A DNA stretch of 64,000 nucleotides. Origin: Spirodela intermedia (taxonomy: Eukaryota > Streptophyta > Magnoliopsida > Alismatales > Araceae). The stretch is taken from the NCBI GenBank assembly GCA_902729315.2, contig LR746273.1, forward strand, positions 4,813,001-4,877,000, read 5' to 3'. Below, one piece after another: positions 1 to 64,000 of this stretch (the first letter of the stretch is position 1; each line of letters begins with the position of its first letter). Under the pieces are notes generated by a model. The model saw only the letters and a list, made by a program, of their open reading frames with translations. It had not been told where the DNA came from and ran no database searches. A program made the translations under genes and the position numbers.

Positions 1-289
1 GCACCCTTATTTCCTTCTTTTTCATGAATTTTAAATATATTTCCTTTTCATTTCCTAGTATAAAATTTATAGAAAATCGTATTCATTGAGAAAAATTCTG
101 AATAATTATCAGATATTATATTACATCCCTATGATCGACTTGGAAAATTACCGCTATTTTTGGAAGTTTTATTGAATTATAACTGATATATTTATTCAGA
201 AATACTTCTAAATATCTGAAAATTCATATTTTCTAGTTTTATAAATTTTATATTTACGTGATTTAATATACAACGACTGAGTCACGTCA
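1..289 (+). repeat. 3' portion of element A 5' LTR
   Basis: It matches the ends of the complete LTRs in this window, including the stretch before the terminal GACTGAGTCACGTCA. The last base of the LTR is placed at 289 because the tRNA-Asp primer site follows within a few bases. Confidence 0.9.
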
Positions 290-294
290 AATTT

Positions 295-311
295 TTGCGC
301 CGTTGCCGGGG
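295..311 (+). other. Primer binding site, tRNA-Asp type (element A)
   Basis: The 17 bases differ by one (G to T at the second base) from TGGCGCCGTTGCCGGGG, the complement of the 3' end of plant tRNA-Asp(GUC) including CCA. Athila-type Ty3/gypsy elements are known to use this primer. Confidence 0.85.
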
Positions 312-467
312 ATGTATTGCACAATATTTACTATTTTTCTATTTTTCTCTTAGAGTACACAAAAAAAAATTAACTCTTGTTTTATTTTCTTTTTGCCGAT
401 TTTTTTTAGAAAAAGGGAACAAAAAGAAGCAAGGCAAGGACTGAAGCATCCTGAAGGAGGGTAACAA

Positions 468-2963
468 TTGCTAAATTTTCCCTCAAATTTATTGATTTTT
501 ATGCATGGTAGAAGATCCTTGCATCCAAGGCTAGAAAGTCCTTTCATTATTTCATTCAAAAATAAAGATGCGAAAGAAAAATTAATTTTGATAGATCCTG
601 AAGGAAGTACAAGTCAAACTGAGAACAATCCTATGGCCATGAAAAATTATTATATCCCTGATTCATTTCAAAGAGCATCCAATATTAGAGTCCCATTAGC
701 ACCCAATGTTAAATTCGAAATAAATCTAGGAATTTTTCAAATGCTCCCTAATTTTCATGGATTGCCTTTAGAAGAACCTCATCAGCACTTAGAAAAATTT
801 CATTTGGTCTGTGATTTAGTTAATCTCCCTCAAGTTACACCGGAAATTATTAAGATGAAATTATTCCCTCATACACTTAGGGACAAAGCTAGCCATTGGC
901 TATCCACATTAGATAGAAAATTAACTAGCTGGAAAGATATAGAACAAGCCTTTCTTCGAAAATTTTATCCCTTAGGAAAAACTCAAAATATAAGAAAACA
1001 TATATGGAGTTTTTCTCAAAGACCAGGAGAAACTTTGCATGAGACATGGGAAAAATTCAAAGATTTACTTATAAAGTGTCCTTATCATGCTATACCCAAG
1101 TGGCAGCTCAATAGAATTTTTTATGATGGATTATTAGAACAACATAGAAATATGGTTGATTCTATATATAGAGGAGCTTTTATGGGGAAAACCCCTAATG
1201 AGATTTATAGTCTTTATGAGAATTTAAGTGAAAATTCTAGAGATCAAGCCTCTTTTGAATTATATGACAGGGATATGAAGAGAGGAATTTATGAATTGTA
1301 TCATGATGATGATTCTAAACTTAGAAATGAGGTTAATCAGATTAATCAAAGATTAGAAAAACTTGACTCACTTATTGACAATATTAGAAAGCCTCTTAAC
1401 CCTCAATTTAATTCAAATAGTACAGGTCCTACGTATGGTGAAAATGATCATTTCGAATTTCAATATCAGCATAGACAAGAACAAGTGCAGGTACCCCACG
1501 ATTTTAGTAAAAATAGAGAATATTTTTCTAATTCTTAAAATCCTAATTAGGGGAATAATTTTTCGTTGAGAAACCCAAATAATTCTCAAAATCCAAAAGC
1601 ACTTAGATCCAATTCACATTTTGAATTTCGTCCAAAATAGGAACATAGATTTCAGAAAAATCACTCCTCTCAAATCCAACCTAATGCTATGGAAATGATG
1701 CAGCAAATGAGCCAAATGATCCAACAAACTATGAATCAAATGATTCTGCACCAGAAACAAATTATAGAGGCTCTTGGGAATAAGAGAGAAGAGGGACAGC
1801 CACCTAGTCAGCCCATAGAAAATCTAAAAAACTGTCCAACAGTAAGATTTCAGCAAGGAGAGTCTAGCTAGATAAATTTAGAAAAAAACCCACGAAATGA
1901 AAATGTTAGGTCAGTGAATACATTGAGTGAGAATATTTTACATGATCCTTATTTCCAATTATTAGAAGAAATCGATGAGCCATTAGAAGTAAATGAGAAT
2001 ATTAATGCTGAAAATATAGTAGGAGAAAATTTGAATAAAATCATTTATTGTTCACAATTGATGAATAAATATAGTGAGGATGATGAGGAGAAAAAGCCCT
2101 TAGATAAAGAAACAGCAGCTGATCATGGAAAAATTATCCAAATTTTAGTAGAAGGGAGTAAGGACACAAATGAAGAAAAACATATTTCAGGTGAGGAAAA
2201 ATCAGCTGATTTGGGAGATGTAGGAGATGAAATTAATAAATCTAATCATAATTTTCCAGCCATGGATGTTGATGATGATGTATATCATATACCGAAATTA
2301 AAAGATAGCTCTTGGGAAGATGAAGAATTTGATGAGTTGAGAAACGAAAAACTAGAAAAAGAGTTGATTCAACTAATGAGGAGAAACGAAAATAATGGAT
2401 ATGAATATAGAGATAATTTTCGAGGAGAAAATTTGAATTTTACTGAATTCATTAGATCTGAGATTAAAGAAGACAATCCTTCCATCCTTCAAAACCCACA
2501 GCTCATTAGAATTATTTCTAAACTTGAAATATTTCACTCGCAAATTGAACAAATATATATGGAAGATAAAATGGAGCAGGGGAAGATTATGAAGATAAAA
2601 TAACACATTAAGAAATGGGTGAGTGGAAGAATTAGAGATATCAATTTAGATGAAAAAATTATAGATTGGGTAAGAGCTAATTTGAAAATTATATGGCCTG
2701 ATCACATTTTATGGTCTATTAATAGAAAGTATTTATTAATGAATGAGAGCCTTACAAAACAAGATAGAAATGAAGAAAGATTCTTTTCAAAATGGAAATT
2801 TTATTTTTGGGAAAATTTTGTTAATTTCCATTTTATTTTGGCTGAAAGTATGTCAAGATATATATATGAAGTATATGAATTTATGCTAAATCTGAAAAAG
2901 AATATCATGAAACTTACCTTGGGATACAAATATATTTTGATGGCCATAGATCATCTTATATGA
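468..2963 (+). pseudogene. gag plus acidic ORF, single frame with stop codons (element A)
   Basis: All open pieces between 468 and 2963 lie in one frame, interrupted only by stops near 1538, 1640, 1871 and 2603, so the ancestor was one polypeptide of about 830 residues. The first 350 or so residues are Athila-type gag: a retrotransposon gag core with an EEPHQHLEKF motif, LFPHTLRDKASHWL, and a later GETLHETWEKFKDLL segment. A Met/Gln-rich probable coiled coil follows (about 1689-1790). The remainder is acidic (many DDE and EE runs) and ends in a basic, Trp/Phe/Tyr-rich domain (2619-2963). No CCHC knuckle and no pol motif is visible. Gag would form the particle; the role of the acidic part is unknown. 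The first Met is uncertain. Confidence 0.85.
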
Positions 2964-4554
2964 TCTAAGAGCTGTCCAGCTGAAGACATTAAATTCAACG
3001 CTGCATGGGAGGCAACCCATGGTTTTTATTTCATTTTGTTTGATTTTTTTTTAAGCTCTGTTTTTCTTAGAATTTCGCAGTACTTGTTTCTGTATTTGTT
3101 TTTTCGAAAAAGTGTAGGAGGAGGCATGTAAGACGAAATGGAAAATTAAAAACGAGGTTGAGGTGATGTCTTTCATAGCTTTATCATTTATGACAACATT
3201 TTTAATGCTAAACTTTGCATATATGCATGCTTCACTTGAAAATTATATTTTCTGCATATTCTGTTTCGATTTTTCTGTGTCATTGAGGACAATGTCATTT
3301 TTAAGTTGGGGGGAGAAGTATTCATTATTAATTTATGCTGTAGGACGATTAAGAACATTTGTTTGCATTTTATTCAACTTAGAACAGAAACTAAAAAAAT
3401 AAAAATAAAATAAGATTCGGAAAAACTACAACATCTATTTTTCGTTTTCCGTCAGAAACAACAAACTGTCAAAAACAGCAGACAAAAAACAGCCCGAAAT
3501 TTGAAATTCTAGAAGACCCTTTTCTCACATTTCAATTCCCTAGATATATATTACTGAAATTCAAAATTACAGCTATAAAGAGGATAGTTTTGATTTATTT
3601 TTGACAAATTTATTGCTGCTAAAAATAGAACTGAAAATAGAAAACAGAACTGTCAGAACTATCTAATTTACAAATCTCTTACATCATATTGCATGAATGA
3701 AAAATTAAATCAATTAGATTGATTGATACCAAAAGATACTAGGAAGATTATTATTGAGTCAAAAGAATGATCTAGTAGCATGAAATGTTGGAATACTCCT
3801 TGGATACATGATAGATAACATGGATTTGATTTTACAGATTTTCACTTCATGATCTTGATGGATAATATTTACTTGATGTGAAAATTTGATTGATCATTTG
3901 AGTTTAATGGAGATTTTTGCACCCTGATCTATAAGACTTGTGAGGAGAAATCACTTATTTCGAAAAAAAAAGAGAGAGAGCAATGTGAAAAATCTAGAAA
4001 CGAAGAGTACACATAGAGGGTGTGAGACATCATTCTCATTGTCGAAAATCGTGTATAGAAAAACACTTGCTGCAAAATAAGTGGATAAAGTGAAAGCCCT
4101 GAAAATGAAGAATACACATGGAGGGTGTGAGACATCATTCTCATAGTCGAAATTTGTCTACAGGAAAAGCTACTTATCCACTATAAAAGAAGGAAGAAAT
4201 ATAGTGCAAACTTCAAAAATCAAGACATGGAAAAAGGGAAATGTAGGATCAATATTATTCTTAGATGATTATTGATAATTAGAACATCTTGTAAATATAT
4301 CTATGAGTGAAGAAGTGATAAAGATGTGAATAGAAGAAGTGAAGTCTAGATTGTTATTCCAAAGAGTGCTTAAACATTTAAGTGCTTGACATCATTCTTA
4401 AAGACTTGATATAAGAGTCCAAAGTGTCTAAAGGTGCATCATTTCTAATTGTATTTTAATTTTTATGTATTGAAATATGATGTTTGAGATTTGTAAATTT
4501 TTATTTTCGTAATTCCATTGCTAAGGGACTAGCAATTATTTAAGTTGGGGGGTG
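2964..4554 (+). other. Conserved 3' noncoding region and polypurine tracts (element A)
   Basis: About 1.6 kb with no reading frame, conserved in elements B, D and E. It contains a CATGGG/CCCATG hairpin (3004-3021), a CATTGAGGACAATG motif (from about 3281) known from Athila-type elements, an internal TTAAGTTGGGGGG tract (3300-3312), a pair of about 46-bp direct repeats 105 bp apart (from 4002 and 4107), and the LTR-adjacent polypurine tract TTAAGTTGGGGGGTG (4540-4554). Confidence 0.8.
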
Positions 4555-6196
4555 TGATAACTCTTCATTATCATGAGTTAATAATTAGTAAATAATATAG
4601 TTTTAGCCTTAACTCATGATAAATAGACTTATATTTGTGTTAAAGTGTGAAAAGTTGTTTTCAATTGATTAATGTGATTTTTTCGGTAATTATGTGATTT
4701 TATACGAATTTATATGATTTTTACAGTCTTACTTTTGAGATAAATGAAGAAAAAGAAATAAAACTAAAATATTGCAAAATGGGGAGGACCCGCCGGCCAG
4801 CTCGGCCCGCATGCGGGTCGGAAGCTCAGTCGGGGAGTAGCCGCGAGCAGGGGCTCGAGCAGCTTGGACCGATAGGGGCACGTGTGCGCCACTCCCCTTC
4901 CTCGTCACTAGTGGCCAGCCGGCTGTGGGGCAAGGAGTGGTCGTACACGCGAGAGAAGGAACTTTGCCTAGAAAGCTAGCATTACTATATATTCGCCTGA
5001 AAAATCGGCGCACAACCGATGTGGGACTAAACCCGCATCACACCTTCCTCAGAAGGGGCAGACAACCGGGGCGGGTTCGAATCCTCCCAGAGTCAAAATT
5101 CATATATTTTTATCTCATTATCGCGACTTTTCTACAGATCGCTAGTGAAGGATTAAGCAACGAGAATCGCTGGATCATCGGTGAAAATCTCGTCAACGCG
5201 ATTCGCAGAGCATTGCTACTAAAATTGCTGAATGATTTGCGATAAAAGGATCGCGAATCCATTGAGTAAATCATCTCTGATTGATCAACAAACAAGCCGT
5301 CGTCGAGAAGAGGACGATCCGCTGGGAGACGAGTCGTCACCTCCTGAGAGCGTACCAGATGCGATGAAGAGCCTCCTCTTGCTACGCGGACCTGAGGATG
5401 AAGCTCCCTCACACGCGCCCCACTTTCATCCAGCTCCTCTTTGTCGGGTGACAGCCGCCGGAGAGCCGCAAAGTCGTCGTTTTTCCGCTCTGCCGGGTGA
5501 CAGCCACCGGAGATGACTCGGCAACCCATTTCATTAATTTCTAGACTTCGCGAGAAGATCTAGAGATTGCCCACGTCGTCTTTGCCCAAGGAGAGCCTTC
5601 GAGGCCATGGACACTGCATGATGATCCTCCCGAATGCTCAGGATTCCGGTGCATCGCCGACGCATCTCCGTCGTGACGCCGGAACTCTATTTTCCTACTT
5701 TCAAACTTACTTTACGCTTCATTTAGTGATACTTTTTGTGATTTTAATTTACCAAAATATACTTTGTTCTATTATGATTCTTCTAGCTTTTGCAGATCTT
5801 AATTTGATTAACTAAATCGTCTGTAATCGCTTTCGTAAGAATCGTCGGGCGGAACTCTGTTTTCGCCTGATTCGCGTTCGCCAGGCGCTGACATCATCCT
5901 GACGTCCGCACCCTTATTTCCTTCTTTTTCGTGAATTTTAAATATATTTCCTTTTCATTTCCTAGTATAAAATTCATAGAAAATCGTATTCATTGAGAAA
6001 AATTCTGAATAATTACCAGATATTATATTACATCCCTGTTATCGACCTGGAAAATTACCGCTATTTTTGGAAGTTTTATTGAATTATAATTGATATATTT
6101 ATTCAGAAATACTTCTAAATATTCAAAAATTCATATTTTCTAGTTTTATAAATTTTATATTTGCGTGATTTAATATACAACGACTGAGTCACGTTA
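4555..6196 (+). repeat. 3' LTR of element A (complete)
   Basis: It starts TGATAACTC directly after the polypurine tract and ends CACGTTA (consensus CACGTCA). It has a TATATAT box at about 4986-4992, a GC-rich upstream block (about 4780-4930), a tRNA B-box-like GGTTCGAATCC near 5078, an inverted repeat GATTTGCGAT/ATCGCGAATC (5234-5259, one mismatch), and two copies of a GGTGACAGC(C)GCCGGAG motif near 5450 and 5495. Confidence 0.92.
4986..4992 (+). promoter_or_regulatory. Probable LTR core promoter (TATA box)
   Basis: TATATAT in the sequence ATTACTATATATTC is conserved at the same place in nearly every LTR copy here, about 430 bp from the LTR start. That would make U3 about 0.45 kb and R plus U5 about 1.15 kb. 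The transcription start is inferred, not seen. Confidence 0.5.
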
Positions 6197-6799
6197 CTTA
6201 ACATCAACCATCACCATGGTATACACTTATTGTTTATTTTCTAGTTTCTGAAAAATTACAGAACAATGGGATAAGAATAGAAAACATCATTTCTTTTTTA
6301 TGATTAGAAATTATTTTTGGCATGATCTTGATTTATATTATTTGGGAAATGATTAAATTTTAAAGAGATGTGATCTTGAAGAAGAATATCATAGCATTTT
6401 TAACATGTGTCATTCATCTAACTGTGGAGGACATTTCTATAGACAAAAAATAGCTACAAATTTTTTTCAGTGTGGTTTTTATTGGCCTACAATCATTAAA
6501 GATTCTATAGAATTTAGTAGAACATGTATTTCATACCAATCTATAGGTAACATGAGTAAAAAAGATGAAATGCCCATGAGTAACATGTTAGTAGTCGAAA
6601 TTTTTGATGTATTGGTTTCATGGGTCCCTTCCCATCAGCTGAAAAATATGAATATATTTTACTTGTTGTTAATTATGTGTCTAAGTGGGTGGAAGCTATT
6701 CCTACTAGAACTAATGATCATAAAATCGTGATGAAATTTGTGCAGAAAAATCGTGATGATCATAAAATCATGATGAAATTTGTGCAGGAAATTTGTCCA
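6197..6799 (+). pseudogene. Athila-type integrase fragment (broken)
   Basis: The RNase H-integrase linker and N-terminal half of an Athila integrase continue directly from element A's 3' LTR. The zinc-binding region is visible (CHSSNCGGHF), but its last CxxC reads CISY instead of CISC. It is followed by the start of the catalytic core (GPFPSAEKYEYILLVVNYVS). A frameshift lies near 6615. A 42-bp tandem duplication (6716-6757 and 6758-6799) repeats the codons for DHKIVMKFVQ, then homology stops. The matching region in element E is 40800-41345. Confidence 0.85.
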
Positions 6800-7069
6800 A
6801 CCAATGACCAAGCTCATAATAATGAAAGATTGCTCCGTCTTTCCGTCTATTCCACACCCTACTCGAAGCTTGTCATGATGTGGTGGGAGAGCTTCTTGCC
6901 ACCCCATCAGCTTTCGTCACCCAGCCAGCCAGCCAGTTGTCTCCTGACGCCATCAACATCGTCGTTTCCACGGCGAGCGCACTCCCCTCCAGCTTCCAGT
7001 CCTACCCCAGCTGGTGAAGTTGCCTCTTAAGGAGCTCTACGTCGAGCCAACATCTCTGATCTTGTCCCT
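6800..7069. other. Unassigned sequence between integrase relic and duplicated segment
   Basis: Mixed-composition sequence with a C/T-rich part (6900-7020) and short CAGC repeats. An open frame runs on from the integrase fragment by chance. I recognise nothing in it. Confidence 0.4.
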
Positions 7070-7288
7070 CAGAAGCTGAGGCCTCCATGAACCTGATGCA
7101 ATGTTGATAATGTCACATCTACAAACATTACCAGTAGAGATATCACGAGAAAGTTAAGTCTCAAGGGACACTAAGAGAATGGTAGTCTTCACAAGGCAAG
7201 CTATATCCTTTGGAGAGGGTAGATGAAAGCTTGGATTTTGCCATCCTTGGAGTGACAAGTCAATGTTACGTTCACCTAAAAAGGTGGG

Positions 7289-8890
7289 TGACGTGACTTA
7301 GTCGTTGTATAGTAAATCACGCATATTTAAAATTTATAAAACTAGAAAATACGAATTTTTAGATATTTAGAAGTATTTCTGAACAAATATATCAATTATA
7401 ATTCAATAAAAGTTCCACAAATAGCGGTAATTTTCCAAGTCAATCATAGGGATGTAATATAATATCTGGTAATTATTCAGAATTTTTCTCAAAGAATATT
7501 ATTTTCTATGAATTTTATACTAAGAAATGAAAAGGAAATATATTTAAAATTTATAAAAAAGGGAAATAAGGGTGCGGATGTCATGATGATGTCAGTGCCC
7601 GGTGAATGTGAATCCGGCGGAAATAGAGTTCCGCCTGGTGATTCTTACGTAACTAATTATAGACGATTTAATTGATCAAATTAAGATTTATAAAAGCCGG
7701 AAGAATCGTAATGAAATGAAGTATATCTTGGTAAATTTAAAATCAACAAATTATCACTAAATGAAACGAAAATTAAGTTGAAAGCAAGAAAACAGAGTTT
7801 TGGCATCGTGGCAGCGATGGGTTGACGATGCACCAGAATCTTGAGCGTTCCAGAGGATTGTCATGCAGTATCCACGGCCTCGAAAGCTCTCCTTGGACAA
7901 AGATGACGTGGACAATCTCTAGATCTCTTTACAAAGTCTAGAGATTAATGAAATGGGTTGTCGAATCGTCTTCGGCGGCTATCATCTGGCGGAGCGGAAA
8001 AATGGTGACTTTGCAGCTCTCTGATGGCTATCATCTGACGGAGAAGAGCTAAATGGAGGTGGGGCCCGTGTTAGGGAGCTTCATCCTTAAATCCGTGCAG
8101 CAAGAGTTGGCTCTTCATCACATCTAGTACGCTCTCAGGAGGTGGCGACTCATCTCCCGGCAGATCGTCCTCTTCTTGATGACAGCTTGTTCGTCGATCA
8201 ATCGGAGATGCTTTACTCGATGGATTCACAATCTTTTTATCGCGAATCATTCAGCAATTTTAGTAACAATACTCCACGAATCGCATTGACGAGATTTTCA
8301 CTGGTGATTTGCAAGAAAGTCGTGATAATCAGATAAAAAATATGAATTTTGGCTCTGGGAGGATTCGAACCCGCCCGGTTGCCCGCCCTTTTTGGAGAGG
8401 GTGTGACGCAGGTTTAGTCCCACATCAATTGTGCGTCAAAATTTCAGGTAAATATATAGTAATATTATATTTTCGATCAAGTCTCTTTCTCACACGTGTA
8501 CGACCACTCCTTGCCCCACAGCTGGCTGGCCACCGGTGATGTGGAAGGGAGGTGGCATGCACATACCCCTATTGGTCCAAGCTACTCGAGCCCCTACTCA
8601 TGGCTACTCCTCGACTGCGCTTCCGACCCGCTTGTGGGCCTGGCTGGTCGGCGGGTCCCCCCCATTTTGTCTTATTTTTATTTTTATTTCTTTTTCTTCA
8701 GTTATCTCAAAAGTAAAACTGTAAAAATCATATAAATTAGTATAAAATCAAATAATTACCCAAAAATTCACATTAATTAATTGAAAACCACTTTTCACAC
8801 TTTAACACAAATATAAGTCTATTTATCATGAGTTAAGGCTAAAACTATATTATTTATTAATTATTAGCTTATGATAGTGAAGACTTATCA
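7289..8890 (-). repeat. Solo LTR of the Athila-like family (TSD GTGGG)
   Basis: A complete LTR in inverted orientation, from TGACGTGAC to ACTTATCA, with GTGGG on both sides (7284-7288 and 8891-8895). No internal sequence is present, so it is the product of LTR-LTR recombination. The paralogous site near 56869 reads GGTGGGATACTCAG without the insert, an empty site that confirms both boundaries. Confidence 0.95.
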
Positions 8891-9202
8891 GTGGGACACT
8901 CAGAACCCTTCAAACCTCATGGCCCTCGCTCATTCTTGTCCAAATAAGGGGACGAGCAAAAAGAGCTAGGGGAGGCGTGGTTCACATGGCGCCTTATGTA
9001 AAACATGCGTTTTTATTGTAACTTTGCGACTGCTCATCTTGTGATTTCTTAATATTATGGCTTACTCAATGTACTATTAGTCTACGAAGAAAAAAAGAGA
9101 GAATGGAAGAACTGACACTTGAAGACCATCTAAATCTTGGCACCACTGCCCGATGTTTGGGGTGTAAGCCCTCCATCTCGGGAAAAGTTTTAAATTAAGG
9201 GG

Positions 9203-9203
9203 T

Positions 9204-9240
<37 letters not shown>

Positions 9241-9241
9241 G
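9203..9241. repeat. (GA)n microsatellite
   Basis: Nearly uninterrupted GA dinucleotides with one AAA break, in the duplicated segment. The paralogous position (about 57224-57283) has GA runs combined with an ACAC run. Confidence 0.9.
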
Positions 9242-10491
9242 CTAATTGGATGAAAAATCACAAACCTGTAGCAAAAGTGTCTAGATTTATTGGTATAATT
9301 ATTTAGTCTGATACAAATCATGGGTTTTAAGATATTCTGATGCATAAGCCGACTGTTACTTTGACCCATTAATCAATTGAAGAAATTCTAAAATGAAAAT
9401 CTTAGTGCACATAACACTATAATACAAGTCTACCATATCAGGTTTTTCTAGACTTGCTGGTTGCTGTGTTCATCTTTAGGAGCGTCCCTGCGAAAATGAA
9501 CGAAACAATACCAAGAATGATTTATAGCGATTTGGTTATGCCCTAAGCTTTCTCTATCCCCCAAGCCTGTTCTCGATTTCACTTAGCTCTGTGGTTAAAC
9601 TAGTTGAGCTCCCAGAAGTGCTTCGATACTATAAGAGAGACAGAGAGAGAGGGGGGAGACGTGGGGCGGGGGCGCACAGTGGGAGGGAAAAGGATGCTTG
9701 AGAGGGAGGGAGAGTGAGGTGGAAGAAATGCGGCCCTATGAAAACGTATCATTTCCGTCCATCTCTTTAGCTCAATACTCGAACGTACTCTTCAGACTCT
9801 CCCCTGCGTTCTCTCACGATATGACATCCAACACGTCCCCACGGAAGAGGGACAACAGGCCAAGCCAGAAAGTATCGAGATGGAGTCGGGTCGCTTTATG
9901 GTCTGTCGCCGTCGGCACGGAATTTGTCAAACCCTGGAAACTTTGAATTGGTGCACCTGACGTAGTCGGACGAGATTTCATCAATCGTCCCCTTCCCCAA
10001 TGTTTTAATTAGGCGGGATCTCTGGAGGACAGCATCAGACGACTTCTTCCCGTAATGATGCCGCCGTTCTAGAAGAGTCGAACATCAACGATGCTTCCTC
10101 TCTCTCCCTCCCTCATCCAAGAAGCAAGCACGACAGTCTCTCAAGCATCATCCTCCCTCTCTCCTACGAAGTCTTCTGACGAAGTCGGACGATACTGCAC
10201 CACGCGTCCCCTACATGCGTCTTTTAAATTGGGGGGTTCTCTAGGAACCCAAAAGTCTAACCATTCGCACTGTGGAATAAGAACGCATGTACCGCATCAA
10301 CCATGGCCGTCAGAATCAAGGTGTTAGAGACAAAAGATCCCCTGAAGCTGTTTTGGACAAAGACTCCCGCAAGTGTGGCACCGGAATACGAGAAAAAACA
10401 CAGAGAAGACCACCAGATGCGTCAGAAATTTAATCCAATTTCATACGACGTAACAATAAGGGCACATGGATACATGAAGCTGCGTAGGTTT

Positions 10492-11209
10492 CTACAACAT
10501 CAGAGCGGCTGCGATTGTTGTCAACGCAAAGGTGGCAGCGACCGCGGCTGTTCCGAGGGTTGCAGAGGGCGCCGCCCCGGGAACTCCGGGTGCCGAACCA
10601 GAAGGTCCGGGGGTGGAGGACGTTGGAGGGCTAGCAACAGTTGTGGGAGGTGTTGGTGCTCCGGAGGAGGTCGGGGATGGCGGGGTGGCCGAAGGGGTGG
10701 AGGCCGCCGCCACTGTGAGAGTCATCTTCTGGCCTGCACTACAGTGACCATTGACGCCGCAGATGAAGTATCTGGTGCCCGCTGCAGTGAGTTCCACGGT
10801 GGCCGGGCCGGTGGTGTACGTGGCGATGGGGTTGGACGTAGTGCAGTCGTCGTAGTTCGCCCTCGTCACCTCGAGCACGTCGTGGGCACCGTTGTTGAAG
10901 TTGAAAACTGCAGAGGGGCAGGATCAGGGAGTTTGATTAGAGTGCTCTGGGGCGCACTATTAGAGATTGAGATGATGCTAAGAAGCTGAGAGGAATGAAG
11001 GAACGGAGAGACTGAAGATGCTGCCTACCGAGAGAATCGCCGACAGCGAATGTCTGCCTGCTGGCCCAGTCAGTGTAGTAGCTGGGACTGGATGGGATGC
11101 TCCATATCTGGTTGTCCCCTACCTCGAATGTGGCCGCGAGCGCGCCCGTGGCGGCGTAAACCACGACGAGGATGAAGAAGGGAAGTGCAGAGGACGAAGA
11201 TGAGGTCAT
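10492..11209 (-). CDS. Stellacyanin-like phytocyanin (blue copper protein, GPI-anchored), two exons
   Basis: Exon 1 is 11209-11029 and exon 2 is 10907-10492, with a 121-bp GT-AG phase-1 intron after GDSL, the usual phytocyanin intron place. The spliced product is 198 residues. Residues 1-25 are a signal peptide ending ALA; the plastocyanin-like domain is about 27-126. Copper ligands by spacing are His69, Cys110, His115 and Gln120 (HCSAGQK); Gln as axial ligand is the stellacyanin type. Cys82 and Cys116 fit the conserved disulfide. A Pro/Ser/Thr-rich arabinogalactan-like stretch (about 127-175) leads to a hydrophobic C-terminus typical of a GPI signal. It probably acts as a small electron-transfer or signalling protein at the outer plasma membrane. 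No internal stop or frameshift is seen. The redox role is family knowledge, not shown here. Confidence 0.93.
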
Positions 11210-11399
11210 GCTTGTTGGTCGCTGTTGTCTGAGAAGAAACAGTTCTTCGTGTGTTCTGCAGGTCGCCCTTGCCCACAGCCCTCGCAGCCCCCTCCTTCCC
11301 CTGAGTCCACACAGACACAGGATCGCGCAAAGCGGAGAGAAGAAGGGTAGATGGGAGTTCGTGAGGGGGGGATGAGGAATATATGCGTGTGCGGGGCTG

Positions 11400-11407
11400 C
11401 TTTTATA
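11400..11407 (-). promoter_or_regulatory. TATA box of the phytocyanin gene
   Basis: On the minus strand this reads TATAAAAG, about 190 bp upstream of the start codon at 11209, a reasonable place for a plant core promoter with a 5' leader of roughly 160 bp. Confidence 0.6.
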
Positions 11408-11409
11408 GT

Positions 11410-11854
11410 GAGAGCCAACGGCAGAGGGAGGCATTCGGAGAAAAATAATAGATCGATCGATTGAGGGCTGACCGAGGAGGAGAGGGGGAACAGAAACATC
11501 GTTGACCGGGAATAGGATGCTTCTTCGATGCCATGTTCTTCTAGAACCGCCGGATTTGGGGGAAGTTTTCTTACGTTTTCCTATACAGATCGGGTCAAAT
11601 CTAAAATATACGCGCGGGAGACGCGTGATGGAGTCCTCGTTCGGCTACGTCGCGCGTAACAAACACTCCAGGGCTGACCAGTTCCAATATCCGCCCGGTA
11701 AAAGCGACCGGACTCTATCTCCATCGTCTCTCACTTCTGTTCTCTACATCGTCTCTCATTCTTCTGTTCTCCCCACTTCTCGTGCATGTGGATTACCAGC
11801 TGCCTTCTGCGGGAAAACGCGGGAGGGAGTTGGTGAAGTGAGTGGACAAAGACG
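11410..11854. other. Divergent intergenic region
   Basis: GC-moderate sequence between the leftward phytocyanin and the rightward MADS-box relic. It probably holds both promoters. Open frames here are short and I recognise no protein. Confidence 0.4.
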
Positions 11855-12488
11855 ATGACTGCTGACCTCGTGGCCCTGACGTCCGCCGGATCGACGGCGT
11901 TGAAGCGCGGCCCGTCTGCTTCTCAAAGCGCCGGAGAGGGCTCCTCTTGAAGGCGGAGGGTTTCGCCACGGCCCACCCAGGCTGGCGGGTGGCCGTGCTC
12001 GCCTTCTCCGAGTGCGGGCTGAAGTACGCCGCTTCCTACGGCGGAGGGGAAGGCCCCCCCGCCGTCATCAACTGGGTCTCGGGGAAGGCCGCGGACCGAA
12101 CCGGGGCTTGCGGGCCGGAGGCTTCGTTGCCTCTGCCGCCGGTCATCAGGCTCTATTCCACTTCCCCCGCCGTCTTTCTCCCCTTCTCCGTCGTCTCCAC
12201 GCGCGGCGATCGCTGGCGGGAAGACTTCGGATCTCCCAGGCGCAACTGCCGATCGTGCGGAGCCGGACTTCTTCTCCGTATTTCAGGAGCTCGAAGCGCT
12301 GAACGAGAGAATGTCCGGGTAGCATCTTCGCCTCCTCCGCGCAGCAGCAGGCGTCGCTGTGTTGTCCGCCTCGCTTTGATCTTTCCTCTCCTTCCGCCGA
12401 CAGCGCCGGTGCCCAGAGCGGCGTGACCGCCGAGTCGCCGTTTCTTGGGGACATGGAGGAAGATCCGGCCGGCGCCCCACTCCTCTGA
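11855..12488 (+). pseudogene. Type I (M-alpha-like) MADS-box pseudogene
   Basis: The frame starting at 11866 reads RRIDGVEARPVCFSKRRRGL, then LKAEGF and VAVLAFSECGLKYA, which fits the DNA-binding half of type I MADS proteins of the AGL61/AGL62 kind. The Met at 11855 is in a different frame, so an early frameshift separates it. The normally conserved ELxxLC segment is degraded (GFATAHPGW). A third frame gives FQELEALNERMSG then a stop at 12320; one more shift gives an acidic tail (FLGDMEEDPAG) ending at 12488. At least three frame changes make it a pseudogene, unless unseen introns explain some. Intact, it would be a nuclear transcription factor. Confidence 0.6.
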
Positions 12489-13900
12489 TTGCATGGAATG
12501 GAAAATGAACTCTCTGATTCAGCTCCTCTCGAGCTCCTCTGTTGTGCAAACTCTCACACAGTGGTGGTACAAATTCGAGCCTTCATGTCTGCCCATCGAG
12601 GGTTCTGTTTCAGTGATCTTTCCTGAAGATCCCCAGAACCGTCTGCAGCAGCCAAGTATCCTGCCCGTCGACCATCCAGACACCGAAATGTACTTCGATG
12701 AGTTACCAAAGCGCCTGTGTTTGACCCATCGACGCCACACACCCACTGTTCTTACCCAACGCCGGCAGATGGACCCGTCTACAAATCTTGTAATATAATT
12801 CCATTCTATTTTATTTTTTCTAAAATGCGGGCCGATGGGCTTTAGTCAGGACGTGTGTTTTTGCCTTTTTCTTGAAATGATTTCTCAATTAGTGCAAATT
12901 TTTAGCCTTAAATGACTTCTCCTCGTGTTTGAGTTGTATGTGAAGGGTGGATCACTTGTAAGACTCTCCATCTTTTCTCTCGGCTGGATAGAGACGAGTT
13001 GGCTGTCTTTGTGTTGGGAGTTTCCCTTGGAGCAAGTCCCTTCTCTGAATTACGAAGTAGCCTAATCTTGGCGATTAATAAAAATCTCAGGTGAGTACAC
13101 AAGATCGGAATGAGCTTCAACACGATGCATACTAGATTGATTTAGTTAAGTTAGATTTAATATATTTCGAGATTTGATTTTACTCCATTGTTAGTGTTCA
13201 TAAAAATCCCTTTTCTTCAATCCTCTAGGTTGGGGCATCAACCTAGGTTTCTTTCTTCATTCTATCTGTTAATTCATTATCATTCTCATCTTTCATCATT
13301 AACTTAATAGGTATCTAATACTTGAGTTCATGTGCAGAACGAACTGGTATCATCCTAACTACATAAGTTAGAATCGAGATCAGGATTCCTGTACATTTCT
13401 TACATGATCAGATCCATGATTTAGGTATAAATGTCAGCTTAGTAAAATCCATCTGTCAAATGGTGCGTTTGCCAAGGACTTGAGAGCCTTAGATGTTTAT
13501 TTTTATTAATTTCATGAATTTGTCTTTACTTTTTGAACTAACAAGTTTAAAGTTCTTTTAAGTTGATCCGGATAGAAAGAAATTAAGAGAAGCTATGGAG
13601 TGAGGTAGGATATCTAACCTTATTTTCTTAATAATTTCGGAGTTATATCATCATATAATATATTGATTCTGTCTGAATATCATGGTTAGTTAAAGCAGTC
13701 ATCACACTTTCTTTCTTGAAGAAATTATGAATTTGAATTGTGCTAACTCAAGGTTGAATTTATTTTTTGTGAATTAATTGTTCTCCTCTTCTAAGTAGAA
13801 ATGAAGAGAGAAAAATCTGTCTACAGAAATTTTGTTTCAACCTTGGTGTTAAAGTTAAGCAATTCAAAAACTTTCTATAAAATAATATATTTTTTTACAT
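12489..13900. other. Intergenic sequence, nothing recognised
   Basis: AT-rich sequence with short open frames only. The first 300 bases may be the old 3' flank of the MADS relic. No repeat ends, protein similarity or RNA gene is seen. Confidence 0.4.
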
Positions 13901-15359
13901 TATTTCATGCAAGGTCGATATACTCAAAAAGCTCCCATAGTTACTGCTGAATGTGAATTAGAAGAAGAATCGTGTAGTTCTACTAAAGTAGCTGAAAATA
14001 CATTAGTCATGCATGAGAATGATCAAGGTAGAATACATCTTAAAGCTCATACAGTTTGTCTACAATATAGCCCATTGACCAAAGTGAATGCACCTCTTAG
14101 ATAAGGAGTGAACTTTAGAGTAGTTCTGAAAGATCTCAAGGCTAGGCAAAATACCAAGAGGGGGTAAATTGGTATTTTAAAAATCTCGGATTTTCTTCCT
14201 AGATAGTAGATGTGTCAACACATGAATTAACACAGCTGTGCATGATTATCTACGTACATGATTACTTTCTCTCTCTTCCAGTGGGTTCTCACTATGAGAC
14301 AAGAACTTTTTATACTGATTTGCCCCTCACTTGGCTACTTCTAATCCCGGAGGATCCTTCTCATCAGTATTTCACTATTTTCCTCGGAAATACACACTGA
14401 AATTAATGGGATCAGCAACCCAATACCTCAGATTTGATCTCCGCAGAGATCCAGCCCCTTCTGGGCCAAACAGGACTTATAGCACCTCGTGCCTCTGACC
14501 AAAATCACTCTCCACTCACTACCCAGTTACCTTAGGGCCTGATGGAGAGCCTCCTTGAAAGATTCAAGCTTTATCTTGATCATCAATCGTTGATGAAGAA
14601 GGATGATGCAGTCTGCTCGTGGTTGAAGCTCAGCAGTAATGATTCTTGACTGTGAGAGAGATTACTCGTCATAGATCGAAGTGGAATCATTATTGTTGAT
14701 CTCCCCAGCTTCCTTTACCAGGGCGTCGTCCTCCAACGGATTTCCGCATTTTGCTCAAGAGATAAAATTGGAAAGTCAGTTCAAATACTTACCGTTTTCC
14801 GGAATGCGCGGCAACGACCTTTGACTATTGCGAATTCAATACCTTTCTATTCTCTGGTCCGTTCGATTATAAATTTGAATTGGAGATTCATCTCTCACAG
14901 AAGAACAACTTTCCTGTTGACTCTGTCTTCAGATTAGAGCGTTAAGCTGGTCGTTTTCTCCACGTAAGCAAGCAGCTGGCGTGTCATCGTCTAGATTTCC
15001 GGTTCGAGACTCACAAGAGCTCATTTGATATTTCGAATCATTTTCTTTTTCTTTTAATGATGCACGTGACTAATAAATAATAGCTGCACTTAAATGGTTA
15101 AATAATCATGGATAAATGAACTAAAAACATAACCATCATTTACCGATTAAATATTTGTTTTCCAACAAATATTTATCCATATATATGTGGCGCTTCACCT
15201 ATTCATTCATCAATTCACTTAATCTCAAGGTTAGCCCTAATGTCACAAGATAAATAATAAATTTATTTGCATGAAATCTATGAGGCATTTATGATAATCT
15301 TGTAAACAATATCAAACATGAATTATATATTTTCTCATATAATTTTAATATTAAAATCT
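13901..15359. other. Unresolved old repeat upstream of element F
   Basis: It includes a 65-codon open frame (13907-14104) with no recognised family and a segment near 14140-14180 (CCAAGAGGGGGTAAATTGG) that resembles dispersed plant LTR sequence. It could be leader or LTR of element F, but no matching partner was found in the window. Confidence 0.3.
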
Positions 15360-15363
15360 ATGC

Positions 15364-16178
15364 CCAAGGGCATCAACAAGATCATCCTCTAGTGTAAATG
15401 TTACCTCATTTTCATGGGATGAGTCATGAAGAACCTTATAAGCACTTAGACGAAATTTCTCAAAGTTGTGTGAAATCTCAAATTATCCTAATGTGTCTAG
15501 TGAAGTGGTGAAGATGAATGTGTTTTCTTTTACTCTTAAGGACAAAGCTAAAGATTGGTTTAGAGCTCTAGCTCAAGAGTTAAATTCATAGAGTGAAATG
15601 GAAGTAGCCTTCTTAATTTTTTTTTATTATATTGATAAAACTAATGCCATTAGAAAGGCAATTAGAGATTTTGTGTAGGGAGCTCAAGAATCATTTTTTG
15701 AAACATGGGAAAGAATGAAGGAGTATAATTGACAGTGCCCCTTCATGGGATTTATAATTGGTAACTTGTTTAGATTTTTTAGGAAGGGCTGAATGACAAA
15801 GACTGACATGTGATAGATGCAGCCAGCAAAGGTGCTTTTATGAATAAGTATGATCATGAAGCTTCTGACTTGATTGAAATGATTGCAGAAAATAGTGCAC
15901 ATCACGTGGCTTTAAACCAAAATGGACAAGGTCTTGGGCCTAGAAGATATATTTATGACTCGAAATCATTTGAGAGAGTTTTCCTTTTAGATAAACTAGA
16001 TAAATTAATGGAATGTGTCAATAATTTAATGAATGGTTCTACAAGTGATAATTTAAATTCTGAGCCATCTCCTATTGAATTTGAATTACCAATTTGTGCA
16101 CTTTGCTCTAGTCATGAACATGTAGAATTGAACTTTCCTAGATATAATCAAGCCATGGCAATGAATGATAGTTTCTGA
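15364..16178 (+). pseudogene. gag of element F (broken)
   Basis: Broken frames give HFHGMSHEEPYKHLD, then FFETWERMKEY, then an open part from 15810 (122 codons) with the gag motif DAASKGAFMNK. The Athila-type gag order is clear. A possible knuckle-like stretch CALCSSHEHVELNFP has lost the final Cys. Confidence 0.75.
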
Positions 16179-16743
16179 AAAATAAAAAGTTCAATCAGTA
16201 TACATGGAGCAATAAGAAGAGCCATAATAATAATTTTATAAAGGATGCAGGTAATTCTTATTATTCTGCTCTAAATCATCAAGATTTCTCTTCACATCCG
16301 AGGCAACATTTTCAAAGTTCTAGTTATGCACATGCTTATCATCAAGGGAGCATGAAACTAAGTAGTGCAAAAGGATGATTCTGTGACTATTAATGAGCTC
16401 TTGAAGTAATTGTTGCAGGGGAAGAAAGCTATGGAATTAAAACAGCAATAAATTATACAAGAAACGAAGAGAATGAAGATCAAAGTTGACAGCCAGCACC
16501 AAGAACTCTCAAGGCTAGAGGAAAACAAAGGTAAAAGGGAAAATTCGAATTATAATGGTTGAGACAAGTAAATTTTCCACTCAACCAATAGTTAATCCTA
16601 AACATATGACTAATTCTTCTTAGCATCAAATTCATCATGTAGAATCCAAGGATAAAGATTTTGAAACATTACATGCTATTTCAAAATTAAGGAATGGAAA
16701 AAATTTACCTGATCCACATAGAGAGAAAAGAGAAGAAAACAAT

Positions 16744-17613
16744 TTGGAGTATGAAGAAAAACAAGATAAAGAAGATCAAGAAACCGTAGATATATGTAAT
16801 AAGGAGGGTAGAGAGGTAAATCTCAAAAATTATAAATCTCCAATTCCTTTTCTTGAAGCCTTGCAAAAATTTAAAAATAAACCTAATACCCTTGATGATC
16901 ATCTCATGGATCTTTTCAAACAAGTAAATACTAATATTCCTTTTATTAATATTATTAAGCACATTTCTTCATATGATAAATTTTTAAAAGGATTATGTAG
17001 AGAGTATCTGAGACAATAAGTTCTAAATTATTTAATCATATTCTTGAAAAGCGTAGATATCTCAGAGCACCACTTATCACTTGTGAGATTAAAGGTATTC
17101 TTTTTACTAGATCTTTACTTGATTTAGGTGCTAGTGTGAATATACTACTAAAAAGCTCTTTATGATAAATTTAAATTCAGTGATTTACAATCAATTATAG
17201 TAGAGTTTCAATTAGCTGATGGGTTGATTAGACAATCATGTAGAATTCTTGAAGATGTGATAGTAAAAATAGAAAGTTGGTATTTTCCCGTAGATTTTAT
17301 TGTTGCTGATATGAAAATGAATGATAATATTACTCATACTCCCATCATTTTGGGTAGGCCATTCTTAACAATAGCCAAAACTACAATGGATTGGGGGAAG
17401 GGAATGGTAGAATTAAAATTTGGGCATGAAAAAGTTGAAATAAAAATTTCTAAGTTGATAAAATATGTTGAGAATTTCATTGAAGATTGTAATCATATTG
17501 ATTTATCTGATGAATGTGTTGATGATAATTTTCTTTGTATGACTTCTATTCTTGATCCTCCACAAGTTTTAACCGAAAAAAATATCTTACCTAATGATGA
17601 AGAAAAACATTAA
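16744..17613 (+). pseudogene. gag C-terminal part and protease of element F (broken)
   Basis: An acidic and Lys-rich region (16744-17019) reads SPIPFLEALQKFKNK. Then comes an aspartic protease with LLDLGASVNIL near 17107 (the DLGAS form typical of Athila) and a downstream open frame from 17224 with HTPIILGRPFLTIAKTTMDW. A frameshift near 17155 separates the two protease parts. The end runs towards the RT start (LKPLPSTLKHAFLG, after a stop). Confidence 0.8.
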
Positions 17614-17639
17614 GAATTGAAGCCTTTACCCTCAACTTT

Positions 17640-19075
17640 AAAGCATGCTTTTCTTGGACAAGGAAATTATTTTCTTGTTATTATTTCATCCACTCTATCT
17701 TAGATCAGGAAGAGAGATATTATATGTACTTAGGACTTATAAAAATGCTCTTGGCTCCCTTTAGGCGATATAAAAGGATTTAGTGTAGATACTTGTATGC
17801 ATAGGATTTTTATTGAAGATGATGCTCGTTGTAGTAGGAAAACTTAGAGGAGATTAAATCCTAAGATGTGGAAGGCAGTGAATAAAGAGGTTATGAAGTG
17901 GTTGGACACATGTATAATCTATTATATATCTGATAGCCCATGGATTAGTCCTATCTATGTAGTCCCAAAGAAAATAGGAATCAGCGTGACTAAAATGAAA
18001 AAGGGAAGAGATTCAAATTAGATTATCCACTAGCTGGAGAGTTTGTATAGATTATAGAAGATTAAATCATGTGACTAAGAAAGATCATTATCCTTACCCT
18101 CCATCGATCAAATCCTTGAAAAATTAGTAGGATATATTTTTTTTAATTTTCTAGGTAAATATTCAGGGTACAACCAAATAGGTATATGCCTTGATGATCA
18201 AGAAAAAACCAAGTTTACATGCCCATTAAGAATGTTTGCATTTCAAAAGATGTCATTTGGTTTGTGTAATTCACTTACTACCTTTCAAAGATGTATGTCT
18301 ACCATTTTTTTGAGTTAGTTGGTGATTGTTTAGAAATATTCATGAATGATTTTTCGGTGTTTGGTCAGTCTTTTGGTCATTTTTTGACTAATTTGATAAA
18401 AATTTTGTAGATATATATTAAAAAAAAAAAATCTTGAGTTGATAGAAGTTTCATTTTATCATGCAACAAGGAGTTGTGTTGGGCCATTTAGTTAGCAGTC
18501 GGAGGGTTGGAGGTAGATAAAGCTAAGATTGAAGTAATTCACAACCTTCATTAGCCTAGCACAATTAAATAAATGAGAGCATTTTGGACATGTTAGATTT
18601 TATCAATATTTCATTAAATATTTTGCTAAATTATCCAAACCGTTGACTAACTTGCTCTCTAAAGATATTATCTTCTATGTTGATGCAGCAGGTGAACAAG
18701 TTTGTTTGGAAATTAAGAAAGTATTGATTGAGGCTTCTATCCTAAGATCCCTGGATTAGAGTTTACCTTTTGAACTAATGTGTGATGCTTCAGATTTTGT
18801 AGTGGGAGCTGTCATAGGTCAATGAGTGGATAAGAAACTAATGGCCATTTATTACACAAGTAAAACTTTTAATGAGGCTCCTATAAATTACACTACAACT
18901 GAGAAAGAATTACTGGCTATTATCTTTGTTCTAAATAAATTTAGATCATATTTTTTATGAAGTTAAATAGTTATTTATATTGATCATTCAGTCATTAGAT
19001 ATTTACTTAGTAAGAAAGAAACGAATATGTTCTTAAACATATTAGAGTTTTGAAATATAATTGAAATATCAAGAA
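17640..19075 (+). pseudogene. Reverse transcriptase and RNase H of element F (broken)
   Basis: Recognisable pieces in order are ISDSPWISPIYVVPKK (near 17930), RVCIDYRRLNHVTKKDHYPY (near 18040), a catalytic box FMNDFSVFG near 18340 (canonical YxDD, first catalytic Asp now Asn), and RNase H pieces LMCDASDFVVGAVIGQ and TTTEKELLAIIFVLNKF near 18780-18950. Stops and indels are frequent. There is no integrase downstream. Confidence 0.8.
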
Positions 19076-19121
19076 TCTGTAGACTGGAGTTTTGAATATG
19101 ATCTATGAGAAGAACTAGGTC

Positions 19122-19560
19122 TCAAACAAGAATAACTAAAGGTTAATTTATGCACCTTAAACAATAATACATTGGCAAAGTACATGGACATAATGAAAAG
19201 CTCAACAATCGTATCTGAGCTTGACCCTAAAGACAAAGGCATCTATTGATTTATTATGCATCTCTAGATATAATATCAAGGACAACTTACATGAGAGCAT
19301 AAGGCTTCAAACTAAAGAATGACTAAAGGTGAAAAGTAAAAATTATAGATGATAACATGTCAACATAATACATGGACAAAATGAAAAATTCAACATTCAT
19401 ATTTAAATTAGACCCTAAAAGAGAAAATTTATATTAATCTATTACATATCTCCAAATGAAATATCAAGGACAACTTATGTGAGAATGAAAAGCTTCAAAC
19501 TAGAGAGCAATTGAAGGTTACAAGCACACTGGCAAAGCAATGAAAGAATTTCAAATTTGT
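19122..19560 (+). repeat. Tandem repeat of about 187-bp period behind element F
   Basis: The phrase TCAAACTAAAGAATGACTAA recurs with changes near 19122, 19309 and 19495, each followed by similar text (ACATGGACAAAATGAAAA, then TATCAAGGACAACTTA). There are about two and a third units, AT-rich, without coding potential. Confidence 0.7.
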
Positions 19561-21703
19561 GTGATTGTTCTCATGTGGTGAAAGATAGGGAGAAATTGGA
19601 GGATAAATATAATGACTTAACAAAAAATCAAAACTGATGTCAAATGAAGATATCTATTTACATCATTTACTCAGCTCAAGAGTAAGATCTTACTCCATCC
19701 ATTATAGCAAAGCTACCACATGCTTCAAATGAAGACTTGAAAGCTACATTATTTTGCTTACACAGGTATGATGATTTATCTCAACTACTCTATTGAAGTT
19801 TGACTCTCTCCATTAAGTCCTAAGGTAACCTACGGGGTGAGTGGAAAGAGGTTTAGGCTAAGGCACAAAGCGCTTAAAACTGAAAACTACACATGGAAGG
19901 TGTGGTCTTTGAGGAGAGTAATATATTGACTTAGGCACATGGTCTTGATAAAAAAATATTATTCATGAGGGGTATGATTGATTATTATAAATTAGTAGTT
20001 GCATCTATGCATTAATATCTTATATATAGATACTAATTAGTGGGTAGAGAATGTAATTATATATGTGTTACCAAATCATTATACAATTCATAATATTTTA
20101 TTATTTAAGTCATAATATATATTATTTTACTTATTTTATTGATATTATGAGACTAACCCTACTTGACTTTTATGAAGTCAAGTGGTAGTTCTCTCACATT
20201 TTTTTGATAATTATTTGATTGCGAGGACTTAGGTGAGCTCTTATTATGAGTTGGAAGTAATAGAAGAAGGCCAAATTTTTAACCTAAAGAAAAGTTCAAG
20301 TCTTATAGAGGGGGTCAACCTAATATGTTTATGGGCCCAAGAGAGGGCGTCATCTTGGTCAGGCCCATTTAGACCTTAAGTAGCACATGACCTTGGCCTA
20401 ACCCACTTAGACTTAAAAGGACTATCAAGAGATGAGATCTAGGCCGCCCATCTTAGGGCACCTTAAGATGAGATTAAGAGAAGAATTAGAGCGTTACCCT
20501 CATAAAAAAATCTAGGTCATCCACCAAGAGAGTCAGTTATTAAATATAAATGTCTATTGAAGGAGCCTAATTCTCAAGAAGTTTAAGGCCTTTCGCTTCC
20601 CTCTTAGAGGGAGCTTTTTGGCTCTCTCTCTCTAGCATTAGTTAGCCAAAAGAAAAAAGAGGAAAATCAAGACTCGATCAACAGCATTCTCATGCCCAAA
20701 ATTGTTGTGGAAAAGAAACCATCTAGAGTGCATCAAGATCAGCAAACTAATTTTATCATTTATTCTATCATTTCATTGCATTAAGTCCATTCTCTCCTCT
20801 TTCCCACACTTTTTATTTCTCTTATCTTTACCCTTTTTAGAATGAAATTTGCCTTTCACAATCTCAAGTATATCTATATATATATATATATAAGAAATAA
20901 AATAAGTAAAATTCTTACTCTCATTAACCAGGCTCCTTGACGATCAACCCTTACCTATCTAAAACTCAAAATTAAGGTTTTATAAATATTATTTATATGA
21001 ACTTGGTTGCATCATGATGATATATCTAACCTCTAAATTGAGTTCATCAATGATCTCTACAGAGATCAAATAGGAGTGCTTGGACCACTGATCTCATGAA
21101 TTCAACTATATTTCTAGAAGAAAATAGTGAACTTCAATATGAAGATTCTTCTATGATTAGATGGAGCGTGGTAAAATTTGAACCAATATAAAAACTCATG
21201 TCTCTTGTGGTGACAAGTGAAAAAGAGAAACTAGAGTGAACCTACATGATAATACTATATTTATGTTGTATAATTTGGATCATATGTATATACTTGATTA
21301 GATTTATTAAAACATAATGCCTTGAATTTAATATAGGATGCCATTATTATGATTTGCTCAAATTTCATGTAGGGGGCAGGAATTATGCTTAAAATGTGAT
21401 ATATGAACTTAGCATTACAAAAAAAAATTCATATGGATTATCGGTTGAAATTTTTTCTTGAACATATAAGAAAACCGATGAACAAAATTTGAGAACTTTT
21501 TAAGATTTATTTAGATGATATTCAGATTTTTTAAGGATGAGAAAGGAGAGTTTTATTTATTATAGGATTATATCTAATTTTTAGTAATGAGGGAGATGTT
21601 TTATATTTCATGATATGTCATTTATCTCACATGAGATTAAGTGATGGAGAGCCTTTAAAGTATCTCACATAAGTTTTTCTTAAGCACCTTCTTATTTAAT
21701 GTG
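19561..21703. other. AT-rich intergenic or old repeat sequence
   Basis: It holds a motif CTACACATGGAAGGTGTGG near 19888 that resembles the direct repeat in the 3' region of elements A, B, D and E, a polypyrimidine-rich stretch near 20610-20640 that may be LTR leader, and a (TA)n run at about 20872-20892. No gene is recognised. Confidence 0.4.
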
Positions 21704-21846
21704 TGTTTGGTAGTGGTATTGTACTCCTGGCCCACTATGGCCCATTATCTATCTTTCTCCCATCTCTCCTTTCTCCTATATAAGAGTCATGTATTCTATC
21801 TTTTGAGACTGCATGAATTTCAGGATTTTCTTTTCTTGTGTCAACA
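21704..21846 (+). repeat. 5' LTR of copia-1
   Basis: It starts TGTTTGGTAG and ends TGTCAACA, with a TATATAA box near 21778. It aligns over its whole length with 53663-53805, with scattered differences. The primer site follows at once. Confidence 0.92.
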
Positions 21847-21860
21847 TGATATCAAAGCCC
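21847..21860 (+). other. Primer binding site, initiator tRNA-Met type (copia-1)
   Basis: TGATATCAAAGCCC, two changes from the plant copia consensus TGGTATCAGAGCCC. Confidence 0.75.
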
Positions 21861-22202
21861 TAAGTATCCCTCGTCATCCTCCTCCTCTCCAATGTGCTGC
21901 CCATCTCTAGCATGTCGCTCTCCTCTTCATCGGCCTCTTCCCTCCACAAATGGTTCTTTAGCGTTGCTGCTCTTCCCTCTTCCGGCGTCGTCATCTCTGC
22001 CATCGCTTTCCTTCTCCTTTCGGCACTACCCTCCTTGCCACCGTCGCCCCTTGCCGGTGTTGTTGCTCTCCTCCTCTTCTCTGACATCTCCACCATCACG
22101 GCCACCATCAAGGCCCCTCCTCACTGCCGTGCCCTTGCTATCACGCTGTTATGGGCACCATCATTCTCAGGTGCCGAGGGTGTCACCACCACCTTTGAGG
22201 TC
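21861..22202 (+). pseudogene. copia-1 gag, first part (broken)
   Basis: A Ser/Pro/Leu-rich leader of copia gag, open in one frame from 21894, cut by element B at 22203 and continued at 29103. The assignment rests on its place directly behind LTR and primer site and on the gag piece found after element B; by itself the sequence is low complexity. Confidence 0.55.
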
Positions 22203-23839
22203 TGACGTGATAGTCGTTGTATATTAAATCACGCAAATATAAAATTTATAAAATTAGAAAATACGAATTTTTAGATATTTAGAAGTATTTCTAAATAAAT
22301 ATATCAATTATAATTCAATAAAACTTCCAAAAATAGCGGTAATTTCCCAAGTCAATCACAGGGATGTACTATAATATTTTGTAATTATTCAGATTTTTTC
22401 TCAATGAATAAGATTTTCTATGAATTTTATACTAGGAAATGAAAAGGAAATATATTTAAAATTCACAAAAAAAAGGAAATAAGGGTGCAGACGTCAGGAT
22501 GACGTCAGCACCCGGCGAACGTGAATCGGGCGGAAACAGAGTTCCGCCTGGCGATTCTTACGTAAGCGATTACAGACGATTTAGTTAATCAAATTAAGAT
22601 CTGCAAAAGTCGGAAGAATCGTAATAGAACAAAGTATATTTTGGTAAATTAAAATCACACAAAGTATCACTAAATGAAGTGTAAATTAAATTCAAAGTAG
22701 GAAAACAGAGTTCCGGCGTCGCGACGGCGATGCGTCGGCGATGCACCAGAATCTTGAGCGTTCGGGAGGATCGTCGTGCAGTGTCCACGGCCTCGAAGGC
22801 TCTCCTTGGACAAAGATGACCTGGGCATTCTCTAGATCTTCTCGCGAAGTCTAGAGATTAATGAAATGGGTCGTCGAGTCGTCTCCAGTGGCTGTCACCC
22901 GGCGGAGTGGAAAAACGGCGACTTTGCGGCTCTCCGGTCGCTGTCACCCGACGGAGAGGAGCTGGATGGAGGTGGGCCGCGTGTTAGGGAGCTTCATCCT
23001 CAGGTCCGCGCAGCAAGAGGAGGCTCTTCATCGCATCTGGTACACTCTCAGGAGGTGGCGACTCGTCTCCCGGCGGATCGTCCTCTTCCCGACGACGGCT
23101 TGTTCGTCGATCAATCGGAGATGATTTACTCGATGGATTCGCGATCCTTTTATCGCGAATCGTTCAGCAATTTTAGTGGCAATGCTCCACGAATCGCGTT
23201 GACGAGATTTTCGCCGATGATCCAGCGATTCTCGTTGTTTAATCCTTCACCGGCGATCTGCAAGAAACTTGCGATAATCAGATAAAAATATATGAATTTT
23301 GACTTTGGGAGGATTCGAACCCGCGCCGTTTGTCTGCCCCTTCTGAGGAAGGTGTGATGCGGGTTTAGTCCCACATCGGTTGTGCGCTGATTTTTCAGGC
23401 AAATATATAGTAATGTTAGTTTTCTAAGCAAAGCCCCTTCTGTCGCGTGTATGACCACTCCTTGCCCTACAGCTAGCTAGCCACCAGTGACGTGGAAGGG
23501 GAGTGGCGCACACGTGCCCCTATCGGTCCAACCCGCTCGAGCCCTTGCTCGCAGCTACTCTCCCTGACTGAGCTTCCGACCCGCTTGTGGACCCGGCTGG
23601 CCGGCGGGTCCCCCCCTCATTTTGTCTTATTTTTATTTCTTTTTCTTCATTTATCTCAAAAGCAAGACTGTAAAAATCATATAAATTCATGTAAAATCAC
23701 ATAATTACCTAAAAATTCACATTAATCAACTGAAAACCACTTTTCACACTTTAACACAAATATAAGTCTATTTATCATGAGTTAAGGCTAAAACTATATT
23801 ATTTACTAATTATTAACTCATGATAATGAAGACTTATCA
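22203..23839 (-). repeat. 3' LTR of element B (complete, 1637 bp)
   Basis: Bounded by TGACGTGAT and ACTTATCA on the plus strand. It has a perfect hairpin GATTCGCGAT/ATCGCGAATC (23136-23161), the B-box-like motif (GGATTCGAACC on this strand near 23310), and an uninterrupted antisense open frame (22866-23285). Confidence 0.93.
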
Positions 23840-25433
23840 CACCCCCCAACTTAAATCATTGCTAGTCTCTTAGCAATGGAATTACGAAAATAAAAATTTA
23901 CAAATCTCAAACATCATATTTCAATACAGAAAGAAAAAAATACAATTAGAAATGATGCACCTTTAGACACTTTGGATTCTTATATCAAGTATTTAAGAAT
24001 GATGTCAAGCACTTAAATGTTTAAACACTCCTTGGAATAACAATCTAAACTTCACTTCTTCTATTCACATCTTTATCACTTCTTCACTCATAGGTGTATT
24101 TACAAGATGTTCCAATTATCAATACTCATCCAAGAATAATATTGATCCTACATTTCCCTTTTTCTATGGCTTGATTTTTGAAGTTTGCACTATATTTCTT
24201 CTTTCTTTATATATAGTGGATAAGTAGCTTTTCCTGTAGACAAATTTCGACAAGAAGAATGATGTCTCACACCCTCCATGTGTACTCTTCATTTTCAGGG
24301 CTTTCACTTTATCCACTTATTTTGCAGCAAGTGTTTTTCTATACATGATTTTCAACAATGAGAATGATGTCTCACACCCTCCATGTGTACTCTTCGTTTC
24401 TAGATTTTTTACATTGCTCTCTCTTTTTTTTTTTCGAAATAAGTGATTTCTCCTCACAAGTCCTATAGATTAGGATGCAAAAATCTCTATTAAACTCAAA
24501 TGATCAATCAAATTTTCACATCAAGTAAATATTATCCATCAAGATCATGAAGTGAAAATCTGTAAAATCAAATCCATGTTATCTATCATGTATCCAAGGA
24601 GTATTCCAACATTTCATGCTACTAGATCATTCTTTTGACTCAATAATAATCTTCCTAGTATCTTTTGGTATCAATCAATCTAATTGATTTAATTTTTCAT
24701 GCATGCAATATGATATAAGAAATTTGTAAATTAGATAGTTCTGACAGTTCTGTTTTCTATTTTCAGTTCTATTTTAGCAGCAATAAATTTGTCAAAAATA
24801 AATCAAAACTATCTTCTTTATAGTTGTAATTTCGAATTTTAGTAATATATGTCTAGGGGATTGAAATGTGAGAAAAGGGCCTCTATAATTTCAAATTTAG
24901 GGTTGTTTTTCTGTCTGCTGTTTTTGACAGTCTGTTGTTCCTGAAAGAAAACCAAAAAATAGATGTTGTAGTTTTTCCGAATTTTTATTTTTTTATTTTT
25001 TTAAGTTTCTGTTCTAAGTTGAATAAAATGCAAACACATGTTCTTAATCGTCTTACAGCATAAATTAATAATGAATACTTCACCCCCCAACTTAAAAATG
25101 ACATTGCCTCAATGACATAGAAAAATCGAAACAGAATATGCAGAAAATATAATTTTCACGTGAAGCATGCATATATGCAAAGTTAAGCATTAAAAATGTT
25201 GTCATAAATGATAAAGCTCCGAAAGACATCACCTCAACCTCGATTTTAATTTTCCACTTCATCTTACACTCCTCCTCTTGCACTTTTTCGAAAAAACAAA
25301 TACAGAAACAAGTACTGCGAAATTCTAAGAAAAACAGAGCTTAAAAAAAAAAATCAAATAGAATGAAATAAAAATCATGGGTTGCCTCCCATGTAGCGCT
25401 GAATTTAATGTCTTCAGCTGGACAGCTCTTAGA
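23840..25433 (-). other. 3' noncoding region of element B
   Basis: The same layout as in element A on the opposite strand: LTR-adjacent polypurine tract (23840-23855), two direct repeats with CACACCCTCCATGTGTAC (near 24270 and 24375), internal polypurine tract (near 25081), and the CATGGG hairpin near 25377-25395. There is no reading frame. Confidence 0.8.
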
Positions 25434-27931
25434 TCATATAAGATGATCTATGGCCATCAAAATATATTTGTATCCCAAGGTAAGTTTCATGATATTCTTT
25501 TTCAGATTTAGCATAAATTCATGTACTTCATATATATACCTTGACATACTTTCAGCCAAAACAAGATGGAAATTAACAAAATTTTCCCAAAAATAATATT
25601 TTTGTTTTGAAAAGAATCTTTCCTCATTTCTATCTTGTTTTGTAAGGCTCTCATTCATTAATAAATACTTCCTATTAATAGACCATAAAATGTGATCAGG
25701 CCATATAATTTTCGAATTAGCTCTTACCCAATCTAAATTTTTTTCATCTAAATTGATATCTCTAATTCTTCCACTCACCCATTTCTTAATGTCTTCTTTT
25801 ATCTACATAATCTTCCCCTGCTTTATTTTATCTTCCATACATATTTGTTCAATTTGTGAGGAGTGAAATATTTCAAGCTTAGAAGTAATTCTAATGGGCT
25901 GTGGGTTTTGAAGGATGGAAGGGTTGTCTTCTTTAATCTCAGATCTAATGAATTCAGTAAAATTCAAATTTTCTCCTCCAAAATTATCTCTATATTCATA
26001 TTCATTATTTTCGTTTCTCCCCATTAGTTGAATCAACTCTTTTTCTAGCTTTTCGTTTCTCAACTCATCAAATTCTTCATCTTCCCAAGAGCTATCTTTT
26101 AATTTCGGTATATGATATACATCATCCTCCTCACTATCAACATCCATGGCTGCAAAATTATGATTAGATTTATTAATTTCGTCTCCTACATCAACTGATT
26201 TTTCCTCACCTGGAATATGTTTTTCTTCATTTGTGTCCTTACTCCCTTCTACTAAAATTTGGATGATTTTTCCATGATCAGCTGCTGTTTCTTCATCTAA
26301 GGGCTCTTTCTCCTCATCATCCTCACTATATTCCTTTATCAATTGTGAGCAATAAATGATTTTATTCAAATTTTCTGCTACTATATTTTCAGCCTTAATA
26401 TTCTCATTTACTTCTAATGGCTCATCAATTTCTTCTAATAATTGGAAATAAGGATCAAGTAAAATATTCTCACTCAATGTATTCACTGACCTAACATTTT
26501 CATTTCGTGGGTTTTTTTCTAAATTTATCCAATTAGACTCTGCTTGCTGAAATCTTACTGTTGGACAGTTTCTTGAATTTTCTATGGGCTGACAAGGTAG
26601 CTGTCCCTCTTCTCTCTTATTCCCAAGAGCCTCTATAATTTGTTTCTGGTGTAGCATTATTTTATTCATAGTTTGTTGCATCATTTGGCTCATAACTTGT
26701 TGCATCATTTGGCTCATTTGTTGCATCATTTCTATAGTACCAGGTTGGGTTAGAGAGGGCTGATTTTTCTGAAATCTGTTTTCTTGTTTTGGACAAAATT
26801 CAGAGTTTGAATTGAATCTAAGTGCTTCTAGATTTTGAATATTATTTGGGTTTCTCCACGAAAAATTATTCCCCCAATTAGGATTATAAGAATTAGAAAA
26901 CTATTCTCTATTTTACTAAAATCGTGGGGTACATGCACTTGTTCTTGCCTAGGATGATATTGAAATTCGAAGTGATTATTTTCACCATACATAGGACATG
27001 TACTATTTGAATTAAATTGAGGGTTAAGAGGGTTTCTAATATTGTCAATAAGCAAATCAAGTTTTTCTAATCTTTGATTAATTTGATTAACCTCATTTCT
27101 AAATTTAAATTTATTATCATGATGCAATTCATGAATTCCTCTCTTCTTATCCTTATCATATAATTCAAAAGAGGCTTGATCTCTAGAATTTTCACTTAAA
27201 TTCTCATAAAGACTGTAAATCTCATCAGGGGTTTTCTCCATAAAAGCTCCTCCACATATAGAATTAACCATATTTCTATGTTGTTCTAATAATCCATCAT
27301 AAAAAATTCTATTGAGCTACCACTTGGGTATAGCATGATGAGGACACTTTCTAAGTAAATCTTTGAATGTTTCCCATGTCTCATGTAAAGTTTCTCCTGA
27401 TCTTTGAGAAAAATTTCATATATGTTTTCTCATATTTTGAGTTTTTCCTAAGGGATAAAATTTTCGAAGAAAGGCATGTTCTATGTCTTTCCAGCTAGTT
27501 AATTCTCTATCTAATGTAGATAGCCAATGGCTAGCTTTGTCCCTAAGTGTATGAGGAAATAATTTCATCTTAATAATTTCCGGTGTAACTTGAGGGAGAT
27601 TAACTAAATCACAGACCATATGAAATTTTTCTAAGTGCTGATGAGGTTCTTCTAAAGGCAATCCATGAAAATTAGGGAGCATTTGAAAAATTCCTGGATT
27701 TATTTCGAATTTAACATTGGGTGCTAATGGGACTCTAATATTGGATGCTCGTTGAAATGAATCAGAGATATAATAATTTTTCATGGCCATAGGATTGTTC
27801 TCAGTTTGACTTGTACTTCCTTCAGGATCTATCAAAATTAATTTTTCTTTCGGATTTTTATTTTTGAATGAAATAATGAAAGGATTTTCTAGCCTTGGAT
27901 GCAAGGATCTTCTACCATGCATAAAAATCAA
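25434..27931 (-). pseudogene. gag plus acidic ORF (element B, broken)
   Basis: The gag part (27931 to about 26830) has stops near 27418 and 27318 (Trp codons changed) and a frame change near 26900. The second part is open from 26729 to 25803 (308 codons), starting with a Met/Gln repeat MMQQMSQMMQQ and going into the acidic region with EEDDVYHIPKLKDSSWEDEEF. One stop near 25803 separates the C-terminal 114 codons (25778-25434), which carry DWVRANSKIIWPDHILWS. The match to A and D along the whole frame shows that this region was under coding constraint. Confidence 0.85.
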
Positions 27932-28111
27932 TAAATTTGAGGGAAAAATTTAGTAATTGTTACCCTCCTTCAGGATGCTCCAGTCCTTGCCTTGCTTCTT
28001 TTCGTTCCCTTTTTCTAAAAAAAATCGGCAAAAAAAAAATAAAACAAGAGTTAAATTTTTTTTGTGTCCTCTAAGAGAAAAACAGAAAATACTAAATATT
28101 ATGCAATACAT

Positions 28112-28128
28112 CCCTAGCAACGGCACCA
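28112..28128 (-). other. Primer binding site, tRNA-Asp type (element B)
   Basis: On the minus strand it reads TGGTGCCGTTGCTAGGG, three changes from the perfect complement, two of them C to T as expected from deamination of methylated cytosine. Confidence 0.8.
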
Positions 28129-28133
28129 AAATT

Positions 28134-29097
28134 TGACGTGACTTAGTCGTTGTATATTAAATCACGCAAATATAAAATTTATAAAACTAGAAAATACGAA
28201 TTTTCGGATATTTAGAAGTATTTTTAAATAAATATATCAATTATAATTCAATAAAACTTCCAAAAATAGCAGTAATTTCCCAGGTCGATCACAGGGATGT
28301 ACTATAATATTTTGTAATTATTCAGATTTTTTCTCAATGAATACGATTTTCTATGAATTTTATACTAGGAAATGAAAAAGAAATATATTTAAAATTCACG
28401 AAAAAAAGGAAATAAGGGTGCGGACGTCAGGATGACGTCAGCGCCTGGCGAACGCGAGTCGGGCGGAAACAGAGTTCCGCCCGGCGATTCTTACGTAAGC
28501 GATTACAAACGATTTAGTTAATCAAATTAAGATTTGCAAAAGTCGGAAGAATCGTAATAGAACAAAGTGGATTCGAACCCGCGCCGTTTGTCTGCCCCTT
28601 CTGAGGAAGGTGTGACGCAGGTTTAGTCCCACATCGGTTGTGCGCTGATTTTTCAGGCGAATATATAGTAATGTTAGTTTTCTAAGCAAAGTCCCTTCTG
28701 TCGCGTGTATGACCACTCCTTGCCCCACAGCCGGCTAGCCACCAGTGACGTGGAAGGGGAGTGGCGCACACGTGCCCCTATCAGTCCAAGCTGCTCGAGC
28801 CCTTGCTCGCGGCTACTCTCCCTGACTGAGCTTCCGACCCGCTTGTGGACCCGGCTGGCCGGCGGGTCCCCCCCTCATTTTGTCTTATTTTTTTTTCTTT
28901 TTCTTCATTTATCTCAAAAGTAAGACTGTAAAAATCATATAAATTCATGTAAAATCACATAATTACCTAGAAATTCACATTAATCAACTGAAAATCACTT
29001 TTCACACTTTAACACAAATATAAGTCTATTTATCATGAGTTAAGGCTAAAACTATATTATTTACTAATTATTAACTCATGATAATGAAGACTTATCA
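28134..29097 (-). repeat. 5' LTR of element B with internal deletion
   Basis: Both LTR ends are intact, but it is 964 bp instead of 1637. About 673 bp are missing at 28568, where AACAAAGT joins directly to GGATTCGAACCC. The deleted piece includes the GATTCGCGAT hairpin and the antisense open frame. Confidence 0.92.
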
Positions 29098-29102
29098 AGG
29101 TC

Positions 29103-29732
29103 CCTCTTTGCCATTGCGCCCTTGCCATTGCTCCCTTGCCGTAGCACCTATCCCTCGTCATCGCCATCTGACCACAGTGGCTAGGGTTTTCCCCATCTCT
29201 CGGCAAGTCAGCCAATGGTTTTCTTCCAAACCAGCCCACTCAAGACCAGCCCAGCTGAACCCGCTGGCTCCACGTGGATCCACAATCCCAGCGTGGCCCA
29301 GTCAGCCCCAGCCAACTTTGCCTGCCCTTCCAGACCGGCCCGTCGGGCCCTGACCTACTCACCCCACCACTTGGCCCTTCGGCCCGGACCTGCCGCCTGC
29401 CTCTGAGCCTTCTGAGCTTCTTCAAGCTAGTGTTCTCCCTTCTCCAGTGGTTCCTCTAACTCGCCACTCCATCATGGTGCAACTTACTTGACCGGCGTAT
29501 ATCTTCAATAGCCATAGTTATGCATCGTGGCCATCTGGCTTCAAATTCTTCCTTAGATCTCAGATAATTACAATCCATCACCTCTCGAAAGACCCACCTA
29601 GCCTTCCGGACCCCTCGTATGCAACATGTTCACAGCTCATTTCAAACGTCATCACATGGATACTTTAAAGCATCAAGCCCATTAATTGTCAAGCCACTAA
29701 CACACATCACCTCGGTTCATCTCTAGTGGCTC
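29103..29732 (+). pseudogene. copia-1 gag, second part (broken)
   Basis: It continues the gag after element B. After a Pro/Ser-rich stretch it reads SYASWPSGFKFFLRSQ near 29515, which fits the conserved copia gag start (SYASW then a hydrophobic block). Stops interrupt all frames. It ends abruptly at the truncated LTR of element E. Confidence 0.6.
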
Positions 29733-30790
29733 ACTATATATTCACCCAAAACTTTGACGCACAAATGATGTGAGATTAAACCCACGTCACACCTTTCCCT
29801 AAAAGACTTCGAAGATTTTAATACCTAAACTACCCTTTCATTATAATAGAGATATATCATGATGACGTCACTTGATAAGGGTATTATAGTACTTATTTCA
29901 ATCTCTCTCATACAGTCGGGCAACCGGTGCGGGTTCGAATCCTCTTAGAGTCAAAACTCATATTTTTATCTGATTATCACTACTTTCCTGTAGATCGCTG
30001 GTGAGGATTAAGCCGTCAAAATCACTAGATCATTGGCGAAAATCTTGTCAATACAATTTGCGGAGCATTATTACTAAAATTGTTGAACGATTCACGATAA
30101 AAGGATCACGAATCCATCGAGTAAATCATCTCCGATTGATCGATGAATAACCCGTCATCGGAAAGAGGATGATCCATCAGGAGATGAGTCGCCACCTCTT
30201 AAGAGCATACCGGATGCGATGAAGAGTCTCCTCTTGTTCCATGGACCTAAGAATGAAACTCCCTAACACACGCCACACCTCCATCCAACTCTTCTCCATA
30301 GGGTGACAACTGCTGGAGATGATTTAACGGCCCATTTTATTGATCTCTAGACTTCGCAGGGAGATCTAGAGATTGTCCACATCCTCCTTGTCCAAAGAAG
30401 AGCCATCGACACTACACGATGATCTTCCCGAATGCTCAGGATTCTAGTGCATCACCGACGCATCACCACTGTGATCTGCTTCCACCCAATTTGCATTCGT
30501 TAGGCGCTAATGTCATCCTGATGTCTGTATCCTTATTTTCCTTTTTCGTGAATTTTAAATATATTTTATTTTTATTTCATAGTATCAAATTCATAAAAAA
30601 TCGTATTCTTTGAGAAAAAATTTCAAAAATTACGCAATATTATATTACATCCCTATGATCGACTTGGAAAATTATCACTATTTTTGGAATTTTTATTAAA
30701 TTATAATTGATATATTTGTTTAGCAATACTCCTAAATATCTGAAAATTAGTACTTTCTAGTTTTATAAATTTTAAATTTGCATGATTTAC
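29733..30790 (+). repeat. 5' LTR of element E, truncated at both ends
   Basis: It starts within the TATA region (ACTATATATTCACCC) and ends at CATGATTTAC, lacking about 20 bp of the LTR end. The primer site is also gone, since ATAATATTTAG of the leader follows directly. It holds the extra block at about 29806-29924 that matches the 3' LTR at about 44194-44310. Confidence 0.85.
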
Positions 30791-30963
30791 ATAATATTTA
30801 GTATTTTTCTGTTTTTCTCTTAAAGTACACAAAAAATATTAACTCTTATTTTATTTTCTTCTTGTCGAATTTTTTTTTAAAAAAAAGGAACAAAGAGAAG
30901 CAAGGCAAAGACTAGAGCATACTAAAGGAGGGTAACAATTATTAAACTTTTTTTTCAAATTTA

Positions 30964-32430
30964 TTGATTTTTATGCATGGTAGAAGATCCTTGCATCCAA
31001 GGCTAGAAAATCCTTTCATTATTTCATTCAAAACTAAAAAACTGAAAGAAAAATTAATTTTGATGGATCTTGAAGGAAGTACAGGTCAAATTGAGAACAA
31101 TCCTATGGCCATGAAAAATCATTATCTTCATGATTTATTTCAAAGAGCATCCAATATTAGAGTCTTATTAGCACCCGCCATTAAATTTGAAATAAATCTA
31201 GAAATTTTTCAAATGCCCCTTAATTTTTATGGATTCCCTTTAAAGGAACCTCATCAGCATTTAAAAAAAATTCATATGATTTGTGATTTTGTTAATCTCC
31301 CTCAAATTACACCGAAAATTATTAAGATGAAATTATTTCCTTATACACTTAGGGACAAAGCTAGTCATTGGCTATCCACATTAGATAGAGAATTAACTAG
31401 CTGGAAAGATATAGAATAAGCCTTTCTTTGAAAATTTTATCCCTTAGAAAAAACTCAAAATATGAGAAAATATATATGGAGTTTTTCTCAAAAACTAGGA
31501 GAAACTTTGCATGAGACATGAGAAAAATTCAAAACTTTAGTTAGAAAGTCTTCTCATCATGTAATACCTAAGTGGTAGCTCAATAGATTTTTTTATGATA
31601 AATTATTAGAACAACATAGAAATATAGTTGATTCTATATGTGGAGGAGCTTTTATGGAGAAAACCCCTCATGAGCTTTATAGTCTTTATGAGAATTTAAG
31701 TGAAAATTTTAGAGATCAAGCCTCTTTTAAATTATATGACAAGGATAAGAAGAGAAGAATTTATGAATTGTATCATCAAAATGATTCTAACTTACGAAAT
31801 GACGTTAATCAAATTAATCAAAGATTAAAAAAACTTAACTTATTTATTGACAATATTAGAAAGTCTCTAAACCCTCACTTTAATTCAAATAGTACATGTC
31901 CTATGTATGATGAAAATAATTATTCTGAATTTCAATGCTATAATTTAGATCAATCATTTCACCCTATGCAAGAATAAGTGTAAGTAGTTCACGGTTTTAA
32001 TAGAAATAGGGAGCCTTTTTAAAATTCTTATAATCCTTATTGAAGAAATAATTTTTCATAGAGAGACCCAAATAATATTCAAAATCCAAAAGCACCTAGA
32101 CTCAATTCAAAATCTGAATTTTGTCCAAAATAAGAAAATAAATTTCAGAAAAATCAGCCCTCTCAAATCCAACCTGATGCTATGAAAATGATGCAGCAAA
32201 TGAGTCAAATGATGTAACAAACTATGAATCAAATAATGTTGCAGCAGAAATAAATTATAGAGGCTCTTGAGAATAAGAGAGAAGAGGGACCACTACCTAA
32301 GCTCATAGAAAATCTAGGGAACCGCCCAACAATAGGATTTCAGCAAGGAGAGTCTAGTAACATGAATCTAGGAGAAAACTCACGAAATGAAAATGTTAGG
32401 ACAGTGAATGTATTAAGGAGTGGGAAGATT
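30964..32430 (+). pseudogene. gag of element E (broken)
   Basis: The first frame is open to 31419 and matches gag of A, B and D nearly residue for residue (RASNIRVLLAPAIKFEIN, LRDKASHWLSTLDREL). Many stops follow, with another open piece from 31654 (107 codons). The Met/Gln region is near 32180. The C-terminus near 32362 reads NENVRTVNVLRSGKIL, an Athila gag-to-protease junction motif. In A, B and D the matching place changes to NTLSENIL. Confidence 0.88.
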
Positions 32431-32632
32431 TTATTTAATATTTATCTCCAAACATTAGAAGGAGAACGTGGACAGCCCAAAACAAAATCAAATAGGAGTA
32501 GAAGAAGATTTTATAGATTATATCAAGGAAATTCTAAAAGAGAGGACAACCATTCCATTTCCTAAAGCTCTAGAGCCTAGACAAAGAAATAAAAAAGAAC
32601 ACAATTAAGAAATAAATAAAATTTTACAAGAA

Positions 32633-33160
32633 GTGCGAATTAGTCTTCCTTTACTCACTATCACTAAATATATTCCTAAATATGTTAGAATTTTGAAAGA
32701 AATGTGTATACCAAAAAAACCACCTAGAGTAGAAAAATTATCTATGCATGCTAGTGCTTTATTATTTAATCAATTACCATATAAATTGAGAGATACTAGT
32801 GCCCCTTTAATTTCATGTGATATTGGTGGATCTATTTTTCAGAATGTATTACTTGACACCAGTGCTAGTATTAATTTATTACCTACAAATATTTGTGATA
32901 AATTTAATATTGCTGATCTTAAACCTTCTACTGTTACCTTAAAATTTACTGATAGATCCATAAAATATCTTAAAAGTACTTTAGAAAATAAGATAGTGAT
33001 AGTTAAAAGGTGTAAATTTCCAACTTATTTTGTAGTACTGAAAATGTATTTTAATAGACAGTTTTATGATACACTAATCATTCTAGAGAGACCATTTTTA
33101 CATACAGTAAAGATGAATATTGATTTTCTCACAGGTATTGCGAAAATTTCATGTGGAGAT
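32633..33160 (+). pseudogene. Aspartic protease region of element E, truncated at its 3' end
   Basis: Open for 176 codons: PKYVRILKEMC, then VLLDTSASINLLPTNICDKF holding the active-site Asp (DTSA where most families have DxGA), then TLIILERPFLHTVKMNIDF. The frame ends where the LTR of element D begins, so the RT it should lead into is absent. Confidence 0.88.
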
Positions 33161-34792
33161 TGATAAGTCTTCATTATCATGAGTTAATAATTAGTAAATA
33201 ATATAGTTTTAGCCTTAACTCATGATAAATAGACTTATATTTGTGTTAAAGTGTGAAAAGTGGTTTTCAGTTGATTAACGTGAATTTTTGGGTAATTATG
33301 TGATTTTATACGATTTTTACAATCTTACTTTTGAGATAAATGAAGAACAAGAAATAAAAATAAAAATATTGCAAAATGGGGGGACCCGCCGGCCAGCCGA
33401 GCCTGCAAGCGGGTCGGAAGCACAGTCGGGAGTAGCCGCGAGCAGGGACTCGAGTGGCTTAGCTTGGACTGATAGGGGCACATGTGCGCCACTCCCCTTC
33501 CACGTCACCGGTGGCCAGCCGGCTGTGGGGCAAGGAGTGGTCGTACACGCGAGAGAAGTGACTTTGCTTCCGAAGCTAACATTACTATATATTCGCCCGA
33601 AAAATCGGCGCACAACCGATGTGGGACTAAACCCGCGTCACACCTTCCTCACAGGCGGGCGACCGGCGCGGGTTCGAATCCTCCCAGAGTCAAAATTCAT
33701 ATCTTTTTATCTGATTATCGCGACTTTCCTGCAGATCGCCGGTGAAGGATTAAGCAACCAGAATCGCTGGATCATCGGCGAAAATCTCGTCAACGCGATT
33801 CACGGAACATTGCTACTAAAATTGCTGAACGATTCGCGATAAAAGGATCGCGAATCCATCGAGTAAATGATCTCCGATTGATCGACGAACAAGCCGTCGT
33901 CAGGAAGAGGACGATCCGCCGGGAGACGAGTCGCCACCTCCTGAGAGCGTACCAGATGCGATGAAGAGCTTCCTCTTGCTGCGCGGACCTGAGGATGAAG
34001 CTCCCTGACACGCGCCCCACCTCCATCCAGCTCCTCTCCGTCGGGTGACAGTCGCCGGAGAGCCGCAAAGTTGCCATTTTTCCGCTCCGCCGGGTGACAG
34101 CCGCCGGAGACGATTCGACGACCCACTTCATTGATCTCTAGACTTCGCGAGAAGATCTAGAGATTGCCCACGTCGTCTTTGTCCAAGGAAAGCCTTCGAG
34201 GCCGTGGACACTGCACGACGATCCTCCCGAACGCTCAAGATTCCGGTGCATCGCCGACGCATCGTCGTCGCGACGCCGGAACTCTATTTTCCTGCTTTCA
34301 ATTTACGTTACGCTTCATTTAGTGATAATTTTTGTGTTTTTAAGTTACCAAAATATACTTTGTTCAATTACGATTCTTTCGGCTTTTACAGATCTTAATT
34401 TGATTAATTAAATCATTTGTAATCGCTTACACAAGAATTGCCGAGCGGAACTCTGTTTCCGCCCGATTCGCGTTCGCCGGGCGCTGACGTCATCTTGACG
34501 TCCGCGTCCTTATTTCCTTTTTTTTCGTGAATTTTAAATATATTTCCTTCTTATTTCCTAGTATAAAATTCATAGAAAATCGTATTCATTGAGAAAATTT
34601 CTGAATAATTACCAGATATTATATTACATCCCTGTGATCGACCTGGAAAATTACCGCTATTTTTGGAATTTTTATTGAATTATAATTGATATATTTATTT
34701 AAAAATACTTCTAAATATCCAAAAATTCGTATTTTCTAGTTTTATAAATTTTATATTTGCGTGATTTAATATACAACGACTGAGTCACGTCA
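33161..34792 (+). repeat. 5' LTR of element D (complete, 1632 bp)
   Basis: It runs from TGATAAGTC to CACGTCA. It shows the family features at their clearest: TTATCATGAGTTAA/TTAACTCATGATAA arms (33174-33187 and 33215-33228), TATATAT near 33585, the B-box-like GGTTCGAATCC near 33670, and the perfect GATTCGCGAT/ATCGCGAATC hairpin (33831-33856). Confidence 0.95.
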
Positions 34793-34797
34793 AATTT

Positions 34798-34814
34798 TGG
34801 CGCCATTGCCGGGG
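34798..34814 (+). other. Primer binding site, tRNA-Asp type (element D)
   Basis: TGGCGCCATTGCCGGGG, one change from the complement of the tRNA-Asp 3' end. Confidence 0.88.
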
Positions 34815-34989
34815 ATGTATTGCATAATATTTAGTATTTTTCTGTTTTTCTCTTAGAGTACACAAAAAAAATTTAACTCTTGTTTTATTTTCTTTTTGCC
34901 GATTTTTTTTAGGGAACGAAAAGAAGCAAGGCAAGGACTAGAGCATCCTGAAGGAGGGTAACAATTACTAAATTTTTCCCTCGAATTTA

Positions 34990-37468
34990 TTGATTTTTAT
35001 GCATGGTAGAAGATCCTTGCATCCAAGGCTAGAAAATCCTTTCATTATTTCATTCAAAACTAAAAATCCGAAAGAAAAATTAATTTTGATAGATCTTGAA
35101 GAAAGTACAGGTCAAACTGAGAAAAATCTTATGGCCATGAAAAATTATTATATCCCTGATTCATTTCAAAGAGCATCCAATATTAGAGTCCCATTAGCAC
35201 CCAATGTTAAATTCGAAATAAATCCAGGAATTTTTCAAATGCTCCCTAATTTTCATGGATTGCCTTTAGAGGAACCTCATCAGCACTTAGAAAAATTTCA
35301 TATGGTCTGTGATTTAGTTAATCTCCCTCAAGTTACACCGGAAATTATTAAGATGAAATTGTTCCCTCATACACTTTGGGACAAAGCTAGCCATTGGCTA
35401 TCCACATTAGATAGAGAATTAACTAGCTGGAAAGACATAGAACAGGCCTTTCTTCGAAAATTTTATCCCTTAGGAAAAACTCAAAATATGAGAAAACATA
35501 TATGGAATTTTTCTCAAAGACCAGGAGAAACTTTACATAAGACATGGGAAACATTCAAAGATTTACTTAGAAAGTGTCCTCAGCATGCTATACCCAAGTG
35601 GCAGCTCAATAGAATTTTTTATGATGGATTATTAGAACAATATAGAAATATGGTTGATTCTATATGTGGAGGAGCTTTTATGGAGAAAACCCCTAATGAG
35701 ATTTACAGTCTTTATGAGAATTTAAGTGAAAATTCTAGAGATCAAGCCTCTTTTGAATTATATGACAGGGATAAGAAGAGAGGAATTCATGAATTGCATC
35801 ATGATAATGAATCTAAACTTAGAAATGAGGTTAATCAGATTAATCAAAGATTAGAAAAACTTGATTTACTTATTGACAATATTAGAAAGCCTCTTAACCC
35901 TCAATTTAATTCAAATAGTACAGATCCTATGTATGGTGAAAATGATCATTTCGAATTTCAATATCATCCTAGGCAAAAACAAGTACAGGTACCTCACGAT
36001 TTTAGTAAAAATAGGGAATATTTTTCTAATTCTTATAATCCTAATTGGGAGAATAATTTTTCATGGCGAAACCCAAATAATATTCAAAATCTAGAAGCAC
36101 TTAGATCCAATTCAAACTCTGAATTTCGTCCAGAACAAGAAAACAGATTTTAGAAAAATCAGCCCTCTCAAACCCAACATGATACTATAGAAATGATGCA
36201 GCAAATGAGCCAAATGATGTAACAAACTATGAACCAAATGATGCTGCACCAGAAACAAATTATAGAGGCTCTTGGGAATAAGAGAGAAGAGGGACAGCCA
36301 CCTAGTCCGCCCGCCCATAGAAAATTCAGGAAACTGTCCAACAGTAAGATTTCAGCAAGGAGAGTCTAGCTGGATAAATTTAGAAAAAAACCCACGAAAT
36401 GAAAATGTTAAGTTAGTGAATACATTGAGTGAGAATATTTTACCTGATCCTTATTTCTAATTATTAGAAGAAATCGATGAGCCATTAGAAGTAAATGAGA
36501 ATATTAATGCTGAAAATATAGTAGCAGAAAATTTAAATAAAATAATTTATTGCTCGCAATTGATGAATGAATATAGTGAGGATGATGAGGAGAAAGAGCC
36601 CTTAGATGAAGAAACAGCAGCTGATCATGGAAAAATCATCCAAATTTTAGTAGAAGGGAGTATGGACACAAATGAAGAAAAACATATTTCAGGTGAGAAA
36701 AAATCAGTTGATGTAGGAGACGAAATTAATAAATCTAATCATAATTTTGCAGCCATGGATGTTGATAGTGAGGAGGATGATGTATATCATATACCGAAAT
36801 TAAAAGATAGCTCTTGGGAAGATGAAGAATTTGATGAGTTGAGAAACGAAAAGCTAGAAAAAGAGTTGATTCAACTAATGGGGAGAAACGAAAATAATGA
36901 ATATGAATATAGAGATAATTTTGGAGGAGAAAATTTGAATTTTACTGAATTCATTAGATCTGGGATTAAAGAAGACAACCCTTCCATCCTTCAAAACCCA
37001 CAGCCCATTAGAATTACTTCTAAGCTTGAAATATTTCACTCCTCATAAATTGAACAAATATGTATGGAAGATAAAATGGAGCAGGGGAAGATTATGCAGA
37101 TAAAAGAAGACATTAAGAAATGGGTGAGTGGAAGAATTAGAGATATCAATTTAGATGAAAAAAATTTAGATTGGGTAAGAGCTAATTCGAAAATTATATG
37201 GCCTGATCACATTTTATGGTCTATTAATAGGAAGTATTTATTAATGAATGAGAGCCTTACAAAACAAGATAGAAATGAGGAAAGATTCTTTTCAAAATGG
37301 AAATATTATTTTTGGGAAAATTTTGTTAATTTCCATCTTGTTTTGGCTGAAAGTATGTCAAGGTATATATATGAAGTATATGAATTTATGCTAAATCTGA
37401 AAAAGAATATCATGAAACTTACCTTGGGATACAAATATATTTTGATGGCCATAGATCATCTTATATGA
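34990..37468 (+). pseudogene. gag plus acidic ORF (element D, nearly intact)
   Basis: Gag is open for 387 codons (34990-36153) with the retrotransposon gag core and a stop (CAG to TAG) at 36151. A 4-bp insertion near 36317 changes frame. The acidic region is then open from 36272 apart from stops near 36460 and 37045. The C-terminal part (37064-37468) is open for 134 codons and joins the acidic part to the basic, aromatic domain (KKWVSGRIRDINLDEKNLDW). With A and B this supports one ancestral protein of about 830 residues. No catalytic motif is visible. The downstream half has no recognised family. Confidence 0.88.
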
Positions 37469-39069
37469 TCTAAGAGCTGTCCAGCTGAAGAGATTAAATT
37501 CAGCGCTGCATGGGAGGCAACCCATGGTTTTTATTTCATTTTGTTTAATTTTTTTTTTTTAGCTCTGTTTTTCTTAGAATTTCGCAGTACTTGTTTCTAT
37601 ATTTATTTTTTCGAAAAAGTGCAGGAGGAGGCATGTAAGACGAAGTGAAAATTAAAAACGAGGTTGAGGTGATGTCTTTCGGAGCTTTATCATTTATGAC
37701 AACATTTTTAATGCTAAACTTTGCATATATGCATGCTTCACTTGAAAATTATATTTTCTGCATATTCTGTTTCGATTTTTCTGTGTCATTGAGGACAATG
37801 TCATTTTTAAGTTGGGGGGTGAAGTATTCATTGTTAATTTATGCTGTAGGATGATTAAGAACATGTGTTTGCATTTTATTCAACTTAGAACAGCAACTAA
37901 AAAAATAAAAAAAAAGATCGCCGAATTCAGAAAAATTGCAACATCTATTTTCTGGTTTTCTGTCAGGAACAACAGACTGTCAAAAACAGCAGACAAAAAA
38001 CAGCCCGAAATTTGAAATTCTAGAAGACCCTTTTCTCACATTTCAATTCCCTAGATATATATTACTAAAATTCGAAATTACAGCTATAAAGAGGATAGTT
38101 TTGATTTATTTTTGACAAATTTATTGCTGCTAAAAATAGAACTGAAAACAGAAAACAGAACTGTCAGAACTATCTAATTTACAAATCTCTTACATCATAT
38201 TGCATGCATGAAAAATTAAATCAATTAGATTGATTGATACCAAAAGATACTAGGAAGATTATTATTGAGTCAAAAGAATGATCTAGTAGCATGAAATGTT
38301 GGAATACTCCTTGGATACATGATAGATAACATGGATTTGATTTTACAGATTTTCACTTCATGATCTTGATGGATAATATTTACTTGATGTGAAAATTTGA
38401 TTGATCATTTGAGTTTAATGGAGATTTTTGCACCCTGATCTATAAGACTTGTGAGGAGAAATCACTTATTTCGAAAAAAAAAGAGAGAGAGCAATGTGAA
38501 AAATCTAGAAACGAAGAGTACACATAGAGGGTGTGAGACATCATTCTCATTGTCGAAAATCGTGTATAGAAAAACACTTGCTGCAAAATAAGTGGATAAA
38601 GTGAAAGCCCTGAAAATGAAGAGTACACATGGAGGGTGTGAGACATCATTCTTATTGTCGAAATTTATCTACAGGAAAAGCTACTTATCCACTATATATA
38701 AAGAAAGAAGAAATATAGTGCAAACTTCAAAAATCAAGCCATAGAAAAAGGGAAATGTAGGATCAATATTATTCTTGGATGAGTATTGATAATTGAAACA
38801 TCTTGTAAATATATCTATGAGTGAAGAAGTGATAAAGATGTGAATAGAAGAAGTGAAGTCTAGATTGTTATTCCAAGGAGTGTTTAAACATTTAAGTGCT
38901 TGACATTATTCTTAAAGACTTGATATAAGAGTCCAAAGTGTCTAAAGGTGCATCATTTCTAATTGTATTTTTATTTTTTTTGTATTGAAATATGATGTTT
39001 GAAATTTGTAAATTTTTATTTTCGTAATTCCATTGCTAAGGGACTAGCAATGATTTAAGTTGGGGGGTG
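37469..39069 (+). other. 3' noncoding region of element D
   Basis: As in element A: CATGGG hairpin near 37508-37526, CATTGAGGACAATG near 37785, internal polypurine tract followed by AAGTATTCATTGTTAATTTA (37806-37841), direct repeats near 38512 and 38617, and the final polypurine tract (39055-39069). Confidence 0.8.
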
Positions 39070-40711
39070 TGATAAGTCTTCATTATCATGAGTTAATAAT
39101 TAGTAAATAATATAGTTTTAGCCTTAACTCGTGATAAATAGACTTATATTTGTGTTAAAGTGTGAAAAGTGGTTTTCAGTTGATTAACGTGAATTTTTGG
39201 GTAATTATGTGATTTTATACGAATTTATCTGATTTTTACAATCTTACTTTTGAGATAAATGAAGAAAAAGAAATAAAAATATTGCAAAATGGGGGGACCC
39301 GCCGGCCAGCCGGGCCCGCAAGTGGGTCGGAAGCGCAGTCAGGCGTAGCCGCGAGCAGGGGCTCGAGCGGCTTAAGCTTGGACCGATAGGGGCACGTGTG
39401 CGCCACTCCCCTTCCACGTCACCGGTGGCCAGCCGGCTATGGGGCAAGGAGTGGTCGTACACGCGAGAGAAGGGACTTTGCCTAAAAAGCTAACATTACT
39501 ATATATTCGCCTGAAAAATCGGCGCACAACCGATGTGGGACTAAACCCGCGTCACACCTTCCTCAGAAGGGGGGGCGGACAACCGGCGCGGGTTCAAATC
39601 CTCCTAGAGTCAAAATTCATATATTTTTATCTGATTATCGTGACTTTCCTGCAGATCGCTAGTGAAGGATTAAGCAACCAGAATCGCTGGATCATCGGCG
39701 AAAATCTCGTCAACGCGATTCGCGGAGCATTGCTACTAAAATTTCTGAACGATTCGCGATAAAAGGATTGCGAATCCATCAAGTAAATCATCTCCGATTG
39801 ATCGACGAACAAGCCGTCGTCGGGAAGAGGACGATCCGCCGGGAGACGAGTCGCCACCTCCTGAGAGCGTACCAGATGTGATGAAGAGCCTCCTCTTGCT
39901 GCACGGACCTGAGGATGAAGCTCCCTGACATGCGCCCCACCTCCATCCAGCTCCTCTCCGTCGGGTGACAGCCGCCGGAGAGCCGCAAAGTCGTCGTTTT
40001 TCCGCTCCACCGAGTGACAGCCGCCGGAGACGACTCGACGACCCACTTCATTGATCTCTAGACTTCGCGAGAAGATCTAGAGATTGCCCACGTCGTCTTT
40101 GTCCAAGGAGAGCCTTCGAGGCCGTGGACACTGCACGACGATCCTTCCGAACGCTCAGGATTCCGGTGCATCGCCGACGCATCGCCGTCGCGACGCCGGA
40201 ACTCTGTTTTCCTGCTTTAAACTTACTTTACACTTCATTTAGTGATATTTCTTTGTAATTTTAATTTACCAAAATATACTTTGTTCTATTACGATTCTTC
40301 CGGCTTTTACAGATCTTAATTTGATTAATTAAATCGTCTATAATCGCTTACGTAAGAATCGCCGGGCGGAACTCTGTTTCCGCCCGATTCGCGTTCGCCG
40401 GGCGCTGACATCATCCTAATGCCCGCGCCCTTATTTCCCTTTTTCGTGAATTTTAAATATATTTCCTTCTTATTTCCTAGTATAAAATTTATAGAAAATC
40501 GTATTCATTGAGAAAAATTCTGAATAATTACCAGATATTATATTACATCCCTGTGATCGACCTGGAAAATTACCGCTATTTTTGGAAGTTTTATTGAATC
40601 ATAATTGATATATTTATTTAGAAATACTTCTAAATATCCGAAAATTCGTATTTTCTAGTTTTATAAATTTTATATTTGCGTGATTTAATATTCAACGACT
40701 GAGTCACGTCA
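39070..40711 (+). repeat. 3' LTR of element D (complete, 1642 bp)
   Basis: It runs from TGATAAGTC to CACGTCA. It carries the hairpin CGGGCGGAA/TTCCGCCCG (40363-40386) and a full-length antisense open frame (39627-40046). Confidence 0.95.
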
Positions 40712-40726
40712 CTAACCATCATTCTA

Positions 40727-42086
40727 GATTGAGTGATATAGGAATAAATGTATCACCTTTACAAGATTTATTTCTAGATGAACAATTGATGACAGCTCAA
40801 CATCAACCATCACCATGGTATGCACATATTGTTAATTTTCTTGTTTCTGAAAAAATTACAAAACAGTGGGATAAGAATATAAAACATCATTTCTTTTTTA
40901 AGATTAGAAATTATTTTTGGCATAATCTTGATTTATATTATTTGGCCAATGATCAAATTTTAAGGAGATGTGTTCTTGAAGAAGAATATCATAGCATTTT
41001 TAACATATGCCATTCATCTAACTGTGGAGGACATTTCTCTATACGAAAAATAACTACAAAAAATTTTCAGTGTGGTTTTTATTGGCCTACAATCATTAGA
41101 GATTCTATAAAATTTAGTATAATATGTATTTCATGCCAATCTATAGGTAACATGAGTAAAAAAGATAAAATGCCCATGAGTAACATGTTAGTCGTTGAAA
41201 TTTTTGATGTATGGGAAATAGATTTCATTGGTCCCTTCCCATCAAGTGAAAAATATGAATATATTTTACTTGTCGTTAATTATGTATCTAAGTGGGTGGA
41301 ACCTATTTCTACTAGAACTAATGATCATAAAATCGTGATGAAATTTTTGTAGGAAAATATTTTTTCAAGATTTAGATGTCCTAGAGTGATTATTAGTGAT
41401 GGAGGAACACATTTTATAAATTTCAGAGAACTGTTGAAAAGAATGGAGTACACCATAGAGTAGCCACTCCATACCATCCCCAAACAAATGGGCCAGCTGA
41501 AGTAGCAAATAGGGAAATTTAGAGAATTTTAGGAAAAATAGTTAGACTAGATAGAAAAGATTGACCCACGAAATTACAAGATGCATTGTAAGCTTATAGA
41601 ACAACTTATAAAAATCTCATAGGTATGTCTCCATTTCGTCTCATTTTTGGAAAGTCATGTCATCTTCTTGTGGAAATAGAGCATAAAGCATTATGGGCTA
41701 TAAAAAATTTATGTATGGATGAAGAATCAATTGGTGGGCATAGAATTTTTCAATTACATGAACTAGAGGAATTGAGGAATGAAGCTTATGAAAATCATAG
41801 AATATATAAAGAAAAAACTAAACCTTTTCATGATAAATACATTAGTAGAAAAAGATTTGATGTTGCACAAAAAGTGTGGTTATATGATTCTACGCTAAAA
41901 TTATTCCCAAGAAAATTAAAATCAAAATGGACAAGGCCTTATGTGGTGGAAGAGACATATAATCATGGGGCTGTAATGATTAAAGATCCTAAAAGTGATC
42001 CTAACTTTAAGGTAAATGGACAATGGCTTAAACATTATATAGAACATGAACACCTTGTAGAAAATGAAATTTTATTATTAAAATAA
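40727..42086 (+). pseudogene. RNase H-integrase linker and integrase of element E (broken)
   Basis: Open for 207 codons from 40729, then a stop at 41350, a frameshift near 41425, further stops, and open again from 41625 to 42086 (153 codons). The zinc-binding HHCC set is present (CHSSNCGGHF and CISCQSIG). The catalytic core has Asp in EIDFIGPFP, Asp in VIISDGGTHF and the region of the third residue in TNGPAEVANREI, so the D,D,E triad is still readable. The C-terminal part reads [20 protein letters not shown] and ends in VNGQWLKHY. This is a standard Athila integrase, which would insert the cDNA copy in the nucleus. Confidence 0.92.
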
Positions 42087-43689
42087 ATTCAAGAGTAAGA
42101 TTAATGTGTCTAGCTGGAGACATTAAATTCAACGCTGCATGGGAGGCAACCCATGGTCTTTATTTCATTTTGTTTTTTTTTAAGCTCTATTTTTCTTAAA
42201 ATTTCATATTACTTCTTTCTGTATTTATTTTTTTGTCCAAAAAGTATAAGAGCAGGAGTGTAAGATGAAGTGAAAAATTAAAAACGAAGTTGAGGTGATG
42301 TCTTTCTGAGCTTTATCATTTATGACAATATTTTTAGTGCTTAACTTTGCATATATGCATACTTCACTTGAAAATTATATTTTCTACATATTCTGTTTCG
42401 ATTTTTCTATGTCATTGAGGACAATGTCATTTTTAAGTTGAGGGGTAAAATATTAATTCTTAATTTACGCTGTAGGATGATTAAGAACATGTGTTTGCAT
42501 TTTTTTTTCATGCTCACTTAGAACAGTAACTAAAAAAAAAATTCAAAAAAATTACAGCATCTACTTTCTAGTTTTTTGTCAAGAACAACAGACTATCAAA
42601 AACAGCAAAGAAAAAACAGCCCGAAATTTGAAATTCTAGAGACCCTTTTCTCACATTTTAATCCCCTAAACATATATTGCTGAAATTAGAAATTACAGCT
42701 ATAAAGAAGATAGTTTTGATTTATTATTGACAAACTTATTGTTGCTAAAAACAGAACTAAAAACAAAAAGCAGAACTATTAGAACTATCTAATTTACAAA
42801 TTTCTTACATCATATTGCATGCACGAAAAATTAAATCAATTAGATTGATTGATACCAAAAGATACTAGGAAGATTATTATTCAGTCAAAAGAATGATTTA
42901 GTAGCATGAAATATTAGAATACTCCTTGAGTACATGATAAATAATATGGATTTGATTTTACAGATTTTCACTTCATGATCTTGATGGATAGTATTTACTT
43001 GATGTGAAAATTTGATTGATCATTTGAGTTTAATGAAGATTTTTGCATCTTGATCTATAAGATTTGTGAAGAGAAATCACTTATTTTGAAAAAAAAGAAG
43101 AAAGTAATGTGAAAAATCTAGAAATGAAGAGTACACATGGAGGGTGTGAGACATCATTCTCATTGTCAAAAATCGTGCATAGAAAAATACTTGCTGCAAA
43201 ATAAGTAGATAAAATGAAAGCCCTGAAAATGAAGAGTACATATGGAGGGTGTGAGACATCATTCTTATTGTCGAAATTTGTCTACAAGAAAAGCTACTTA
43301 TTCATTATATAAAAATAAAAAAAAGAAATATAATACAAACTTCAAAAATCAAGCCATGGAAAGAGTAAAATATAGGATCAATATTATTCTTAAATGAGTA
43401 TTGATAATTAAAACATCTTGTAAATATATCTATGAGTGAAGAAGTGATAAAGATGTGAATAGAAGAAGTGAAGTCTAGATTGTTATTCCAAGGACTGCTT
43501 AAACATTCAAGTGCTTGACATCATTCTTAAATATTTGATATAAGAATCTAAAGTGTCTAAAGTGTCTAAAGGTGCATCATTTCTAATTATATTTTTTTTA
43601 TACATTGAAATATGATGTTTGAGATTTGTGAATTTTTATTTTTGTAATTCCATTGCTAAAGGACTAGCAATGATTTAAGTTGGGGGGTG
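42087..43689 (+). other. 3' noncoding region of element E
   Basis: From the GACATTAAATTCAACGC stretch onward it is homologous to the 3' regions of A, B and D, more diverged. The internal polypurine tract is altered (AAGTTGAGGGG near 42436); the one at the LTR is intact (43675-43689). There is no env-like frame. Confidence 0.8.
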
Positions 43690-45260
43690 TGATAAGTCTT
43701 CATTATCATGAGTTAATAATTAGTAAATAATATAATTTTAGCCTTAACTCATGATAAATAGACTTATATTTGTGTTAAATTGTGAAAAGTGGTTTTGAAT
43801 TGATTAACATGAATTTTTGGCTAATTATGTGATTTTCTAAGAATTTATATGATTTTTATAGTCCTATTTTTTAGATAAATAAAGAAAAAGAAATTAAAAT
43901 AAAAATATAATAAAAGGGGGGGACCCGCCAACTAGTCAGGCTCACAAGCAAGTCAGAAGCACAGTTGGGGGGAGCCGTGAGTAGGGGCTCGAGTGGCTAG
44001 GACCGATGAGGGCACGTGTGTGCCACTCCCCTTCCACGTCACTAGTGGCCAGCCGATTGTGGGGCAAGGAGTGGTCTTACACGTGAGAAAAAGAGACTCA
44101 TTATTTGCAAATGTGATATTACTATATATTCACCCAAAACTTCAGCGCACAACTGATGTGGGACTAAACCTATGTCACACCTTTTCTTAAAAGGCTTCGA
44201 AGATTTTAATACCTAAATTACCTCTTCGTTATAATAGAAATATATCATGATGATGTCACTTGATAAGGGCATTAGAGTATTTATTTCAATCTCTCACATG
44301 CAATCGAGCAACCAACGCGAGTTTGAATCCTCCTACAGCCAAAACATGTATTTTTACCTGATTATCATGACTTTCGTACAAATCGCCGATGAAGGATTAA
44401 GCCGCCAAAATTGATAAATCATCGGCAAAAATCTCATCAACGCAATTTGTAAAGTATTGTTACTAAAATTTTTGAACGATTCACGATAAAAGGATCACAA
44501 ATCTATCGAGTAAATCATCTCTGATAGATCGATGAACAAGCCATCGTCGGGAAGAGGACGATCCGCCAGGAGATGAGTCACCACCTCTTGAAAGCGTACC
44601 GAATGTGATGAAGAGCTTACTCTTGTTGTGGGGACTTGAGGATGAAGCTCCCTGACATGTGCCCCACCTCCATCTAGCTCCTCTTTGTCGGATGACAGCC
44701 GCCGAAGAGTTGTAAAGTTGTCATTTTTTCGCTCCACCAAATGACAGCTACTGAAAATGATTCGACGACTCATTTCATTGATCTCTAGACTTCGCAAGGA
44801 GATTTAGAGATTACCCATGTCGTCATTGCCTAAGGAGAGCCTTTGAGGTTGTGGACACTACATGACGATCCTCCCAAATGCTTAGGATTCCGGTGCATCG
44901 CCGATGCATCACCACCATGATCTATTTCCACCCGATTCGCATTCATCGGGTGCTAACGTCATCCTAATGTCCGCATCCTTATTTCCCTTTTTTGTGAATT
45001 TTAAATATATTTCATTTTCATTTTGTAGCATCAAATTTATAAAAAAATTGTATTCTTTGAGAAACATTTTAAAAAATTATGTGATATTATATCACATCAT
45101 TGTGATCGACCTAGAAAATTACCACTATTTTTTAAAGTTTTTTTGAATTATAATTGATGTATTTGTTTAAAAATACTTCTAAATATCCAAAAATTAATAT
45201 TTTCTAGTTTTATAAATTTTAAATTTACATGATTTACTCTACAACGACTAAGTCATGTCA
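43690..45260 (+). repeat. 3' LTR of element E (1571 bp)
   Basis: It starts TGATAAGTC and ends CATGTCA. It has the E-specific block of about 115 bp (44194-44310) between the polypyrimidine motif and the B-box-like motif, which is itself mutated (GTTTGAATCC). Confidence 0.9.
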
Positions 45261-45390
45261 ACCACTTTCATCTAGGATTCATCTCCATCTCTTTCTAAAC
45301 TTGCCCCTTATGCTCTTAAAGCGGTCTTTATTGGCTACTTCCGCACGTAAAAAGGGCTATTGGGTTTACTCTCTGATACCTGTCACTACG
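45261..45390 (+). pseudogene. copia-1 integrase C-terminal fragment
   Basis: The sequence reads SKLAPYALKAVFIGYFRT, stop, KG, matching the conserved end of copia integrase. Its frame runs across the next insertion into 47905 (DTCHYVTSANITFH), which shows where that insertion sits. Confidence 0.85.
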
Positions 45391-47076
45391 TGATAAGTCT
45401 TCATTATCATGAGTTAATAATTAGTAAATAATATAGTTTTAGCCTTAACTCATGATAAATAGACTTATATTTATGTTAATGTGATTTCAATTGATTAATG
45501 TGATTTTTTGGGTAATTATGTGATTTTATACGAATTTATATGATTTTTACAATCTTACTTTTGAGATAAATGAAGAAAAAGAAATAAAACTAAAATATTG
45601 TAAAATGAGGGGACCCGCCGGCCAGTCGGGCCTACAAGCGGGTCAGAAGCTCAGTTGGGGAGTAGCCGCGAGCAGGAGCTCGAGCGGCTTGGACCGATAG
45701 GGGCACGTGTGCGCCACTTCCCTTCCACGTCACCGGTGCCAGCCGGCTGTGGGGCAAGGAGTGGTCGTACACACGAGAGAAGGAACTTTGCTTAGAAAGC
45801 TAACATTACTATATATTCGCCCGAAAAATCGGCGCACAACCTATGTGGGACTAAATCTACGTCACACCTTCCTCAGAAGGGGGCGGACAATCGGTGCGGG
45901 TTCGAATCCTCCCAGAGTCAAAATTCATATATTTTTATTTGATTATCGTGACTTTCCTGCAGATCACCGGTGAAGGATTAAGCAACAAGAATCACTGGAT
46001 CATCGGCGAAAATCTCGTCAACGCGATTCGTGGAGCATTGCTACTAAAATTTCATCATCAGCAAAAATCTCGTCAACGCAATTTGCAAAGGATTGTTACT
46101 AAAATTTTTGAACGATTCGCGATAAAAGGATCACAAATCTATCGAGTAAATCATCTCCGATTGATCGACGAACAAGCCGTCGTCGGGAAGAGGACGATCT
46201 GCCGGGAGACGAGTCGCCACCTCCTGAGAGCGTACCAGATGCGATGAAGAGCCTCCTCTTGTTGCGCGGACCTGAGGATGAAGCTCCTTGACACGTGCCC
46301 CACCTCCATCCAACTCCTCTCCGTCAGGTGACAGCCGCCGGAGAGCTATAAAGTCACCATTTTTCCACTCCGCTGGGTGACAGCCGCCGGAGACGACTCG
46401 GCGACCTATTTCATTAATTTCTAGACTTCGCGAGAAAATCTAGAGATTGCCCACGTCGTCTTTGTCCAAGGAGAGCCTTCGAGGCCGTGGACACTGCATG
46501 ACGATCCTCCCGAACGCTCAGGATTCCAGTGCATTGTCGACACATCGCCATCGCGACGCCGGAACTCTGTTTTCTTGCTTTCAAACTTACTTTACGCTTC
46601 ATTTAGTGATAGTTTTTGTGATTTTAATTTACCAAAATATACTTTGTTCTATTACGATTCTTCCGGCTTTTACAGATCTTAATTTGATTAATTAAATCAT
46701 CTATAATCGCTTACGTAAGAATCGTCAGGCGGAACTCTGTTTCTGCCCGATTCATGTTCGCTGGGTGCTGACATCATCCTGACGTCCGCACCCTTATTTC
46801 CTTTTTTTTTATGAATTTTAAATATATTTCCTTTTCATTTCTTAGTATAAAATTCATAGAAAATAGTATTCTTTGAGGAAAATTCTGAATAATTACCAGA
46901 TATTATATTACATCCCTGTGATCGACCTGGAAAATTACCGCTATTTTTGGAAGTTTTATGGAATTATAATTGATATATTTATTCAGAAATACTTCTAAAT
47001 ATCTGAAAATTCATATTTTCTAGTTTTATAAATTTTATATTTGCGTGATTTAATATACAACGACTAAGTCACGTCA
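45391..47076 (+). repeat. Complete LTR (5' LTR of a deleted Athila-like element)
   Basis: It runs from TGATAAGTC to CACGTCA, 1686 bp. It is longer than other copies because of a local duplication near 46005-46115 (two copies of a stretch with AAAATCTCGTCAACGC). It is followed by a partial LTR rather than a primer site. Confidence 0.9.
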
Positions 47077-47904
47077 AAGAGGCTCCTCTTGCTGCACGAA
47101 CTTGAGGATGAAGCTCCTTGACACGTGCCCCACTACCATCCAGCTCCTCTCCGTCAAGTGACAGTCGCGGGAGAGCCGCAAAGTCGTTGTTTTTCTGCTT
47201 TGTTGGGTGACAGTCGACAAAGACAATTTGATGACCCATTTCATTGATCTTTAGACTTCGCTATGAGATCTAGAAATTGCCCACGTCATCCTTGTCTAAA
47301 GAAAGCCTTCGAGGCTGTGGACACTACACGACGATCTCTCGAACGCTTAGGATTCTAGTGCATTGCCAATGCACTGTCGCCGCGATGCCGGAACTCTATC
47401 TTCCTGGTTTCAACTTAATTTTCACTTCATTTAGTGATAATTTGTATGATTTAAATTTACCAAGTTATACTTCATTCAATTATGATTCTTCCGGATTTTA
47501 CAAATCTTAATTTGATCAATTAAATTGTTTGTAATTGCTTACGTAAGAATCGTCGAGCAGAACTCTATTTCTGCCCAATTTGCATTCGTCAGGCGTTGAC
47601 GTCATCTTGACGTCTGCACCCTTATTTCTCTTTTTTTGTGAATTTTAAATATATTTTATTTTTATTTCATAGTATACAATTCATAGAAAATCATATTCTT
47701 TGAGGAAAATTCTGAAAAATTACCTAATATTATATTACATCCCTATGATCAATTGGAAAATTACCAGTATTTTTGGAAGTTTTATTAAATTATAATTGAT
47801 ATATTTGTTTAGAAATACTTCTAAATATCTAAAAATTAGTATTTTTTAGTTTTATAAATTTTAAATTTGCGTGATATTTACTATACAACGACTAAGTCAC
47901 GTCA
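47077..47904 (+). repeat. Truncated 3' LTR of the same deleted element
   Basis: It begins in mid-LTR (GAGGCTCCTCTTGCTGC) and ends CACGTCA. The right flank GTGAC (47905-47909) and the left reading CACTACGTGATAAG suggest a GTGAC target duplication with 4 bases lost on the left. Confidence 0.85.
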
Positions 47905-48693
47905 GTGACCTCGGCCAACATTACTTTCCATAAGGAGTCTCCTTTCTTCTCTCCTTTTTTGACTCCTCTTCCTCAAGCCACTACATCTCCTCCACTTAGG
48001 TTCCCTCCCTTGATGATTCTTATGGACCCTCCCTCTTCTCTTCCCTCCTGTCCACTCTCTTTGAAGCTATTACCCCCGCCCACCTCTCTTCGACCCATGT
48101 CTCCTATGGCTCCTTCTACTCCGAATGTAGTATCCTCCTCTTCTTCTCCTACAATCCCCTCCATGTATTCAATCATTGCTCCACCTAATAATCTTCATCT
48201 CCCTATTACCCTCCACAAAGGTACACGCGCCTGCACCTACCATCCCATCTCCCAGTTTATCTCTTATGACTACCTTTCTCTCTCTTTTCGTGCCTTTGCC
48301 CTCTCCATAGCCTCCAAGTTGCTTCCACGATCGTATGTTGAGGCTGCACAAGTGCTTGCATAGAAGGTGACCATAGATTTAGAGGTAGCTATGTTGGTTA
48401 CTCGAGGGACTTGAGATTTGATTCTGCACCCGACTGATGTTACATTAGGATGTGCAAGTGGGTGTTTACCATCATCAAGTGTCACTCAGATGACTCCATC
48501 ACACGTTATAAAGCTCATTTGATTTCTTGGGGCTTCACACAAGCATATGAGATTGACTACACTGAAACATTCTCTGATGTCATCCACCTTAACTCTGTCA
48601 GTATGCTTCTCTCTCTCGTTGTCAATCAGGCATGGTCTCTCCAATAGTTAGATGTTACGAATGTCTTTCTCTACGGTGATCTCATGAAGTAGG
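47905..48693 (+). pseudogene. copia-1 linker and reverse transcriptase, first part (broken)
   Basis: A Pro/Ser-rich linker (open 47905-48363) contains YDYLSLSFRAFALSIASK, typical of the region just before copia RT. RT follows from about 48360 in shifted frames: CKWVFTIIKCHSD and RYKAHLISWGFTQAYEIDYTE, then LDVTNVFLYGDLMK, cut by the LTR at 48694. One frame change and several stops are present. Confidence 0.88.
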
Positions 48694-50329
48694 TGACGTG
48701 ACTTAGTCGTTGTATATTAAATCACACAAATCTAAAATTTATAAAACTAGAAAATACGATTTTTTGGATGTTTAGAAGTATTTATGCACAAATATATCAA
48801 TTATAATTCAATAAAACTTTTCAAAAATAGCAATAATTTTCCAAGTCGATCACAAGGATGTAATATAATATCTGGTAATTATTCAGAATTTTCTTCAAAT
48901 AATACTATTTTCCATGAATTTTATACTAAGAAATGAAAAGGAAATATATTTAAAATTCACGAAAAAAGGAAATAAGGGTGCGGACGTTAGGATGACATTA
49001 GTGCTCGGCAAATGCGAATCGGGCGAAAACAGAGTTCCGCCCAACGATTCTTACGTAAGTAATTACAGACGATTTAATTGATCAAATTAAGATCTATAAA
49101 AGCTAGAAGAATCGTAAGTGAATGAAGTATATTTTGGTAAATTAAAATCACACAAATTATCACTAAATGAAGCGTAAAGTAAGTTGAAAGCAAGAAAATA
49201 GAATTTCGGTGTCGCGGCGGTGATGCATCGGCGATACACCGGAATCTTGAGCATTTAGAAGGATCGTCGTGTAGTGTCCACAGCCTCGAAGGCTCTCCTT
49301 GGACAAAGACAACGTGGGCAATCTCTAGATCTCCTTTCGAAATCTAGAGATCAATGAAATGGGTTGTCGACTCGTCTCCGGCGGCTGTCACCTGGCGGAG
49401 CGGAAAAATGGCGACTTTGCGGCTCTCCGGCGGCTGTCACCCGACGGAGAGGAGCTGGATGGAGGTGGGGCGCGTGTTAGGAAACTTCATCCTCAAGTCC
49501 GTGCAGTAAGAGGAGGCTCTTCATCGCATCTGGTATGCTCTCAGGAGGTGGCGACTCATCTCCCGGCAGATCGTCCTCTTCCTAACGACAGCTTGTTCGT
49601 CGATCAATTGGAGATGATTTACTTGATGGATTTGCGATCCTTTTATCGCGAATCCTTCAGTAATTTTAGTAACAATGCTCCGTAAATTGCGTTGACGAGA
49701 TTTTCGCCGATGATCCAGTGATTCTGGTTGCTTAATCCTTCACCGGCGATCTACAGGACAGTCACGATAATCAGATAAAAATATGAGTTTTGGCTCTAGG
49801 AGGATTCGAACCCGCGCCGGTTGCCCCGCCTCTTCTGAGGAAGGTGACGGGTTTAGTCCTACATCAGCTGTGCGCTGAATTTTCGGGCGAATATATAGTA
49901 ATGTTACATTTCTAAGCAAAGTCCCTTTCTCGTGCATATACGACCACTCCTTGCCCCACAACCGGCTGGCCACCGGTGACGTGAAAGGGGAGTGGTGCAC
50001 ACGTGCCCCTATCGGTACAAGCCGCTCGAGCCCCTACTCACGGCTCCTCCCCGACTACGCTTCCGACCCACTTGCGGGTCCGGCTGGCCAACAGGTCCCC
50101 CCATTTTGCAATATTTTTATTTTAATTTCTTTTCCTTCATTTATCTCAAAAGTAAGACTGTAAAAATCATATAAATTCGTATAAAATCACATAATTACCC
50201 AAAAATTCATGTTAATCAATTGAAAACCACTTTTCACACTTTAACACAAATATAAGTCTATTTATCATGAGTTAAGGCTAAAACTATATTATTTACTAAT
50301 TATTAACTCATGATAATAAAGACTTATCA
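48694..50329 (-). repeat. Solo LTR of the Athila-like family (TSD GTAGG)
   Basis: A complete 1636-bp LTR in inverted orientation with GTAGG on both sides (48689-48693 and 50330-50334). It separates GDLMK from the VFMEQPLKYITQ part of copia-1 RT. It lacks the E-specific block, so it is of the A/B/D LTR type. Confidence 0.95.
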
Positions 50330-50334
50330 GTAGG

Positions 50335-50408
50335 TCTTTATGGAGCAACCTCTTAAGTATATCACTCAAGGAGAGTCATCGAAAATGTGTCTCTTACAGC
50401 AGGCTATT
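50335..50408 (+). pseudogene. copia-1 reverse transcriptase, middle fragment
   Basis: It reads FMEQPLKYITQGESSKMCLL then QQAI, the stretch that follows YGDL in copia RT. It is cut by the GC-rich insert at 50409. Confidence 0.9.
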
Positions 50409-52558
50409 TGATGTAGGACGGGGCGAGAACCCCTTGTACCTGATCAATGAAACTCGAGTCCCATGATGGGGCAGTCGGACCGATCTAATAAGAAGGTTTG
50501 GACCCTAGACTCTAGGTCTGACCTCGTAACCTAAGCATAGGTAGGCGTACCAATATGCGTGATCATCCCAGGACAACCCAGGGAAACACTCGACGATGGT
50601 GAGTGAGAGGCCCTCTCGGTCCACGTCCAGACAGACGGCAGAACTGTCGTTGTGAAGTAGCCTAGGGCTGCAGCTCACGAACTGTGACGAGTCTGGCGCA
50701 GCGTCAGAAGTCACGATCCGATAACCTATCCTATCCTGTCTACGTGCTCCTGAAGGTGGTAGAGACGAGCCGAGAAAACCCTTCGAAAGATAATTAAACT
50801 TAAGTAAGAAGGGGTACGGAGCTAACCTTCAGGCTGCGTAGCCCGGCGGGTCGTGACGGAGCGGAGATCCGACGAAGGCAGGGACGTCCGGTGAAGAGCG
50901 ATGCTCAGCGTTGATGGTCGGTCCTGGTCGAGAGTCACGGAAGTCGTCGTCTTAGGGCGTGGCACAATCGGCGTGGGCGTGGGCCTGCAGGTGGGCCAAA
51001 GGGCACGCTAGCGGGCGTGCCCGGCAAGTCGTGCGGCGTGCCCTAGGGCACGCGGGCAGTGGCGCCGGGTGGCCGCGCGGGCCGCAAGAGCCGGCGCGCG
51101 GGGCGCACGCGGCGGCAGCGCTTCGGCGGGAAGGCCGAGCGTCTGCGGCGCTTCGGCAGGAATGCCAAGCGTCAGCGGCGCTTCGGTGGGAATGCCGAGC
51201 GTCGACGTTCGGCGGGAAGGCCGAGCGTCAGCGGCTCTTCGGCAGGAATGCCGAGCGTCAGCGGCGTTTCGGCGGGAATGCCGAGCGTCAGCGGTTGGGG
51301 CGGAAACCCAACCGTCACCGGAAGGATCGGCCTCTCTGGCGGCGCCGGGAAGTGGAGCAGAGAGGAGACGATCCGGCCGACGATACCAGGGAGGGTTGAG
51401 CTCTCCTGGTCTAAGCGGCGCCGGAAACGGCGCGACGGCGGCGGAGCGTCGGGAAAATCCGGCGGGGGCCTGTGAGGAGCTGGGACCGGTTCTGGCTCGT
51501 CAGCACGGCTGCGGGGACTCTTCCGACGTCGGCGGCAGGTCGGCGTTCGTCGGCGACGGCCAGCGACTGGGCGGAGCGGCGGAGGGCGGCTCCGGCGAAT
51601 TTATGGTGGAGTTCCGGAGGAAGAGGCGGCAGTCGAACCGGGAGTCGAGAGACTCCGGCGGCGTGCTCGGCGACGGCTCGGGGGAGGCGAAGCGAGCCCC
51701 TTTCGTCACGGCGGCGTGACGGGGTTCCAGCAGAGGCGGCGGCGGATGCAGCGGCAACCGCGACCGTTTCGTCCGGTGACGGCGGCGAGCTCCCGGGCGG
51801 CAATGAGATGGCCGGCGGCGGCAGTGGTCTCAGGCGGCAGCGGGACTTCTCGGGCAGCAGCGTCACGAGAAACGAAGTCCTCAAAGGGGGTATCGACGGC
51901 CTTCCTCTTCCTCCTTCCCTCCCTATTCTAGGTCACGAGGAAGATAACTCACAACGATAATTTCTCTCAAAAAAATACGGCGCCTCCTTGAGAGGGGGTC
52001 TTACCTCCCATTATATGGGGGCCCACAAGTGGGCTAAGGCGAGGTGGGCCCACTTGAGACCCTCAAGCCCATAAGCCACAAAGGCTACAAAAAGGGGCTT
52101 ATTGGGCCTCTTAAAGAGAGACCCAATAAGCTCCCCTAAAAGGAGAAAGAGGAGGGCCCTCTTACGGTGCTTAAGTGGGCCTCAAATAAAGACCCAAATA
52201 AGCCCCAAAAGAGGCCCAAAAAAAGAAAGACACATAGGTCCCCCCCCCTTAGGGTTTTAATTGGGCCTCAAAGAAAGACCCAATAAAACCCTAAAGTAAG
52301 AGAGACAAACAACAACACACACACATAGAATTGGGTCTGCTAACACACAAACGCGAGGCCCAACAAGCCAACGTGAAAATACAAAGAAAGATATGGGTGA
52401 GCTCAAGCTCGTCGTCGTCGCAAAGGTGGAATGTCGTTGTCCCAAAGGGCTAGGCCGTGTAGTGAAAGCCAGGCTCTTTCGTCTTCGTGCATCGATCGGG
52501 CTGAACTCGGACTGCCGGTGTCTCCTGAGCTGATGGAGACGGGTCCCGCTTGCCATCA
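50409..52558 (+). mobile_element. GC-rich LTR-like insert, probable solo LTR of another family (TSD CTATT)
   Basis: 2150 bp bounded by TGATGTAGG and GCCATCA, flanked by CTATT on both sides (50404-50408 and 52559-52563). Removing it rejoins copia RT in frame (QQAI with YGLK). TG...CA ends, a short terminal inverted repeat (TGATG/CATCA) and a 5-bp duplication point to a solo LTR. It contains a tandem array (51119-51295), a likely TATA box (TTATATGG near 52011) and repeated GGGCCTC/GACCCAATAA motifs after 52080. There is no coding region that I believe. Strand is inferred from the TATA box. Confidence 0.8.
51119..51295 (+). repeat. Six-copy tandem repeat of about 30 bp
   Basis: The unit is CTTCGGCGGGAATGCCGAGC followed by GTCAGCGGCG, with small changes and one shortened unit near 51200. 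Each unit contains CGGC and GCCG arms around GGGAAT or GGGAAG, so each can form a small hairpin. Confidence 0.85.
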
Positions 52559-52563
52559 CTATT

Positions 52564-52910
52564 TATGGGCTCAAGTAAAGTCCACGTGTTTGGTTCGTCA
52601 AATTTAGTGGTTTACTCATCACTTTCAACTTCGTCTCTTGTACTGTGGACCCCACCGTGCTCACAAAGAAGACAGAGGACAACCTTGTCATCCTTGCAGT
52701 CTATGTCAACGATATTCTTGTGACTAGAAGTGATGAGGTCAACATCTCTACTATTAAAGCTTACTTGCAGCAACACTTCAGCATTCATGACTTGGAGACT
52801 CTATGGTATTTCTTTGAGATTGTGTTTGCATATCAAGATGGGAAGCTCACCCTCACTCAACAGAAGTATGCCCTCAACATACTTTAGGAGATAAGTCTCC
52901 TTAGGTGTAA
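52564..52910 (+). pseudogene. copia-1 reverse transcriptase, last part (broken)
   Basis: YGLK, stop, SPRVWFVKFSGLLITF leads into VDPTVLTKKTEDNLVILAVY and the catalytic box YVNDILV (canonical YVDD; the first catalytic Asp is Asn). Open to 52887, then degraded. Confidence 0.9.
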
Positions 52911-53641
52911 GCTGGAGACTTTCCATGGAAGCTCGCCCCTAGTTCTAGGACACTTCATCTCCCTTACTCAAGGATACTAACCGGTATCGACTATTGTTAG
53001 ACAAGTTGATATATCTCACTATTACTCGCCTTGACATCATGTACATGGTTAGTGTCTTGAGCCAGTCTATGTAAGAGTCTCAATGAGTTCATTGGGAGGG
53101 AGCTCTACGAGTCTTCACTTATATCAAATGATCTCTAGGGAAAGGGATCATCTATCGGCGACACGGCCATCTCTACATTACAGCTTACTCTGACACTAGG
53201 TATGCAACTGACAAGGGCAACAGAAAGTCTACCTTAGATTGTTACACATACGTCGGCAGTAACCTAGTCACCTGACGGTCCTAGAAATAGAGTGTGGTGT
53301 CTTGCTCCAGTACAGAATATGAGTATCAAGCCATGATTGAGACAACGTAGAAAATGGTATGGCTTTGATCACTTCTAGACGATCTCTGCATTGTTTCTCC
53401 CTCCCTAATACCTATGTATTGCGACAATCAAGCTGCCATCTTTATTGTTAGTAATCTCATCTTTCATGAGCGTACGAAATATATTGAGATCGACTATTAC
53501 TACATTCGAGATAAGGTTATATTTAGACTTATCTTTACTCCTCATGTAACATCATCTCATCAACTTGTAGACATCTTTATGAAGAGTCTAGCCAGTATCT
53601 CCTACAACGCCACGTGTACCAAGTTGAACATATTTAACTTA
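52911..53641 (+). pseudogene. copia-1 RT end and RNase H (broken)
   Basis: Scattered RT/RNase H similarity is followed by an open end from 53414: MYCDNQAAIFIVSN, HERTKYIEIDYYYIRDK, and TSSHQLVDIFMKSLA, the conserved C-terminus of copia pol. It stops just before the polypurine tract (AAAAGGAGG, 53654-53662). Confidence 0.88.
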
Positions 53642-53662
53642 TATGCTCCACTTAAAAGGAGG

Positions 53663-53805
53663 TGTTCGATAGTAGTATCAGACTCCAGGTCTACTATGGC
53701 CCATTATCTATCTCTCTCTCATCTCTCCTCTCTCCTATATAAGAGTCATGTACTCTATCTTTTGAGACTATATGGATTCCAAGGTTTTCATCTCTCATGT
53801 CAACA
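53663..53805 (+). repeat. 3' LTR of copia-1
   Basis: It starts TGTTCGATAG and ends TGTCAACA, 143 bp, with TATATAA near 53737. The LTR pair shows roughly 25 differences counted by eye, so the insertion is old, in line with all the elements nested inside it. Confidence 0.92.
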
Positions 53806-56560
53806 ATGTGTATTAATTGCAAGAAATGAAGAAGGAGAAGATGATATGACAAATCAAAATAGAAAAAAAAAAGAAAAGATAGTTAGCTTAATTTTCACGA
53901 GTCATAATACCTCTCAACCATTCATGAGGCTTTGAAAGAGAAGCTTGATGGAAGGGAGAGCAAAAACCACCAGCATAGCCTTCCATATATACCCCTTCAT
54001 GTCATGAACTCTCTTTCAACACTTTCTTCATGAAAAGAGACTCCATCAAGAGGTTGATGGAAGTGTTTTACCTCTAAAAATTATTCATTACGTGGACAAT
54101 CTTGTTATAGACTTTTGAATGAGGTTTTTGAGCCTCTCTAGAAGACATGCTATTCTCTTATTTCTTCACTCCAAAGACACATTTGGAGTCTATTTTTTCG
54201 TCTTCCTATCCAATGAAATATTATGAAATTCTTGTCTCTTCCCTCATCATCAAATGAAGCACAGTTGGAAGATCATTCTTTGTGAATTCGGATACATCTT
54301 GGTCAGCACCATCATGTGACGTAACACTTGCTCAAGCTTGGGGTGAGTGATGGATGCCACACCAATCAAACATATTCCTTAGAAGGTGCATGTTCTAATT
54401 GACACTTGTGAATTCATGAGGGGTGATTCATGAGTGAAAATGTCCCACACTTAGTTTGAGGACTTCTTTGATCTTTATTCTTCACTTCTTTTTATTGCTA
54501 ATTATGACTCATCTCAACTTTTTATTGATTTTTGGTGTACCTTAATAAATATTTTTAATTGTTAAACTCGAAATCTTTAAATCAAGGTTTGTTCATCAGA
54601 ATAGTAACCTCTTGGTTCCTCTTCTAATATTAATTATCTTAGTGTATCACTATGAAAACACCCTCATCACGATTTCTAAGTGAAACTATGTATTTTTCTC
54701 TAATCATCTCACCTTAATATTCATCCTTCTCAATGACACCTTTTGCAACAATTAATTCAAATTTTTAATTGTCCCTATAATCAACCTAGATATTCACCAA
54801 TATATCATATAATATTTTTACATTAATTTCTAATTTGTAAATTTAAATTTGGTCCATCTAAGCTTTAATTACAATGGTAATTTAAGAGATCACTACATAG
54901 AAAGGAAGATGGAGTTGGAAAAACCTGTACACAACAATGTGAGAACCTGTGTTGACAAATACATATGTGGACAGAACAAAAGAATAAAATAGAAAATGTA
55001 GGAAACTAATTCACTTCCTCCTCTTGGTATTTCATGTAGTCACATCAAACCCAACACCTCTAACTTTCATTAGTATAGAAGTTGAACATAAAACCTTCAG
55101 CTAGTTTCACATTTTAATAATTTATATTAAGTGCTCTTTTTCTTAAAATACTCCTAGATTCATGATTATGCAAATCAACCAAATTAGCACTTAACTAGTT
55201 TCTTTTTGATTCACATTTCTAGGTAAAGCTTAGTATTATAAGTACTGAAATGAGAGACAATAATAAATATGTGATCTAAAAATTTTTACATAACTTCTAG
55301 TGTCATCAATTATTTGGGCCAAAGGTGCATAAGTATCTTTTAGAAAGGAGTCACCTACATGCTTGAAAATAAGGGTGAAAATGAGTTTCTTAAGTGAATT
55401 TTTTTTTATGATTGGAGGGTTTCATCTTTATATGCTACAAAAGTTTGTATCATTACTATTTTTTCTTGTAACACTCAACTTCATTCTATGCATCAAAGTT
55501 GAAGTATGAGTCATATTGTGCAAGGAAGAATAAAACATAAAAGTTTGTAAAAGATAAGCTCTAGAATTAAAATTTTACTTTATAATTTATACAAAAGTTT
55601 TAAAGTTTTAATCAAACGTCAATAAGTTGTTGGAATATTTCTGTAATATTAAAGTATCATTTTACCATTGTAAATACTTAAACTATGGTGAGTTGTTCTT
55701 AGATGAGTCAACTTACCCTTTTGATGATAAATCAATTTTTCTTATTAGATGAGTAGACTCATTTCCTTATTTGTTGAAGAGTGAAAGTATCTTCATAAGT
55801 CAACTCACTCTCATAACACAATAAATTCACATATTATTTGAGTTGTTTTACTTTTATGAAAAAGTGTCTATATAAACTTGCAAGCCCAAATTCTATTACA
55901 AAGTTTGGCATATGTTTAGAAAGCAATCATAAATGTGAAACTACTATTTTACCCTTGGTGTCCTTACTTTAATCATCAGCTGACTATTGTACTAAAAATT
56001 GATTAAGACATCACAAGTCAATAATCAATCTAATAGTTATATTGAACCTACTCTTGTAATTTTAGTAGGGTAAAGTCACTATTTTAGTTTTTATATATTT
56101 TCTCAACAACAAAGTTGTAAAGTCTCTAAAATCAATCAAATATCATTTCATGCTCTATTTTCACCGAAAAACCATCCAACTATTAGGGCACAACAGTAAT
56201 AGTGTTTTACTTAGATGACTCCCACAGTAACACAAATCAAGGGATAAGTTGGCCAAGGTTTTTAGGTGATCATCTCACCTCCAATCACACAGCTAGAATG
56301 CAAAACCCATATTCTATATTTTTTTGAGGAAAGAAATCATCAAATGATGTTCTCTACATAACACAACATAATCTAGAAAAGTATATAAAGCATATTTCCA
56401 TATTTCCTCCGCAGTCAGATCTTTGATCAACATCTTTGCCCCTTGATTCCTGGCCAAAGGATTGAATACGTTGAAATTAGACAATGAGGAAGATTCAATA
56501 CGTAAACGTTCCTCTCTACCCTTTCAGACTTGACACGGAATTTGTACCCTAGGCCACCTT
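53806..56560. other. AT-rich intergenic sequence, nothing recognised
   Basis: It begins with the right target duplication of copia-1. Only short open frames are present, with no LTR ends, no protein similarity and no RNA gene. It may be old, unalignable repeat sequence. Confidence 0.4.
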
Positions 56561-56767
56561 GTGCTGTCGAGGAGGACACGTGGCACATCACCCTCATCCT
56601 CACGAGGCTTCTTTGGCGGCCGCGTCGGTATTGCAGATCTGGAAGATCAAACAGATGGAACCATAGGCGGTGTCCAGCAAATGAATCTCAGAAACCCAGG
56701 CCTTCATGATCCTGACGCATTCTTGATAATGCCGCATCAACAAACACTACCCGTAGAGATATCATGA
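56561..56767 (+). other. Short conserved open frame in duplicated segment, unrecognised
   Basis: A 68-codon frame ending in GLHDPDAFLIMPHQQTLP then VEIS and a stop. The paralogous place near 7074-7140 reads GLHEPDAMLIMSHLQTLP then VEIS. The protein match is better than chance drift would suggest, so this may be the 3' end of an exon. I do not recognise the family, and the upstream part may not be coding. Confidence 0.35.
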
Positions 56768-57658
56768 GAAATTTAAGATTCAAGGAGTTAGATCCTTTGG
56801 AGAGGGTAGATGAAAGCTTGGATTTGCCTTCCCTGGAGTAACAGGTCACTGCTACGTTCACCCAGAAAGGTGGGATACTCAGAACCCTTCAAACCTCATG
56901 GCTCACGCTCGTTCTCGTCCGAATAACGCGGCGAGCAGGAAGAACCAGGAGAGGTGCGGTTCACAGGGTGCCTCACGTTTAATATAAAACTTTTAGTGTA
57001 GCTTCGCGACGGCTCATCTTGTGATTTCTTAATATTATGGCTTGGTCAACATACTGTTAGTCTACGAACAAACAAACAAAGAGAAAAAGAATTGCGGCTT
57101 ACTCCATCACCCTCGCCAGACGCGATTCGTGACACGGAATGGAGGAACTGACACTTGAAGACCGTCTTCATCTTAGGCACCATTGAACGATCTTCATCTC
57201 GGGAAAAGTTTGTTTTTGTTTTGGAGAGAGAGACACACACACACATGCACACAGTCACAGAGAGAGAGAGAGAGAGAGAGAAAGTAATTGGATGAAAAAT
57301 CACGAACTGGTAGCCAAAGTGTCCAGATTTATAGTTATAATTATTTAGTATGGTACAAATCATACGTTTTAAGAGATTATGGTTACTTTGGACCCATTAA
57401 TAAATTGAAGAAATTCTAAAATGAAAATCTTAGTCCACATAGCACTATAATACAATTCTACCATATCAGGTTTTTCTAGACTTGCTGAGTTGCTGTGTTC
57501 ATCTTTAGGAGCGTTCATGCGAAATTGAACAAAACAATACCAAGGAACATTTATAGCAATTTGGTCATGCCCTAAGCTTTCTCTAACCCCCAAGCCTATT
57601 CTCGATGTCACTTACCTCTGTGGTTAAACTAGTTGAGCTCCCAGAAGTGCTTCGATAC

Positions 57659-57719
<61 letters not shown>

Positions 57720-58345
57720 GGGGGGCGGGGGCGCACAGTGATAGGGAGGAAGAGAGAGGTGGAAGAAATGAACGGCCCTATGAAAACGTATCATTTCGTC
57801 CATATCTTTAGCTCAATACTCGAACGTACTCTTCAGAATCTCCTCTGCGTTCTCTCACTATATGACACCAAACACGTCCCCACGGAAGAGGGACAAAACA
57901 GGCCAAGCCAGAAAGTATCGAGTTCAAGTCGGGTCGCTGTATGGTCGGTCGCCGTCGGCATGGAATTTGTCAAACCCTGGAAACTTTGAATTGGCGCACC
58001 CTTCCGCAATATTTTAATTAGGCGGGATCTCTGGAGGACAGCATCAGAAGACTTCTTCCCGTAATCATGCCGACGTTCTAGAAGAATCAAGCACGACAGT
58101 CTCTCAAGCATCCTCCTCCCTCTCTCCTATCAAGTCTTATGACGTAGTCGGACGAGACTGAACCACGCATCCCCTACACGCGTCTTTTAAATTGGCTGGA
58201 TGTCTAGGAACCCAAAAGTTTAACCCTTCGCACTGTGGAATAAGAACGCATGTCCTGCATCAACCATGGCAACTCGATCCCAGTTTTCACGGGATCGTCT
58301 TTGGGATCGAATGGCCATCAGAATCAAGGTGTTAGAGACAAAAGA
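56680..58345. repeat. Segmental duplication copy S2 (partner at 7070-10340)
   Basis: It matches S1 without the solo LTR; the empty site is at about 56867-56878 (AAGGTGGGATACTC). It ends at the copia-2 LTR. GA tracts are at about 57224-57283 and 57660-57713. Confidence 0.85.
57660..57713. repeat. (AG)n microsatellite, about 27 units
   Basis: A pure dinucleotide run, much longer than the matching tract in the paralog (about 9631-9651). Confidence 0.95.
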
Positions 58346-58779
58346 TGTTTTGAATTAATTAATTTCTGACCGTTTCAGTAGAACAAAATGACAGAGCACA
58401 CGTTACGGAGCGGAATGATAGAGCACACGTTATGGAGGCTAATATAGAAACAATCTATCTCAAGGTGGGTTTTCCAGATTTTGAAGATGATCGTGGTGCC
58501 TATAAATGGAGTAGACACCATCATTATTGTAACCCCATTTTTTCATTGATCTTTCCTCCTTGTAATTTGAGAGATTCTTATTTCGATTCCTCTATTACTG
58601 AGGCCTTGTTATCGCTCTTGGAACATTTATTTTTTTTGTGATTTGCTCTTGAACTTTGTCCTATTTTATCGTCGTATGAACTTTGTTTCATATTGAGATT
58701 GTCTTTTTACCTTGAAGTCTATCTTCTTCTCGCAACCATTTCTATCGACCTTCAACATATCCACTCTGTTCTTGCAACA
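58346..58779 (+). repeat. 5' LTR of copia-2
   Basis: It starts TGTTTTGAATTAATTAATT and ends GCAACA. It contains a tandem duplication of about 31 bp (two GAGCACACGTTA units near 58396 and 58425) that the 3' LTR lacks. Confidence 0.92.
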
Positions 58780-58795
58780 AGTAGTATCAGAGCTG
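58780..58795 (+). other. Primer binding site, initiator tRNA-Met type (copia-2)
   Basis: AGTAGTATCAGAGCTG directly after the LTR; one change (TAG for TGG) from the consensus TGGTATCAGAGC. Confidence 0.85.
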
Positions 58796-58808
58796 GTTCG
58801 AAGGTCTC

Positions 58809-60086
58809 ATGGCATCAACGAAGGTGGAGCATCATCAACTCGATAGGAAGACAAATTTTATGTTATGGCAAATCAAGATGCCGGCCGTTTCAGCCCAGCT
58901 TGATCTGGAGGATGCTCTCTTTCTCACAATGCCACAATCATGGGATGAGGATAAAAAGAAATGAGTCAACCGCAAGGCCTTAATCTAAATTCAATTATAT
59001 CTCTCGAATGACATCCTACGCGACATCAAGAAGGAGACTAAGGCTTATAAATTATGACAGAACCTCGAAGAGTTATATATGGCTAAAACCGTCACTCAAT
59101 GAAACTTAACCAAGCAGCAATAATTTGGTCTTCGTATGTCAAAAGGTACTCCATTAGAATCTCATCTTGTCCTATTTAAATATATACTCACAGAGCTAGA
59201 GGCTCTAGATGTTAATACTCTTATTGACGAAGACCTATGTTCCCTACTACTTATGTCACTTTCTGCATCTTATCCAAGCTTCTGTGATATTTTATTTTAT
59301 GGGTCAAAAGAGCTTTCTTTGGAAGTTTTATATGAATCACTTTCTACGAAAGAAAGTATGAGTAAATTTGTAGATTCTTCGTCGTCAACTCCAGTGGAAG
59401 GTCTTCTAATCCGTAGGCATGACCCAAAAAGAATGTCAAAACAAGGATCAAGAGGAAGGTCTAAGTTTCAAAATCTTGATAAAACCTACATTTACTGCAA
59501 AAATAAGGGTCACATCAAGTATGAATGCTATAAGCTTCAAAACAAAAACAAGAGGGAACAATCTTGCTCAGAGTCTCATCCACCATCTGATCAATCAGCT
59601 GCTACAAATGTCACTCAAAGCTCTGATTCTGGTGAATTGTTTGTTGTCGCTGAGTTTGAGTCAAAATCTTCGGATGAATGGATTATTGACTCTGCATGCA
59701 CATTTCATGTCTGCTTCAAACACGACACTTTTTTGACATACACTCCATCAACCGAAGTCATCTTAATGGGCAACAACTCATCTTGTAAAATTGAAAGGAT
59801 TGGGAATCTTTCCCTCAAAATATTTGATGGGAAAATCCACACTTTAAGTAATGTTCGACATGTTCTAGAACTGAAAAGAAATCTCATTTCACTAAGCACG
59901 ATTGACTCCCAAGGCTACCCTTTTATCAGTGATGATAGTATCTTGAAGGTATGTAAAGGGGCCCTTGTTGTGATGAAAGGACATCAAAAAATAGCAAACC
60001 TATATGTTCTTGAAAGGAGTACATTAATGGGTGATATTACCATTACAACCTCCTCCTTACCTACACAAGAGAAAACTAGATTATGA
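58809..60086 (+). pseudogene. copia-2 gag and protease (broken)
   Basis: The gag start at 58809 reads MASTKVEHHQLDRKTNFMLW, then several stops up to about 59130, then open from 59136 to 60086 (316 codons). The zinc knuckle has lost its first Cys (YIYCKNKGHIKYEC). The protease has WIIDSACTFHVC, with the DSA active site common in copia, and ends in the pre-integrase region VRHVLELKRNLISLSTID. It would form the particle and process it. Confidence 0.92.
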
Positions 60087-60989
60087 CATTCGATTGGGAC
60101 ATATGGGAGAACAAGGGTTGGCTGAGCTAAGTCAACGAGGTCTAATTGATGAACTTAAGTCAAAAAATTTAGAATTATGTGAGCATTGTATTTATGGCAA
60201 ACATGCTCATTTTAGCTTTTCAACAAGTCAACACAAATCAACAAGAACTTTAGACTATCTTCACTCAGATCTACGAGGGCCAATAAGTGTTCCATCCCAT
60301 GGTGGTGCTTTATATATGTTAACTTTCATCGATGATTATTCAAGAAAGGTATGAGTATATTTCTTAAAACAAAAATCTGATGTTTTTCATCACTTCAAAG
60401 AATGAAAGTTTCTCATCGAAAAATAAACTAGCTGATGTATCAAGGTTCTTCGAACTAACAATGGGATGGAATTCTGTTCACATCAATTTATTAATTTTTG
60501 TAAGTCTGAAGAAATATTACTTCATCTTACCATCCATCACACACCACAATAAAATGGTGTAGCGGAGTCCATGAATCAAAAGATTCTTGAGAAAGTGTGA
60601 TGTCTTCTCTCCAATGATGCTCTACCAAAATCCTTTTGAGCAGAAGCTGCCTTTATGACAGCTTTTATCTTATCAATAGATCTCCGTCAATTGTCATTGG
60701 AAAGAAAACTCCACAAGAGATATGGTCTAGTCCTCCCCCTAATTACTCTTTTCTTAAGGTCTTTGGATGCCCAAACTATGTTCATGTCAACAATGGGAAG
60801 CTTCAACCACAATTAATTAAATGTATATTTCTTGGATTTAAGCCAAGAGTCAAGGGATATAAATTATATCATCTTGAGAATCGAAAAATTATCTACAACA
60901 GTGACGTTATCTTTGATGAATCTCCCCTATTGAAGACATCCAAGTCAGACCAAGTTTCAACTCTTGAAAACTTGCCTGAACAAGATTAG
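60070..60989 (+). pseudogene. copia-2 integrase (broken)
   Basis: RLGHMGEQGLAELSQRGLI and CEHCIYGKHAHFSF hold the HHCC zinc site. The core reads LHSDLRGPISVPS with the first Asp and TFIDDYSRKV; later pieces read NGVAESMNQKILEK with the Glu, and WSSPPPNYSFLKVFGCPNYV near the C-terminal end. Stops occur near 60354 and at several later places, with frame changes. Confidence 0.9.
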
Positions 60990-61334
60990 GGTGCCAATAC
61001 TCAACATGAATATAACAATTTATCTCAACATTCTCCAATTGAGATTGAGGTACCGTCCCTTGTTAACTCATCATCATTATCAAATGTTGACACACATTCA
61101 GAGTAAGGCAATCCAATTCAATGACTCAATAAAAATGAATTACTGCAATACAAAAAGAAATGGAGACACTTCGAAAGAACTCCACTTGGGATCTAGTGTA
61201 ATTATGGAAAAACAAAAAACCTATTCAGAGTAAATGGGTATTCAAATTCAAATAGGGTATTCCAAGTGTTGAAGAACCTTGGTATAAGGCACGATGGGGT
61301 TGCTAAGGGATTTAGTCAAATCCCTAGTGTTCAC
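60990..61334 (+). pseudogene. copia-2 linker and RT start (broken)
   Basis: A Ser/Pro-rich linker is followed by the RT start: NSTWDLV-like and SKWVFKFK segments and then KGFSQIPSV, where the insert at 61335 cuts in. Confidence 0.8.
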
Positions 61335-62520
61335 TGATAAAATAAAATCGAGGGTCATTGAAAAGCCCCAAAATCAATTGATCAAAAATACCAAAATAGG
61401 TAAGTATTGTCATAAGTTTGAGGTAAATATTAAAAATCATAAAATAGATGTTAATTAGTTACGATTCTATTTAATTGATAGATTTAAATCAAATGAACTC
61501 AAAGGAGAGACAACGGCAAGTAAAAAGGATTTTCACCATTAGAAAAGGGGGAAATAGAAATTCAGTGATGTGGAGGATGAGAAGGAGGTGAAACACACAC
61601 AAAGACTTGTAATACGAAATTGAAACTATAAATCTCTATTTCAAACCTATGAATATCTAAATGATTGGTCACATGCAGAACACATTGAACTTAGATAAAC
61701 TTACTTCAAGCCTCTATATGTCGCCAAGGTCAAGCAGTTTAGTCTTCGAGTAGCTTTTCCAAAGATCTACGTTGAGAATCCACACTTGAATCAACCAAAA
61801 CACATCCAAAACTGATGCAGAATCTCAATATTATTTCATGCGAGCCGACTAAATATCAAGACGTTCAAAGTTAGGGTTTTTGTCCCTAAATAGTGGCTTA
61901 AATGTGTATGGGTTTACATGAGGGTATGAGAGTACACATGTAGAGTTGATTCATCTGAAATCATTTGATCTAGGGTTGTGATTAAGTGAAGGTATTTCTA
62001 TCTTTTTAGTCACGATAAGATGAGGCAAGAGTCGGTTTCCTCTCGAGTTGCTTTGAAGCATTGGAATTGAAGGTCTTGTCATAACCATAAAATCTTCCTT
62101 AATGTTGAGATCTATTGTACCCTTGCTAAGTATGTTCCATGTGCTATTGATTGTGTAGACATTCTTGACAACTTCTGATTTTCTCATTTGATGATGTCAC
62201 CTATTAGTACCTCAGCCCTTAATTCAGTCACCTCATCTCCACATATCAAATCTTGTCTGTCAAAGTATATATTAACTTCCTAAATATCATAGAAAGATAT
62301 CAAAAATTTCTAAAATTCTTTCATATTAATAAAAAATTAATTATGACTGTAAAACTCAAAGGAAAATTTCAAAAAAAAATCTAAAATATTAAAATTTATG
62401 AAATATTCAATGAAATAATAAATGTTTATTTTTTAATATGATAACATGCCAGATTGTAAGATTTAAGCTCTTGAATAAAATAATTCTTATACCTTTCTTG
62501 TGATAATCAATATGTTATCA
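61335..62520. mobile_element. 1186-bp LTR-like insert in copia-2 RT (TSD TTGAC/TTCAC)
   Basis: Bounded by TGATAAAAT and GTTATCA, giving a 6-bp terminal inverted repeat (TGATAA/TTATCA). The flanks are TTCAC (61330-61334) and TTGAC (62521-62525), one mismatch. Removing it and one copy of the flank rejoins RT as IPSVDYND, the expected motif. It is probably a solo LTR of a family otherwise absent here. No coding region is seen. Confidence 0.75.
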
Positions 62521-62525
62521 TTGAC

Positions 62526-63250
62526 TACAATGATATTTTCTCTCTTGTGGTCAAACATGTCTCCATACGTGTGATTTTGAGTCTCACATCATATCATGAC
62601 TATGAACTAAAATAAATGGACATTAAAATGGAATTTTTACATGTGAACTTGAAGAAAAAATCTATGTGGTACAATCAGAAGGATTCATTGACAACGAGTG
62701 TAACAACATCGTCTATAAATTGAACAAACCACTCTATAGACTGAAATAGTCACCTCGTTAGTGGTACAAAAGGTTCCATTCTTTTATTCTTACTCTCAAT
62801 TTCAAACACTATCAATATGGTAGTTGTGTCTATTTTAAATCTCTAGAAGTATCTTTCATGTATCTCTTACTGTATGTCAATGACATTTTGATAGCAGCAA
62901 AGAATACTAAAGATATTGAAGTGGTAAAATCACAACTCATTTGAGAGTTCGAGATGAAAGATCTTGGCCTAGCAACTAAAATTTTGGGGATGAAAATAAA
63001 GAGAGATCAAGCAGCTGGTACTATATCTCTATACTAGAAGGGATATATTGATAAAGTATTATGTCGATTCAACATAGAGAAAGTGAAATCTGTTAAAACT
63101 CTAATTGCTACACACTTTAAGCTCTCATCTGCATTGTCCCCAAAATCTGAAAATGAAGTTCAATAAATGTCAAAAATTTCATACTCTTCAGTAATTGGCT
63201 ATCTGATGTACACAATGATATGCACATGCCCAGACATCTCACAAGTAGTA
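62526..63250 (+). pseudogene. copia-2 reverse transcriptase, main part (broken)
   Basis: It reads DYNDIFSLVVKHVSIRVILS, then MDIKMEFLHVNL, then YVVQSEGFID and YKLNKPLYRLK, then the catalytic box LLYVNDILIA (YVDD with Asn for the first Asp), EFEMKDLGLATKILGMKI and SYSSVIGYLMYTMI. At least seven stops are present. Confidence 0.9.
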
Positions 63251-63299
63251 AGCTTGGTGAGTCGCTATATGACCAATCTTAGAAAGGAACACTAGAAGG

Positions 63300-63707
63300 T
63301 AGTGCAGTAGATCTTCAAATACCTTAAAAGAACTTCCGAAACTTATCTATGTTTTAGAAGATCATTTGGAGAAATTTCAGGGTATGTAGATTCAGACTAT
63401 GCTGGAGATCTTGACAGGAGAAGTTCTCTCGCCGACTATGTATACACACATGGAGGACGTCAAGGAAGGCATTTAGTTGAAGGGTTTCTTCAGTGATTTA
63501 TACTATGAGAAAAAAGAGTTAACTCTATTGTACAATAGCCAAAGCACTATCTATTTGACCAAGGATCAAATGCTTCACAAATGCACAAAATATATCGATG
63601 TCTGTTACTACTTTGTGCATGATATATTCTTGAATGAGGATATATGTATTAAGAAGATCAATACTCTTGAGAACCCAGCTGACATGATGACAAAGCCACT
63701 ACCATGA
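63300..63707 (+). pseudogene. copia-2 RNase H (broken)
   Basis: FKYLKRTSETYLCFRRS, then GYVDSDYAGDLDRRSS with catalytic Asp residues, then in a shifted frame from 63477 LLYNSQSTIYLTKD and TLENPADMMTKPLP, the usual copia pol end. Confidence 0.9.
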
Positions 63708-63799
63708 GATAAATTTGAACTCTGTCAACAATTGATCAGGCTTACTCGTGATTGATTCTTTCTTTCAAGTCATCCACTAAATCAATCAAGGGGGAGATA

Positions 63800-64000
63800 T
63801 GTTTTGAATTAATTAATTTATGACCATTTCGGTGGACTGGAATGACAGAGCACACGTTATGGAGCCCAATACGGAAACCGTCTATCTCAAGGCGGTTTTT
63901 CCGGATTTTGAAGATGATCATGATGCCTATAAATGGAGTAGAAGCCATCTTTATTGTAACCCCATTTTTTCGTTGATCTTTCCTCCTTGTACTTTGAGTG
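63800..64000 (+). repeat. 3' LTR of copia-2 (beginning only)
   Basis: It starts TGTTTTGAATTAATTAATT after AAGGGGGAGATA. It has a single GAGCACACGTTATGGAG unit where the 5' LTR has two. It continues past the window. Confidence 0.93.

What the first reader, a model, noticed from the sequence alone, without database searches (positions are those of the whole stretch)
34990..37468. Pol replaced by a conserved acidic ORF in a gag-carrying non-autonomous retrotransposon family
A (468-2963), B (27931-25434) and D share one frame of about 830 codons: Athila gag, a Met/Gln coiled coil, a long acidic region, then a basic and aromatic C-terminal domain with DWVRANSKIIWPDHILWS. There is no protease, RT, RNase H or integrase. 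Three copies keep the same frame with only scattered stops, which suggests the ORF was selected while the family was mobile. Non-autonomous LTR elements usually have no ORF, or a gag or partial pol only; a new coding domain in place of pol is unusual. The domain could help gag, recruit the helper's enzymes, or be a captured host sequence.
Basis: partly seen in the sequence, partly recalled or inferred. Interest (0 to 1): 0.85.

Follow-up and report, generated by a model that had tools for sequence, protein, structure and literature searches.

The report
Gag-only Athila partner with pol remnant
A common duckweed retrotransposon that lacks its own enzymes keeps a capsid gene fused to a strongly altered tail, which looks like a leftover of the lost enzyme gene rather than a new gene, and it has taken fresh surrounding sequence from an enzyme-carrying partner.

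Summary
A, B and D are decayed copies of one pol-less LTR element (NON): gag joined in frame to a module of about 334 codons, acidic then basic and aromatic. Of 150 scored genomic copies, 16 keep the whole 840-852-codon frame open. The host is very probably Spirodela intermedia clone 8410.

The helper (AUT) was found: a 1778-codon gag-PR-RT-RH-IN frame with the same LTR, gag and 3' UTR; only pol is swapped for the module.

The module is probably not a new or captured domain. Its start, a C-terminal motif and its last residues match, in order, the RNase H end, RNase H-integrase connector and integrase core start of pol. The likeness is weak but beats most controls.

Variants shared between copies show modest purifying selection on the module (omega-like 0.63, p 0.008; private variants 1.06). 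Young NON copies carry a NON cassette inside AUT-like backbones; trees conflict across about gag codon 430.

Pol-less Athila families with selected gag that recombine with helpers are known (Marco & Marin 2008), as are TR-GAG elements. Verdict: new variant of a known kind.

The parts
33161..34792 (+). 5' LTR of element D
   Evidence: 93.5% identical to 39070-40711 over 1650 columns, begins TG, ends CA
34799..34815 (+). presumed primer binding site of D
   Evidence: GGCGCCATTGCCGGGGA directly after the LTR; that Athila elements carry such a site is recalled
34999..36153 (+). gag of D (first ATG to first stop), with PF03732
36461..37468 (+). module of D in place of pol (acidic part, then basic/aromatic C-term); one internal stop at 37046-37048, and out of frame with the first part of gag
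39070..40711 (+). 3' LTR of element D
468..2963 (+). copy A: gag plus module (module from about 1959), one frame with 5 stops
25434..27949 (-). copy B: gag plus module (module from about 26441 down to 25434), one frame change and 4 stops
30946..33160 (+). copy C, a decayed pol-carrying partner: gag and protease region, cut at the left end of D
   Evidence: matches L039:5194-5361 at its end
40712..42086 (+). RH-IN connector and integrase of a pol-carrying partner directly right of D, perhaps the rest of C
   Evidence: matches L039:7050-8547; ORFs

Best explanation
D is an old, broken copy of a high-copy, pol-less Athila-type LTR retrotransposon (TR-GAG type) of Spirodela intermedia. SHOWN: it shares LTR, leader, gag and 3' UTR with a pol-carrying partner; pol is absent and a module of about 334 codons is fused in frame to gag; a minority of copies keep the whole frame open; young copies have a NON cassette (end of gag plus module) inside AUT-like sequence with gag of at least two AUT types. 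SUPPORTED, modestly: variants passed on between copies show a deficit of amino-acid changes in the module. INFERRED, likely: the module is what is left of pol after two losses, one removing protease, RT and most of RNase H, the other the integrase core; the remnant (RNase H end, RH-IN connector, integrase start) then changed almost beyond recognition and its connector became longer and acidic. INFERRED, how it works: NON RNA is packaged into particles built from Gag of one or both partners and is copied and inserted by the partner's RT and IN in trans; co-packaging lets RT switch templates, which renews the NON backbone from the active partner. Because the partner has Gag and Pol in one frame (which makes them 1:1 unless it has some other way to make Gag alone), Gag made by NON might also supply the extra Gag that particles need, the tail being tolerated or used as a Gag extension.
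For: Helper with one 1778-codon frame, gag to integrase; about 97% identity of L041 and L039 outside pol/module. Intact copy L041 has a 5-bp target-site duplication, TCTGT, and LTRs 97.9% identical. Pol relic: pol-connector HMM ranks NON41 1st, B 2nd, D 4th of 3003 with 3000 shuffles; C-term ranks 1st of 1001 against whole pol; 754 natural segments reach at most 4.4 bits against 11.0 (L041), 10.7 (B), 8.8 (D), and in 870 six-frame pieces of the window the best pieces after four real pol pieces are the C-terms of A, D and B; three matches in pol order by profile comparison. Selection. Exchange: gag codons 209-380 join the 16 listed young NON with 21 AUT rows without the 11 listed old NON (99.9/100), codons 400-505 make all NON one clade (100/100); the same module haplotype occurs with both AUT gag types.
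Against: The pol likeness rests on short stretches: hhalign probabilities are only 33, 13 and 7%, the two acidic parts are not significant (rank 28 and 637 of 1001) and the whole module ranks 2nd; a low-threshold chain test did not separate it (11 of 400 and 29 of 400 shuffles as good); 3 of 3000 shuffles equal the skew-limited chain; copy L025 lacks the strong connector match. DNA comparison shows no match between module and L039 pol. The end of gag beside the module differs from AUT by up to 22% per 60-base bin, far less than module and pol do, so the module would have to be older than its present flank or have evolved fast. Selection p values are modest and uncorrected; some subsets are not significant. 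No expression, packaging or trans-mobilisation was tested.
Confidence: 0.65

Rival explanations
1. Captured sequence: the module comes from a host gene or an unrelated mobile element, taken up by read-through and template switching, and its likeness to pol is chance.
For: The matches to pol are short and weak; no DNA-level match to pol; the acidic middle matches nothing.
Against: No relative at E <= 1 among 2999 and 1704 candidates except P0121, a fragmentary S. intermedia gene model of the same element, while the same database gives 4920 pol relatives. A host gene with introns or one much diverged could have been missed, since the own-genome search scores only the 150 best places, all element copies by their identity.
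Confidence: 0.2
2. Neutral leftover: the ORF after gag has no function; the frame is open only because copies descend from few recent source elements.
For: p values are modest; gag 400-513 shows no constraint (0.91); variants shared by 5 or more copies give 0.68, p 0.092; the C-term alone is not significant once C>T/G>A are left out.
Against: Module omega-like 0.63 for shared against 1.06 for private variants (Fisher p 0.029), no stop among 71 variants shared by 5 or more copies against 12 of 182 private ones (p 0.017); pairwise 0.46-0.48 between intact L041 and the diverged intact L016 and L025.
Confidence: 0.15
3. The module is an env-like ORF joined to gag after loss of pol.
For: Gag+env elements without pol are common among Arabidopsis Athila (PMC2410132, Results read).
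Against: No Pfam match at E <= 5; no membrane-span-like stretch (best 19-residue mean hydropathy 0.78); no ORF of 110 aa or more after pol in the fetched part of L039 and L040.
Confidence: 0.04

Closest known systems
Pol-less Athila families of Arabidopsis (Marco & Marin 2008, PMC2410132; abstract, Results and Discussion read)
   Same: Athila-type elements with LTRs and intact gag (or gag and env) but no pol, ORFs under purifying selection, thought to be mobilised in trans, recombining with pol-carrying families, even inside gag.
   Different: Here gag is fused in frame to a pol-like altered tail, and pol-less and pol-carrying elements share LTR, gag and 3' UTR at about 97%; the paper says it never saw pol-less elements within pol-carrying families. 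Constraint measured here (0.5-0.65) is weaker than the omega values of its table (mostly about 0.2-0.4); the methods differ.
TR-GAG elements (Chaparro 2015, not held, recalled and cited in PMC8704663, PMC9784723 and PMC6022998, of which passages were seen)
   Same: Two LTRs, one ORF with a GAG domain, no pol domains; a TR-GAG of ATCOPIA63 was seen to transpose in ddm1 and has a similar autonomous relative (PMC8704663 passage).
   Different: The ORF runs about 334 codons past gag with a conserved module.
LTR swapping between soybean partners (Du 2010, recalled, not read) and Onsen recombination during bursts (PMC5668417, abstract read)
   Same: Recombination between family members renews old or non-autonomous copies; template switching as in retroviruses.
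   Different: Here a fixed cassette (gag end plus module) stays and the sequence around it is replaced.

Membership tests
TR-GAG (non-autonomous LTR elements with GAG) | two LTRs and a target-site duplication | tested here: met
   D has two LTRs but unequal flanks GAGAT/CTAAC; intact copy L041 has LTRs 562-2467 and 6816-8727 and TCTGT on both sides
TR-GAG (non-autonomous LTR elements with GAG) | an ORF with a GAG domain and no RT, RH or IN domain | tested here: met
   Pfam on both pieces of the L041 ORF
TR-GAG (non-autonomous LTR elements with GAG) | mobilised in trans by a helper | not testable with these tools
   a helper with matching LTRs exists; mobilisation needs experiment
Athila lineage of Ty3/gypsy | RT/IN phylogeny placing the helper with Athila | not tested
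   no RT tree with named references was built; helper domains and order are gypsy-type and Athila is the main gypsy lineage reported for this genome, 7.23% of the 8410 assembly (PMC7645714 passage)
Athila lineage of Ty3/gypsy | Athila-type primer binding site | tested here: inconclusive
   GGCGCCATTGCCGGGGA after the LTR of D; the expected motif is recalled
Pol-derived protein (RH-IN connector) | profile similarity at the right places and in pol order | tested here: inconclusive
   significant in most shuffle and natural-segment controls, but short, with low hhalign probability and no usable structure model (pLDDT 35.9)
Athila env | env family match or membrane span | tested here: not met

The most novel reading that the evidence does not exclude
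The pair is a split, two-part retrotransposon: the partner makes Gag-Pol in one frame and the pol-less element makes most of the Gag, with the pol connector re-used as a selected Gag tail; the cassette is kept by selection while RT template switching renews everything around it.
Probability: 0.2. Interest if true: 0.72.

Novelty: new variant of a known kind. Interest (0 to 1): 0.42.

Why it matters
It gives a clean helper/derivative pair in a small genome, both with intact copies, so the old question whether gag-only elements are parasites or Gag suppliers becomes testable. It also suggests how an orphan ORF in a mobile element can be a pol remnant changed beyond routine recognition, and how a cassette can outlive its backbone through recombination.

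Tried and rejected
Host capture: two protein searches gave nothing outside the element. Env: no Pfam match and no membrane-like stretch. Structure: AlphaFold2 on an alignment of 13 natural module sequences gave mean pLDDT 35.9, so no fold search was run. PDB sequence search with that alignment: none at E <= 5. A chain test with a low threshold was uninformative and was replaced by one with a higher threshold. An early reading that the 3' UTR beside the module is 5% diverged between L041 and L039 was an alignment effect and is withdrawn. The 3' tree for bases 700-1500 was not usable because L043 sat on a very long branch (829 of 1618 columns filled). One search treated minus-strand loci wrongly and was redone. 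The tree (gag codons 209-505), which split AUT and NON cleanly, mixed two histories and was superseded. Paper searches; the one aimed at an orphan ORF in place of pol listed one paper, on Mutator elements. I saw no report of such a module, but most subscription papers are not held.

Full report
WHAT IS THERE. The window lies at C10:4813001-4877000 of a 136,496,439-base genome whose contig C9 has 13,401,826 bases. The published S. intermedia clone 8410 assembly has 136.6 Mbp, 18 pseudomolecules and a largest scaffold Si09 of 13.4 Mbp (PMC7645714, passages), so I take that as the host (inference). D has LTRs at 33161-34792 and 39070-40711, 93.5% identical. Its ORF begins at 34999 with gag and ends at 37468. 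A and B are sister copies. A keeps one frame with five stops; B and D have four stops each and change frame once.

COPIES. The C-terminal piece of D has 548 first-look places, of which 150 were scored; all 150 match at 80-100% identity. With the L041 piece, 16 of 150 scored copies have a complete open frame of 840-852 codons; two of these 16 are a 72-kb duplicate pair. The first-look totals are not confirmed copies. In these 16 the gag hit and the C-term hit lie 1698-1746 bases apart, so no pol lies between.

THE HELPER. Gag hits with much longer open frames led to L039 and L040, each with one frame of 1778 codons. In L039 Pfam finds gag, a protease below its cut-off, RT, RNase H, zinc-binding domain and integrase core in that order. 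Of 150 scored RH-IN hits, 3 have a frame of at least 1770 codons. L041 and L039 share LTR, leader and gag up to L041:4196 and everything compared from L041:5211 on at about 97% identity; between these L039 has 3.8 kb of pol and L041 1.0 kb of module. The Met/Gln coiled coil is on the shared gag side.

WHAT THE MODULE IS. Pfam gives no convincing match and PDB sequences none. Two searches of 5.8 billion proteins give only P0121, a S. intermedia gene model with gag and a piece of the acidic region. The same database returns 4920 pol relatives, so plant retroelements are covered. A weak match of the C-term to pol (1 of 500 shuffles as good, but 18 of 500 for the whole module and 126 of 500 for the acidic part) was followed up with a profile made from the 120 listed pol relatives. 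NON41, B and D rank 1st, 2nd and 4th among 3003 sequences of which 3000 are shuffles. Against whole pol the C-term ranks 1st of 1001, the two acidic parts 28th and 637th, and the whole module 2nd. The best single match is reached by 0 and 1 of 3000 shuffles (full and local), the colinear chain by 1 and 0, the skew-limited chain by 3 and 3; a low-threshold chain was uninformative. Among 754 natural segments the best is 4.4 bits against 11.0, 10.7 and 8.8; among 870 six-frame pieces of the window, the first after four real pol pieces are the module C-terms of A, D and B. Profile-profile comparison places the module start (LLEEID...NVVAENLNKI) at the RNase H end, RNKERFFSKWKYYFWE in the RH-IN connector and GYKYILMAID at the integrase core start, in pol order, with probabilities of 7, 33 and 13%. 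These are the start, the C-terminal motif and the end of the module, as expected if two losses left the connector. Each match alone is weak, and the copies are not independent. I put the relic reading at about three in four.

SELECTION. 69 sequence rows gave 51 after 18 duplicates were dropped; L055, a different genomic place identical to L005 over the shared part, was among those dropped. L017, a duplicate of L016, was dropped too, leaving 50. Private variants look neutral (omega-like 0.97, 1.05, 1.02 and 1.15 for gag 209-400, gag 400-513, acidic part and C-term). Shared variants give 0.64, 0.91, 0.74 and 0.48, and the module as a whole 0.63 (p 0.008 against neutrality; 0.029 against private variants). 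Without C>T/G>A the module gives 0.57 (p 0.021), but the C-term against its own private variants is no longer significant (0.302). Variants shared by 3 or more copies give 0.65 (p 0.034), by 5 or more 0.68 (p 0.092) with no stop among 71 (p 0.017). Pairwise dN/dS in the module between intact L041 and intact L016 and L025 is 0.48 and 0.46; five other pairs printed run from 0.51 to 0.70, and L008-L041, with only 12 changes over a part of the module, gives 2.35. Selection on the source lineages is therefore likely but modest.

RECOMBINATION. In gag codons 209-380 the 16 listed young NON copies sit with 21 AUT rows to the exclusion of the 11 listed old NON (99.9/100); each is 0-7 differences in 516 from an AUT copy. 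In codons 400-505 all NON form one clade (100/100) and differ from AUT by up to 22% per 60-base bin. On the 3' side young NON group with L039 and L040 in the first 600 bases, with moderate support (91/71) and few AUT rows (3); L041 matches L039 closely from about 10 bases after the stop codon. L043 and L047 have the same module haplotype at 17 diagnostic sites but different AUT gag types, and so do L050 and L049; exchange between NON copies could add to this. So a cassette from about gag codon 430 to the stop sits in young AUT-like backbones, with at least two gag types. Template switching between co-packaged RNAs would give this (known for retroviruses; Onsen, PMC5668417, abstract).

COMPARISON. 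Marco & Marin (PMC2410132; abstract, Results and Discussion read) describe Athila families in Arabidopsis without pol, with intact gag or gag+env under purifying selection, thought to be mobilised in trans, and recombining with pol-carrying families. TR-GAG is the general name (passages of PMC8704663, PMC9784723 and PMC6022998). What is added here is the fused, pol-like, selected tail and the fixed-cassette pattern of exchange, with partner and derivative sharing LTR and gag.

VERDICT. The anatomy is real; the 'new domain' is more likely an old part of pol; the system is a known kind with an unusual twist.

Noticed in passing
genome C11:7.22-7.55 Mb: 15 module hits with the same open-frame length (147) and similar stops, mostly 20-28 kb apart, most with an RH-IN hit about 6 kb before: a long tandem array of a unit that holds both element types.
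   Followed up: no
genome C4:3736804/3808902; C16:1074148/1180481 and 1096085/1202378; C1:11388975 and C6:10092309: Duplicated hit pairs 72.1 kb and 106.3 kb apart, and one pair lying the same 77.9 kb from the ends of C1 and C6.
   Followed up: no
window 33156-33160 and 40712-40716: D has no target-site duplication (GAGAT/CTAAC); its left flank matches the helper's protease region and its right flank the RH-IN connector, so about 1.7 kb of pol is missing between.
   Followed up: partly
L041:1542-1973 and 7801-8232; L039:2133-2420: The LTR holds a 144-bp tandem unit that varies in number, three in each LTR of L041 and two in the 5' LTR of L039.
   Followed up: no
window 10492-11644 (-): Open stretches that look like a plastocyanin-like (phytocyanin) host gene, by recall only.
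   Followed up: no
window 15807-17613 and 59124-60989: A second gypsy-type gag-protease relic of a different family, and copia-type gag-integrase stretches (naming recalled).
   Followed up: no
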